Positions 1-64,000 of a stretch of 64,000 bases of DNA are shown here, piece by piece. Location of the stretch: contig OX637622.1 of NCBI GenBank assembly GCA_951802195.1, positions 1,602,779 to 1,666,778 on the forward strand, in the 5' to 3' direction. Each line of letters begins with the position of its first letter. Within the stretch, counting starts at the first letter, position 1. The stretch is from Tausonia pullulans. Taxonomy: Eukaryota > Basidiomycota > Tremellomycetes > Cystofilobasidiales > Mrakiaceae. The position numbers and the translations under genes were made by a program. Below the pieces are notes generated by a model that ran no database searches, was not told the origin of the DNA, and saw nothing but the letters and a program-made list of their open reading frames with translations.

Positions 1-118
1 CGCGGAACATGGTCCACGAGACAAGACAGCAACAGGCGAGGGTCGCCTGCGAGTCGCAGTAACTGACAAGGTGGGCGAGGAGTTCGGCGGGGAGCCCTGG
101 CGGAGCGAGGTCCGCCAT
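1..118 (-). CDS. F-box-like protein, N-terminal fragment (runs off left edge)
   Basis: Read on the minus strand from an ATG at 118, the frame stays open to the window edge for 39 codons. It begins MADLAPPGLPAELLAHLVSY and continues through a run of cysteines to a V-S-W-x-x-F ending. The pattern LP-x-ELL-x-x-hydrophobic, then a gap, then L-A-C-C-x-L-V-S-x-x-W matches the start of an F-box, the Skp1-binding helix of SCF ubiquitin ligase substrate receptors. Only the N-terminus is visible, so the substrate-binding part and identity are unknown. It is divergent from the palmitoyltransferase gene to its right, with about 510 bp between starts. The call rests on one short motif. Confidence 0.45.
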   Translation of the reverse strand, partial: MADLAPPGLPAELLAHLVSYCDSQATLACCCLVSWTMFR

Positions 119-629
119 ACGAGACGGATGAGCTAGGGGAAGGAGGAGGGGGGGGTGGAAGGCGGGGGGGAAGGAGATGAGGAGAGATGAGGAGGGATGA
201 TGGTATCCGGTGGTATTGGTACAGCCCAGGGTGTGAGAGCCACGAGTCTTGAGAGAGGACAGAGGGAGAAGTCTCTAAAGCGAGATGAGAGGGCGAGGAC
301 AGAGGCAAGTTGATAGTTAGGGCGGTCTTGCTAGATCGACCAGTCATCCCTAGGCGTCGGAGGAGACCGAGTGTCCAGTCTCTTAGGCACACCACTCTTT
401 TTCGACAAGACAAACAGGCCACTACATGGCTACTATGAAGGGCAGTCCGAACAGCTTTTGATATTCACTATTGCTGCTCAGCTAAGGTGGATCCTGCGGC
501 GCAAAGAGCCGTCGAGCTCGAAAGGACCGTGCGAGAGGGTCGGGGGGAGAGGCACGTCGAGTCTCAACTTGTCACCCTCAACCATCATCTCCTCGCTGCA
601 TTTAGAGTTACGGAAGTTCGCTGGAGACC
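119..629. other. Intergenic region, probable divergent promoter
   Basis: This space lies between two divergent starts. It contains purine-rich stretches (GGGGGG runs near 145-175) and no gene I can support. An open frame at 371-646 has no fungal-protein character, and the ATG at 630 fits the downstream gene better. Confidence 0.5.
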
Positions 630-2979
630 ATGACCAAGCTTACTGAGGGCATCTGGTGAGATTGCCGAGGTTTCAACCCTTTATTACCTCGCTGACCCGA
701 GGAAACACCCTCCCGTTCGTCCTGGTTTCCTTAGGGTGTCCTTCACGACTTCACTCATCGCCTTCATCGCCTACACGTCCCAGATCTTTGTCATCTGGCC
801 CTGGTTCGACTCTGAGTTCTCGTGGAACCTCGTCGCGCTACTGCTGCCCTTCAAGTGCGTCGTCCCTCGATCCTTTCTGCATCGCTTCTCTCTTGCGTCA
901 CGTCCTGACTCTCACGCTCGTTTTCTACCTCCAGTATCCTCGTAGGAATGGTATTTTGGTGCTATCGGCTCTGCGTCACGATCGAGCCAGGCAGAGTTCC
1001 GGTCAAATGGGTGAGCATTGTCCTCTCCTTCCTCTGCTTGTGTACGCTCATTCGTTTGTCTTTTGCAGGAACCAGACCCTACACGCGGAGACGTCGAAGT
1101 GAAACGTTTGACGGGAGGGCCGAGGTACTGCTCCAAATGCAGTTGCTACAAGCCTCCTCGTGGTGAGTGGGCGATAGAGCGCGCGGACCTTTCGACGCGT
1201 CCACTTCTCCATGACGCGTGCTCAATCCAGGTCCCTCTTCCCAGCCCACCACTGCAAGACATGCGGGCGATGCGTCCTCCGGATGGACCACCATTGCCCG
1301 TGGATTGCCAACTGCGTCGGACATCATAACTATGCAGTCTTTATCCGCTTCCTGACTTGGGTCGACATTGCTTGTGAGGCTGGCTGGCCCCTTTCAATTG
1401 TTGGCGCATCCTAGACTGACGCTTCTCTGCCCCCAAAGGTGGATACCACTTTATCATGTTGTCTTGGCGCGTCTGGGATCTCGCCCAAGGCGGGATCAAT
1501 ACCTATTTGGTGAGTGCGCACTCGGCCCACACACTTCCCTTTACTGAAGTTGCTGCCTCCAGAACGAGCCCACGACCACTCAGGTCGTCTTTGCCGTTCT
1601 CAACTTTGTAGCCTGTGTGCCGGTTCTGCTTTGCGTCGGTATTTTCACGTGAGCAGAGAGAGAGCTCCCCCAGAGCTCGCTCAGCGCTGATGTCGTGATC
1701 CGCAGGCTATACCACTACTACCACCTGTGGTCAAACACAACGACGATCGAGGCGTGGGAGAAGGACAAGGTCGGCGACCGCTCGTCTTACATTTTGATGC
1801 CCTAAGACTTAGTCCTTCTCGCTCTGCAGGTCGCCACCCTCATCCGGCGCGGCAAGATCCGCGAGATCAAGTATCCCTACGTGCGTTAGGCTTCCATCCA
1901 TCTTCTTTCAACCTCTGAGGCCGAACATCATACACCCCACCCAGAGCCTCTCCCCGTTGAGAAACATCGCCGCGATCCTCGGTCCCTCGCCGCTCTTTTG
2001 GTGCTGGCCCTCCCAGCCAGTCCCGGGCGACGGACTCCGCTTCGAGATTGCCCAGGGCTCCGGTGAGTGGGTCGAATTTAGCAAGGAAAAGCGCCGCGCT
2101 TCAGACGAGGAGGCAGCCGCGACAAGAGGTCCAGCGATGGGCCACCGCCGTAGCGGGCTGTCGTCTGGGAGCGGGAGTGGCAGCGGGGATGGCGACTGGC
2201 GGAGAAAGCCCACAGGCTGGGTTGAGCGGAATGTGGCGGACATGGCGTGAGGTGCGTCTGCTTCGAACACTTTCTTTTATCGTCTTCAGTCAACTTCAGG
2301 GGCTTCCCTTACCATTTTTTCCCTCTTTTCGCTTCGCCTTAGCCTCAACAGTGAAAAGACGGCTGATAACGCAATGAAACCCTTTCTTTAGACGAGGCAT
2401 CTGCGCTCTCCTGGCCGCCGTACGATCCGTCTTACCCGCCTCGGAGTGAGGCGGCGCTTCGACGACGTCTCGACAGCGACTCGCCCTTCACCTACGGCGG
2501 TGAGGGCCCGAATCCGGCGCTTGAGCCCTCCAATGCGCAGCGGAGGGTAGCTGCGCCGAGAGTGAACCCGCCATGGTGGGTTCGCTCGTGTTTCATCTCT
2601 TCCCTTGGCCGCCTGACTGATCTTTGCTTCCTACGGCTTGTCCTAGGGGACCTGCGGCCACTTGGTGAGCCATTTATCAAATTGATTTTTTTGAGTCATG
2701 AGCTGAAGCCATCTCCCTCGCCCACCCAGGTCCGAGGATGACGAGGATGACCTCCCCAATGACGGCGGCTGGGGCCTTGACGACCTCATCGACGAGGACG
2801 ACCGTCCGCTCGGGCATCATCCTTCCGCACGCGTCCGCCGAGGGAGCGAGGGCTACGAGGTCCGCCGACCTGCGTGGGTCTCGACGAAAGGCACAGGTGG
2901 AATGAGTGCTTGGGAGCGAGAAGAGGCCGTTCGGCGGTTTGAAGCGCAGCGCAGAGGCGGCAGTGGCCGTATGGAATGA
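630..2979 (+). CDS. PFA4: DHHC-type protein S-palmitoyltransferase, Pfa4-like
   Basis: Transfers palmitate from acyl-CoA to cysteines of membrane proteins, probably in the ER. The first exon (630-655, MTKLTEGIW) splices in frame to 735, giving a first membrane segment ([16 protein letters not shown]). A second segment ([12 protein letters not shown]) follows. Next comes the cysteine-rich domain with [20 protein letters not shown] and the catalytic DHHC in [18 protein letters not shown] (about 1255-1345). Two more hydrophobic segments follow, then [10 protein letters not shown], which is the TTxE motif of the family. A conserved block with R-N-I-x-x-I-L-G-P-S-P-L-x-W-C-W resembles the Pfa4 subgroup (Cryptococcus Pfa4). 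The C-terminal tail is acidic and ends SGRME at 2979. About ten introns. Intact; the exact splice pattern in the tail is less certain than the core. Confidence 0.88.
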
Positions 2980-3015
2980 GGAAGATCGGCTTGAGCATCA
3001 TCAATCATTCTATCG

Positions 3016-4308
3016 CTAGAGCTTGTACTCGTGACCCCACTCTCGCTCGATGGCGTCAAACATGGGCTGCGCCTGCGCCCAAGCCTCGTCCTCCCCACCG
3101 TACTTGCCAAATACGTCCCGCTGGTCGGCTTCGTTGAGAGGTGCCGTCGACCCGCCCGAGGCGTCCGCAAGGAGCTGGGTCTCGCAGAGCTGCTCGAGCC
3201 GGACGAAGTAGGCGACGGTGGACTCGACTGACTGACCGACGGACAGGATCCCGTGGTTCTGCAGAATGACGCCGCGGCCAGTGGGTCCCAAGGCAGCGCA
3301 GATCCGGCGGCCCTCCTCGTCGTCCAAGACGACGCCGCCAAAGTTGTCGTACAGGCGGACGGTCTCGGAGAAGGCGGCGGCGTCTGAGTCAGGCGTTCGT
3401 CCATCAGCGTCAGCGCAAAGCAGAGTGCAAGCGCCGGTCCTCACCGTGCGAGGCGATGTCGAGATTCCGTCCCAGAGTTGAAAAGATCTTGCCGTAGATA
3501 GAGTGTGAATGTGCGGCGGCGTGAATGTCTTGCCGGATGGCGTGGATGGCGCCGTGGATGGCGAAGCCCGCTGCGTTGGCTGTGCGCCGGGAGCGACGTC
3601 AGCCGTGGGCCATACTAAGGTAAGGAACAGATCATGATCGTACGGATCTGCCCGTCGCCTGGTTGGCCGCCCTCTGCAAAAAAGGACAAAGACGAGTCAG
3701 CAGAGCCGAAGGGCCGGAAGAGAGGGTGCCGCGCGAGAACCTACCGAGCACATTGCCCTGGTGATCGATCCGCAGCAGGTCCGAAACGCAAAGGAGATCA
3801 AAGTTTCGCCCGTAAGGGTTCATCCAGAAGGTGTGAGGATCAATGGGATCGCGAATCTGCGGGTGGCTCGAAGTCAGAGGGCGTCAAGGGCGAGGGCAAG
3901 CGCTCGACGAACTGTGATGTGCCCTGAAGACCGACAAGAACGTCAAAGAGAATAATTGCGTCCCAGAAGTGCAGAACTCACCTGCGACACCCTCATCGTA
4001 ACCCAACTTCGCAAATATCCGAAACGCAGCGGCCTAGACCATGAGCCGCGAGTGAGGTTAGTTCGTGGCCAACGCCTGAGGCAGCAGCGCAAGTGAAAGA
4101 GAGATTGGATACTCACAAGTCTCTCCTTAACGTGCTTCTGCTCCTCATCCGGCGAGGCAAACGTCGGCCGGATAACAGGCCGAGTGCGAGGAGAACGTGA
4201 GGAGGAAGGAGCATTGGCTGCTGAGGATCCTGCGCCGATGTCTGGTCGGAGGACAAGCGTAGCGGGCGGACTGCTCGTGTTGGTGGTCTGGGTGGCCGTG
4301 GAGGACAT
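3016..4308 (-). CDS. Class II aldolase/adducin-domain protein (paralogue A)
   Basis: Soluble protein of the class II aldolase/adducin N-terminal domain family; in the enzymes this fold binds zinc and cleaves or epimerises phospho-sugars. The start MSSTATQTTNTSSPP opens a serine/threonine-rich leader followed by RPTFASPDEEQKHVKERL. Later exons read HITVRDPIDPHTFWMNPYG, then the zinc motif region HAAAHSHSIYGKIFSTLGRN and VILQNHGILSVG. The H-S-H-S and N-H-G histidines are the expected metal ligands. The protein ends EREWGHEYKL. It is head-to-head with a paralogue starting at 4512; the roughly 200 bp between them probably serves both. Substrate unknown: fungal members of this size are mostly uncharacterised. 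It is tail-to-tail with the palmitoyltransferase, 36 bp apart. Confidence 0.82.
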
Positions 4309-4511
4309 TCTGGTCTGGAGAATGACTCGACTCGCCTCGAAGTCGCTGGGGAAGGACGATGGGTGAAATAGGAAGGGAGGCGGTTCAAACGCGGTCCGGC
4401 TTCTCTCCTTCCCACCTTCGGTTTCGTCCGAAGGGTCACCGTCGTCTTCTTCCGGTCGAAGGCATACTGACCCCCATCACCCATCTAGCCATCCACGGAC
4501 CATCTAGAATC
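4309..4511. promoter_or_regulatory. Short bidirectional promoter of the two aldolase-domain paralogues
   Basis: Only 203 bp separate the divergent ATGs at 4308 (minus) and 4512 (plus). The two genes are paralogues, so this looks like an inverted gene duplication sharing one regulatory region. No convincing TATA element was seen. Confidence 0.45.
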
Positions 4512-5829
4512 ATGCCCGTGCCCGCCATTCCCCAGCCGACTGCCCCGCCAGGCTCAACGACTATCGCGAAGTTCCGCCGCCCCCAGCCGCCGACTTTCGC
4601 GTCGCCCGAGGAGGAGCAGCGGTTTGCGAAGGGTGCTCTCGTACGTCGTCGCTCTCAGCAAGGGGCCTTATGGGACATTCACTGACTGTCAGAATAGGCC
4701 GGAGCATGCCGGATCTTTGCGAGCCAGGGGTGGGAGAACTCGTCGGCCCAGCTTTCTGTGAGTCAGCCCCGAATGGGCCAATGACGCGACCTCCGACCTA
4801 ACTTTCCCCAAGATCCGTGATCCCGTGCGACCAGAGTGAGGTTTGACAAGGACCATGCATACAAGCAGCTTCTTGAGGCTGATAACCTGATCGTATAGCA
4901 CGATTTGGACGAACGCTTTTGGCGCGCTCTCGTGTATCTCTGTCTCGGGCCTTCTCCAGATCGACAGCAAGGGGGAAATCATATCTGGGCCCATCGGCGA
5001 CCACGTCCAGTGTAAGCCAGTTGAGGAGGTAGCAGCTTGCGTCTTTATGCTTATATTTACCGGATCACAGACGACATCGACGCTGTCTTTCTGCACCTCG
5101 CCATCTACACTGCCCGACCGGACCTGGGTCCGTCATTCAGCCTACCTGCAGGCTAGGTGCAGTTCGGTTTGTTGCTGACCCTTCTCTCTCTGATCAGGCG
5201 CCCTCATCCATGCCCATACACCCTTCGCTCGGACGTGGTCGATGCAGGCCCGAGAGCTCGACATGATTTGCCAGGGTCAGCCCCCTTCCATGGTCTCCTC
5301 GTTCTTTCACTGACAGAGCTTCCCACTTAGACTCCTGTACCTTTTTCCAGCGGAACAAGGTCCTCCCGCTCGGCCTCGCGCTCAACGTGCGGAGCGACGC
5401 CAAGGCGATCAAAGATGTATTAGGCGCCGAAGGCAAGATGCTCATCCTTGCCCATAAGGGTCTCCTCACCGCGGGTGCCTCCATAGAGTGTGCGCTCTCG
5501 TATTACATCCGAGGGGAGAACCTGTGTCGGGCGCAACTGCTCGCTGAGGTGCGATTGCCAGTCGGCTACATCCCCATCAAGACATTGTCTGACTCTGTCT
5601 TTCGCCCCAGGCTGCTTCCCGAGGTCGCGGCACCTCTGGGCCCGTCAAGATCGGCGATGAGGAAGTGGCAGTGAGTGGTTGATTATTCCGGCGCAGCGTT
5701 ACGACGCTGAGACGCCCGCCTCTCCAGTTCACATACAACAACACGGGCTCGGAACATCACGCCTGGCTCATGGCCATACCCTACTTTGCCAAGCTGACCG
5801 CACGCGGGGATGGTTCTCACTTGCTATAG
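4512..5829 (+). CDS. Class II aldolase/adducin-domain protein (paralogue B, altered metal site)
   Basis: Starts MPVPAIPQPTAPPGS and then FASPEEEQRFAKGAL, which closely parallels the leader of the neighbour at 3016-4308. Successive exons give AGACRIFASQGW, IRDPVRPE, TIWTNAFGALSCISVSGLL, ALIHAHTPFARTWSMQARE and a domain end with AIPYFAKLTARGDGSHLL. The first zinc pair survives as H-A-H-T. At the position of the paralogue's N-H-G the sequence is A-H-K-G (LILAHKGLLTAG), so the histidine ligand has become lysine. It may therefore bind metal differently or have lost enzyme activity, as adducins have. About eight introns. Ends 5829. Confidence 0.8.
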
Positions 5830-5918
5830 GGGCAGAGTGGAGAGAGGGGCATTACATCGTTACAAAGACAAGATCAAAGACAAGACAAGATTCCCTGAGA
5901 CCAAGAGAAACCAGAACC

Positions 5919-6651
5919 CTAGACTAAATAGAGAGAAGGAGTCAAGCCCGCAGCAACGGCGGCCTCGGCGGCGATGAGCTCGGCCTTCGAGGTGAGCCCG
6001 GGGCGGAGACAGATACATGAGCACCGCCACCGTTGCCGGGGAAGAGGACCGCCGAGATGCGGTCCTCGGAGAGCTTTGGGCACCGTCGGTCGAGGTCCTC
6101 CCGCTGCTCTGGGTCGACGACCAAGGCCGGGACTGGGAGGTGTTCGTCCGAGGGGTGAGACCGCCGGTAGAAGGGGGAGAGCTCGCACTGGATGAGCGGC
6201 GAGGACCGTAACCGGGGCGGGATGGGAGCGACCGCCGCTGGGGACGACGTCGTGCGATGGAGGAGAGACGTGAGAGCCGAACGATGCGACGAGGAAGAAG
6301 AAGAAGAAGAAGACGACGATGAGCCCGAGGAGGACGTCGAGGCGTTGGTTGACCGACGATTGTAGGAGGCTGGTGAGACAAACAGACGGCCTGTCAGTTA
6401 CCTCGATCTGGTCCATGCGGGGGATGCGGGATGGAATGCCTTCGCTTGTACGCACGAGGTAATGGCAGAAGGGCCTGAGATGAGAGTTGAGGCGAGCGGC
6501 TCGTCGATACGGGCGAGGGCGACCTCGAGGACGGGGCCGACGATGAAGTGGCCGATTGAACGGGGTGGAAGACGAAGCCCTCAAGCGCGGCTTCCGAGGG
6601 AACCGGATGGGCTGATGCCGGAAGATACGAGGAGAGGCCAGAGGCGATCAT
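5919..6651 (-). CDS. Uncharacterised small membrane protein (model uncertain)
   Basis: Coding-like sequence runs leftward from an ATG at 6651 (MIASGLSSYLPASAHPVPSE, then GFVFHPVQ). It continues as IGHFIVGPVLEVALARIDEP in a different frame. A plausible intron with a GTGCGT donor and a CTGAC branch followed by CTCACCAG joins this to LLQSSVNQRLDVLLG and a strongly hydrophobic stretch I-V-V-F(6)-L-V-A. A third frame then gives IQCELSPFYRR and VVDPEQREDLDRRCPKL. One membrane segment is predicted. I do not recognise the family. The frame change near 6560 has no obvious intron, so either the gene is damaged, the assembly has an indel, or my model is wrong. Confidence 0.35.
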
Positions 6652-7098
6652 TTCTGTCTTGGTTGTATGATGATGGGATGATGGTTGGAGGAAAAGACTG
6701 CTTCTCGGCAGCCGAGGCCGATATAAAGCTGCTCTGTCACGGGAAGAGGGGCGAGTCAGCCGATGCCTGGTCTTTGCGCTTGGTGTTCGCTTCACCAGGC
6801 AAGCGGCCATCCAGGCTTAGCAAGCCGGTGCCGAGGGCCGCCGACGCCGAAGCGCTCGCTCGCGGAGCAGGCGATCCCCGCCTGCTGCTTGGGAAGCCAT
6901 TTTTGTCAGCACCCCGCGCCCAGGGCCCGCCCGCCCACCGTGCCGCTTGCTCCCCTTGCCTCGCCCCCGTCCCGCGCTTTCCGCCCATGCCGGCTTTCAT
7001 GCAGGGAGCCGCCGAAGTGCACGGCTTTCTACGCCCCGTGCCAGAAAGCGAATCCATTGATAGCCAGTTCTATTATGTATGACCCGACCGGTCCTCCC
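6652..7098. other. Intergenic region
   Basis: Lies between the 3' end of the ABC transporter and the start of the small leftward gene. Open frames here (for example 6462-7082 plus) are low-complexity, Arg/Pro-rich shadows. I see no gene. Confidence 0.4.
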
Positions 7099-13789
<6,691 letters not shown>

Positions 13790-14885
13790 GATGGGGCGGT
13801 ACGGGAAAGAGGGAAGCTGTAGGTGAAAGCGTGGTGGCCGTCAAAGGGAAACCAGCAAATGGCGCCGGTCCTTGTAGCTGCTGACGTGAGTCTTTCGGTC
13901 GATTCCGGCCCCTGCCTGAGGCGCCCCCCCTCCCCTTACAAAGATAAATTGGCCGAGAGAGAGAAACCATATGTATCTTCTCGTTGGCAGAGGAGACATA
14001 CCTAGTCAGCAAGCGATGAGAAAACTACCCCGGAACCTGGGAACTATCCTTGACTGCTCGCGCGATCGATCTTGCGAGGTTCAATGAAAAGGCGTGCTGC
14101 TGCGAAGGGCAAGCGTTCCTCTCTCGATGTTCATCGACTCATTCATCCATCCATTATGGCTGGTGTAAAAATGGTGCAGGCAGCTCGAAGAGGTTATCCA
14201 TAGAGCGAGAGAAATCATAAACACCGGGCAAATTGGGAACACCGGGTGATCCATGGGCCAGTGCATGTCCCCCTCTCAATCGTTTTTCTCTTGCGATTTG
14301 CCACAGCTCGGAAAGAGAGGCTTTCATGGGTGAGAGGGACAGAGAGAGGACAAACTCGTGAGAGATTTCAGAGACACCTCTGCCTTCTGTTCCAGTGAAC
14401 CTACCGGGAGATAAGTCGATGCGCGCTCAACAGCGCATACTTCGTTAGCTGGAGTCTCAAACAATGGCACAACGAAATTGAGGCTCCAACAGCTCCAGGT
14501 GAGGCCTATATCGTACGCCCTAGCGCGATTTGCCTCACTCCTGACTCGCAATGGCCACCCAGAGAGGAAAGGCCGGCCCTCGCAGCTCAAGCTCTTCTTC
14601 TCCTCAATCTTGGCAGTGGCATCACAGCCTTCTGGCGAGCCCTGACTTGCTCGAGATGATCCCTGGAGCTATGAGCGGCCGGGACGCTCGCTCCGTGTCC
14701 ATCCTTGGAAAGCCATCTCCCTCTTCCATGCGAGTATCTTCGCTTTCCGCGACGGACGGAGTCCAGACAATCACTCATTTTCACCTCCGACTTCAGCATA
14801 CCGACTTCTCCTTCACCGCTTTGTCTTTGTCTCTGATCAACTCCTGCTCCCTCCAGCCCGCGCACGCGATGGATGGCGGGGTGCT
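13790..14885. other. Long intergenic region, no supported gene
   Basis: About 1.1 kb upstream of the ABC transporter start and downstream of the next leftward gene. A 112-codon plus-strand frame at 14551-14889 overlaps the neighbour's stop codon and shows no recognisable protein features. The rest is probably promoter plus 3' UTR. Confidence 0.45.
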
Positions 14886-15755
14886 CTAGTGGCCAGCAGC
14901 GGCGGCCTCGATGAGCTGGGCCTGCCCTGAAAAGCGAGCGCTGTCAGTGGAGGGTGTTCGGCAAGAAGTGGAAGGTTGAAGCCACTGACTGTAGGGGTTC
15001 TTGGGCTGTGATGCGAGGAAAAGCGAGCGAAGTCAGTATCTTAAGGCGCGAGGTGACGAACGGGGCGACGCGAGGCGAGCACAGGACAAAGACAAGAAAC
15101 GCACGTGGTCCCGAACCGAAGGCTCTGAAAGGTCAGGCAGGAGTCAGGAGCAAGTAGCCAGGACAGGCAGACAAGCGTGAAGGACGAAGACGTCAGCGAT
15201 GAGGAAACCCGGGGGGGCGCGCGCGCGCGCGAAAGAACGGAGCCGGGCGAACTCTCGCTCGACAAAGGCAAGCTACGCACGGCTAAGGGCGAAGGCCTGG
15301 ATCTCCGAGACTCCGTAACCGGTGATGGCGAAGGCAAGGGCGAGGTACCTGTGCTTGTAGAAGACCTGGGGAAGCGAAGGCGGCACCAGGCGGTTGGGGA
15401 AGAGAGACGAGACCAGACGCGCAACGGCGGAGACGCGAAGAAAGGCCGTGTGCAGACAGGAGCATGGATGCGTTGGGTTCCGAGACCGTAGGGGGTCAGG
15501 TACAGGAAGTCAAGGAGATCGGCGAGAGCAGCGAGGAGGAACGCGGCAACGGGCGCCGGGGTGACCGAGAAGGGGCGAGAGAGCGAAGAGAGACGAGCGA
15601 AACGCGGTGAGCGAGCGTCCTCTTTCTCCTTGCCAGCTCGATGCGTGCTCCGCCCAAGATGGCGAACTCACGGGGAAGGGGTACGACCTGAGGCGACCGA
15701 GGTTGGGGAGCCAAGATCCCTGCTTCTTGAGCTTGTACTCGAACGGAGAAGTCAT
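14886..15755 (-). CDS. Uncharacterised small membrane protein
   Basis: Begins at the ATG at 15755 (MTSPFEYKLKKQGSWLPNLG, then RLRSYPFP) with a GTGAGT donor. Later exon sequence includes PAPVAAFLLAALADLLDFLY and VFYKHRYLALAFAITGYGVS, giving two likely membrane segments. Short terminal exons read SQPKNPYS and then GQAQLIEAAAAGH before the TAG at 14886. I do not recognise the family. The internal exon joins between about 15370 and 15670 are unclear because coding-like sequence appears in two frames there. Transcribed in the same direction as the ABC transporter. Confidence 0.5.
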
Positions 15756-16080
15756 GGCCTGACGCAAAGACGGGCGGGGCGAAGATCAGCCTGCGAGCCG
15801 AGTGACAGAGCGACCGGGGATGTCGGTGCTGGCGGGTCGGTCAAGTGTCGAGAGGGAAGGAGGAGGGGCCGGAGGGAGCCGGAGGAGCGGAGGACACGAA
15901 CGATGAAGGAAGGGGAGCGAGGGGGGAGAGACGGTCGGAGGGAGAGAAGAGCGAGAGCCCGCCCCGGCCAGCGAGGGGCCAACGGGCGGGCGAACGAGAG
16001 CGCACAAGCCAGCCAGCGCGTCGCCGCCGCCTGGCGACTCGACTCCAACCACCAGTCCAGCGATCACGGGCCCGCTCACC

Positions 16081-18691
16081 ATGCTCGATCACGTCTCCAT
16101 CTCACACCAGAGTCAGTCGCACACCAGGCGTCTTTCCTGCTCGCGCTGACGCTCTGGCGCCCCAGGCGGCATTGTCCTCTGGGCCAAGTCGTACACACCC
16201 TCCGCCGCGGCGCTCGTGGCCAACCCGCTGACGTCGCCCGTGAATGCCTTCGTCAAGGACGTCCTCCTCGAGGGCCGCACCCCGGCAGCGGCCTCGGGAG
16301 GAGCCCAGGGCGCTGTTGGCTCCCCTTCAACGTCGACCTCGACCGCCGCCCCCTCGTACGAGGCTGGCGGGTGGAAGCTCGAGTGGACGCTCGCCAACGA
16401 CCTCGACCTCGTCGTCGTCGTCGCCTACCATCGGCTCCTCCATCTTGCCTACGTCCCTGCCCTCCTCGAGACGGCCAAGCAGCTCTTCCTCGTCCGCTTT
16501 GGTGACGTCCTCCGCGAGTTTGTCATGTCGCTTCGCGGCGGGTCGACGGCCGCGTCCAACCGCGAGTGGGACCTGGACAAGCTCCTCGACGGCTGGGACG
16601 CCATCTGGGAGAAGGTCCTCAAGAAGGCCGAGGCCGGGGATGCCAAAGTGAGACGTGTCGCGGAGGTGGACGAGACGCGCGCCCTGACTTCTACCCGTCG
16701 TACAGGCCCGCAAGCCCTTTAGCCGAGGCAACAGTGCTACCCCGAGCACGCCGCCTCCGACGAAGGCAGGACCCGTAGCTAAGGTCTCTGCGGCCACAAC
16801 TCCGCGGTCGGACGTTCAAACGCCGTCGAGTGGGTTGTTCGGCGCATCGTTCCTCTCCCAAAGGTCTCTACTGACCCCCAATGATAGCGCCAGCCGAAGC
16901 TCAGTCGCCGCAGACAGCTGAGGAGATTGCCAAGAATGTTCAGGCCCTTAAGGCACGGCTCCGGTCGGGAGCCACAAAGAAGCAGAAGGCGGACAGCCCG
17001 ACGCCGTCCGAGTGGGTCATCCTTCAATCTCCGCTGGTCGACTGCTGCTCACTCGCTCTCCTCTCGAAGCACCGACTCGCCCCGGAAGAAGGCCGCCTCC
17101 AAGGTGATGCGCAAGTGGGGCAACTCTTCGGCCTCTGCCTCTGAAATGGCTGCCCTGGACTTTTCCGCTCCCCCGCCACTTTCGACCGACGGCGTCGACG
17201 GCGAGGATGGAGGCCCACCCGTCGACACCTCGACGCTCATCGATCGGGGCGCTCTCGGCTCTCGCGATCTTCGCTCCGGGCTCTATGATGTTGCCGACCT
17301 CAACGCCGGGCCGCCTTCGGACGACGATGAGGACGACGAAGAGGACTCGGAGGACGAGCTCATCTCGCGGACGCTCGCCCAAGCGGCGTTGACGACCAAG
17401 AACCGGCTGAGTGCGGAACCGTCGTCTTCAACGGCAACGGCACCTACCTCCGGGATGTTGAGTGGCCTCTTTGCGCGTCTCAATGGCGGTAAGGCGCTCG
17501 AGCGAGCAGACCTTGCTCCGGTGCTCGAGGGCATGGAGCGCCACTTGATGAGCAAGAACGTCGCGCGGGAGATTGCGGAGAAGCTCTGCGAGAGCGTCGG
17601 GGCGGCCCTCGTCGGCAAGAAGCTGGGCTCGTTTGGAAGTGAGTCGGGGGCAGGTGCTTTGTAGGAATTCCTTTCACTGACCATGCCGTGCTTAGGTGTC
17701 AAGACCGAAGTCCGGGATGCGCTCTCACAGTCCATCACTCGCATCCTCACTCCGAAATCCTCGACCGACATCCTCCTTGAGATCAAGCGCAAGCAGGCCC
17801 AGTCATTAGCGCCCGCCGCCTCGGCCGCCGTCAAACCGGAACCTTACAAGCTCGTCTTTGTTGGCGTCAATGGCGTCGGCAAGTCCACGAACCTCTCCAA
17901 AGTCGCCTTTTGGCTCCTTCAGAACGACCTCCGCGTCCTCATCGCCGCGTGCGATACCTTCCGGTCGGGGGCCGTCGAACAGCTCCGCGTTCACGTTCGC
18001 AACCTCTCGCGGCTTGATGTTGGTGCAGGTGAAGGCTCGGCCAAGGGCAAAGTTGAGCTCTACGAGAAAGGCTACGGCAAGGACTCGGCGGGGATTGCGC
18101 GGGAAGCGATTGCATTTGGTGGGTCCTCTCGCTGTTTCTCCTTGGTTTGTCGCTGACCTCTTCATTAGCCAAGGATAATGAGTTTGACGTTGTCCTCATC
18201 GACACCGCTGGTCGGATGCAGGACAATGAGCCGCTGATGCGCGCACTCGCCAAGCTTGTCACCGTCAACACGCCGGACAAGGTCGTCTTTGTCGGCGAGG
18301 CACTGGTTGGCAACGAGGCCGTTGACCAGCTGGCCCGATTCGACCGCTCGCTCAAGGACTTTTCCGCGTCGGCCAAAGGTGGGGCAAGGGGGATTGATGG
18401 GATGATCCTGACTAAGTTTGACACGATCGTAGGTGGCTAGTTCGCTCTCGTCCGTTACTTCGCTGAAGTGTTTTTTTCTCTGGACTCCAGGACGACAAGG
18501 TTGGCGCGGCTCTCTCAATGACCTATGTCACAGGCCAGCCGATTCTCTTTGTTGGGTGTGGACAGGTGAATGGTCTTATCTTTATTTTTGTTCTCGAAAA
18601 ATGAGGCTGACGCTCTCATTGCTTGCAGACATACACCGACCTCCGGCATCTCCGGGTTAACCATATTGTGCAGGCGCTGCTGAAGGATTGA
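16081..18691 (+). CDS. SRP101: Signal recognition particle receptor subunit alpha
   Basis: GTPase that docks ribosome-SRP complexes on the ER membrane. Exon 1 ([10 protein letters not shown]) splices to [20 protein letters not shown], the start of the SRX domain that binds the beta subunit. A charged linker rich in Ser, Lys and Asp/Glu follows (acidic run near 17320-17360). The NG domain has the N-region ([19 protein letters not shown]), the P-loop [36 protein letters not shown], the guanine-specificity motif T-K-F-D and closing motif [13 protein letters not shown]. It ends HIVQALLKD. Intact. Its stop is 5 bp from the stop of the convergent gene. Confidence 0.93.
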
Positions 18692-18696
18692 TGACA

Positions 18697-19506
18697 TTAG
18701 TTGAAGGACCCGTGGCCATCGGGGATCGTGACCGACTGATGACCCGTCAGCTTTCATCCAAAAAAGAGTGCGATTCAATTGACTCACGTCCGGATCGACC
18801 CCATCCTTGAACCAGCGCTCGCTCTCGGCGATGGCGAGCTCGTTGCCGCTCATCTGGGATGCTGTCAGCGCTGCTCTCTCGTCGTGCGCGCTCGAGACCC
18901 ACCTGCCGCGTCTGCATCTTGCCGTCGGGCGCAAATACCCAGTGCTCGAGCCCATAGCATCGGTTCCAGGACTGGGTTCCCTGGAGCCGATACTCATAGT
19001 AAAACTGTACGGCAATCCGATTCTCTGGAGGGAGGGTTCAGCGTGCGTGGAAAGGCGTGGAACGAAACACGTACCGTTGAAGGCGAAGAGCTAGAGGGAG
19101 GGAGGGTCGTCAGCTGGTGAACCTCTTGAGACACGTCAAAACTCACCTCCTTCCTCAGCACATAATCTTCCTCTCGCGTCCACTTGTCCCGCAGGAATGC
19201 CTCGATCTCTCCGCGGCCACGTACGAACGTCGACCGGTTCCGCCACGTCGAGTCGGGCGTGTACGCGAGCGCGACTCTGCTAGCGTCTCGCGTGTTCCAG
19301 AGGGCCTGGGCGGTCTGGGAAAGAGTGTGAGAAAGAGCGAGGGGCTGATAGAGGGACGAAGTGGTCGGCATACCTTGACCTTTCTGCGAAGTAAGCGAGG
19401 ACAGACGTCAGCCTCGCTGGAAGAGAGCACGGGCGGCTGGTCACTTGTGCATTTAGTCCTCCACTAACTCGTAGGCCGATCGAAGGGTGAAGGGAGGGGT
19501 CGTCAT
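18697..19506 (-). CDS. DUF1348 / NTF2-like (SnoaL-fold) small protein
   Basis: Starts [13 protein letters not shown], continues KVK and [20 protein letters not shown], then [20 protein letters not shown] and [16 protein letters not shown]. Further exons give [38 protein letters not shown] and a final exon ending [12 protein letters not shown], the typical DUF1348 C-terminus. The family adopts the NTF2 cone fold found in small-molecule isomerases and hydratases, but its own reaction is unknown. At least five introns. The ending was chosen because a GTGAGT...ATCAG intron brings the conserved C-terminus into frame. Convergent with the SRP receptor gene. Confidence 0.82.
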
Positions 19507-20055
19507 GTTTATCGCTGAGTTAGAGACCTCGTCTGAGAGACGCGTGCTGGGAGATGGTCGTTTCCAGCGGCTCTGCTTTCTATCAGCAAAGCTGACGTTT
19601 GTCGCCTCGCTTACCTCGCAGGCAGCGGGCGCGGCGAAGGCCGAGAGCTCCAAACCCAGTTGTCAGTCGGCCTTTGCGACCCCAGGGGCTTCTGTGGACA
19701 GAGGATTGATTGCCGCTGGATCTACTTGTCCTGTGATGCCGAAGACACAGGGAGACGTGCGGGCTGGTCGCTTGGGTGGAGGGCGCCCTCTGTCCGGAGC
19801 AGTTGCTTCCCGTCTGACTCCTTCTCTAGCTTGCCCAGCGCTTGCGATCCTTCTTGAGGCCGATCAGCTGCTCTGCCTACCTGCCTCCTCTTTGCGTGAC
19901 AACGGGTCTTGTCAACGATCTCTCAAGCGTGGGGCGTTAGCGAACCGCTCATGCAGGTTCGGAAATCGCCGATGAAGTGCCGGGCCGGGTCACGCCTCCT
20001 GCCTGTCTTTAAAACGCCGGGTCCTCTCTCGTTCTCTCCCCCAAACCCTGATACC
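19507..20055. promoter_or_regulatory. Divergent promoter region between DUF1348 gene and MFS transporter
   Basis: About 550 bp between two divergent ATGs. Open frames here are shadows. I see no RNA gene or repeat. Confidence 0.4.
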
Positions 20056-21945
20056 ATGTCGACGACGGCGAGACCAGCCTCGCCTAGCCCCTCCACTAGC
20101 CCTTCGAATTCAAAAGCGGCGGAGGCGGGTCCAACCATGTCGACAACTGATGATATTGAGTTGCAGCCGGCTTCCGAGTGCAAGGAGCCTCTTCCTGCGC
20201 TTGACGTCAAAGGACGGCCTCCGATAGCACTCGGTGGGAAGGAGGAGCTGTGTGTCATGCTTGCGCTCTCGATGGCGATGTGTAAGACCATACGTTTTCC
20301 CTTGCGTGCTGCTGCTGCTGACTTCCCCTGCAGTTGCCCCAGGATGGAACGATGCCTCGGTGGGGCCGTTACTGCTCAGGATTCGAGAGCACTACGGCGT
20401 GAGTTCTTATTTGGTGGAAAGGAGACTCGCACTGACTGCTCGTCTCTCGCAGGTCTCGTTCACTGTTGTTTCGCTCACGTTCGTCGCCAACTTTGTCGGC
20501 TTTCTCTCGGCGGCCGTCATGAACGTTTGGGTATGTGGGTTCCCCCCTTGTGTCCTTCCACGTTGACCTCCTGCCAGCTCACGGACAGGCTCGGCTTTGG
20601 CATGGTGGGTGGCCCTTGACCCAAGCGTGGCGTGTCAAGCTGATGCTTCTGGCAGGTCATCACCGCAGGAGGCGCCTTCCAGGTCGTCTCGTGCGCCCTC
20701 CAGTGCTGGGCGCCGCCGTTCCCACTCTTTGTCATCTCGTTCGTCTTCGCCGGGTTCGGGATCGGCCTCATGGACGCCCAGTGCAACACCTTCGCCGCCC
20801 GGCTTCCGAATATGGTACGTATATGTGCGTAGCTTTGGTGACCAGGGCTGATCTCATCCTTCAAAGATGACCAAACTGTCGATCCTTCATGCCATCTACG
20901 GCGTGGGTGCTCTGTGCAGTCCACTCGTGGCCACGCAGTTCTCCCAGCTGCCACATTGGAGCTACCACTACTTCGCCAGCCTCGGCGTCGCCTTGATCGT
21001 GGGTGCTTGCGAGCGTCGTGCGCTTTGTGCCTCGGCTGACTCTTGGCTATCAGAACACGACTGCCCTCTTCTATGTCTTCCGATTACGCGACGAAGAGTC
21101 TCTCCTCGGCCGGCACCACGAGGAGGTCGAGGGCGCCGTTGCTGATAGCTCAGGGACTAAGATGCGCAAGATTATGAGCCTCAAGATCACGCATCTCTTC
21201 GCGTTCTTTATCCTCGTCTAGTAAGTGCGTCGTGCCTGCATCTTGTACTTGGCAGCTGATGCTTTGTCTCTAGCGTCGGCCTCGAGGTCACGATCGGGGG
21301 CTGGATTGTGAGTGATTGCACTTCTTGTCGTGACATCCGCTGAGACATTTCTCGCAGGTGACCTACCTCATCGAGGTTCGCGGTGGCAATGCTTCGTCGG
21401 GCTACGTCAGCTCCGGTCAGTTGTGCAACTCCTTCCCCCTGTCTGAATGCTCACTATATCCTCCCTCCAGGCTTTTTTGCCGGCTTGACTCTCGGACGCA
21501 TCATCTTCATCCCGCTCAACCGCAAGCTTGGCGAGAAGGTCTCAGTCTTCATCTACTCGGCTGCTGCACTGGGGCTTGAGATGGTCATCTGGTTCGTGCC
21601 GAGTCTGATCGGCAACGCCACCGCCGTTTCGTTCGTCGGCATGGCGCTGGGGCCGTTCTACCCGATCGTTATGAGCGCATGCACTAAGCTGCTGCCTCGG
21701 GCGCTCACGGGGGGTGCCATTGGCTGGATCGCCAGCTTCGGTCAAGCTGGATCAGCCATCTTTCCCTTCATTACTGGTGCTCTCGCCGAGAAATACGGGT
21801 GAGTTGGGGAGTCTGGCGTGACGGGGCATATTCTGAAACCTGTGTTTCCAGTGTCAAGGCCATGCAGCCTGTCATCGTCGTCATGATGGGGGTGATGTTA
21901 ATTCTCTGGGCGCTTATCCCTTCCATACCGCGGAGGAAGGAGTAA
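20056..21945 (+). CDS. Major facilitator superfamily transporter
   Basis: Starts MSTTARPASPSPSTSPSNSK with a Ser/Pro-rich cytosolic leader. Membrane segments run through APGWNDASVGPLLLRIREHY, FTVVSLTFVANFVGFLSAAV, PLFVISFVFAGFGIGLMDAQ, MTKLSILHAIYGVGALCSPL, ITHLFAFFILVYVGLEVTIG, AGLTLGRIIFIPLNRKLGEK and YGVKAMQPVIVVMMGVM. About twelve helices in two halves. The G-F-G-I-G-x-x-D-A-Q-x-N-T pattern and the L-Y-V-G-x-E-V-T-x-G-G-W-type segment resemble fungal MFS proteins annotated as bypass-of-stop-codon 6 or fucose-permease-like; the substrate is unknown. About ten introns. Ends SIPRRKE. Intact. Confidence 0.85.
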
Positions 21946-22105
21946 AGACGGGCTATATCTTATGCATATCACATCAATGTATCTTTCGGTCATTGGTAAG
22001 CTGGGTCGATAGGTTGGCCACAAAGGGCTTACTGATACTTAATGCGCGGAGGAGTTCAAGAAATAGATAGCGGATGTCAACGAGGGTGGAGACATAGGGT
22101 CATTG

Positions 22106-22538
22106 ATGATGCGTAGGGGGATGATCAATCATTGGGAGGGAAGGAGCGGCATATCTCCGCTGGATGTGGATCCTCTCCCTCGAGTCCCCGGTGAAGGAGA
22201 GGTGTTGACCTTTGGCACAGCATTGAATCCGTACGATCAGCGAACTGGCTCTCAACTTGGCATCTCCCTGATCTGGCGCAACCGCGATCTCTTTCATCCT
22301 ACCGAATCATACTTGGCGATGCGGATCCTCACGACCTATCATGGCCAATCTGGGTGAGTGGCCAGGGAGTCTTTTGACGACGACGAAGGCCGACAACTCT
22401 CGGGTGCACTCAGCGTCTTGCAGGAGCAAATCGGCGCTCACCCTCTAGAGATGTATGGGAGTTCCCTGACTTGTCTGACCTCGCTCGTCCTGCAGCGTCG
22501 CCAGCCCCTTCTTTGGACACTCATTCGAGCGGGCCTGA
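22106..22538 (+). CDS. Small orphan protein, about 110 residues
   Basis: An ATG at 22106 opens MMRRGMINHWEGRSGISPLD, continuing to RILTTYHGQSG. A GTGAGT...CACTCAG intron (about 22354-22413) and a GTATGG...CTGAC...CTGCAG intron (about 22453-22502) both keep the frame. They give exon 2 VLQEQIGAHPLEI and exon 3 VASPFFGHSFERA before the TGA at 22538. Two canonical, frame-preserving introns are the main evidence that this is real. No family recognised, no signal peptide or membrane segment. An upstream exon cannot be excluded. Confidence 0.45.
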
Positions 22539-22900
22539 ACGGAGATATTTCGATGCACTGACCCTAAGCCGATGGATTGTTGACAGTAAAGTATGTGGGT
22601 GGAACAACTGTTATTGCGAGGATCTCAATGAATGATTGTTCCTAGTCGGCTTTGTTAAGGAAGCAAGCGAGCTGCTGCGCGCACGCCTGTATTTCCACGA
22701 CTTGCCGCCTTGACTGCTACACGCGGGGCAACGAGAGCCGGCAACCTGTGCCCGGCGGGCGCGCGGAGGGGTCGCGCGTCCGGCTCAGTCTCTGTCACTG
22801 AACGTGAACCTTGCTCGACGGACCTCTTCGCCCTCGTCCCCATGCAGCTCCAGACACCAAACCATCACCAACCTCCCTCTCCCCTATCCTGTAGCTCGCC
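22539..22900. other. Intergenic region
   Basis: 361 bp upstream of the CLPTM1-like gene, presumably its promoter. The stretch just before 22901 is pyrimidine-rich, as is common at fungal transcription starts. No gene seen. Confidence 0.4.
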
Positions 22901-25560
22901 ATGAGCATAGAGAAGACGGCCGCGGCAGCAGTACAGCAGACGCTCCTGGATCTCGAAGTTGCCCCTCGTCCCCGTCGCCCTCGCGCGTCGAAACTCACCC
23001 CTCGCCGCTTCTGCCTCGGCTTTTGTGCTCTCGTTGGCCTGGGAATCATTGGATTCCTTGGTGTAACGACGTTTCTCGCCGTTAAGGATATATGGGGTAC
23101 GACTGGGCAAATGCACGTAGAATCTCACTGGAACGCGACGGCGGCGGGCGCAGTTGCGGGGGACGAGCACATCGTCCGGCCGTACTTCGGCCTTAAGGAG
23201 GATGGCGCTGCGATCGAGCGGTTCGACCTCGCGGCCACCATCTACGTCCGCTTCAACAAAGAGGCTGCCGATCTTAAGGCTGCCGGATATGAGCCGGACG
23301 AATCTAAGTGGCTTGCCGGGTGGCAGGGCACCCCAAAGGAGATGCTCGACAACGAGCGCCGGCGGGGCAGATACATCCCTATCTTTCGGGACATCGTCCT
23401 CCAGGATGTCCCTGTCTACTCCAAGCCGATCAAGACGACCACCCGAGTGGTGATTCCCAAGGAGCTGCTGTGAGTCGGGTCGAGTCGCGTTCCCGCTTCT
23501 GTCCGCTCACTCTGTCTCGCTCCAGCCCTGCCATGATCGACAGCGATACCACGGTCCCAAGGCTTACCGCGTACTTCCACATGCTCCCTTCTGCCTTCTC
23601 TTCTACTGCGATCGGTGACCGGCCCGTCAAGTGGCACTCTTCAGTCAACTCGACGTTCGAGGTCCCCCTCTGGACGGCCGAGGTCCCCTCAGAGGGAGGC
23701 TATGCTCCTCTGGACGACAAAGCGACGGTGGACCCGCTCTATAACTTTCTGGCTCGCTCTGGAGTCATGCAGGCGCTTCTCATCCCGCGAGAGGTCCCCC
23801 GTGAGGCCCCGCGTAGGGCAGTCGACAGCGAAGAGGCCGTCTCGGCTAGTGCGTCGCCGTCTAATGCAGCAGCCACCTCCGTCAAGCCGCACACAGGTTA
23901 CGACATTGTCACCCGCTCTGCCGTCACAATGGCCTGGGATGCTTCCATTTACAACGCGACCAAGTTCAAAACTCGCATGGCTGACCTCAAGAAGGTCTCG
24001 GTCAATATGCCCACTCGCCAAGACCGCGGGCACCTTTCTCTAACACGGTTTACTTCTCTAGGACAAATGCATGGGCAGCCGAGCCAACTTCAAAATCTGT
24101 ATAAACAGCTGGGACAACAAGGGCCACTTTCAGAATCTTTTGGAGCTTGAGGACGACGCGAGCGCCGGCAACCGCACACGCTGGCGGTACGGGCCCTTCC
24201 TCACTACCCGGCTCAACCGTCCTGGGCCCAAGGACTACCTCGAGCTCCCTCATGTGCCAAAGAATGAGACTAGCGTGCCGTTGGAAGGTGAGCGGGCGTT
24301 CTGTCCTCGGTAAGCGCAACAGCGCCACCCCTGTGGCTCACACTTCCTTCTATCCAGATCTCGCCTTTGACTGGCATATCACCTGGAACACCGCTACCCC
24401 TGGCAAGCTTGCCTTGGGAGACGCGGCGCTCCACTTCACACAAGGCCAAGAAGTCTCACAGAATCTTACCGAGTATCAGGCCGCAGCCTCGCATGACAAC
24501 GCCGAAATTCTGAGTGAGGAGTTCTTTTGAGAGTCGGCGAGCCGAGCTGACTATTCATCCCTCGCTCAGACGCCCTGCTTGGCAATCAGTTTAATCCGGG
24601 CACGCACCCGCTCACCCGCTCTGTCGTCGGCTACTTCGGCGCGGTGTTGAAGGTCTTCGTCGTGCTGTGAGTGTCGCCTGGCGGAGTTGCGATCATGCCG
24701 TAGCTTGACTCCCGGCCATTACTCTAGCGCTGCGATGCACTACGCGATGACTCGGTCAATCTCAACTGGCATCAGCCCGGTTGGGGTCTTTCTGAACCAC
24801 CTCTTGGGCGTCGCGTTTATATTGTTCCTCATGGAGGACACTGTGGACCGCCTCGTCAGCTGGGCTTTCATCAGTGTGGAGTTTTGGCCTCTCATCGTGC
24901 TCTTTGCCCACCTCGAGTTCGATTGGTACGGCTGGATCCCGGTTGGGGTTACTCGCCGGCGCTCGACACACTCGGAGCGGGCGAGCGCTCGTGTCGATGC
25001 GACCTTCTCGACGCGGGCAAAGTTACTGGTGAGTGCTCCTTGCTCTACGGCAGCAGCGGCGATTGACGGCTGTCACAATCAGTTCTTTGTTATCGCCACC
25101 ATCGCCATCCAATTCTTGCCCGTAAAGGCGCACATCATCACCGCCAACGCGCTTGAGGCCGACGACTATTTTGGCAAGATCTCGACCGATTCATACATCA
25201 CTCAAGTTCTCCACAACCTTGTGAACGGGGCCATGGGCGGTTCCTGGCTGACGGCGGCGCTCAGCCAAGTGCGTTTTGCTCCTGATGGAACCTGGCTCAT
25301 GCTGATCGACATGCGCCCAGATTCACCTGAACCATCGTCTCCGGACGTTCGCCGGCCAGCACGCTTTTGCTGCTGTCCTCGCCTTTGCATCTTCGGTTCT
25401 CATCGCGCTCCCGACGCTCTTTCATGGCTGGTTCGGGCGGGCTCAGCTAATGGATCCCTTTACATTCTGGGACGCCATCTCGCTTGTAATACTGGGGACG
25501 CTTGCCTGGCAGGCCGTCAGCTTGCCTCAAGTAGCGCAGGTAGAGCCGGAAGAGGAATGA
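22901..25560 (+). CDS. CLPTM1-like multi-pass membrane protein
   Basis: Starts MSIEKTAAAAVQQTLLDLEV. A basic patch precedes one N-terminal membrane segment (FCLGFCALVGLGIIGFLGVT). A large luminal domain follows with several N-x-S/T sites, RYIPIFRDIVLQDVPVYSKP, AYFHMLPSAFSSTAIGDRP and WRYGPFLTTRLNRPGPKDYL. The C-terminal part has several membrane segments: GVFLNHLLGVAFILFLMEDT then VDRLVSWAFISVEFWPLIVL, which follows the pattern of the CLPTM1 family (a hydrophobic L-x-D/E-D-T turn, then I/V-E-F-W), and FFVIATIAIQFLPVKAHIIT. CLPTM1 proteins act in the ER membrane in membrane-protein assembly and lipid scrambling. The similarity is remote, so the family call is tentative, though the topology is clear. 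Ends QVEPEEE at 25560, only about 30 bp before an rRNA-derived insert. Confidence 0.6.
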
Positions 25561-25590
25561 GACGCGCGCCGTTATGTGGTGACTTTGTTT

Positions 25591-25904
25591 GTGACAACAA
25601 ATAACAATGTAGGGCTCTTTGGTCCTACAAATGGAAGGAGTCCAGATTCAATCCCTCAATAACGAGCAATTCAAGGACAAGTCTGGTACCAGCAGCCGCG
25701 GTAACTCCAGCTCGAATATTGTATACTCAAGTTGTTGCAGTTCAAAAATCCGAGTTGGCTTCAGGTCTGATTGGCTGGTCCGCTTCACGGTGTGTACTGG
25801 TCGACCGGACCTAGCCTCTTGGTGATGTGGCATGCCATTTGCTTGGTGTGTCGTGAAACCAGGATTTCTACTTGGAAAGTTAGAGCGTTCAAAGTCGGCC
25901 TATG
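25591..25904 (+). pseudogene. Degenerate 18S rRNA fragment (530-loop region)
   Basis: About 314 bp collinear with eukaryotic small-subunit rRNA from the block preceding the 530 loop to past helix E23. Recognisable blocks in order: AACAAATAACAATGTAGGGC; ACCAGCAGCCGCGGTAAC (near-universal 530 loop, with G to A and T to C changes); GTTGTTGCAGTTCAAAAATC; GTGTGTACTGGTCGACCGG; AACCAGGATTTCTACTTGG; TTAGAGCGTTCAAAGTCGG. Many substitutions occur at positions normally invariant, so it is not a working rRNA. It ends exactly where an LTR-like repeat begins (25905). Confidence 0.85.
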
Positions 25905-26309
25905 TGTTAGGATTTGCCCAAGGGCGAAGGGCTGAAGAGTATGGGTGAGGAAAAAGCGTCGGTCGAGGAGTAAAACTGAATTGGTGGAGGTGGTGCGGGC
26001 TCGTTACAAGGTCTTGGGCAGGTTTGTTAAGTCGAAATGATAGTCAGAGTGCAGAACAAAAATCTACGACGAACTGAGCGTTTATCGACGGGAGTGAAAG
26101 CAAAGGGGGGGGGGGGCGGGGGTAGGAGCAGAGTAAGAAAGCAAAGAGCGTGGAACAGATGTGACGAAAGAAGGGACGAAGAAAAGGGAGTGCCGATCAA
26201 GCAAGGGCAAAGCTAGATCGGTGCTGAAGTGGGCAGTTGCAGGGCCGAAGTGGCAGATTCACGATATCCTGACGTAGGGCCGAGGTGGCCGATCCGTGAG
26301 ATCCTGACA
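25905..26309 (-). repeat. LTR-like repeat copy L1
   Basis: Begins TGTTAGGATTTGCCCAAGGG and ends with direct subrepeats leading to GATCCTGACA. Shares the core GGTCTTGGGCAGG...ATGATAGTCAGAGTGCAGAAC with the other copies. Joined directly to the 18S fragment on its left. The flanking pentamers CTATG and ACGTG do not match, so no target duplication is visible. A G-rich run (about 26106-26121) lies inside. Confidence 0.75.
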
Positions 26310-27475
26310 ACGTGCATCCATGCGGCAAATTTTCATTTCCACTTACACGTTTTTTCTTTTTAAATAAAGGGATCTTTGGCAATAGTCTTAGTCAACTTCT
26401 TAGACTTGATGATGCTTTGCGGACGAGCGTAGGAAGGGTTTCGGTGGGCTGTCACTGTCTCATTGCAATATGGACGTGCCTTTTCATGACATCTGCGTCT
26501 TCCAGCAACATGGCGGCGGAAGCAAGCTCTCATCTCCACCGCGCTGCGAGTCTTCTGCTACACATTTACCATCGCTTCCTAACACCGCTTTTTGTCTCTT
26601 CCTTAGTGCCTCTTAGCCCCGAGCCCAGAGCTCCATTCCAACGAAAAAAGTACAGAGACAGAGTCTCGACAACTCACCCGTCTCCCGCGCAGATGACATC
26701 AAGCTGCCTCTTGAACCCAAAATCCTCAAGGAGACAGCGGGTGCAGCTTGACGAGGAAGAGCCTCACACCGGCGATGACCACGTTCACGCTCCCGGCGAG
26801 GACCTCGGTGGAGTCGCTGTCCCCGTCGACTTTGATCAGAGTTGAGCGTTCAGCGGTTTGTGAGCATGATAGTTTGGTCGGTCTGAAGTCATGCACGCCG
26901 AGCATATTCCAGAGAGATGCGACAAACTTTAGCGCACATATTTATAAGGACAAGTCTATCCTACCGAGCTGCTGTTCATATCCCTGTCGCCACACGTATC
27001 GTCGAAATACGATCACGTAGTAATTGGTGCGCACCCATATTATTTGATTCTCTCACTAGTTTGAGACATCGGACCGCGATTCTTTGCAGATCTCGCTTCG
27101 GTTCCCTTAGAGGCTATGCACAGCTCCTATCTGAGGCGCGATCAGACCAATGACGTACGCGGCACTGTCGGGATTTGCTAGGTGAAGGGTTTCTGTTGAA
27201 GTTCACGTTGGAGCAAGAATAGTTGTAGGGTTTGCGAGAGAAAAAGGAGTCGAATGCGGTGGAATTTGGATTATTTGCTGGATAGATGCTTCTTCGATTT
27301 TTGTAGACAGAACTTGAAGGAGAACGCCGGACATGCATCGCGGGACAACAAAGATACTTCGACTTATAAACAATAGAGAGGAAAGGAGGAAAGCAGAGTT
27401 TCTGAGCATCACCCTGTCACCTCCTCATCGACAGAAGTTCTGACTCCTTCCACCACAGCACCTTTCATTGGCCCA
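26310..27475. other. Long spacer with possible gene relics
   Basis: About 1.2 kb without a supportable gene. Near 26695-26755 the plus strand reads A-D-D-I-K-L-P-L-E-P-K-I-L-K-E-T-A-G-A-A followed by a stop, after a good splice-acceptor-like sequence; it may be the end of a lost gene. An open frame at 26312-26845 is not protein-like. Confidence 0.35.
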
Positions 27476-29648
27476 TTATTTGAGGCAGAGAATGACGACC
27501 TCAGACGCCGACACGCTCAGTGCGCCGCCGGTAACATCTTCCTCCTGCGGTGTGCCCTCCGGAACACCCGATGCGGTATCGTAGTTGACCGATGCCCACG
27601 TCCTGAAATTACAGCTTAATTCAGCTTCACCTCCCCAGATGCATTCCACGTCACCCTTTACTCACAGTCCCGATGTGGAGTTCGTGAAGGGGGTAGACAA
27701 CCTCTTGGCAGTGATTCGTCCACTGTGGTCAAGTCCGTCAAGGTACACAGTCGAGGTGACCCTAGTGCCGTTCTGAGAGGGAAGGTACATGGCCGAGTTG
27801 ATGAGGACGACGCGAGCAAGCTTGGTGTCTTCCCAGATACCGTAGGCGGAGAACGTCGTCGAATCGGTGCCGATCTCGGCCACGCACGACTTTCCTGAAG
27901 AGCCGATCGCTTCGTTGACGGCCAAGGCACCGTAGAAAGCGGGGAGGATGTGCGGCCTGGCCGACAGGCCAACTCCATCATCGGCACCCGAGACCGGCTG
28001 GAACAGGTTGTACCTGTACCCAACCCCGTGATGGAAGTTCATCTTCTGAACACCAACAGATGCGGCTTGAAGGGCATTGTCGACCATCCAGATCGCGGCC
28101 TCAGCGGTGTTGCTAACTCCTGGGGCTCCGTGACTACGGCAAGCACAGAGTCAGCTATTGCGCTCGGCCAGTAGGGTGGACAACTATACCGGACTCACTT
28201 GGCGTAGCTGTTGGTTTCACCCTATAAAGCCTCAAGAGATCAGTCCCAAGGTTCTAAATGTGTTTGAAAGCTAACCTACCAGGATGTAAGGCAAGCCGAC
28301 GGACCTCGCACGGCTGACCTCCCTTGCATGTTTGGTCATGTTCGCGCGAATGCTGTTCTTGTTCATCAGGTCACCCATTTTTGGCTCCGGGTTAAATGTG
28401 GGATACGCGTGTACGCCCTGTTATGGTTGGATGCAATGGTATCAGTGGCGGCCTGCCAGGACAATGAATGGCGGGAGCCCTCCAGACGGAACTCACTGAA
28501 TAATGGTGCTCTCCGAAGGTACCTAGCAACTTTCCAGCCTTGCCTTCATGCATGCCAGCATTGATCAAGGCCGCTGTATTCCATTCTCCAGGGGCGAAGC
28601 CTGCGATAGCCGGACCTTGAAGCTTTGGCTCGTTCGGGCCCCCGAGCTTGATGACAGATCCCATCTTGTCCACGATTGTGTCCCAAAGCTTTACATAACT
28701 CTTGGGCGACCAACCAGGAAAGCCGTAGAAGTCGACCTGGAAGGGTAAACCCCACTGCTCAGCTCCCATACGATTGGAGAACGTTCACCTCAAAGAAAGA
28801 CTCACTTCGTTACCGAGCTCGACGCTCTCCAGGGTAAAATCAGCCAAGAGATCCTTTCGAGATCCCTGGAAGGTATCGGCCTGCATAGATAGCATGCGCA
28901 TATGAGCAAGGCGATTAGAGATTTCATGGAGGTGGGCATGTTTTTCTAGAACTCACCAGCAATGCGACCTGGGCTACCGTCTCGCTCACGTTGCGAGCTT
29001 TCAGGTTGACTCCCCAAATACTGTCGCCCCCGTCGTTGTTCAATGCCGGTGCCTCCTCGCATACAATGAACAAAACACAAATACTCACAAGCTGGTGCCC
29101 TTGGGAAGGTTTGACGAGAGTGCGTAAAAGTCCTTGCCAATTCCGATAATCTCTGCCTCGGGGAAAGGAATATCCGCAGTGGCCGCTGGAAAAGAAGCAT
29201 TCATCACAGCCACGCCTGGCTGGATGTAACCCCTGTCCTCGCTGTTGGCTATTATGCGGCACCGTCAGTGTCCAGTTGGCAACACGTGCGACAGCAACAC
29301 GGATCAGCCACTTACCTCCCACTCTGAAAGGCGGTTGCACTCCCGTAAAGGATGCCATGACTGACAAGACCTGGTTGACATAAGGATTGGGTTTTCCAAC
29401 GGCCTCGCCAGCCCACGAGGTCCATCTGTCCATCTCAATCGAGAAGCCGATGAGGCCTTGGGATAGTTTCTCGGCGAAAGCCGGACGTGATGAAGGCAGG
29501 AAGACGGTGGCATTCGGTGCCGCTGCAACAGTTTCGCTGAGCAAAATGGTGATGGTTGCACCGGCGACGGCGATGGACGAATAGCGCACTGAAAAGGACG
29601 AGTGAGCCTAGAGACGATAAGACCGAGGCATGTCCGTGCACACTCACT
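27476..29648 (-). CDS. Glycoside hydrolase family 79 (beta-glucuronidase-like), secreted
   Basis: Expected to remove glucuronic acid residues outside the cell. The start codon is assembled by splicing: exon 1 supplies the A (29648) and exon 2, after TTTTCAG, supplies TG, giving MRYSSIAVAGATITILLSET and a signal peptide ending near VAAA. A TATAAAA box lies at 29727-29733. Mature blocks: LSQGLIGFSIEMDRWTSWAG, VELGNEVDFYGFPGW with the likely acid/base Glu in G-N-E, GGPNEPKLQG, then G-E-T-N-S-Y-A-K with the likely nucleophile Glu. The C-terminal beta domain includes MNFHHGVGYRYNLFQPVSG and ALAVNEAIGSSGKSC. The last exon, after a GTGAGT intron, runs TWASVNYDTASG to VSASEVVILCLK. About seven introns. 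Intact. Confidence 0.85.
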
Positions 29649-29726
29649 GTTGGATGAATGGTGTTGAAGGCTGGAGGATGTACGGTGTGCGATTCTGCCA
29701 CCTGTTGGATGATCTGTATCCAATTC

Positions 29727-29733
29727 TTTTATA
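29727..29733 (-). promoter_or_regulatory. TATA box of the GH79 gene
   Basis: TATAAAA on the minus strand, about 80 bp upstream of the split start codon. Confidence 0.5.
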
Positions 29734-29798
29734 CTGAAAAACGAATGAGGCTAGTTGAGGTCCGGTACGCGGTTCTGTTCACATACAAGTTGGGGCTC

Positions 29799-29807
29799 CG
29801 GACCCCG
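29799..29807. promoter_or_regulatory. CGG-N3-CCG site upstream of GH79
   Basis: CGGACCCCG, 151 bp upstream of the GH79 start and about 70 bp upstream of its TATA box. It has the inverted-triplet layout of Zn2Cys6 regulator sites. The spacer differs from the CGGAGGCCG sites of the other glycosidase genes, so membership in the same regulon is weaker. Confidence 0.35.
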
Positions 29808-29909
29808 GACCGGAATGATTGTTCCTTGCGGGTATCCCATGCTGACCTCGGACTGATGCGCTCGCAGTTCACTTATTTTAGTCCGGAGTCGCCGCCGTAG
29901 CTTCCGAAG

Positions 29910-31475
29910 CAAGTGCCTTTGATTTCATTTATGTTTGAAGCGGAGCGGAAGATGGATGAACCTAGGGTCACACTCGCGTAGGATTCCAGTATACAGGGTA
30001 CGGCATGACATCAGCCGCTTTATGTTCCTTGATGTATGCCCGGAGCTTCTCCTCCGGGTAAGGGGAGTACCAATCAGCGGGCGAAGTCGATGGCGAGGAC
30101 CGACATCTTGTCTAGAGGTGCGGTCAACTGGATCTCGTTCAGCAATGGGAAGATTGCAAGTCGCCCTTACTTTGAGGTCAGCATTTGGCCAAAGCGATGA
30201 GTGTGGGGAACCACGGGCTTGGTTTGCAAAACTTGCAGCTGCACATCCACGGATAGACACGACCCTCTGCAACTTTGGCAGCTCTTTGTCTGGCGAGTTA
30301 AGGAGCACCATCTCCTCGGAGCCCACCATACCTGACTTCCTCAGTCAAGAGGAGTACACATATGGATGACTGGGATCACGTTGACGTGCGTCTTCATTCA
30401 TGCTACTCGGAGGTTCGTCTGAACCACTTGCTCTCAAAACAGACGGAGAACATTACGCAAAGCACTCCGACCCGAGGTCTCTGTCTTTCGCGATCCCATA
30501 CTGCTTCCGCATCCATGAACGTCAACGTCGATAACAGCGATGAATAGGTACCCGCGCTGGCAAAGACGAACAATCTGCTTGAGAAGACGAGTCGATGCGT
30601 AGGAGCTTTGTCTCAGAGCCTCAAGCAGCCACACTGACTTCGCACCGACGATGGCGGGCCGCTGCGATCACTGGTGCGGTCGGCGGGTTGTAACACGGAT
30701 GGTCGAGCCTCTGCTGCTACCGCTGGGGCAGCGTAGTCAAAGCTCGCTGCGCTGTTGTTTTGGATCCCCAGTATCTCGTCATTCTTGTTACAGCGCACGT
30801 TCTCAGCTTCCTGTACTATCGAGAGCGCTCCCGCGAACAAGTTTGGTGACCCAAGAATTGCTGTCAGCAACGACTACTTTCCCCGCCTGCTTGAGCGAAC
30901 TTTTTAACTATCCGCTGTGAGGGCAGGGAAGAAGGTGAGGGCCGGTCCATAGAATAGTGAAGGAACGTAAGACTCATTCTCATGATCTTGACTCGTACCC
31001 GTCTACATGGACCACCCGAACAAGGCGCTTCCAGGGCAATTAACTGCTGCAAGGAGGATCTCAGAGCTTTGCTGAAAGACCGAGTCTTACAAGTGGCATC
31101 TAACCCTTTCGAGGTTGAAAACGATCTCCGGGCTTCCATTGGTGGTGCGACTCCAGGGACCACAACTCGTGCGTCACTCTCTCATTCACCGGATCGCAGA
31201 CACTGGTCGCCCGGCATGCCCTCTCAACCTACCCAACAGCAAGGAGACCAGTCCACCAAGGCTTTTATTCTTGCTAAGAAGGTACAGGACATTGGCTGAA
31301 GGTGCAGGACCTCCCAAGCACGCTCTCATATCCGCTTCTGACCACCTCGACGTGCCGTTCTGAACTAGACTATCAGCTTCAATTGTCGGTCATGCATCTT
31401 CTTGGATATAGAATTGGCGTCTTTCACACCTCCCAGAACGCGGTCAGGGACTTAAGGGCCAACTCCCTGAAGATC
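29910..31475. pseudogene. Region of probable gene relics
   Basis: No intact gene. Protein-like pieces appear on the minus strand without a continuous model: D-W-Y-S-P-Y-P-E-E-K-L-R-A-Y-I-K-E-H-K-A then A-D-V-M-P-Y-P-V-Y-W-N-P-T-R-V and a stop (29980-30090); AILGSPNLFAGALSIVQEAE (near 30800-30870); and FASAGTYSSLLSTLTF (near 30530). They could be remains of one or more genes. I cannot assign a family. Confidence 0.3.
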
Positions 31476-31840
31476 TGTCAGGCTCTCACGGATTTACCAC
31501 ATAGGCTCTACGCCTATGTGGCTGTCAGAATCTTGCGGATCCGCCACCTCGGTTCCACGCCAGCATACATCGATCGACCTGGCTTAACCGGCTCCCACAC
31601 CTTCTGCCACTCTACAGCCACACTGTCACACATTCTTTGTTCTTTTTCCCCTTTAGTCCATAGATCGCTCAGTTCATCGTACCTTTTGATCTGCACTCTG
31701 ACTATCATTTGGATTCGACAAACCTGCCCAAGACTTGGAAGCGAGCCTGTGTAACTGCTAGCACTTCGATCTAGTACTCCTCCTACGTTCATCTTCTCAC
31801 CCATCCTCCTCAGCCCTCGACCTTTGGGCCAATCCTAACA
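31476..31840 (+). repeat. LTR-like repeat copy L2
   Basis: Begins TGTCAGGCTCTCACGG and ends GGGCCAATCCTAACA. A perfect hairpin near the left end pairs CCACATAGGC with GCCTATGTGG. Contains the shared core with TCTGCACTCTGACTATCATT. Flanks AGATC and CGTTG do not match. It sits at the edge of a block homologous to the 3' flank of the SDR gene at 37209. Confidence 0.75.
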
Positions 31841-31995
31841 CGTTGTTCTTTTCTCTAGCTGGTCAGGATCGAAGCGAAGGCCTTGCAAACAATTACCTTG
31901 TAGGAGTAAAGTAATCCATCCTATCCTTTGGTTAAACTTTAAAAGTATCCTTACAAAGCGGGTCCCGGCTTGATGCATGTCACGAGTTTCTCTTC
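31841..31995 (+). repeat. Third copy of the SDR-gene 3' flank
   Basis: Matches 38215-38375, the sequence just after the SDR stop codon: both have GTTGTT then TCTCTAGCTGGT, then ACCTTGT.G.AG, then AAAGCGGGTCCC.GCTTGATG. No SDR coding sequence remains beside it; the LTR-like copy L2 occupies that position. It looks like the remnant of a third duplicate. Confidence 0.65.
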
Positions 31996-32284
31996 TCCTG
32001 CCTTCGATCTCTCCTCTACAATACCTTCTTTCTTACCTTGAATATCTTGCTCTCCTTCAACCACACTCTTGACTCTTTCCCTCAATCCGTATCTAATTGA
32101 TACCCAACTCGCAGGTCGCCGTCTTTAATCTTCTCCGTTATGATGTTCTATCTATATATCTTTGATCGCTTCGCTTCTTTCTACCTTTCCTCGCGTTCGT
32201 TCGACCTGAAAACCTTCACCGCTTTCACTTTCGGTTTCTCCTCTTTGCTATTGATCCAGCCCACTTTATCTTTCTATCCAGCAT

Positions 32285-33823
32285 TCAATCCTCCCAGATA
32301 CCACCACACCCTAAACCGTCCCAGTCCCTCCAAACTCCTCCTCTCTCCTCTCCCAGCCCGCCGACCCAAACACCCCTTTTCCCCTTTTCCTCCGACCCAA
32401 ACGACTGCCGGATCTTCTCATCCTTCACCCACCACATCTCACTCCACATTTCCTCCGCCATCTCCTTCGCCTGCACGCCGTTCCAATGTATCGAGATCGG
32501 TGTGCTACCGCTCTGTTTGTTCGTGATCTTCTCCTTCGAGTTCGGCGGGGGAAAGATGAAATCTGGGTAGGAACCAATCATCGTTCCCGAGACATGAGAG
32601 AGATAGTCCAGTTCGAGATGATACGAAGTTGATAAAGGAGAAGTGGAAGAGACGTGGTCGGTGTAGAACGAGATGATGAACAGCTCCTGGTCGTTCAAGG
32701 GGACGACTGGACCTCCGGCTGTAAGAAAGCAAGATGAAAGGAGTCAGATACGAGGAATATGGCGAGGAACAGGGAGGGAGGTGGCGGAATAACGGTAGAG
32801 AGAGTGAGGTGATGGCTTCGGAGAATGGAGGAAGTGGTTGTAGAGGGGTAGCAGGAGGGACGAGTCGGCGAGGATGATTCCTGAAGTGTGTAACGAAAGA
32901 TGATCAGTCAGAAGGTTTTAATGAGTCAACTAAGGGAAACCAAAGGGACGAACCTGAGTTGGGGAAGCGAGGAGGGTTGGGGTTTCCATAGTAAAGTGCT
33001 GGAAAGGAGAAGGGAGAGCAAGATCGATCAGAAAGCGAGGATTGACCAGAGGGAGAAAAGTGGCTTCCACTCACAGAACTCGTCCTTGTTCGCATCGTCG
33101 TTGTACACGAACAAGCTTGTCGACAGTGGAGAGAGCGGGACGTCCGAACAGGCCTCGGGCATATGAACTGGTTGAGGCCAACAACTCTTATCTGCTGCTA
33201 AGAGAACTCGCGTGGGGTTCGTTCGCTGGAGAAAATCGAAGACGGAGGAAACATCGTCAGGATCCACTCCTAGACTCTCTAAGAGCCTGAGCTGGACTCG
33301 CATATTCCCTCATCAGCACCTCCGGCCCCGACTGCATCCAAACATCCCATCCGTCGATCATAAACACGACATCTTCAGCCTCCTCTTCCTTCTCCAACTC
33401 CAACTTGTGGACGTACTCCCCGACAGCAGCTATCTTTTTACTCATTCCTTCCTCCCATGTGCCCTGCTCCCCTAGATCCACGATTACCGGTTCAAATCCT
33501 TGGATGAGAGAGGTCAGGATCGTCTTGCAATAAGCTGGAACTGACTCCGGACGACCGAGGGACGGGGGAGGGAAGCTGGAGAGAGGGATAAGGAGATGGA
33601 GGGTTGAGTTGATTGGAGAAGAGGAAGGAACGACGAGGGTGGTACGGTTCGGAGGAAGAAGCGGAGGAGGGGAGAATGGTAGGGAAAGGTCCAGAAAAGG
33701 GAGAGAAGAAGATGTTTTCTCGGGGTCGAGAAGGAGCAACGTCCAAGTGAGGAGGAGAAGGGCGGTGACGAAGAAGAAGAGAGCAGGAAAACTCCTTCCT
33801 GAGCCTCGGTTGAATAAGAGCAT
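32285..33823 (-). CDS. Putative type II membrane glycosyltransferase, apparent frameshift
   Basis: Starts at the ATG at 33823 (MLLFNRGSGRSFPALFFFVT) with one N-terminal membrane segment. A Pro/Ser-rich stem follows, then FEPVIVDLGEQGTWEEGMSK and DVVFMIDGWDVWMQSGPEVL. The D-G-W-D element resembles the metal-binding D-x-D motif of collagen-type and related fungal glycosyltransferases. After LMREY (about 33300) the family-like sequence continues in a different frame (VQLRLLESLGVDPDDVSSVF, then VLLAADKSCWPQP), and no intron restores the frame; one extra base would explain it. Downstream exons read LYYGNPNPPRFPNSG, IILADSSLLLPLYNHF, DYLSHVSGTMIGSYPDFIF and PISIHWNGVQAKEMAEEMW. The donor substrate is unknown. 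Either recently disabled or a sequencing indel. Confidence 0.6.
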
Positions 33824-34137
33824 CTTGGGGAGATAGGCTGAGGTTGGAGGAGATGAGGAGAAATAGAGAAACGAAATCAAGGCAAGGTGAAAAACTGTTT
33901 ATTATTGGCTTGGGAGCTGGTCTCAGTCACGGCGGGATCGGAAGCGGTATGGACCGTCGTTGAATATCCTGGAGCGCTCGACTGACAAGGTGCGATTTCT
34001 CGCTCTTTCCTCGAGCAAATTTGCTCCTTGGAGGGGTGAATCGAAGGAGAGTATAAATTTTACTAATTGGAAACTTTCTCCTGAGTCCATAGCTGCAGCC
34101 GTTCATATGGAAGGAAGGCAAACCTTCAGGAAGAGAG

Positions 34138-34789
34138 AGTCAGGATCTCACGGAATCATCCATTAGGTTCCGCGCCTTTGTGGCTGTCAGAACGGTAGAT
34201 TGGCTCCGTCAATCCACCCATGCCACTCCCCTAATTGTCCCATTTCGATATTACTGTCTTCCTCCTGTCATCTCCTTCTCTCTTAGACCTGGAGCATAAG
34301 TCGGTAGGTAGGGGCCGGTTGGGTCGCTTGTACCACAATTCACTTCCGAAGCCGTGAAGTTGAAGATGGCAAAGGTCTTGAACTGTCCGTTCTTGTAGGC
34401 GTCGTTGATAGCTTCGAGTTTCTCCTCGAAAGGGGTTGTACGTGTGTTGGAAGAAGGGATTCGCGGAGACATAGTCTAGTAATTTCCATCCCTTCCTCCT
34501 CCATAGTTAGTGAAACGTTAGCCATCCCTCTCTTCTCATCTTCCTAGCACTATCTACGCCTCTACAGCCACACTGTCACACAATCTTTGTTCTTTTCCCC
34601 CTTTAGCCCATAGATCGCTCAGTTCATCGTACCTTTTGATCTGCACTCTGACTATCATTTGGATTCGACAAACCTGCCCAAGACCTGGAAGCGAGCCTGT
34701 GTCACTGCTAGCACTTCGGTTTAGTACTCCTACGTTCATCTTCTCACCCATCCTCCTAAGCCATTGTCACTACCGACCCAATCCTAACA
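34138..34789 (+). repeat. LTR-like repeat copy L3, interrupted by a gene fragment
   Basis: Left part 34138-34215 (GTCAGGATCTCACGG, then CGCGCCTTTGTGGCTGTCAG) and right part about 34556-34789 (ACAGCCACACTGTCACACAA to AATCCTAACA) match copy L2. The 340 bp between them are unrelated and include an aldo-keto reductase fragment. Confidence 0.7.
34338..34472 (-). pseudogene. Aldo-keto reductase exon fragment
   Basis: Minus-strand frame reads NTRTTPFEEKLEAINDAYKN then GQFKTFAIFNFTASEV. This is the aldo-keto reductase block (usual form T-P-F-E-E-T-L-E-A-I-N, then G-K-F-K-R-F-G-x-S-N-F). The expected G-x-S-N is I-F-N here. No flanking AKR exons were found, and it lies inside repeat copy L3. Confidence 0.65.
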
Positions 34790-35078
34790 CTGCCACGCCC
34801 ACGACACCTTCATGGCCATATCGTCACCGTCGTCGCTGGGGATCTCGCCGCCACCGAAAGCACTCAATTCGAAGGTAGTTTAGAAGACATGGCTGAGAGA
34901 TAGATAAACATGCACTTGCTTCTAACACTCAGAGCCATTCGGCGTCGCCCCTCTTTGCCCGAAAGAAAACGCGTTGAACGCAGTGGACGGGACACAAGTC
35001 GATGCTGGGATGGAGGGCTTTAGGATGATGTACAGATCTTGAACGACGGCATCTCATCCAGATCTAAGCACGCTAGCT

Positions 35079-36714
35079 CTAAGGAACTTCGATAAGAACT
35101 TTGCCGGTCGCTTTCTCGGAGGAAATCCGATCATAGGCGGCTATGACACCTTTCTTGTCAAACTCGTGTACGGAGTCAATCTGGAGTTTGATGGTGCCTG
35201 TATACGGCAGCGATCGATGGCATCAAAGGGGGCAGACAGGGAGAGAGAGAAAGGGTCAGCTATCTCTCTTCGAAGCGTGCAGAAAGGCCAAGACTGAGAT
35301 CTTACCGTTAGCAGACCATTCTCCCAGCTTGACAAGGCCCTCCTTGGACGGAAGCATAAACCAAAACTTGAAAGTCCTAGGAACGCCTCCAAGAAAGCGG
35401 GGGAGGAAAATGGACGCCGCTAGGGATCCAGCCCACCGTACCATCCCGACAACACCCTTTGGCGGTGAACCGCCAATCGATATGTACTTGGCATCGAGCG
35501 CGAGGTAGGACTCAGCCTTCCCGAAGAGTTCGTGAGAGTTGCCAACGAGATCGAGGATCAAATCGAGCGGTGCGGCGGAGTGGTGCTCGGCCAAGTACGC
35601 AGGGAGCGGGACGTTTTTGTAGTTCACAATCTAAAATTAAAGTTGCGAAGCGCCGATCAGCCTCAAAACTACTAGGCTAGACAGGGGTTGAGACTGTGGA
35701 CAAACTTCGTCCGCACCGAGGGCCCTACACGTATCTGCGCTGGAGTCTGAGCAGGAGACGATGACAGTGGCGCCGATCTCCTTTGCGATCCCAATGGCGA
35801 GTCGTCCCACACTCGTTCCTCCTCCTGTGTAGCAAGATTAAGTGAAGCGTCAGGATAGGGGCCTGTTAGTGCACTCTGGGCCAGGAAACGAAGGAGATGA
35901 CGCACCGTTGATGAAAACCTTTTGACCGGACTTGAGTCCCCCCTGTTCGAGCAGACCGCCGTACGCGGTCAATCCAACGAGGGGGAGGCCGGCTACGTCC
36001 TCAAAGCTCAAGCCCGCCGGCTTCTTCGTGAGATTTTCCTCCTGCACGAAATGGAATTCAGTGCTCCAATAAAAATTGAAAGAAGAAACTGAGGCAAGGC
36101 CGACCACGAAAGGTCGGGATCGTGACGCACTTTCACGACAGCGTACTGGCACAGTGCCCCGTGGCCTGTCTTCATGTTGAGATTGGCAGGAATGATGCCG
36201 AAGACCTCGTCGCCCTCAGAGAAGGCTGTTCCGTTGGCATTGACCACGATACCAGAGAGATCGTACTCGACGACATCTGGTGGCCCATGTCGCATCGGAG
36301 ATCAGCTCCTGTCGTGCCACACTAGCAGACACAAACAGTAAGAGGAAACCCAACTCACTTGGGACCTTCCGCATGAAACCTATGGGACGTTTCATGGTCT
36401 GGTGAGCCAAAAGAGGGGAAGAAGTCAATTTGGTACAGGGCAAGGGTACGAAGAGCCCCTTATCGACAGGCCCTTCCCCTCCTCTCCTCCTGCTTCTCTC
36501 TCCCGTCGTCATTTCTCCATCTCTTCCTCTAAACGGAACCAGTCCATACCTTGTATCCCACGGGGTTCAAGGCGACATACCGAACCTTGACGATGACTTC
36601 GCGTTCGGACGGCACGGGGGTAGGATACTGATTGTCGAGCTTGAGGACATCCTTGTAAGAGCCTCGGCCGGTCATTAGCCAGGCCGACTGGGTGGCGGGA
36701 AGGCTGGTAGGCAT
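35079..36714 (-). CDS. Zinc-type alcohol dehydrogenase-like (MDR) oxidoreductase
   Basis: NADPH-dependent MDR superfamily enzyme, closest in pattern to enoyl/quinone reductases. Starts MPTSLPATQSAWLMTGRGSY; then REVIVKVRYVALNPVGYKVW (the usual V-x-A-x-N-P-V-D region), EYDLSGIVVNANGTAFSEGD, EVFGIIPANLNMKTGHGAL, FEDVAGLPLVGLTAYGGLLE, a Rossmann element near 35900-35720 with G-T-S-V-G-R-L-A-I, and LDLILDLVGNSHELFGKAES. Ends KATGKVLIEVP, a standard MDR C-terminus. No structural or catalytic zinc cysteines are evident, as in quinone reductases. About seven introns. Divergent from the SDR at 37209. Confidence 0.85.
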
Positions 36715-37208
36715 ATTGGGTGCAATAGGGCGAGAGATATGTGTTCAGGGTCTTGAAATGGTGATGAGGAATCGTCTGAGTGTTGGGGAAAGGAAAGGAC
36801 GAGATATTTCCTCCGCGACCTTGTTGACAGGGTGAGACAAAGCTCGGCCTTCCTAACCCAGCCTCTGACCTTCCTTCCCCTGCCAAAAACGCCGAAAGGC
36901 ATCATCTGTCGAGCCTACCAACCTTGGCTAGCGGACAAAATAAGATGCACAAGGGTCCCCTAGGTGTCACTCGAAGGTGACCGTTCCAATGCCTGACTGA
37001 TCACCATTCTCTCGGCCTCGCGGCCTCGCAACGCCGAAAAACCGATGACACATGTGTCAGGTTATTAACCCGATTCGTCACATGATAAAGCGGACAGCTG
37101 ATAATGCTCTCTAGACGTTTCTCATCCACTTCCATACCGCTATCAAATCACCTCCACCCCAACGATCCCAAGAACCAACCTCAATCGCGTTAGCCGTTTC
37201 CCTCCGTC
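36715..37208. promoter_or_regulatory. Shared promoter of the MDR/SDR divergent pair
   Basis: 494 bp between divergent ATGs. It contains CTCGGCCTCGCGGCCTCG and several CGAAAA/GCCGAAAA elements. The arrangement suggests co-regulation of two NAD(P)-dependent oxidoreductases. Confidence 0.4.
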
Positions 37209-38211
37209 ATGAGCAAGACCGTCTACTTCATCTCTGGCTCCTCTCGGTGAGGCTTGCTCTCTGGCACTCTGGCTGTCGGCCTTTACATAGTACTTTTGCT
37301 AACACTTTACTGCTGGTTCGTGCAGCGGCATTGGTCTCGAGACGGTCCGTCAGATCGCTCGGCAGCCTGATGCCTTCATTATCGCTGCCGCCCGAAACCC
37401 CTCGGCGTCTAGTGAACTGCAGAAGATCATTGAAACGAGCCAGGGCAGGGTCGTTTCCGTGACGCTGGATGTGACGTCGGAGGACAGCATCTCAGTGCGT
37501 TCTCGATTCTCTTTCATGCGAATGTCAGGTTTCTGACCGCGTTGATGTCTTGCGGTTTGCGCGGGCAATAGGCGGCTGTTAAAACTACGTTGGAGGTGCC
37601 ATTTGTCAAGGACAACAACCGTAGCATCGACGTCCTGTACAATAACGCGGGCACCTCATCCGGGGCGAAGTTCGCGACCCAAGTCACTGCCGCCGGACTG
37701 CGTGCGGATATCGACACAAATTACATCGGCACCATCCTCACCACTCTGGCCTTCCTGCCCCTGCTTCAGTCCTCGCCCATCAAGGCTCCGGCCAAGATCA
37801 TCTACATTTCATCACTCTTGGGGTCCCACTCGCTCGTCTCATCGCTTGGCGGCTTCGCGAGCGTCATGCCAGGCTACTCGGCGTCCAAGTCAGCTGGCAA
37901 CATGTGGTTTCAGAAGCTCGCGCTCGAAATCACCGGCGGCGCTCTTGAGCGGGAAGGTGGATGGATTATCACAATGCTTCACCCGGGCTTGGTTGAGACC
38001 GACATGGGAAGAGGCCAAGGTGGGGTAAGTAACTCGCGTCTCATCCTTTCATGAATACGGCCCACCGAGACGATCTAACAGAGTTTATTCCTTCTTACAA
38101 CAGATTAAAGTGGACGTGAGCGTCAGAGGAGTTCTCAAGGTCGTGGAAGATCTGAAGGAGAGCGACTCGGGATCCTTTTGGGACTACGAGGGCAAGCAAC
38201 TAGCCTTTTGA
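37209..38211 (+). CDS. Short-chain dehydrogenase/reductase (SDR), copy 1
   Basis: NAD(P)-dependent oxidoreductase. Exon 1 MSKTVYFISGSSR joins exon 2 GIGLETVRQIARQPDAFIIA, giving the cofactor G-S-S-R-G-I-G motif. Then AARNPSASSELQKIIETSQG, SIDVLYNNAGTSSGAK (N-N-A-G motif), KIIYISSLLGSHSL (catalytic Ser), PGYSASKSAGNMW (Y-x-x-x-K), and HPGLVETDMGRGQGG. A last exon after an intron at about 38026 begins IKVDVSVRGVLKVVEDL and ends DYEGKQLAF. Complete catalytic tetrad; about 245 residues, usual for classical SDRs. A near-identical, truncated, inverted copy lies at 62986-63792. Confidence 0.9.
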
Positions 38212-38664
38212 AAAGCAGATCGTTGTTACTTCTCTAGCTGGTTGTGGTCGAGAGCTTTGCGAGATGACAATACCTTGTGGAGGCAAAACTATTGATCCTA
38301 TACTCTGTTTCAAATTTATTGGCATCCTTATAAAGCGGGTCCCAGCTTGATGCATGTCTTAAGTCTCCGTTTTGAAAGCAGAGGAGATGTAACAATTCAC
38401 TGTCTCAAGTCCGATTCCTGCGTCAATCTTGCCCTCGATGATGGATTTGGGAATTTTCATGGTAATCGTTCTACCTCGCCTTTAAATGAGTCTCAAAATT
38501 AAGAGCACTCCGGTTGCAGCAGCCCTTGCTGACCTTTCTTTTGAAGCCTTTTCGTTCGTACGCACCAGAAGCAGTGGCCAGATCATAAATCAAGGGGATG
38601 TCGTCTAGAAATAAGGACAGAAGGCCACGCTGTATGTGCATCGACCTGTACCCATGGAGCTCGG

Positions 38665-39148
38665 TGTTAAAACTGACCCGAGGATCAAGGGCTGAGAAGG
38701 ATGGATGAGAAGAGGATTGGAGGTGGAGTAGTAGACTGAAATGCTGGCAGTGACACAGGCTCGCTTCGAGATCTTGGACAGGTTTGTCGAATCTAAATGA
38801 TAGTCAGAGTGCAGAACAGAAGGTACGATGACCTGCGTGTCTTATGGAAGGAGACGAGAGCAAGGGGGGAAGATGAGACGGAGAAGAGAACAAAGAATGT
38901 ATAACTGATGAGACAATTCAAGGAACGAAGGAATGGAAATGCTGAGTGGGCGAGGAAGAAATTACACAGACGCCGAGCTAGCCAGGCTCAGGACCGATAT
39001 GGCAAATCCGGGAGATTCGTGAGATCTTTACATAGGACTAAGGTGTCAGATCCTCGAGATCCTGACGCAGGACTGAGATGGCATTTCCGAAAGATCTGGG
39101 AGTTTCTGACACAGGGCGGAGGTGACATCTCCGGAAGATCCTGACGAC
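38665..39148 (-). repeat. LTR-like repeat copy L4 with expanded subrepeats
   Basis: Begins TGTTAAAACTGACCCGAGG, includes TGGCAGTGACACAGGCTCGC and the core ATGATAGTCAGAGTGCAGAAC. It carries about four tandem subrepeats of roughly 45 bp, each ending like GGCAGATCCGCGAGATCCTGAC, at 38975-39145. It truncates an NmrA-like gene fragment on its right. Confidence 0.7.
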
Positions 39149-39408
39149 AACACACAAAGACTATATCGGCACTAGCGTAAGCTTGGACAATCTTGTCTTG
39201 ATTCTCGGGCTTAAGATCAATCTCGAAAATCTCAACACCCTATTTATCGAGATCTTTCGCCTTAGGCTTGGAAGTATCTCTAGTGAGTGCCCGGATACGG
39301 GGAGGCTTGGAGGAGAGGGTGGAATGTTTGATGACACTGCCACCTTGGTTACCAGTGGCACCAGCGACGACGACGAGACGGGAGTCTTGGAAAGTAGAGA
39401 TGGTCATG
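39149..39408 (-). pseudogene. NmrA-like NAD(P)-binding protein, truncated
   Basis: Minus-strand ATG at 39408 gives MTISTFQDSRLVVVAGATGN then QGGSVIKHSTLSSKPPRIRA, with the G-A-T-G-x-Q-G Rossmann motif of NmrA/HSCARG-type redox-sensing proteins. An in-frame TAG at 39242-39240 interrupts it; the frame then resumes as GVEIFEIDLKPENQDKIVQA. The coding-like sequence stops at YASADIVFV where repeat copy L4 begins. Two lesions, a stop and an insertion truncation, make it a clear pseudogene. Confidence 0.8.
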
Positions 39409-39947
39409 TTGTGAGAGCGAGAGGAAGTGGCTGTGAGGGTAAGAGATTCTGGGTCGGTGATCAGATGAGATTGTGCGGGAGTGGTTGTTAGAAGATGGAA
39501 GAAGATGAGAAATAGTTGCCAAGGCTATTGTATGCTCCTAAGCTTAGGCTACAAGGCCCGGGCGGAAGATGAATCAGCCTGGCATATAAGTCAGCAAACA
39601 ACATCAATCAGCAAATCAAGGCGGCGGGCATAGAATTGGATGCCGCCGGTGTCTCACCAATCGCTCGCGCCCAGCCGGAGGGAAATGCCCGAGTCCGAAC
39701 ACGCCGCCAGGCGTTCTGGCAACTGATCTCAACACCTCAAAAGAGGCTTGGGCTCGAGCAGAGACGGGGACCTCACGCAACGACATTCCCCTCTCTCCCT
39801 CGCCATCCCTTGCTCTCACTCTCAGCCCTCGCGACCTCCTCAGTGCGCCAGCCAGACTTGTCGACCCGCCGCGCCCACCCGTTCGCTGACGCCCGGCTTG
39901 GCTCCCCGTTCAGTCGCAAGTCTCGACCCATATCGAATAGCCTAGTC
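39409..39947. other. Intergenic region
   Basis: Upstream of both the NmrA relic and the rightward SDR. The part after 39600 is GC-rich with shadow frames. Probably promoter for 39948. Confidence 0.4.
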
Positions 39948-41014
39948 ATGCGCGTTTCCCACTTTGAGCTCAACGAGACCGCCCCGCTGACCGGCAAGGT
40001 GTTCCTCATCACCGGCGGTGAGTCGGCTAGATGGCCCATGCTCGCGCGCGCGGCGGCTCGCTGAACTCGCCCTGGTTGCGTGCCCCTCTTGCACAGGCAC
40101 CGGCGGCATCGGCGCCGAGGCGGTCCTCGCACTTGCCCACCACCCATCACCCCCTGCAGCGATATATTTTACGGGCCGGTCCGAGGCCCGCGCCAAAGCC
40201 CTCATTGCCCGATGCCCGTCCCCGCAGACGGTGTCGTTCATCGCGGCTGACCAGGGGTCGCTCGCATCGGTCAAGCGGGCGGTGGAGACGTTCCTCGCCC
40301 GGTCGGACCGGCTGGACGTTCTCATCGCCAATGCTGGCATAATGGACGTTCCGGGGAAGAGCGAGGACGGCTATGAGATCCAGTTTGGCACCAACGTCGT
40401 CGCCCACGCGCTCTTCTTCCGGTTGCTGTTGTCGACGCTTCTCAAGTCGGCCGACCCGCGGTTTGTGTCGCTCACGAGCGAGCTTCACACCGCTACAGGC
40501 AAGACGGGCCTCGAGCTCTCCGAGCTGCGCAGCGACGCAAAGGGCACTCTCGGAGCCGGACTCGCCGGCTACGATCGCTCCAAGTTCGGCAACCTCGTCT
40601 ATGGCCAGGAATGCGCGCGCCGGTTCCCCACGATCACTGTAGCCAACATTCACCCTGGTGCGCCTGCAACTTCTCTCTCTTCTCCTCGCGCGAGGGCGTC
40701 TCGAGCTGACACCGTCTGTGCCACTTCTCTCAGGTATTGTCAAGACGGACCTCATCAGCGAGCTTTCCTTCCTTAAGCGGACCTTCATCAATGTTGTCAC
40801 TTATTTCTGGGCGCTCACGCCGGAGCAGGGCGCGTACAGCGAGCTCTGGGCAGCGACGGCGCCTCGCAAGGACATCAAGAGTGGCGCCTACTACGTCCCT
40901 GTCGGACAGGAGAAGGCCACCAAGCTCAAGGCGGCCGACCCGACGGAGGGCAAGAATCTGTACGACTGGATGGAGACGGAGCTCGCGCCGTTCTTGGCCA
41001 AGGCCTTCGTCTGA
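39948..41014 (+). CDS. Short-chain dehydrogenase/reductase, retinol-dehydrogenase-like
   Basis: Starts MRVSHFELNETAPLTGKVFL. An intron splits the cofactor motif, giving ITGG then TGGIGAEAVLALAHH. Further blocks: IYFTGRSEARAKALIARCP, RLDVLIANAGIMDVPGKSED (N-A-G), FVSLTSELHTATG (catalytic Ser), AGYDRSKFGNLVYGQE (Y-x-x-x-K) and VANIHPGIVKTDL. Ends APFLAKAFV. The long C-terminal region with LYDWMETELAPF is typical of fungal oxidoreductases annotated as retinol dehydrogenase or WW-domain oxidoreductase-like. Three exons. Intact; substrate unknown. Confidence 0.88.
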
Positions 41015-41239
41015 CGGTCGCCTTTCCTTGCCCTCCGCTCTGCTTTGTCCACCTCGCCTCTGTACCACCGTGTTCCCTTGCTTTGCCCAGACTCCTGCCT
41101 AATGAATGCTTCTTGCGCGACCCACCCGACCTACGTGCCCTCCCTGCGGATGCCGCAATACATGTCCGTCGTCGGCTTGCGACCGACAGGCTCATCGCCA
41201 CCGGAAGGTTAAGGTCAAAGGTTCGCCCTGGAGTCCAAT

Positions 41240-41514
41240 GTAGATGCAAGCTCGCTTCGAGGTCTTGGGCAGGTTCTTCGAATCCAAATGGTAGTCAGAG
41301 TGTAGAACAAAATGTACGATGAACTGAGTGTCTTATGGGCTAAAGGTGAGAAAACAAAGAGTGTGTGACAGTGTGGCTGAAGAGAGGCTGAAAATATGGA
41401 AGCTGAGCAAATAAGGGCGCTGCTACACAGACGCGGAGCCGAGGTGGCGGGTACGCAAGGTTCTGCAGCCATATAGGCGCAGAGCAAATGTGGTGAACCC
41501 GTAAGATCCTGACA
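41240..41514 (-). repeat. LTR-like repeat copy L5 (truncated)
   Basis: Lacks the TGTTAGGATT end and starts inside the element at CAAGCTCGCTTCGAGGTCTT. Contains AGTCAGAGTGTAGAAC and TGTGACAGTGTGGCTGAAG, and ends GTAAGATCCTGACA. The preceding 20 bp, with TTCGCCCTGGAGTCCAATGT, recur inside copy L9 at 58491-58510. Confidence 0.7.
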
Positions 41515-41657
41515 ACATACAAAGACTGCGATAACGATAGAAACACAAATACGAAAAGAGGTCTAGTAAGAGCGACACGCGTGCAACCCAAGCTAGCAAA
41601 ACAAACAGCCGGATAGAGAACAAACTGCTTTATAGGAGACATTAAACGGAAGCAAGA

Positions 41658-44387
41658 CTAAATCTTCTCGACGTGGGCCGATTGGTCGAGACCCATCTTT
41701 TTCTCGTCATCGATGGGCGAGTCTCCCCTGATCCTGGCCTCGTGGGCGAGTCGCTGGGCAGAGGGAGGAGCAATGACGTCGTCATCTCCACTGTGAAAGA
41801 ACGGGAAGACGGCGTGGGAGTCAGAGCCAAGATGAGGAGAACGCGGGGCAAGGAAGCGATACTAACAAGATGGCACCGAGCTCCTCAAGAGTGAGTCCCT
41901 TGGTTTCCTTGAAGAGAAAGTAAGCGACGATTGAGTTGCAGATATTGGAAACCACGAAGATGAAGAAGCTAAAGAAGAAGAAAACAGTGTGGTCGGCAAA
42001 CGACCCCTTAACGCAAGGTTAGAAGGCATACGGTGACTTACAACTTGTATCCGAGCTTTGAGAGTCCAATAGGTGAGATTTGGGAGAGGAGAACATTCAT
42101 AGCCCAGTTGGAGCATGTCGAAACGGAAGTCTTGGGTTCGCGAAAAGGTATTCGTCAGCGGAGGGCGACCAAGTTCAACGAAAGAGACGAGGGGAAGACA
42201 GATGGTCACTCACTCCCATAGCTCGAAGAGGCATTGAGAAGACCTCGGACTGGTAGACCCAAGAGACGGGGCCGTAGCTGAGAGTGCGCAAAAGAAAACA
42301 AATTAAGCGTCAGAGATGTGATAGGTGAAAGCAATTAGGCCAGCCTGTTGAGGGCGATATTGTAAACTCACGACCAAGAGAAGACGAGTCCAAATACGAA
42401 GATGGACGAGATACCTAAGAGATGCCACAGAGGGGAAGATAAGTGGTCTGAGACAAAGTCAGATCGACGGTACAAACCGGATTGGACTCACCAGCAATTC
42501 CTGCAGCGTTCGATCCCTGCTTTCCACCGTCAAATGCAGAGGAGCACCCAGCCTGCCAGGCGAGACAGCAAGCCATGAGGATTCCGCCCCAAAGAAGAGG
42601 CTTCCTTCGGCCGATTCGATCAACCATGAAAGTGATGAAAGTGAAGGTCTCTGCATAAGGAGAAGTAATAAGGAGAAGTAATAAGGAGAAGTAAAAGAGC
42701 GGAGGGCGGACGGATCAGCTCGCGACTCCTCCAATGATGAGCGGATAATGCACTGACCAACAACTCCAGCGGCTCCAGAGATACCAGAGATGAGCAGAAT
42801 TCGACTACCGGTGAATCCGAGCGCCTTGTAGATGGTAGGCCCGAAGTACGAGTTGACGTTGACTCCCGTCCATTGGCAACACACTTGGACCATAACACCG
42901 CAGAGGGTTCGCCGGAGGGAAGCTCGAGTGGACCATAGATCTGAGAACTTAGACGAGACGTTCTCCCGCTCCCATTCCATTTGCGTAGTGATCTCGTCGT
43001 ACTCATACTTGACAACGGCCGGATCGGTCTTACCTCCGTGAAGGCGCATGAGCGCACTGTAAGCCTCCTCGTGTCTGCCCTCCTGGGCCAACCAACGAGG
43101 GGAGTACGGAAGTCCGAACATGGCACTGTTGTTGCAAGGAAAAGAAGCAGTGTCAGCCAGGTGAAAGGGGAGCTACGAGGCAAAGCGTGAGAAAAACATA
43201 CAAGAACAGGATGATGGCAGGAATGATCTGGATGGCAAGAGGGACTCGGAACTGAGCGTCTGACTTCAGGAACTGGCAACCGTAACCGACCCCTGCAAGC
43301 GAGGACCAGCGGACATGGGCCGTCAACTCGCGTCGAAGAACGAACGACAGGTGGATGAAGAAGTGACGAACAGTTGGCAGCAAAGAATCCGATTGAGATC
43401 ATCATCTGTGTCCATCCAGAGAGGAGACCTCGAGCATGGGGGGGCGAGATCTCAGCCTGGTAGAGGGGAACTGACCAAGGTAGAACAAAAATAACAACAG
43501 AAGAGGTTGTCAGTCTCAACCAATCTTCATCAAATGTCGAAAGCAAGGGGCAAAGCAGTGGGGGAACGCAATACTCACCAATCATCGAGAGCATTCCGAT
43601 GGCAAGTCCGGCAACGAATCGACCTCCCATGAGCATACCGACGTTGACAGCAGCAGTCTGGATAGCGCATCCTGCAGATCGTGGAGGTAAAATTCTGTCA
43701 GACGAGAAGGAGAAGAGAGACCGGCCGTTCCAAACGGAAACTCACCGATCGCAGCGCCGAGCGCTCCAAGCTGAATGGTTCTCTTTCGTCCGATTTTGTT
43801 GGCAGTGTAACCAGCGCTGAGGTCGAGAAAGAGAAAGCTCGTCAGGAAAGGCAGAGGAAGAGATGGAAATGATCGTTTGAGGGAAAAAGTCTAGACTCAC
43901 GCAGCAGCTCCAAAGAAGCATCCTCCAGCAAACAATGATACGATCGCACCTCGAGCAGAGTCATCTGGATCGTTGAAGTAGTTGTGAAACTAGCGTAGAA
44001 GGAGGGAGCGAGATCAGCTCGGCGCCGGGCTAATCACCGACGTCCCTTGTATCGTCCTTGACTCCCTGGAGTGCGAGATGAGACTCACGTATGTGTACTC
44101 TGGCGAGATTACCGATCCTATGATTCCTGAGTCATACCCGAATAGGAAGGAACCCACGCCAGCCCTAGGGAACCGAAGGTTGGAAGAAGGGAGAGAGTCA
44201 GTCAGGTTGTTGGTTGAGTTCGTCGAACTCAGCCCCAGGTTTGGCCCCGCCTGCCCATCCCCTCTTTCCCCTTCGCCCCCCTTCTCCCTCCGGCACGTCT
44301 GATGGAAACTCACGTGACGGCAGCGAGGTAATTGATGAAGGCGACCTTCTGGTGTTTGACCTGGTCATGGGATGCGGAGACGTCCAT
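41658..44387 (-). CDS. MFS sugar transporter (hexose/lactose permease type)
   Basis: Proton-coupled sugar uptake at the plasma membrane. Starts MDVSASHDQVKHQKVAFINY, then GVGSFLFGYDSGIIGSVI (the G-Y-D-x-G-x-x-G signature of TM1), N-K-I-G-R-K-R-T loop 2, GMLSMIVPLYQAEISPPHAR (the P-x-Y-x-x-E-I-x-P-x-x-x-R-G signature), PYSPRWLAQEGRHEEAYSAL (central loop), VQVCCQWTGVNVNSYFGP, DRIGRRKPLLWGGILM, WVYQSEVFPMPLRAMG and YFLFKETKGLTLEELG. About 12 helices and roughly ten introns. Ends DQSAHVEKI. One intron (about 42655-42690) carries three copies of AAGGAGAAGTAAT. A CGGAGGCCG motif lies 144 bp upstream of the start. Confidence 0.9.
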
Positions 44388-45638
44388 AGTCGGATGAAAG
44401 TTAGGCGAAGCGATGGAAGATTTGAGGGAGGGTTGGTGGTTGGTGGAGGATGAAACGATCGTGGTCCGCGGGCTAAATAACACGGAAGGAAGGTCAATGA
44501 TGCCCCGAGCCCATCACAGATTCGATCCTCCGGAGGCCGAATGAGGCGACGTAGAGCAGCTTCCGGCGGCCTCCTGCGCAGTCGGGATCTGCAAGGGGAC
44601 CAAGTTCTTTGTACTCAGACGCGTCTAACCAAGGCACGGGAGGACGGGGTCAAAATCCGTCAAAGTCGGTTCCTACGATCGAAAAAGTGGACGCTGACCT
44701 CCTTTTGAGCCTGGCTGCGAGATGAAACCTCTGCGCCAAGCGGGCCAGACGAAGAGCATGTCAGAGTATGTATCATTTTGAAGGGGGAGAGAATGAGCTC
44801 GCGCCTGATTTCGGTCGGCGAGCATCTTTGTACCGACCTGTAGAGTAAGATATAACTGTCGAAAGCGGTCCTATCATGTGCTAATAACAAGTGGCGTATG
44901 CGCGCGGTCAGACGAGACCGAGAGGCAAAGAGACGCACGGACGTCAAGACCGAAGTCAAGAGGTACCCAAGGGCGAGACGCAAGCGGGTGAACAATTGCC
45001 CGGCAACTCAAACAGCTGGGTCCGACAAAGTACCGACGAGTATGGTCGCTGGAGAACGGAGTCCAAACCCATCAGCATTCGGATGGCTTGCCTGCATCGC
45101 AGACGATTGAGAACACAGTAAAATCGACTCGACTCAGCGCTGGACGCGCTCCATACCTTGTCCATCCTCGCCCCACACGTCACCTCCTTCGAAAAGGCAT
45201 ACTCCCCGGGATCGAAGCTATGTATCCAAGATAAGGATCTTCGTGCGTGACAGGACGTCAGATCGGTCAGCTTCTCTCCAAGGTAGAGCGCTTACAGGAG
45301 GCGGTTTCCCTCTCCCAAGCCGTGCGGCCTAAACGGCAAAGAAAACCCCGACGGACTAATCAATGACCAAATGAGGCCTAGACCTGCATCTCAGTGCTCG
45401 GAGGAATTCTAGCGTCGGTAGAAATAGAGCTAGCGGAATAATGATGCACCGCGAAGATACTTCTTGCGGGATCGATACATCTGGGCGCATGTTCAATTGT
45501 TGCCCAGCTGCATTTCGATAAGGAGACGAAGGTCGGGTCTGGACCGAGTCAAACTTGCGGCATGATAATGGTGCGGCAGGGAAGAGAGGTCAGGGACTGA
45601 GAAAGCGCGCGCGATCGATTGCACAAGGGTTCTCCACC
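44388..45638. other. Spacer with promoter and possible gene relic
   Basis: Apart from the transporter promoter, the plus strand at 45255-45365 reads G-R-Q-I-G-Q-L-L-S-K-V-E-R-L-Q-E-A-V-S-L then SQAVRPKRQRKPRRTNQ and a stop. This coiled-coil plus basic tail could come from a lost regulatory protein. I cannot connect it to other exons. Confidence 0.3.
44531..44539. promoter_or_regulatory. CGGAGGCCG palindromic site upstream of MFS sugar transporter
   Basis: CGG-N3-CCG site, 144 bp upstream of the ATG at 44387, in the context TCCGGAGGCCGAATGAG. The same 9-mer occurs 139 bp upstream of GH3 and 144 bp upstream of GH78; the flank CGA(A/G)TGA is shared with the GH3 site. Confidence 0.5.
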
Positions 45639-45970
45639 TGTCAGGATCTCGAGGACTTGCCACCTCCGCTCTGCGCCTGGCTAACTCTGTGCCTGTGTTG
45701 CCTTCTCGCTTGCTCCGCATTCCCTTATCTTCGACCACGCTTTCGCCACATCGGCTCACGCTCCCTGTCTCATTACCCTTCGCCTCTTTTCATTCATCAT
45801 CTGCCCTACACTCTTTGCGTTCTCGCGCTTCTCATCACTTCCTTGTTCTCACCACTCGTCCATAAACGCTAATTTCATCGTAGATCTTGTTCTGCACTCT
45901 GACTATCATTTGGATCCGACAAACCTGCCCAAGCCCCTTTAAGCGAGCCCGTGTCACCTCTCCCACTCCC
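45639..45970 (+). repeat. LTR-like repeat copy L6 (truncated)
   Basis: Begins TGTCAGGATCTCGAGGACTT and includes TTGTTCTGCACTCTGACTAT and CGACAAACCTGCCCAAGCC. It stops after GAGCCCGTGTCACC, without the CCTAACA end. Confidence 0.65.
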
Positions 45971-46154
45971 ACTCGGCACTAGCGTAGATTCCACCACATT
46001 CTGCGCGATTTTATTTCAGACCACACGCTTCTTGCATTGCGCTAGTCACGCTAGTGAGTGGCTACGGTGTGATGGTGTTGCTGAAAGAGTTGGGGAAGGA
46101 TGACGAAGCATGGCGAAGTCATGAAGATCGAGTACTCACCGTCCTCCTATGAGA

Positions 46155-46550
46155 AACGGAAGACGGGGTAATGCTCCACCGAGGATTATGGGGGGATCGA
46201 TGAGAGGAGTGAGAGTATTCTGGACGAGCAGGCAGAACCTGGACAAAGCTGAGCGCCAAGCGATCTGACTGAAAGATTCTCGTCGGCCCTCAGTCTTCAG
46301 AAACGTCCGACGGGGCGAGAGACCAGCGAGAAGTCACCCCTTCCCCACGCCATCTGCGCACAGTCTCGCTGCCCTGTCGACAACAACTCGAGCTCGTCAT
46401 CTTACCAGCTTAGGAATGTTCACTATCATCTACCAATGCAACTTTTCTTTTTGAGTCTTTCAAGTGTTGATCGCAACTGGTGCCGCGGTAGAAAATTCCC
46501 AGGTCCAATGCTATTGTCTCAGGTGTCGGCCTCCTCGTCCCCTTCGGCCC
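46155..46550. repeat. Promoter block of the PhyH gene, duplicated at 62283-62640
   Basis: Collinear with 62283-62640, with only scattered differences. Shared landmarks: GGGGTAATGCTCCACCGAGG, AGTCACCCCTTCCC, GCAACTGGTGCCGCGGTAG and CTATTGTCTCAG. Here the block leads into the dioxygenase gene at 46688, so this is likely the original copy. Confidence 0.75.
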
Positions 46551-46687
46551 CCTCCCATTGTCTCTCTTCAACCATTCTGCTCCTTCCCCTTGTCTCCTCT
46601 CCCTTTTCCCTCCACATTTTCTCTAAACCCCCAACAACCGACCCAGCCCATTTCCCTCCACTTACATCCCGCCGAGTCGCCTAAACC

Positions 46688-48814
46688 ATGCCCGTCGCCG
46701 TCCAGACCCCCACCATTGCTACCACCGCCGAGGCGATTAAGGAGAACAACACCACCCAGTCGTACCGCCAGCAGACGTCCATCTTTGGCCGCTGCGACAA
46801 TGAGCCGTGGCCGATCGATCAGTCGCCCAAGGATGACTTCCGGGACAAGCTCTTCAGCGAGGGCTTCGTCGTCGTCAAGGGCGCCTTCTCCAAGGAGAAT
46901 GCGTCCGAGTACAGTTCGTCTCTCTTCACTCCCTGCTTCGCTCATCCTTCAGCCTTGATCTGACACCTTGTCCGTCGTCTCGACAGACTCCCGCGCTCAT
47001 GACTGGCTCGAGTCCTGGTACGTACGACAATACCTATCCATACATCCCCGGGGCCGGTACCACCGGAAAGAGCGGAATGCAGTGACCAGACACCGTCCTC
47101 TCTCTCTTTCCGGGCTTATGTCTCACTCACTGACGGTCGCATCTTCTGATGCTCACTTGTGTCCACAGGGAGCTTGGATATAAGCGCAACGACCCCTCAA
47201 CCTGGGATCGGGACTTCCTCCCCTCAAGCAGCAAGGGCGGCCTTTATAACCTCTATGGTGCGTTCTGTTACGATTTGCTACACCCAATTGGCGCTTCCCG
47301 CCCTATGTCACGTGTGGCGTTTGCTGGTCTCTCGCTCATTCTTGCCTGACTGACGTATCTCTTTCTACAAATTTCGCCTTGGCTTCTTGTCACATCCAGG
47401 TGTCGGTCACGAGCAGCTTCCTTGGGACGTTCGGTGAGTTCCGTCTCAAAATTGAGTGAACTCCGGGAGGAGACCCACGTGATGTAGGACTGACATCATG
47501 GCAAATTTCTCGACAGCATGGAGCCCGGAATCATTGAAGCCTTTGCCAAGATCTGGGGTACTGATGAGCTCCTTGTCTCGTTCGGTAGGTTCGCTGGCGG
47601 ATTGCTGCTAATGGAGAAAGTGCTGACGTCCTTCACTTCGCTTCAGATGCCTCCAACTTCTCTGTCCCGCTCAACCAGAGTGATTCCAAGAATGGGAACA
47701 TCTTCAAGCCTTGGGCGTGAGTAGTGCGGGAGTTTGAGATGCAGAGAAGCGATCTGGGTGGCTGACAAGCTCTCAACTACCATTTCTTGGTCTCAGCCAC
47801 GTTGATCAGGCTCCTTATCGCACTGTGAATCGAGTACTCAGTGGAGATTGGGTAACTCTGCTCCGAAGCTGATTTTTTTTGTCTGTAGTGGCTCCACTGT
47901 ATCCAGGGAATTGCCAACTTCGCGCCCAACGGACGTGAGTCCACCTTTCCTCATCAAGTTCTCGTATCCTCATCTGATCCGGCATGTTTTCGAACCAGCC
48001 CTTGACGGAGGTCTCAAAGTTCTCAAGGGATCCAAGGCTCTTTATGAGCAAGTCTTTGAGAAGTTTGCCTACCAGAAGCCTGAGGATGGCTGGCCGATCA
48101 CGGATTCGTACCACCACACGCCCGAGTGAGTCGCGATGCAGCTCTTTGCTGTCGAGCCCCTCTCGCTGACCGCAGCTTGCGCCTCCCCAAGGATGCTTGC
48201 TTGGCTCGAGGAGCAGGGCTGCAAGTGGGAGAAGGTCTGCGCTGAGCCCGGAGACCTCATCCTTGTACATCCATTCTTAGTGCCCTTTTATTGCATAAAC
48301 TTGGCTGATACACTCGTCTCCTCGCAGTGGGACAGCCGGACCGTCCACTACGGCGCTGCCCCCGTCAGCAAGAATCCCCGCATGGCTTGCTGTACGTCCC
48401 TCGACTCTGGCGATCCTATTTCCCTCCCAATTGACCATCTTGTCACCTCACAGACGTCTGCTGTTCGTTATCAGTTGTCATCTTCCATTTCACCATCACT
48501 ACTAATTAGTTGACTTGCCTCACCACAGACAAGCCTGCCGCCATGATCTCGGAGAAGCAGCTCGCTTCTAAGGTCCGGTGTTTCGACGAGCTCCTCACCT
48601 GCACCCGTTCGTCCCGTCTCTTTCCTCCTGCTTCTCCCGCAACATCGTTTGACACCCCCCTTTTCGTTCAGATGACCCTATCTCCTTCGCAATCATTCCG
48701 GCCGAGGAGCCTCGTGCTGGTGACAAGGCTTGGGCCAAGCGCCACGTCCCGGAGAAAGCCCCCGTCCTCTCCCAGCGTGGTCTTCAGCTCGCTGGAGTCG
48801 TCCCTTACTGCTAA
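46688..48814 (+). CDS. Phytanoyl-CoA dioxygenase (PhyH)-like protein
   Basis: Fe(II)/2-oxoglutarate-dependent hydroxylase family; substrate unknown. Starts MPVAVQTPTIATTAEAIKEN, then DFRDKLFSEGFVVVKGAFSK (the usual PhyH opening). Short exons follow: GVGHEQLPWDV, MEPGIIEAFAKIWGTDELLV, DASNFSVPLNQSDSKNGNIF, HVDQAPYR with the H-x-D iron ligands, GGLKVLKGSKALYEQVFEKF, and PGDLILWDSRTVHYGAAPVS with the distal His. The last exon ends EKAPVLSQRGLQLAGVVPYC. The final Cys codon and the TAA coincide with the first bases of an LTR-like repeat (L7). About ten introns. The promoter is duplicated near the right end of the window. Confidence 0.82.
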
Positions 48815-48932
48815 GATTGACCCAAGGATCAAGAGCAGAGGTGGATGGGTGAATAGAGGGTCCTTGATGACGGATTGGATTGAGAGCAGCACCGGGTGAT
48901 GGATTGAAACTGAAATGGTGGAGGTGACACGG
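48809..48932 (-). repeat. LTR-like repeat fragment L7, overlapping the PhyH stop codon
   Basis: TGCTAAGATTGACCCAAGG matches the element end TGTTAGGATTGGCCCAAGG with three changes. It continues GATCAAGAGCAGAGGTGGAT and TGGTGGAGGTGACACGG, then is cut off by copy L8. Its bases supply the last codon and stop of the PhyH gene. Confidence 0.65.
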
Positions 48933-49292
48933 TGTTAGGATTGGCCCAAGGATCAAAGGCTGAGGAGGATAGGTGAGAAGAAGAGCGTAGGTGGAGGAGT
49001 AGATTAAAGCGCTGGCAGTGACACAGGCTCCCTTCGAGGTCTTGGGCAGGTTTTGTCGAATCCAAATTGTAGTCAGAGTGTAGAACAAAATTCTACGATA
49101 AACTGAGCATATTATGGGCTAAGGGTAAGAAAACAAAAAGGTGGGACAGTGTGGCTGAAGAGAGGCTAAAAACATGGAAGCTGAGCAAATAAGGGCGATA
49201 CTACACAGACGCGGAGCCGAGGTGGCGGTTCCGCGAGATTCTGCAGCCACATAAGCGCAGAGCCTATGTAGTGAGCCCGTAAGATTCTGACA
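48933..49292 (-). repeat. LTR-like repeat copy L8 (nearly complete)
   Basis: TGTTAGGATTGGCCCAAGG to AAGATTCTGACA, 360 bp. Contains the core, GACAGTGTGGCTGAAGAGAG and the terminal hairpin region GCGCAGAGCCTATGTAG. Flanks CACGG and GCCAG do not match. It interrupts or abuts fragment L7. Confidence 0.75.
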
Positions 49293-50152
49293 GCCAGCTA
49301 TGTCGAGCGGTACCGATGGGCTATGGTCTAACCATACTACACCACCCCTCTCCTGCTTTTCACCTAGGATCGATGACGGCGCCGGCGGCAGGCAGTACCA
49401 ACATCTGGCCACTGCCAGCCATCCACCTCATGCTCGACTGCCAGTGTATCTGCCGGATCGTGGACGCGATCTTGCGGATCTCATCATCCGTGACATAGTC
49501 GAGGACTGCGTTCTTGCTGTACCCCCGTCTCCGGACGAATCACCATGTCCGGGCGACATAGACTGCAGTGGAAGAGGAAGTTCTCCCTCGGCGGCGACGG
49601 TGTCGGGCAGACAAGCTATGGATGGAGGGAAGATGAGAGGGTAATGATGGAGAGGCACGTGTTTCAACAGCAGACCAGACAGCGCGCACGACGGGACACG
49701 GCTCGTCGAAGAGGTGGCCATGGATCCGTTTCGACGATGGGGTGGACAGGTGGCGAGCTGTTATGATCAGGGGCTTGTACTCCTACTTGTCTGGATGGTG
49801 TAGCGGTATCACACCATGTTAGGGTGCCTGACACACTACTGCGGATAAGACAGTTGATCTCTATCAACTCAGGTTATACACAGTCAGTCAATCAAGCAGA
49901 CATTGTCCTTGACCGGTTTGGAGTACCAAGGTCAAGGTGAGACGAAGTTAGGTAGTGGACGTCGGGCTGCAGTTCTCATGGGCGAAACACTTTTCTTAGG
50001 TGTCTTCTCCGTCTCTGTAATAAAATGATCCACGTTTTCAAGTATGTGGCATGAAGGCAGGGTGACAGAGGGCACTGAGGATATTGCTGTGTATGGCATG
50101 ATTTCACAGGAATCCAAGATATCATTGCACCTCAAATTGCCCCTCAGGAGGC
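49293..50152. other. Spacer with a gene relic and a tRNA-like half
   Basis: Minus strand at 49370-49530 reads G-Y-S-K-N-A-V-L-D-Y-V-T-D-D-E-I-R-K-I then ASTIRQIHWQSSMRWMAGS and AGAVIDPR before a stop, a probable relic of an unidentified gene. At 49793-49836 a tRNA 5'-half-like segment occurs, listed separately. Confidence 0.35.
49793..49836 (+). other. tRNA 5'-half-like sequence (A box, Asn-type anticodon loop)
   Basis: TGGTGTAGCGG fits the RNA polymerase III A box. Downstream, CACC-ATGTTAG-GGTG can form a 4-bp stem with a 7-base loop whose centre is GTT (Asn). No T-arm (GGTTCRANNCC) follows at the right distance, so it is not a complete tRNA gene. It may be a truncated tRNA or the head of a SINE, or chance. 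Confidence 0.3.
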
Positions 50153-53100
50153 TTAGTAAAAAAGTTCGACAGGAGTGGGCTCTTTCAAGCCCACCCAAGA
50201 GAAACTCTCCTCCAGAACGAACGGTGCAATCAAGGAAGCCTGTGCTGAAGAAGGACCGACGCGAATCTCGTACTCGCCCTTTTCTCCAACCCAAGTTTTG
50301 GTGCCGACGTCGTAGTACGACAGTGCCGAGTGCTACAGCACGGTACTGTCAGCTTTTTCAACAATTGAGGGCAAGTTCACGAGAAAAATAATCCCTGCTT
50401 ACATCCATTTTGACAGTGATCTCCTTAGATTCTCCCGGCCCCAAGAAGACCTTCTGAAAGCCCTTGAGCTCGATATCGGGTCGCTCGACCTGTCTCGATT
50501 TTGCGTGGACATAAACCTGACCAACCTCGCCTCCCTCAACGCTTCCGGTGTTGAAAATGGTGAAAGTCGCTGCAACGCCGTATAAGGGGAGCTTCTTGAT
50601 TTTGAGGTCGGCGAAGGCAAACGTGCTGTACGAAAGTCCAAATCTGAGAAGCCCCAACAATCAGCCGATACGAAAGTCAATGTCGACAGGGTAACAGGGG
50701 AACATCGTACCCGAAAGGGAAGGCACTGGCCTTGTTTCCAGGCCTGTCAAAGTAGCGGTAGCCGACTTTGATCCCTTCCGTGTAGACGGTGTCGACTTCG
50801 TGTCCAAAGGCGCCGTACGACGGAGAGTCCTCGAGAACTTTCGGGAAAGTGAGAGGTAACTTTCCGGAGGGGTTGTGCTTGCCAAAGATGACGTTGGAAA
50901 TTGCGGATCCGCTGCAATGGGTTTTTATCTATTCAGTCCTTGCACTTCTTGGCTCGGACCGCAGAATGCGATGTTTCGTACCATTCGTTGCCGCCGTAGA
51001 ATGCCTGCAATTTGTGTTCGTGCTTAGAAGGGCACATTCAAGAGGAAGGAGCTGTTCACGTACCTGAAGTAGAGTGGTGGCCTTCTTTAACCAAGGAAAT
51101 TCAACAGGCATTCCCGACTGATTAACGATGATAGCGTTGGGGTTTGCAGCGAGAACAGCTTGAACGAGCGCATCGGAACCCTTGGGGAGCCTTTTTCCAA
51201 ACATCAGCTCCGGTGTGCAACAAGGACGGAAAACGACAAGAACTCACTTCATGTCCTTACGATCGTAACTTTCTGACTCCCACTCCGCAGTGGTTCCAAC
51301 GACAAGGATGGTGACGTCCGATGCCTTGGTGGTAGCAACAGCTTCCTCAATCAATGTGGCGGCATCGTACTTGCGCTGGCCGCCAAAGCGAATACCTCCT
51401 CGGCGTCCAGCCTTTCAGAAAGAAAAGTAAGTAAACCGTAGCACATTCCTTCCGTCGGTCGTCATCAAGAAGACACTTTAACGAACATAGGGAGAGGTTG
51501 GGCTGATTTGTTTGAAGTTGGAGAAGCGTATCTCTAGGTTGTACTGCTGACCTGCTTTGACGGCTAGCTGGCCCACGCGCTCTTCGGCACCCGTCAAGAA
51601 CTGTTGAACAACAGTATGAGTATCTTTCATAAATCACACACATAAATCCGACCCTGGATTGACGTACAAATAAGATACTTGGGGTTTGGTTCACGCTGTT
51701 CTCCACAACAAGCTCGTCGTTGATGTAAAGGTCGGCTTGACCGGCGACTCCGAGTCCGAATTCCCAGACACCATCAATATCGGGAGTGAACGTTGATCGG
51801 ATAATCACCCAGGAGCGAATGGGGACGTGGGCTGGGATGTTCTCGATAAAGTAGGCGTATGACGAATCATTGGTTTTTGCGAAAATCGGGACCACTTTCG
51901 TGCCGACGTGAGGGCTGAAATGAATTTAGCCAAGATCAGCAACAGGTCAACTGCAAAAAAGGAAAGAAAACCGCACTCTTCACTGTACCACTCGATTTGC
52001 ATACCCTGTTCGTTCGTTCCAGGAATTTGCAGGTATGTGTCGAGCAGAGGCGTCCAGCGATGAGTATCGGCTCCAACTGCGTATGCGACTTGCCCGCCTT
52101 GCTTCTCCGCTTCTTTTGTAATGGCATCAAGGGGTGAAATGGCATATGTGGAACGCAGACTGGCGCTGCCTCCTCCGGCTAACCACGAGCTGTCAGCTCA
52201 CAACTGTGAGTGCTGCTTGGGAAACGCTTACAAATGAAGGCCTCTTTGACGTTAGGCCCGATGACTGCAATTTTCAGCCCGCTGATCGACTTCAAAGGCA
52301 GAATCGCTGCAGTATTCTTCAGCAGGACAACCCCACCCAGGGCCGACTCGAGTAACAGCTCCCGAATCTTGGGAGTGTCGATTGATTTCTCCTCAGCTTC
52401 GAAGGGAATTCCAGATTCCTGCGCCTCCTTGATGAAGTTTAGGACCTGTGGTACAATTCATAGTCAGCTTCCAGCAGAATGAGATGTAAAAACGTTGAAA
52501 ATTTACACGAAGGGCACAGTCATCAATGTCGGCGACGCTCACTTTGCCGCAGGTGACGGCGCGCTCAAGAAGAATTCCTCGCATGCTGGCGGGCCCGGGC
52601 ATCTCCAAATCCAAACCAGCCTTGACCGCCTCCGCTGAAGAGTAAGTGCCGACCCAGTCACTCTGCAACGCGAAGCAGCAAGGGGTTTATGTTAGAGGTG
52701 ATAGATGGTGAAAGTACAGTAAAAAGGACCTGCCATGATTAATCCTTTGAACCCAAAGTCCCCTCGGAGGACTTTGCCCAAAAGATACGGAGACTCAGAA
52801 GCATGGACTCCATTGACACGTTGGTAGCTCGACATCTTTCACCATATGAGTTTTTCATCTGCTTGATTAGTACACATTTTGGGTAGTAGAACGGGAAGGC
52901 GAAGAGAAGTACTCACAAATCCGGAGGGTTTGGCCTTGCACTGGATGCGGAATGGCTCGAGATATATTTCGTGCAGAGTACGCTCATCAATAACACTGTT
53001 GTTGGCACGACGGTTGTATTCTTGTTCGTTTCCGACGTAGTGCTTTGGAGCTGGATAGGATCTATTGTTAACCAACCGAAACTATTCAAGTCCCTTTGGC

Positions 53101-53854
53101 GAGACTTACTGGTCATAACTTTACGTGATTGAACGCCTTCAAGCCACGCTTTGGCAAGTGTTCCAGAGAGAAAAGGGTCTCAAATGGCAGTAAAATCAGC
53201 TCCATGAGAGCTGTACAGAGTAAAGTTGATCACCTTCTCCATAAGACTCGAATCCACGACCACCGAGCGGGGACCTCTGGATGTTGGTAGTTGGCCCGAG
53301 CAAGCAGTGGACGCCTCGAGCACGGCACTCCTCACCCAAGGCTTCTCCTACTTTCGCTACTAGATGGATATCGAATGAAGCTCCCAGACCGGTCGCGGCG
53401 GGGAAGCATGAGGCGGCAGCACCACCCAACCCTGCAGAAGGCGTTAGTTTCAGCTGCTGGAGGCATATAAGGGAGAACGGCTAACAGAGAGTTCCGCGGA
53501 CGCCGTTCTGGAGAGAGGTCATCAGGTCTGGGAATTCTATCTATGAAGAAAACGTTACTCACAGGGCCGTCGCTGACCTGTACCAATTAAAAAAAGTGCG
53601 GGGTTAGCGCTTAGCAGCCAAACCACACATCGGTAGGGATCAACACGCACCCTAACTCGCGGAAGACCCAGTCTTGGAATGGGTACGGTGTGCCAGAGGT
53701 CATCCCCTATGTCAATAAGAAAGGTGAGTAGGGAATTCAAAAGCAAAACAACAACGTAGGAATTTGGCAGGCTCTCACCTGAAAGGAGGGCGGCTTTCTC
53801 GTCGGTGGACAGCTGAGCGAGAATCTCGCTAGGGTTAATGATAACTGTAGACAT
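50153..53854 (-). CDS. Glycoside hydrolase family 3 beta-glucosidase with PA14-like insert
   Basis: Hydrolyses terminal beta-D-glucosides. Starts MSTVIINPSEILAQLSTDEK (KAALLSG, typical GH3), then DDLWHTVPIPRLGLPRVRVS and DGP. Next: FPAATGLGASFDIHLVAKVG, GVHCLLGPTTNIQRSPLGGR with GFESYGED, APKHYVGNEQEYNRRANNSV and DERTLHEIYLEPF. The nucleophile Asp is in IMSDWVGTYSSAEAVKAGLD. The C-domain begins LLESALGGVVLLKNTAAILP. A PA14-like region follows (QGMQIEWYSED, IIRSTFTPDIDGVWEFGLGV, QADLYINDELVVEN), then VGTTAEWESESYDR and a fibronectin-like end with GEVGQVYVHAKSRQVERPDI. Ends EPTPVELFY. No signal peptide, so probably intracellular. About 14 introns. Intact. Confidence 0.92.
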
Positions 53855-53992
53855 TGCGCTGCCGGGTTGTGCATGGAGAGAGGAAGGGAAAAGAAGTTCA
53901 AGCTGTTGTCGCTGTGGACAGATCGGCGAATTCACAAGCTTCGGTACATTGTTGTGCCGCGGTGGGACCAGAAGGAGCCGAGAGCGTTCACT

Positions 53993-54001
53993 CGGCCTCC
54001 G
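53993..54001. promoter_or_regulatory. CGGAGGCCG palindromic site upstream of GH3
   Basis: On the minus strand the context is ATTCGGAGGCCGAGTGA, 139 bp upstream of the GH3 start. Identical core and similar flank to the site at 44531. Confidence 0.5.
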
Positions 54002-54586
54002 AATGTCGTGCAGCGTGCTTGATAACGAGACGTAACAATCAAATAACACCGCCACATGACCCACCATCATCGGCTGACGACGCGGGGAAGGTATTGGGGA
54101 GCGAAGAGGTGAGGAGCGGGAAGGAGTCAGAGGAGCAGCAAGGAAAGACATGGAGATGGAGTCTTGCTATGGGCGTTGCGCTCTGGTATTGTGTCTTCTA
54201 CTCCGTGCTGGTGCCGAGCGGTCCCCGGTCCCCGGCTATGCTTAATGGCGCCTTCGACTCTGCCTTGCTCAGGCAGCCCAGGCGTCTCCTGTAGACTCTG
54301 CGTCAGGTGACACCATATCTTTATTGTGCGATACTCCCTGTGCACTATTTGTTCAGCTCGTCGATCCAAAGAGCACCCCCTCTCAGCGCTCGGCGCAAAA
54401 CGCTTCAAACGTCCCCCAACAACAATCTGAGTAGTGAGAAGGGTAAGCACTAAAATTATCTTGGAACAGAGAACAGCCGGAAATGTTAAAGTTAAGTGAG
54501 TTGGTTTGTTCAACTTGAAGTATTCCTGTTCTCTCGAAAGGCCAGACTACAATGGTATGAAAAGAACGTGAAAGGATTTCATTGCA
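54002..54586. other. Intergenic region between GH78 3' end and GH3 promoter
   Basis: No gene seen. It probably holds the distal GH3 promoter and the GH78 terminator region. Confidence 0.4.
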
Positions 54587-57500
54587 TTAGGCAGCAAATT
54601 CGTCTTTGAGGCGCCGTGCCATGAAAGGCTGAATGACCTTGGGAGGCCACGCCTCGTCTCTCTGCCACTTGACCTTGAAGCTATGTTGGCCACTGCCGAC
54701 TTCGTTTGTTTCGCCAGGAAGTACCACACTCGCCGTCGCGTTGGGTGGAACCTGGAGCTCGACTTGGAGGTGACCATCGACGATCACCCATTCGCAGGAA
54801 ATCATCCCGTACGGAGAAATGTGGTGTGACTTGGCGGAGGTGACGGTACCGCCAGGTTGAGGTCGGACGAGGATGCGCTTCCAGCCAGGTTCGAGAGGGG
54901 ACAGACCACCCACAGTCGAATGCAGAAACTCAGCAACACTCCCCAGAGCGTAATGGTTGAAGGAAGTCATCTCCCCCGGCTGGTTCCCAGAATAGCACGC
55001 ATTTATCAGCATTTTCGATGCTTCCACGGAGAAAAAGAACAAAACAAACTCACATTAATGCTTCCGTCGGGAAGCATGCTATCCCATCTGGTAAGAAGGT
55101 TATTGTCAGAAGGTATAATCGACGATTCGGAGAGACAAGGCACCTTTCCCAGACGGTAGTGGCACCCATCGAGACCGGGTACAGCCAGGAAGGGCATTGC
55201 TTTTCCTGCAGCAGTCTGTACGCGAGGGCCACCTTATCGTTGGCGGCGAGCACTTGGAGGATAATTGCTGTTCCAGCAAAGCCAGTACTGATTTTAAAAC
55301 CTTTTGGGAAGGGGGTCAGCAGACAAAATAATGAAGCTCGCAAAATTAATGGAACGAACCTCGGGTACGAATGAGGAAAACCAGGCGGTCCAAAGCATGC
55401 CCTCGACTCTCTACCGGAAGTAGGTCGAAGTGGAGCGCCAGGCAAAGAGCGGTCTGGCTGTCCGAGACAAGACGTCCGTTGGCAGATGTGTACTCTAATT
55501 GAAACTGGATCTTGAGCTTCTCTGCTTCCTTGGTGTAGCGCTCGACAAGATCGGTCTTCTTGAGGATGCCAGCAACAGTACTGAGGATGCCTGTGCAGTA
55601 AACCAAGTACGCGTTGGCCACGAGGAACGGGTCGGTCATGGCTTGACTGGGAGACTCGGGCGGCGCCGTGGGATCGAGCCTGTTTTAGGTTTCAGCGGAA
55701 AGCTCAAAAGCAATGCTAGTGTAAAGACTCACCAGTCGCCAAGCTGAGCTGTCTCGGGAGTTTGCAGCCACAAACCAGAGACGGGATCGCGAGGAATGCC
55801 TCTCTCCATCCATGCCACCATGCTTTCAAGAGTATCATCGAGGATACGACGATCCCCATACATCTTGTAAAGCGTGCTTGGGGCCAGAGTGACAACGTCG
55901 GCCTAAGACAACAATTATGTCAGAATCATGTTTTGATGGGATCTGCAATCGGAGGTAACAACTGACCCATACTGCTTGAGGGTTCTAACAAAGCAGCCTT
56001 TTTAGGTGAATTTCTGACTGCTAAGAAATAGGCAACGACACTTACTGGTGGTCCGAGCCATTGAAGCACGTCAGGAACAACCATGTTCACGATTCCATCG
56101 TTGTCTTTCATTTGCTCCACGACAAGATCGTCGAGCCAGTTTCCGAGAAACGCGGAGGTGTCGTAAAGGAAGCTTGCGGTGGGTGTAACGACCTGTAAAT
56201 GAAAGGGAAAATGGAGATAGTTTAGTTGGAATAGTGCATGTCAGTGAAAGCGGGAGAATCCAACTTCTCACTTGAATGTCTCCTGTCCATCCCATTCTTC
56301 AAGAGAAGAGTTAGTACACAGTTCAACGTTCGGAGATAAAACGTAAGGACGAACCTCTCATCCCTCTGGGGACAATCGCTAGGAATACCCACGAAATTCC
56401 CTCGGAGACCCCAAACGACATTCTTATGAAGCTGGGTAATCATGGGATGCGAACACTCAAAGTCCCCCAGCCTCTCCATCGCCGTATGCACGACAACCGC
56501 TGTGAAGTTGTTCGAGTCGAAGTCGCCTTCCCACCCGGTGACCTGCGCGTAGCGAAATCCGTGAAAGGTGAATAGTGGCTCGAAGTCGGTGAGCGCAACG
56601 GGTCCTGGCTTGACATGGTCTGTCGCAGTGGCGCCACGAAGAGGCCGAACGCCCAGCTCCCCATGCTCCAAGACTTCGGCGCATCGAACCGAGAGCGAGA
56701 GACCGGCCGGGATGTTCTTGATCTTGACCCATCCCACGAGGTTCTGACCAAAGTCGAGCAACGTCTTCCCAGACGGCGACGTGATGACTTCGACGACCTT
56801 CAACTCCTCGATCCGGCGGATAGGTGGTGCTTCGGGCGCAATAAGGACGGTACTGGGAGGCGTTGAGACGCGATTGACGGGCGCCCAAGACCATTTCGAC
56901 GAGCCGAATGATCCAGGGGAAGACCACGCAGCGTCGACCAGCGAGGCGTCGAAGGTTTCGCCGACGTAAATCTCGCTAGAGAGTAGAGGACCAAAGGCCC
57001 ATTCCCAGCCGTCCTCACAAGTAGAGATGGTGTGGTTGACTCCAAGCTCAAGCTGAATGCAGACGCCGAGGTCCTCGCCAAAAATGTTCCGCCATCCTTC
57101 CCTCCAAGTTAGATGGCCGGCATACCATCCTTCGCCGACGACGCCTCCTACGACGTTACTGCCAACGCGGAGCCAGGCAGCAGGTATGTCGTAGATCTGG
57201 TAGTGCAGTCGATGCTTGTAAGACTGCCACCCCGGCGCCAGCACATGCGAACCGCGTGCGTCCTCGACTCGATTCCCGTTGACCTCAAGCTGATAGACTC
57301 CTAGCGCCGTGGCATAGATGCGAGCTATTCCTCCATTCTTCTCCAGCGCAGCTAGCTCGCTTCCAGTCACGTTGAAGCTCGTCCTGGTGTACCATGGTCG
57401 CTTGGAAAGAGCTGGATCCTGCTTCACGTTGGGACCGACGAAAGACGCAGACTGTTGAAGCAGAGTTATAATGAGCTATACAGCCAAGAATTTAGATAGT

Positions 57501-57868
57501 GGGAGACCTACCCAATCGGAAGCTTCGAGCAAGGCTGCTTCCACATCGAGGTTGAACCACGGCGTCCATGCGCTCAAGTACTCGTCGCCAGTTGCGCGGA
57601 CGCTGATGCGAAGGCGCTCCCTCGACACCAGCGACGGCTCGCTGCTCGGCCACGGGACGGCAACGTTGGCGTTGGAAACCACATGGTGGACGGAAGCTGG
57701 CTTTCCAGACCTGGAGAGCTTGAGTTCGTACGCCTTTTGCGAGAAGTTTGCAACCGTGTTACGGTCTTGGACAAACCGCCAGCTGATGGAAGGGCGTGGG
57801 TGTCCGATTCCGATGGGCGAAGAATACCGCTCAAGAGTTACTTTGTCGATGCTGGGTTGAGACGACAT
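54587..57868 (-). CDS. Glycoside hydrolase family 78 alpha-L-rhamnosidase
   Basis: Removes terminal L-rhamnose from plant glycosides such as rutin or naringin. Starts MSSQPSIDKVTLERYSSPIG, then IGHPRPSISWRFVQDRNTVA (bacterial-rhamnosidase N-domain). SASFVGPNVKQDPALSKRPW then ARIYATALGVYQLEVNGNRV and APGWQSYKHRLHYQIYDIPA form the carbohydrate-binding jelly roll. The (alpha/alpha)6 catalytic barrel begins GIPSDCPQRDERMGWTGDIQ with the acidic catalytic cluster and continues NDGIVNMVVPDVLQWLGPP and VSMGATTVWERWDSMLPDGS; MTSFNHYALGSVAEFLHST follows. The C-terminal beta domain ends MARRLKDEFAA. No signal peptide, so probably intracellular. About nine introns. Same strand as GH3, 732 bp apart. Confidence 0.92.
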
Positions 57869-57982
57869 GCTTGACAGATGTTATAGGAGAGATGAATTGG
57901 CGGGTTTTGAGTGGAAGGCGCAAAGACGCGACAGCTGTCCTCGGCCTAAAGTCCTGCCGCTCGATGCGAGTTTTCCTCCGAC

Positions 57983-57991
57983 CGGGGGCCG
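57983..57991. promoter_or_regulatory. CGGGGGCCG site upstream of GH78
   Basis: CGG-N3-CCG site 115 bp upstream of the GH78 start. It is part of a near-direct repeat of CTCCGACCGG(A/G)GGCCG(A/G), whose second unit is at 58005-58021. Confidence 0.4.
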
Positions 57992-58011
57992 ATACAAAGG
58001 CTTGCTCCGAC

Positions 58012-58020
58012 CGGAGGCCG
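58012..58020. promoter_or_regulatory. CGGAGGCCG palindromic site upstream of GH78
   Basis: Same 9-mer as at 44531 and 53993, 144 bp upstream of the GH78 start. Two related sites 29 bp apart suggest a genuine regulator-binding pair. Confidence 0.5.
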
Positions 58021-58397
58021 GGAGAAAGGCAGTCTCTCATTTGACGTTGTAGTGACGAGCGATTCCGCCGTCTGGCGGGTTTTTTTTTTTTTCACGATAT
58101 AGTCCATGATGATATCGTAACATGCTTATTAACAGCCTGGTCGGGCTAAGTGGTGAAGAGGACGAGGAAATAGTCCTTTGCAGGTTTGTTCCGCTCTTAC
58201 TTCCTTATTATTCCATGACAAAGATTAAAGCTGACTCTGGTTATGTTTGTGTTGGAGTGTTCCGAGGCTACGTACGGAACGAGCTGGACGAGATCCTCCT
58301 AGCTCAGGCGGCCAAAGTCGCAGATCCGGCAGAATAACAGCGATCTTGGCGACACAAAATTCAAGAGCTGCTGCAGGATCTTAGTGTACATCCTACT
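58021..58397. other. Intergenic spacer with poly-T tract
   Basis: Contains a run of T at 58081-58092 and a short open frame at 58122-58337 without recognisable features. No gene called. Confidence 0.35.
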
Positions 58398-58939
58398 TGT
58401 CAGGATCTCACAGATTTACCACATGGGCTCCGCGCCTATGTTGCTGTCAGGTTCTCGCGGACCCGCCACCTTGGTGTTGAAGGTCTATGTTCGCCCTGGG
58501 GTCCAATGTGGTTGCAAGCTTATTTCATATACCCACTCGACTCTACCCGCTCATATAAGGTTAACCTAGTGGCGTAAAAAGTACTACAAAGGGAGGACAA
58601 GGGATGAAAACTACTAGATTATAGGTCTCCGTGAATCGCTCCTTCCAACACTTGGCTCCGCGCTTGCGTACATCGATCCCCCTTACTTACTTGGCTCCCG
58701 CACCTTCGGTCACTCTTCAGCCACACTGTCCCACACTCTTTGTTTATTTCCCTTTAGTCCATAAGACGCTTATTTCATCGTACCCTTTGTTCTACACTCT
58801 GACTATCATTTGGATTCGATAAACCTGCCCAAGACCCCAAGCGAGCCTGTGTCACTACCAGCCCTTAGTCGACTGTTCCATCGACGCCCCTCCCCTCACT
58901 CAGCCTCCCCCGCCCTTGACCCTTGGGCCAATCCTAACA
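58398..58939 (+). repeat. LTR-like repeat copy L9 with 5-bp target-site duplication
   Basis: Runs TGTCAGGATCTCACAGATTT to GGGCCAATCCTAACA, with TG...CA ends and short imperfect inverted termini (TGTCAGGATC against TGTTAGGATT). It is flanked by CTACT at 58393-58397 and CTACT at 58940-58944, a perfect 5-bp duplication. At 542 bp it is longer than other copies because of about 160 bp of extra sequence in its left half. No coding region, primer site or second LTR nearby, so a solo LTR is the best reading. Confidence 0.8.
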
Positions 58940-58944
58940 CTACT

Positions 58945-59435
58945 TTCGCCTCTTTTCTCTCGTTCTGTTGTTCGTTGGTTCTTACACTTTCTCTGCCTTT
59001 GTTTTCATGGCTGGACTTTCGACATACAGCAGGAGTCAAACGGAGGTGGTTCATTATCGAGAGCTGGCGAGGAATGTGAGGAACGGATTTCATGCTTTAA
59101 CCATTTCGACACGTGTCCTAGTAGAAGGCACTAAATCGGATCGCGAATGACCCGATTGCATGAGACTTACACCTCGTTTTCACGCGCACTCAAAAGCCGT
59201 GTCTTGTGAGACCACGAGTTGAGTCAAAACCAATGTCATTCAACATTCCGTCTGTTTACGCCTTTCAATGTACTTTTCTCCACAGTCGACGAAGCGACCA
59301 TGATCGAGCCGCACCAAATATCCAATGCAGGCTGGTTTGCACCGGTAGAGTAACAGTGCTAACAAATGAATTTCATACTATGGAGCCATTTCTGTTTGGG
59401 GGGGGGGGAGTGGGCGCAGACTCCACAACGAGAGC
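58945..59435. other. Intergenic region
   Basis: Downstream of the second sugar transporter. Includes a G run at 59399-59408. A 60-codon frame at 58968-59150 has no recognisable features. Confidence 0.35.
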
Positions 59436-62171
59436 TAGGCCTCCTCTTTGTGCGCAATTGAGCCTGCCTTGCTCAGCTTGTCGAAATCCAACGCGACAGA
59501 ACGAAGAGCCCCTTCGCGATCCATAACTTCTTCCTTGGTCTCCGCATCCTCGTAGACCGCCGCCGCCTCTTCGACGGTGAGACCACTGGAACACAGCCAT
59601 GAGGTTAGCGAGTTGAAAACCAGGGCGCTTAAAAAGAGGTTTAGTACCGGGTTTCTCGGAAAGTGAAGTAAGAGAGCACCAAGAAAACCGACAAGCATCC
59701 AATGTAGACGAAGTAGTCTAGCCGGGCGGGGGTCAGCTTCTTGGGCACACGCAGTAACTTTAAGAATCGGGAAGGCGCACATTTCCAAGCTATGGCGCCA
59801 AGTGCAATCGGGTTGACAAAGTTGCTGAAGGCAACCAAGGAGTTCTGGGTGCAGTAGAAAATAGCAAGGGACTTGGCTCTCATGGCGAGAGGAGCTGAAA
59901 GTCGCAAAGAGGGTTCAGTGACTCAAACGGTTGGCTCGCTCACTGCTCAGCTCACAAATTTCGGGAACTAGGCGACACAACAAGAAATCAGAATTCGATC
60001 GTCCAATGAGTGTGTGGGTTGAGCTTACTGTAAAGACTAGGTACCGGTCCCATAGCCAGATTGTACGACCCGGTAAACAAGAACAGCATGGGCACAACCG
60101 CAATGCCGACGGAAGCGTGATGAGTCTTTGCGTAGCTACCGGAAAGGCCTGTCATTACGCTGACTGTATCATTTCGAGCAAGACAGAAGAGTCAGCAAGG
60201 GTCTCGATCAGACCCAAAATCTATCGGGATGCCTCACAGCAGACTAGCATGGAGACGAGGGAGATGAGGAAGAGGCGACGTCGCCCGGCGCGCTCCACCA
60301 GCGAGGCAGCTGTCATCCCAACGAACCAGTTGAAAATTTGGTTCCCTTTGAAGACAAAAGTTCAGATTTGTGTATGTGGTAATCAAGGACATAAATGGGC
60401 CATCGCACCTCCATTGATCCCCGCCTGTTGTGCCGGCGAGGTGATTCCCACTTGACGAAGGACAGGAGCTGTGTTCAAGAGTTAACATATCAGTGCTCGC
60501 GTTCGTCGGCAACCACTATCGTGCTTACCCAAATAGAATGAGACGATTCCGTTTCCAGCGAGCCTGGAAGGGAAGTCAGAATTGAGTCAGTCTAGGATGA
60601 GGGAGACATAGTAATGCAGGAGCAAGACGTACTGAGTGCAGGCACCGATTCTAAGAAAATGCGGTTGGTTAACTGCAAAGTCTGGATATTTATACGAAGT
60701 ATGAGGCGTACAAGACAATGACGAACAGCCGGCGACGGCCGGACGAGGTAGTCACAAAGACTTTGTAGGTGCTTTGCTTGAGTTGGTCCTCAATTTCGAT
60801 GGCGGTCTTAATCTCGCGCATCTCCAGCAGAACAAGCTCATCGTCGAGTTTTCCATTGGCACTTTGGAAAGCTGTCAATGTCAATTCCTCCAATAAAGCA
60901 AATGTATTGCAACTCACTGGTACTTTGCGAGAATAGCGTGTGCTTCGGCAGATCGACCTTTGCGCACGAGCCATCCTGGAAAAATTCACATAGTCAGTGG
61001 CGGTGTAGCATGCATGCGCATCTATGGTTACGTACTGGGAGACTGAGGAACCCACCTGCCCCCACCCCCCAAAAACAAAAAATTAGTTTAGCTCTGTGGA
61101 TCAAGACTAAAGATTGTGAACGCACCAGCCTCCGATAAGAAGTACAGCCGGACCCAAACCTTGAATCAAGGTCGGGACCCTGGGAAGTTGCATTAGAAAC
61201 TTGCTTCTACCATAGCCAGAAGATTGGGTGGTCAAGAGTTTACCTCCACGCCCACGATGTCCCCGGCCAGTAGACCATGGCGAACGTAAGCCACGCAGAA
61301 AGAATAGAACCAATCTGTTTTCATCATTAGGGCTGACGTTGTAGACTGCGAAAAGGCTTTGAAGCGTACATTGTAGGTGGTGAAAAGGAAACCTCCAGCC
61401 ATGTGTCGCACTCGTGGGTGGGCGATTTCTGGGACGAGCGAAGCCGCGGTAAGATCTGATTTGTAAAATATATTGAGCGATCCACAAAATCGAGAAATCA
61501 ACGACAGACCGCTCTTACTGCCGAATATTGTCCCGATACCAAGGACGACACGTGAACCGACAAGTTGAGCTCGTGTGTTACTGAAGGTTCCAATCAAGGC
61601 TCCGGCAACCATCAGAACTCCAGCGGTATACTACATTTTTGAAACTGGTCAGTTGGAAAAGTCGTGCACGGGTTTGTTGGGGCGCAACTCACCAAAGTAA
61701 ACTTGCGTCCGAAGCGATCCGCAAGGTAGGCCGCGATAAAAGTACCCGGGATCTTGGGGCTACGGGAATTTCTAGGTCAACGTTTGCAAGGGACACATAA
61801 TTGACAAAGAGCGCGTACAGGTAGTAGGCAGCCGCGATCAACCCAAGATCATACCCTGCAGGGTGTTTGAAGGTGCTACCCCAAGCAGGAAGCGCCTGCA
61901 AGCCATTCAACAGCGATCCGTCGTAGCCGAGAGAATAGCTGTAACGAGGCAGACAATTTAGCGTCAAATCTACTTTAGCGAATTGAATAATGAGGCTCAC
62001 ATCGCAGTGTAGAGGATGAAAATATGCCCCATGCCTGCGAGGATATTTTTTTAAGTGGGTGGAAAAAGCAAGGAGCTGCCAAAACTCACCAGTGCGCATT
62101 CCAGGATCCTTCCACCATTTAGGGTTCGTGTTGTTGGCAACGCCGGCGAAGGAAGACACAGGCTTTGACAT
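59436..62171 (-). CDS. MFS sugar transporter (lactose permease-like), second copy type
   Basis: Proton-coupled sugar or glycoside importer. Starts MSKPVSSFAGVANNTNPKWW, then HIFILYTAMYSLGYDGSLLN (G-Y-D-G signature), AAYLADRFGRKFTLYTAGVL (D-R-F-G-R-K), SNLTAASLVPEIAHPRVRHM (P-E-I-A-H-P-R-x-R signature), QSPRWLVRKGRSAEAHAILA, QLAGNGIVSFYLAPVLRQVG, SLVERAGRRRLFLISLVSML, PVPSLYSAEIVPEIRAPLAM and LSYFTFRETRGLTVEEAAAV. Ends AGSIAHKEEA. About 12 helices and ten introns. The Y-L-A-P-V-L and H-P-R-V-R-H pattern places it with fungal lactose/oligosaccharide permeases, unlike the transporter at 41658. Same strand as GH3 and GH78; no CGGAGGCCG seen upstream. Confidence 0.9.
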
Positions 62172-62282
62172 GGTGAGGATGGATTGGAGCAAAGTAGTGG
62201 TACGAGGAAAGAAAGAAGGAAGAGATAAGCGGAAGTGAGTATTAAATCACGGTTCTCAGAGAAGGAAACCCCGTAGGTCCTA

Positions 62283-62640
62283 CGGAAGACGGGGTAATGC
62301 TCCACCGAGGATTGTGGGGAGATCGATGGAGTGGGAGCAATCTAAGTAGACGCTGAGCGCTGAGCGATCTGAGTGGAAAGTTCTCGTCGGCCCTCAGTCT
62401 TCAGAAAACGTCCGAAAGGGCGAGACCAGCCAAAAGTCACCCCTTCCCTACGCCATCTGCGCGCAGTCTCGCTGCCCTGCCGACAACAACTCCAGCTCGG
62501 CATCTTACCAGCTTGGTGATGTTCACTACCATTTATCAATGCAACTTTTTTCAGTCTTTCAAGCGTCGATCGCAACTGGTGCCGCGGTAGAAAATCCCCA
62601 GGTCCAACGCTATTGTCTCAGCTGTCGGCCTCCTCGTCGC
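62283..62640. repeat. Orphan duplicate of the PhyH promoter
   Basis: Collinear with 46155-46535 through GGTCCAACGCTATTGTCTCAG, but no dioxygenase coding sequence follows. It lies between the second sugar transporter and the truncated SDR copy, and could act as part of the transporter's upstream region. Confidence 0.75.
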
Positions 62641-62700
62641 CTTCGGCCTCCTCGTCGCCTTCGGCCTCCTCGTCGCCATCGGCCTCCGCGACCGCCTTCG
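62627..62700. repeat. 18-bp minisatellite TCGGCCTCCTCGTCGCCT
   Basis: About three to four copies of an 18-bp unit where the PhyH promoter duplicate ends. At 46537 the corresponding place has only one copy. Confidence 0.65.
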
Positions 62701-62985
62701 CATCGAACAGAATTCTTCTCGAATGACGTTCAAATATCCTCGAGAGAAGCACGGGTCATGTTTATGGCGAGGGACCCGGGTTAGTTTTGCCCATATCCAT
62801 TTTTGGTGCCTTATCTCGACCTGTATTTCTCTTCAAATCTCTCTCTTCATTGGTTCTTCCTTGATCCGAGAACCGAAAAAGAGTTGAAAAAGAGCATAGT
62901 ATTGGTCCCTTTGCCCCCACAAGGTAATGAATTCTCGCAAAGTTCTCGACCACGACCAGCTAGAGAATGAACAACGATCTGCTTT

Positions 62986-63792
62986 TCAAAAGGCTAGTTG
63001 CTGGCCCTCGTAGTCCCAGAAAGATCCCGAATCGCTCTCCTTCAGGTTCTCCACGACCTTGAGAACTCCTCTGACGCTCACTTCCACTTCAATCTATTGT
63101 AAGGAGTAATCTCTGTTAGATCGTCTCGGGGGGGCCGTATTCATGAAAAGGATGAGACGCGAGTTACTTACCCCACCTTGGCCTCTTCCCATGTCGGTCT
63201 CAACCAAGCCCGGGTGAAGCATTGTGATAATCCATCCACCTTCCCGCTCAAGAGCGCCGCCGGTGATTTCGAGCGCGAGCTTCTGAAACCACATGTTGCC
63301 AGCTGACTTGGACGCCGAGTAGCCTGGCATGACGCTCGCGAAGCCGCCAAGCGATGAGACGAGCGAGTGGGACCCCAAGAGTGATGAAATGTAGATGATC
63401 TTGGCCGGAGCCTTGATGGGCGAGGACTGAAGCAGGGGCAGGAAGGCCAGAGTGGTGAGGATGGTGCCGATGTAATTTGTGTCGATATCCGCACGCAGTC
63501 CGGCGGCAGTGACTTGGGTCGCGGTCTTCGCCCCGGACGAGATGCCTGCGACATTGTACAAAACGTCGATGCTACGGTTGTTTTCCTTGACAAACGGCAC
63601 CTCCAACGTCGCTTTGACAGCCGCCTATTGCTCGCGCAAACCGCATTACATTAACGCGGTTTGAACCTTGACTCGCATGAGAGAGCATCGAGAACGCACT
63701 GAGATGCTGTCCTCCGACGTCACGTCCAGGGTCACAGAAACGACCCTGCCCTGACTCGTTTCAATGATCTTCTGCAGTTCACTAGACGCCGA
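62986..63792 (-). pseudogene. Short-chain dehydrogenase copy 2, 5'-truncated
   Basis: Inverted near-identical copy of 37209-38211, including introns and 3' flank. It retains SASSELQKIIETSQG onward, KIIYISSLLGSHSL, PGYSASKSAGNMW and DYEGQQLAF, but lacks the start codon and the G-S-S-R-G-I-G cofactor motif. These are replaced at 63793 by a G-rich tandem array. The N-N-A-G motif reads N-V-A-G (VLYNVAGISSGAK). Without a cofactor-binding N-terminus it cannot be a working SDR unless another exon lies beyond the window. Confidence 0.8.
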
Positions 63793-64000
63793 GGGGTCGG
63801 TTGGGTCGGTAGGTTGGGTCGGTAGGTTGGGTCGGTTGGGTCGGTAGGTTGGGTCGGTAGGTTGGGTCGGTAGGTTGGGTCGGTAGGTTGGGTCGGTAGG
63901 TTGGGTCGGTAGGTTGGGTCGGTAGGTTGGGTCGGTAGGTTGGGTCGGTAGGTTGGGTCGGTAGGTTGGGTCGGTAGGTTGGGTCGGTAGGTTGGGTCGG
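63793..64000 (+). repeat. G-rich 13-bp tandem array GGTTGGGTCGGTA
   Basis: About 15 to 16 head-to-tail units, with occasional 9-bp units GGTTGGGTC near the left edge, running to the window end. The G-rich strand points rightward. It begins inside exon 2 of the truncated SDR copy, after GCCGAGGGGTC. It is not the common fungal TTAGGG repeat. Either a minisatellite or an unusual telomere-like array. Confidence 0.85.

Follow-up and report, generated by a model that had tools for sequence, protein, structure and literature searches.

In the 64-kb window (the whole stretch of DNA analyzed here), three co-located genes, namely an MFS sugar transporter, a GH78 alpha-L-rhamnosidase and a GH3 enzyme, have the identical nine-letter word CGGAGGCCG about 140 bp upstream of their start codons. 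The sites were found at 44531, 58012 and 53993, respectively, which confirms the observation in the original prediction. We suggest that CGGAGGCCG may be bound by a zinc-cluster activator of a module for glycoside uptake and subsequent cleavage, with an estimated probability of about 45% on the evidence of the sequence. Among the explanations considered, zinc-cluster co-regulation leads and coincidence is close behind.

The window has a G+C content of 55% and its genes are intron-rich and fungal-type; the large number of introns may point to a basidiomycete. The gene models are the rough output of a simple script: in that of GH3 one intron was kept and some coding stretches are missing, and the model starting at 20056 runs into the next gene. 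The transporter gene (41658–44387, minus strand, 14 exons in the model) matched Pfam Sugar_tr with an E-value of 3.5e-104, and its nearest solved chain was sugar transport protein 10 (7aaq, E 3.1e-54). The gene had been correctly recognized in the original prediction and labeled by position 41658, which is its far end; its start is at 44387. The GH3 gene (50153–53854, minus strand, rough model of 18 exons) carries PA14 and Fn3-like domains according to Pfam, and its top solved match was beta-glucosidase I (3abz, E 1.1e-116). For the GH78 gene, identified by Pfam and modeled at 54587–57868 on the minus strand, the top solved match was alpha-L-rhamnosidase (6gsz, E 2.8e-167). A GH79 gene (Glyco_hydro_79C in Pfam) occupies 27476–29650 on the minus strand, with limits set by eye; an intron seems to interrupt its ATG after the A (29587–29650, by eye).

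No secretion signal was seen by eye at the N-terminus of GH78 or GH3, and both enzymes are apparently cytosolic; the N-terminus of GH79 is hydrophobic and resembles a secretion signal, also by eye. Because GH78 and GH3 have no visible secretion signal and the transporter is of the sugar type, transporter, rhamnosidase and beta-glucosidase fit a route in which rhamnose-glucose glycosides, e.g., from rutin or naringin, are taken up and then cleaved. Rutin- or naringin-type glycosides are our guess at the substrate.

Both strands of the 64-kb window together contain five copies of CGGAGGCCG (20215, 44531, 53993, 58012 and 62680), against 1.05 expected, and 0 of 100 shuffles reached five copies. 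The site in the transporter promoter (44531–44539, plus strand) has a right flank that gives CGGAGGCCGAATGA and overlaps a perfect 10-bp dyad, CCTCCGGAGG. The GH3 promoter site (53993–54001, minus strand), whose right flank gives CGGAGGCCGAGTGA, also matches TCGG-N3-CCGA. The GH78 promoter site is at 58012–58020 on the plus strand. The 10-mer CCGGAGGCCG is common to the MFS and GH78 sites, and CGGAGGCCGARTGA to the MFS and GH3 sites. Measured to the A of ATG, the gaps were 143 bp (MFS), 138 bp (GH3) and 143 bp (GH78). The near-equal spacing proposed earlier therefore stands, and the distances of 144, 139 and 144 bp given for it are each off by one, a matter of counting convention. The description of the word as a palindrome applies to the CGG and CCG half-sites; the AGG spacer is asymmetric. 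Read in gene sense, the MFS and GH78 sites are CGGCCTCCG and the GH3 site is CGGAGGCCG, the GH3 site being reversed relative to the other two. A longer word, CGGAGGCCGANTGA, was rejected, with two exact copies and matches of up to three mismatches at chance level (33 vs. 27.7).

The two other copies look unrelated to the promoter sites. The copy at 20215 (minus strand) is coding, in the first exon of the rough model of another MFS gene. The copy at 62680 (minus strand) stands where an 18-bp minisatellite (62625–62700) ends; it is upstream of a second sugar-type MFS gene (Sugar_tr in Pfam), at a distance of 508 bp, and is probably a by-product of the repeat. With 62680 included, DNA upstream of sugar-type genes contains four of the five copies. 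The transporter promoter also holds a second GGAGGCCG octamer (44567–44574, minus strand), which is inverted and does not form CGG-N3-CCG. This octamer is frequent throughout the window (13 vs. 3.65 expected); four of the 13 are in the minisatellite and others in or near ABC, MFS_1 and ADH genes.

A second GH78 site had been proposed, and CGGGGGCCG is indeed present at 57983–57991 (plus strand, gap 114 bp). It is not independent of the first GH78 site, because the two lie in the units (57973–58001 and 58002–58030) of a 29-bp tandem duplication with 83% identity, at 57973–58030 on the plus strand; the double site was therefore dropped as independent evidence. Upstream of GH79, the predicted CGGACCCCG was found at 29799–29807 (minus strand, CGGGGTCCG in gene sense), a CGG-N3-CCG with another spacer, and its gap to the A of the start codon is 148 bp instead of the 151 bp first given. 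Given steps of about half a helical turn between the gaps of 138, 143 and 148 bp, and the reversed orientation of the GH3 site, a fixed geometry is unsupported.

To compare promoters we used 18 start codons from our own reading of the sequence, five of sugar genes and 13 of others; this grouping was set once the sites were known, and all tests are on one window. The starts come from outside ∼6–8, 14–15.5, 26–27.5, 30.5–35 and 58–59 kb, and a weak, sub-cut-off PLOD glycosyltransferase match at ∼33.3–33.5 kb was left out. Some gene names were given by eye: CLPTM1-like (22901), NTF2-like (19506) and a small mitochondrial gene (15755). Two divergent gene pairs have common upstream DNA, and the 13 others represent ∼11 separate stretches. 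Divergent starts are found at 4308 (minus strand) and 4512 (plus strand), 203 bp apart; the gene at 4308 is a class II aldolase/adducin (Pfam), and the gene at 4512 resembles a relative of it by eye.

CGG-N3-CCG was found within 250 bp of the start in four of five sugar genes and in none of the 13 others (Fisher p = 0.0016), and the count for non-sugar starts was still 0/13 at 500 bp. In all four site-bearing sugar promoters a CGG-N3-CCG site is at a gap of 138–148 bp. None occurs within 500 bp of the second sugar-type MFS gene. When the MFS_1 gene at 20056 was counted as a sugar gene, the comparison became 4/6 vs. 0/12. Inverted CGG half-sites at a shared fixed spacing, the arrangement of a Zn2Cys6 inverted-repeat site, are thus present in four of five sugar promoters. 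The placement of the sites in the window is non-random. The prediction that one regulator controls these genes gains support in its first part, a shared cis-element, in that the match is exact, the distances fall in a narrow band and the gene groups differ; with a Zn2Cys6 protein as the reader these data are compatible.

Coincidence is quite possible as an explanation: a GC-rich word frequent in the genome would have fallen before three genes without joint function, one striking match being picked among many. Enrichment of the CGG-N3-CCG class in the window is not clear (31 vs. 23.67 expected, with 31 reached in 8 of 100 shuffles) and was dropped as an argument. The frequent GGAGGCCG octamer and the two apparently unrelated copies of CGGAGGCCG point in the same direction. 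Of 40,000 trials with 18 random points, 4061 had at least four points with CGG-N3-CCG anywhere within 250 bp. The exact word in a narrow distance band, however, was rare in controls (0 to 0.4%). When the five sugar promoters were dinucleotide-shuffled, any 9-mer in at least three promoters turned up in 1.75% of 2000 sets, and one with gaps within 5 bp in 0 of 2000. With random points on the real sequence (1500 trials for each number of points), a 9-mer shared by at least three points was found in 3.2% of trials for five points, 20.5% for nine and 81.8% for 17; gaps within 5 bp were found in 0, 0.07 and 0.4%, respectively. According to these random-point controls, a 9-mer shared among many promoters is ordinary, but a 9-mer shared at one distance is not. 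For 18 random points, at least four with CGG-N3-CCG in an 11-bp band occurred in 7 of 40,000 trials, and none of the 40,000 gave at least three with an identical spacer inside a 6-bp band. The placement also tracks one functional group, which speaks against coincidence.

Comparison of 63 zinc-cluster layouts gave an equally sharp one in 59 of 5000 label permutations, which puts the class-level result at ∼1%. Direct repeats spaced by N4 separated the groups equally well (4/5 vs. 0/13), partly because CCGGAGGCCG contains CCG-N4-CCG. Within the set of 18 promoters, 25 9-mers recur in at least three. Besides CGGAGGCCG, one more passed the close-gap test: the pyrimidine tract CTCCTTCCC, with gaps of 96–99 bp, before unrelated genes and on three separate promoter stretches; this result survived when shared divergent DNA was counted once. 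Positional coincidences thus also arise at promoters outside the sugar group, here with a low-complexity word. Pure chance is an unlikely cause of the site placement, and the statistical weight of the result is modest given that the test was chosen after the fact.

CreA/Mig1 is a C2H2 glucose repressor with the consensus SYGGRG. If the sites were read by another factor of this kind, the genes would be repressed on glucose rather than activated. CCGGAG or CCGGGG does occur inside or beside the MFS (gaps 140 and 142), GH78 (142 and 113) and GH79 (152 and 145) sites. We consider this explanation unlikely: the GH3 site has no SYGGRG match, the conserved CCG half is left unexplained, and SYGGRG is scarcely richer at sugar genes (12 in five promoters vs. 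28 in the 13 others), on which ground CreA was rejected as a discriminating element. The binding motifs of XlnR, AraR and Roc1 showed no sugar-vs.-other group pattern in the promoters.

That the word came to be shared through duplicated promoters or repeats in the repeat-rich half of the window is very improbable: the two GH78 sites do lie within a tandem duplication, a promoter copy (62282–62653) adjoins the GGAGGCCG-bearing minisatellite, and the eight main copies of a dispersed repeat lie in 25.9–58.9 kb, but none of the repeats >60 bp from two self-comparisons covers 44531, 53993 or 58012, and the flanks of the three CGGAGGCCG sites are largely different, so that the lack of flanking homology common to the three weakens this explanation.

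The repeats themselves are of several kinds. The dispersed family is intergenic, present on both strands and 66–91% alike in pairwise hits; self-comparison placed the family, with its eight main copies, at 25904–26089, 31475–31841, 34560–34791, 38662–38848, 41247–41514, 45846–45957, 48930–49293, 58398–58475 and 58651–58940, and the left 25.9 kb had no match when three copies were used as queries. At 25561–25975 (∼25580–25915 by eye) there is a diverged eukaryotic 18S rRNA fragment (Rfam SSU, 83 bits), which sits directly after the gene starting at 22901, where the repeat-rich half begins on the left, and looks like an rDNA-derived remnant. A short-chain dehydrogenase gene is present as an inverted duplication (37397–38313 and 62884–63797, 92.8% identity); in the rough model exon 1 and part of exon 2 are missing from the copy, which ends at a 13-bp tandem array (63795–64000) that runs to the end of the window. 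The segment 46156–46554, upstream of a PhyH-like dioxygenase gene, is copied with 84% identity at 62282–62653, upstream of the second MFS gene and adjoining the 18-bp minisatellite at 62625–62700.

Under zinc-cluster co-regulation, CGGAGGCCG would be a shared cis-regulatory site for a module acting on plant glycosides, composed of the sugar-family transporter, the GH78 rhamnosidase and the GH3 beta-glucosidase. A Zn2Cys6 dimer, encoded elsewhere, would bind the inverted CGG and CCG half-sites across the 3-bp spacer. We infer that the dimer might turn the three genes on jointly in response to the substrate or one of its breakdown products. The gene for the protein that reads such a site often lies close by. 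A zinc-cluster C6 pattern was found in none of the six frames of the window, in a search that could miss an intron-broken motif, and no zinc-cluster family was among the Pfam matches of the scanned stretches (part of the window and strands); the regulator gene may be elsewhere. A more specific proposal, drawn from the motif and the gene families, seems doubtful to us: that in a basidiomycete-type fungus an undescribed zinc-cluster activator recognizes CGG-N3-CCG with a preferred AGG spacer ∼140 bp before starts and controls an intracellular transporter/rhamnosidase/beta-glucosidase module. At present CGGAGGCCG is a candidate motif from one window. If real, it would offer a way to study how flavonoid-type glycosides are sensed and used in such a fungus, as well as a concrete site for finding the regulator.

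In fungal cellodextrin or maltose systems, a transporter and an intracellular glycosidase are under one activator, and the sugar is taken up and then cleaved in the cytosol. The module described here differs from these in having a rhamnosidase and a beta-glucosidase, and its co-regulation is inferred. Nothing directly relevant on rutin or rhamnoside gene clusters was found among the literature matches listed. The accessible text of a paper on basidiomycete regulators (PMC12997857) gives no spacing to compare.

RhaR and PDR-1 are two rhamnose regulators, both from ascomycetes. RhaR of Aspergillus nidulans, a Zn2Cys6 regulator of rhamnosidase, recognizes CGG-N11-CCG (PMC4245848), and PDR-1 of Neurospora crassa, a Zn2Cys6 regulator of pectin and rhamnose genes, probably TCGG-N11-CCGA (PMC5469009). 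Rhamnosidase or rhamnose regulation is common to these systems and the present one, whereas the spacer is 11 bp in the passages cited and 3 bp here (PMC4245848, PMC5469009). CGG-N11-CCG was not found within 500 bp before the GH78, GH3 or MFS gene; it occurs within 500 bp of two of the 18 starts (22901 and GH79), and TCGG-N11-CCGA has no copy in the window. Membership of the sites in the RhaR/PDR-1 type was ruled out on the spacer, which is N3 and not N11, with no N11 site before GH78.

The N3 layout had been called typical of Zn2Cys6 activators. Precedents exist, and in the passages cited here CGG-N3-CCG is tied to secondary-metabolite clusters. TCGG-N3-CCGA was predicted for GliZ, without experimental proof at the time of the paper (PMC4006717; PMC7022936), hypothesized for SirZ (PMC8191991), and given as the consensus in Aspergillus gli and vdt gene promoters (PMC10512231). 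As in the GliZ and SirZ clusters, where the layout is in most promoters (PMC4006717; PMC8191991), N3 sites precede most of the sugar genes. The GliZ/SirZ sites carry an outer T and A and belong to secondary-metabolite genes, whereas here the outer T/A is found at the GH3 promoter site only; TCGG-N3-CCGA occurs four times in the window and within 500 bp of one of the 18 starts (GH3). For PglR of the Fusarium perithecial pigment cluster, the motif was identified by enrichment, CGG-N3-CCG being enriched in the promoters (PMC4872168). That is an ascomycete pigment cluster with the regulator gene inside, whereas the genes here are sugar genes and no regulator gene was found in the window. The two are alike in that equal half-sites with an equal spacer length stand in the promoters of one gene set (PMC4872168).
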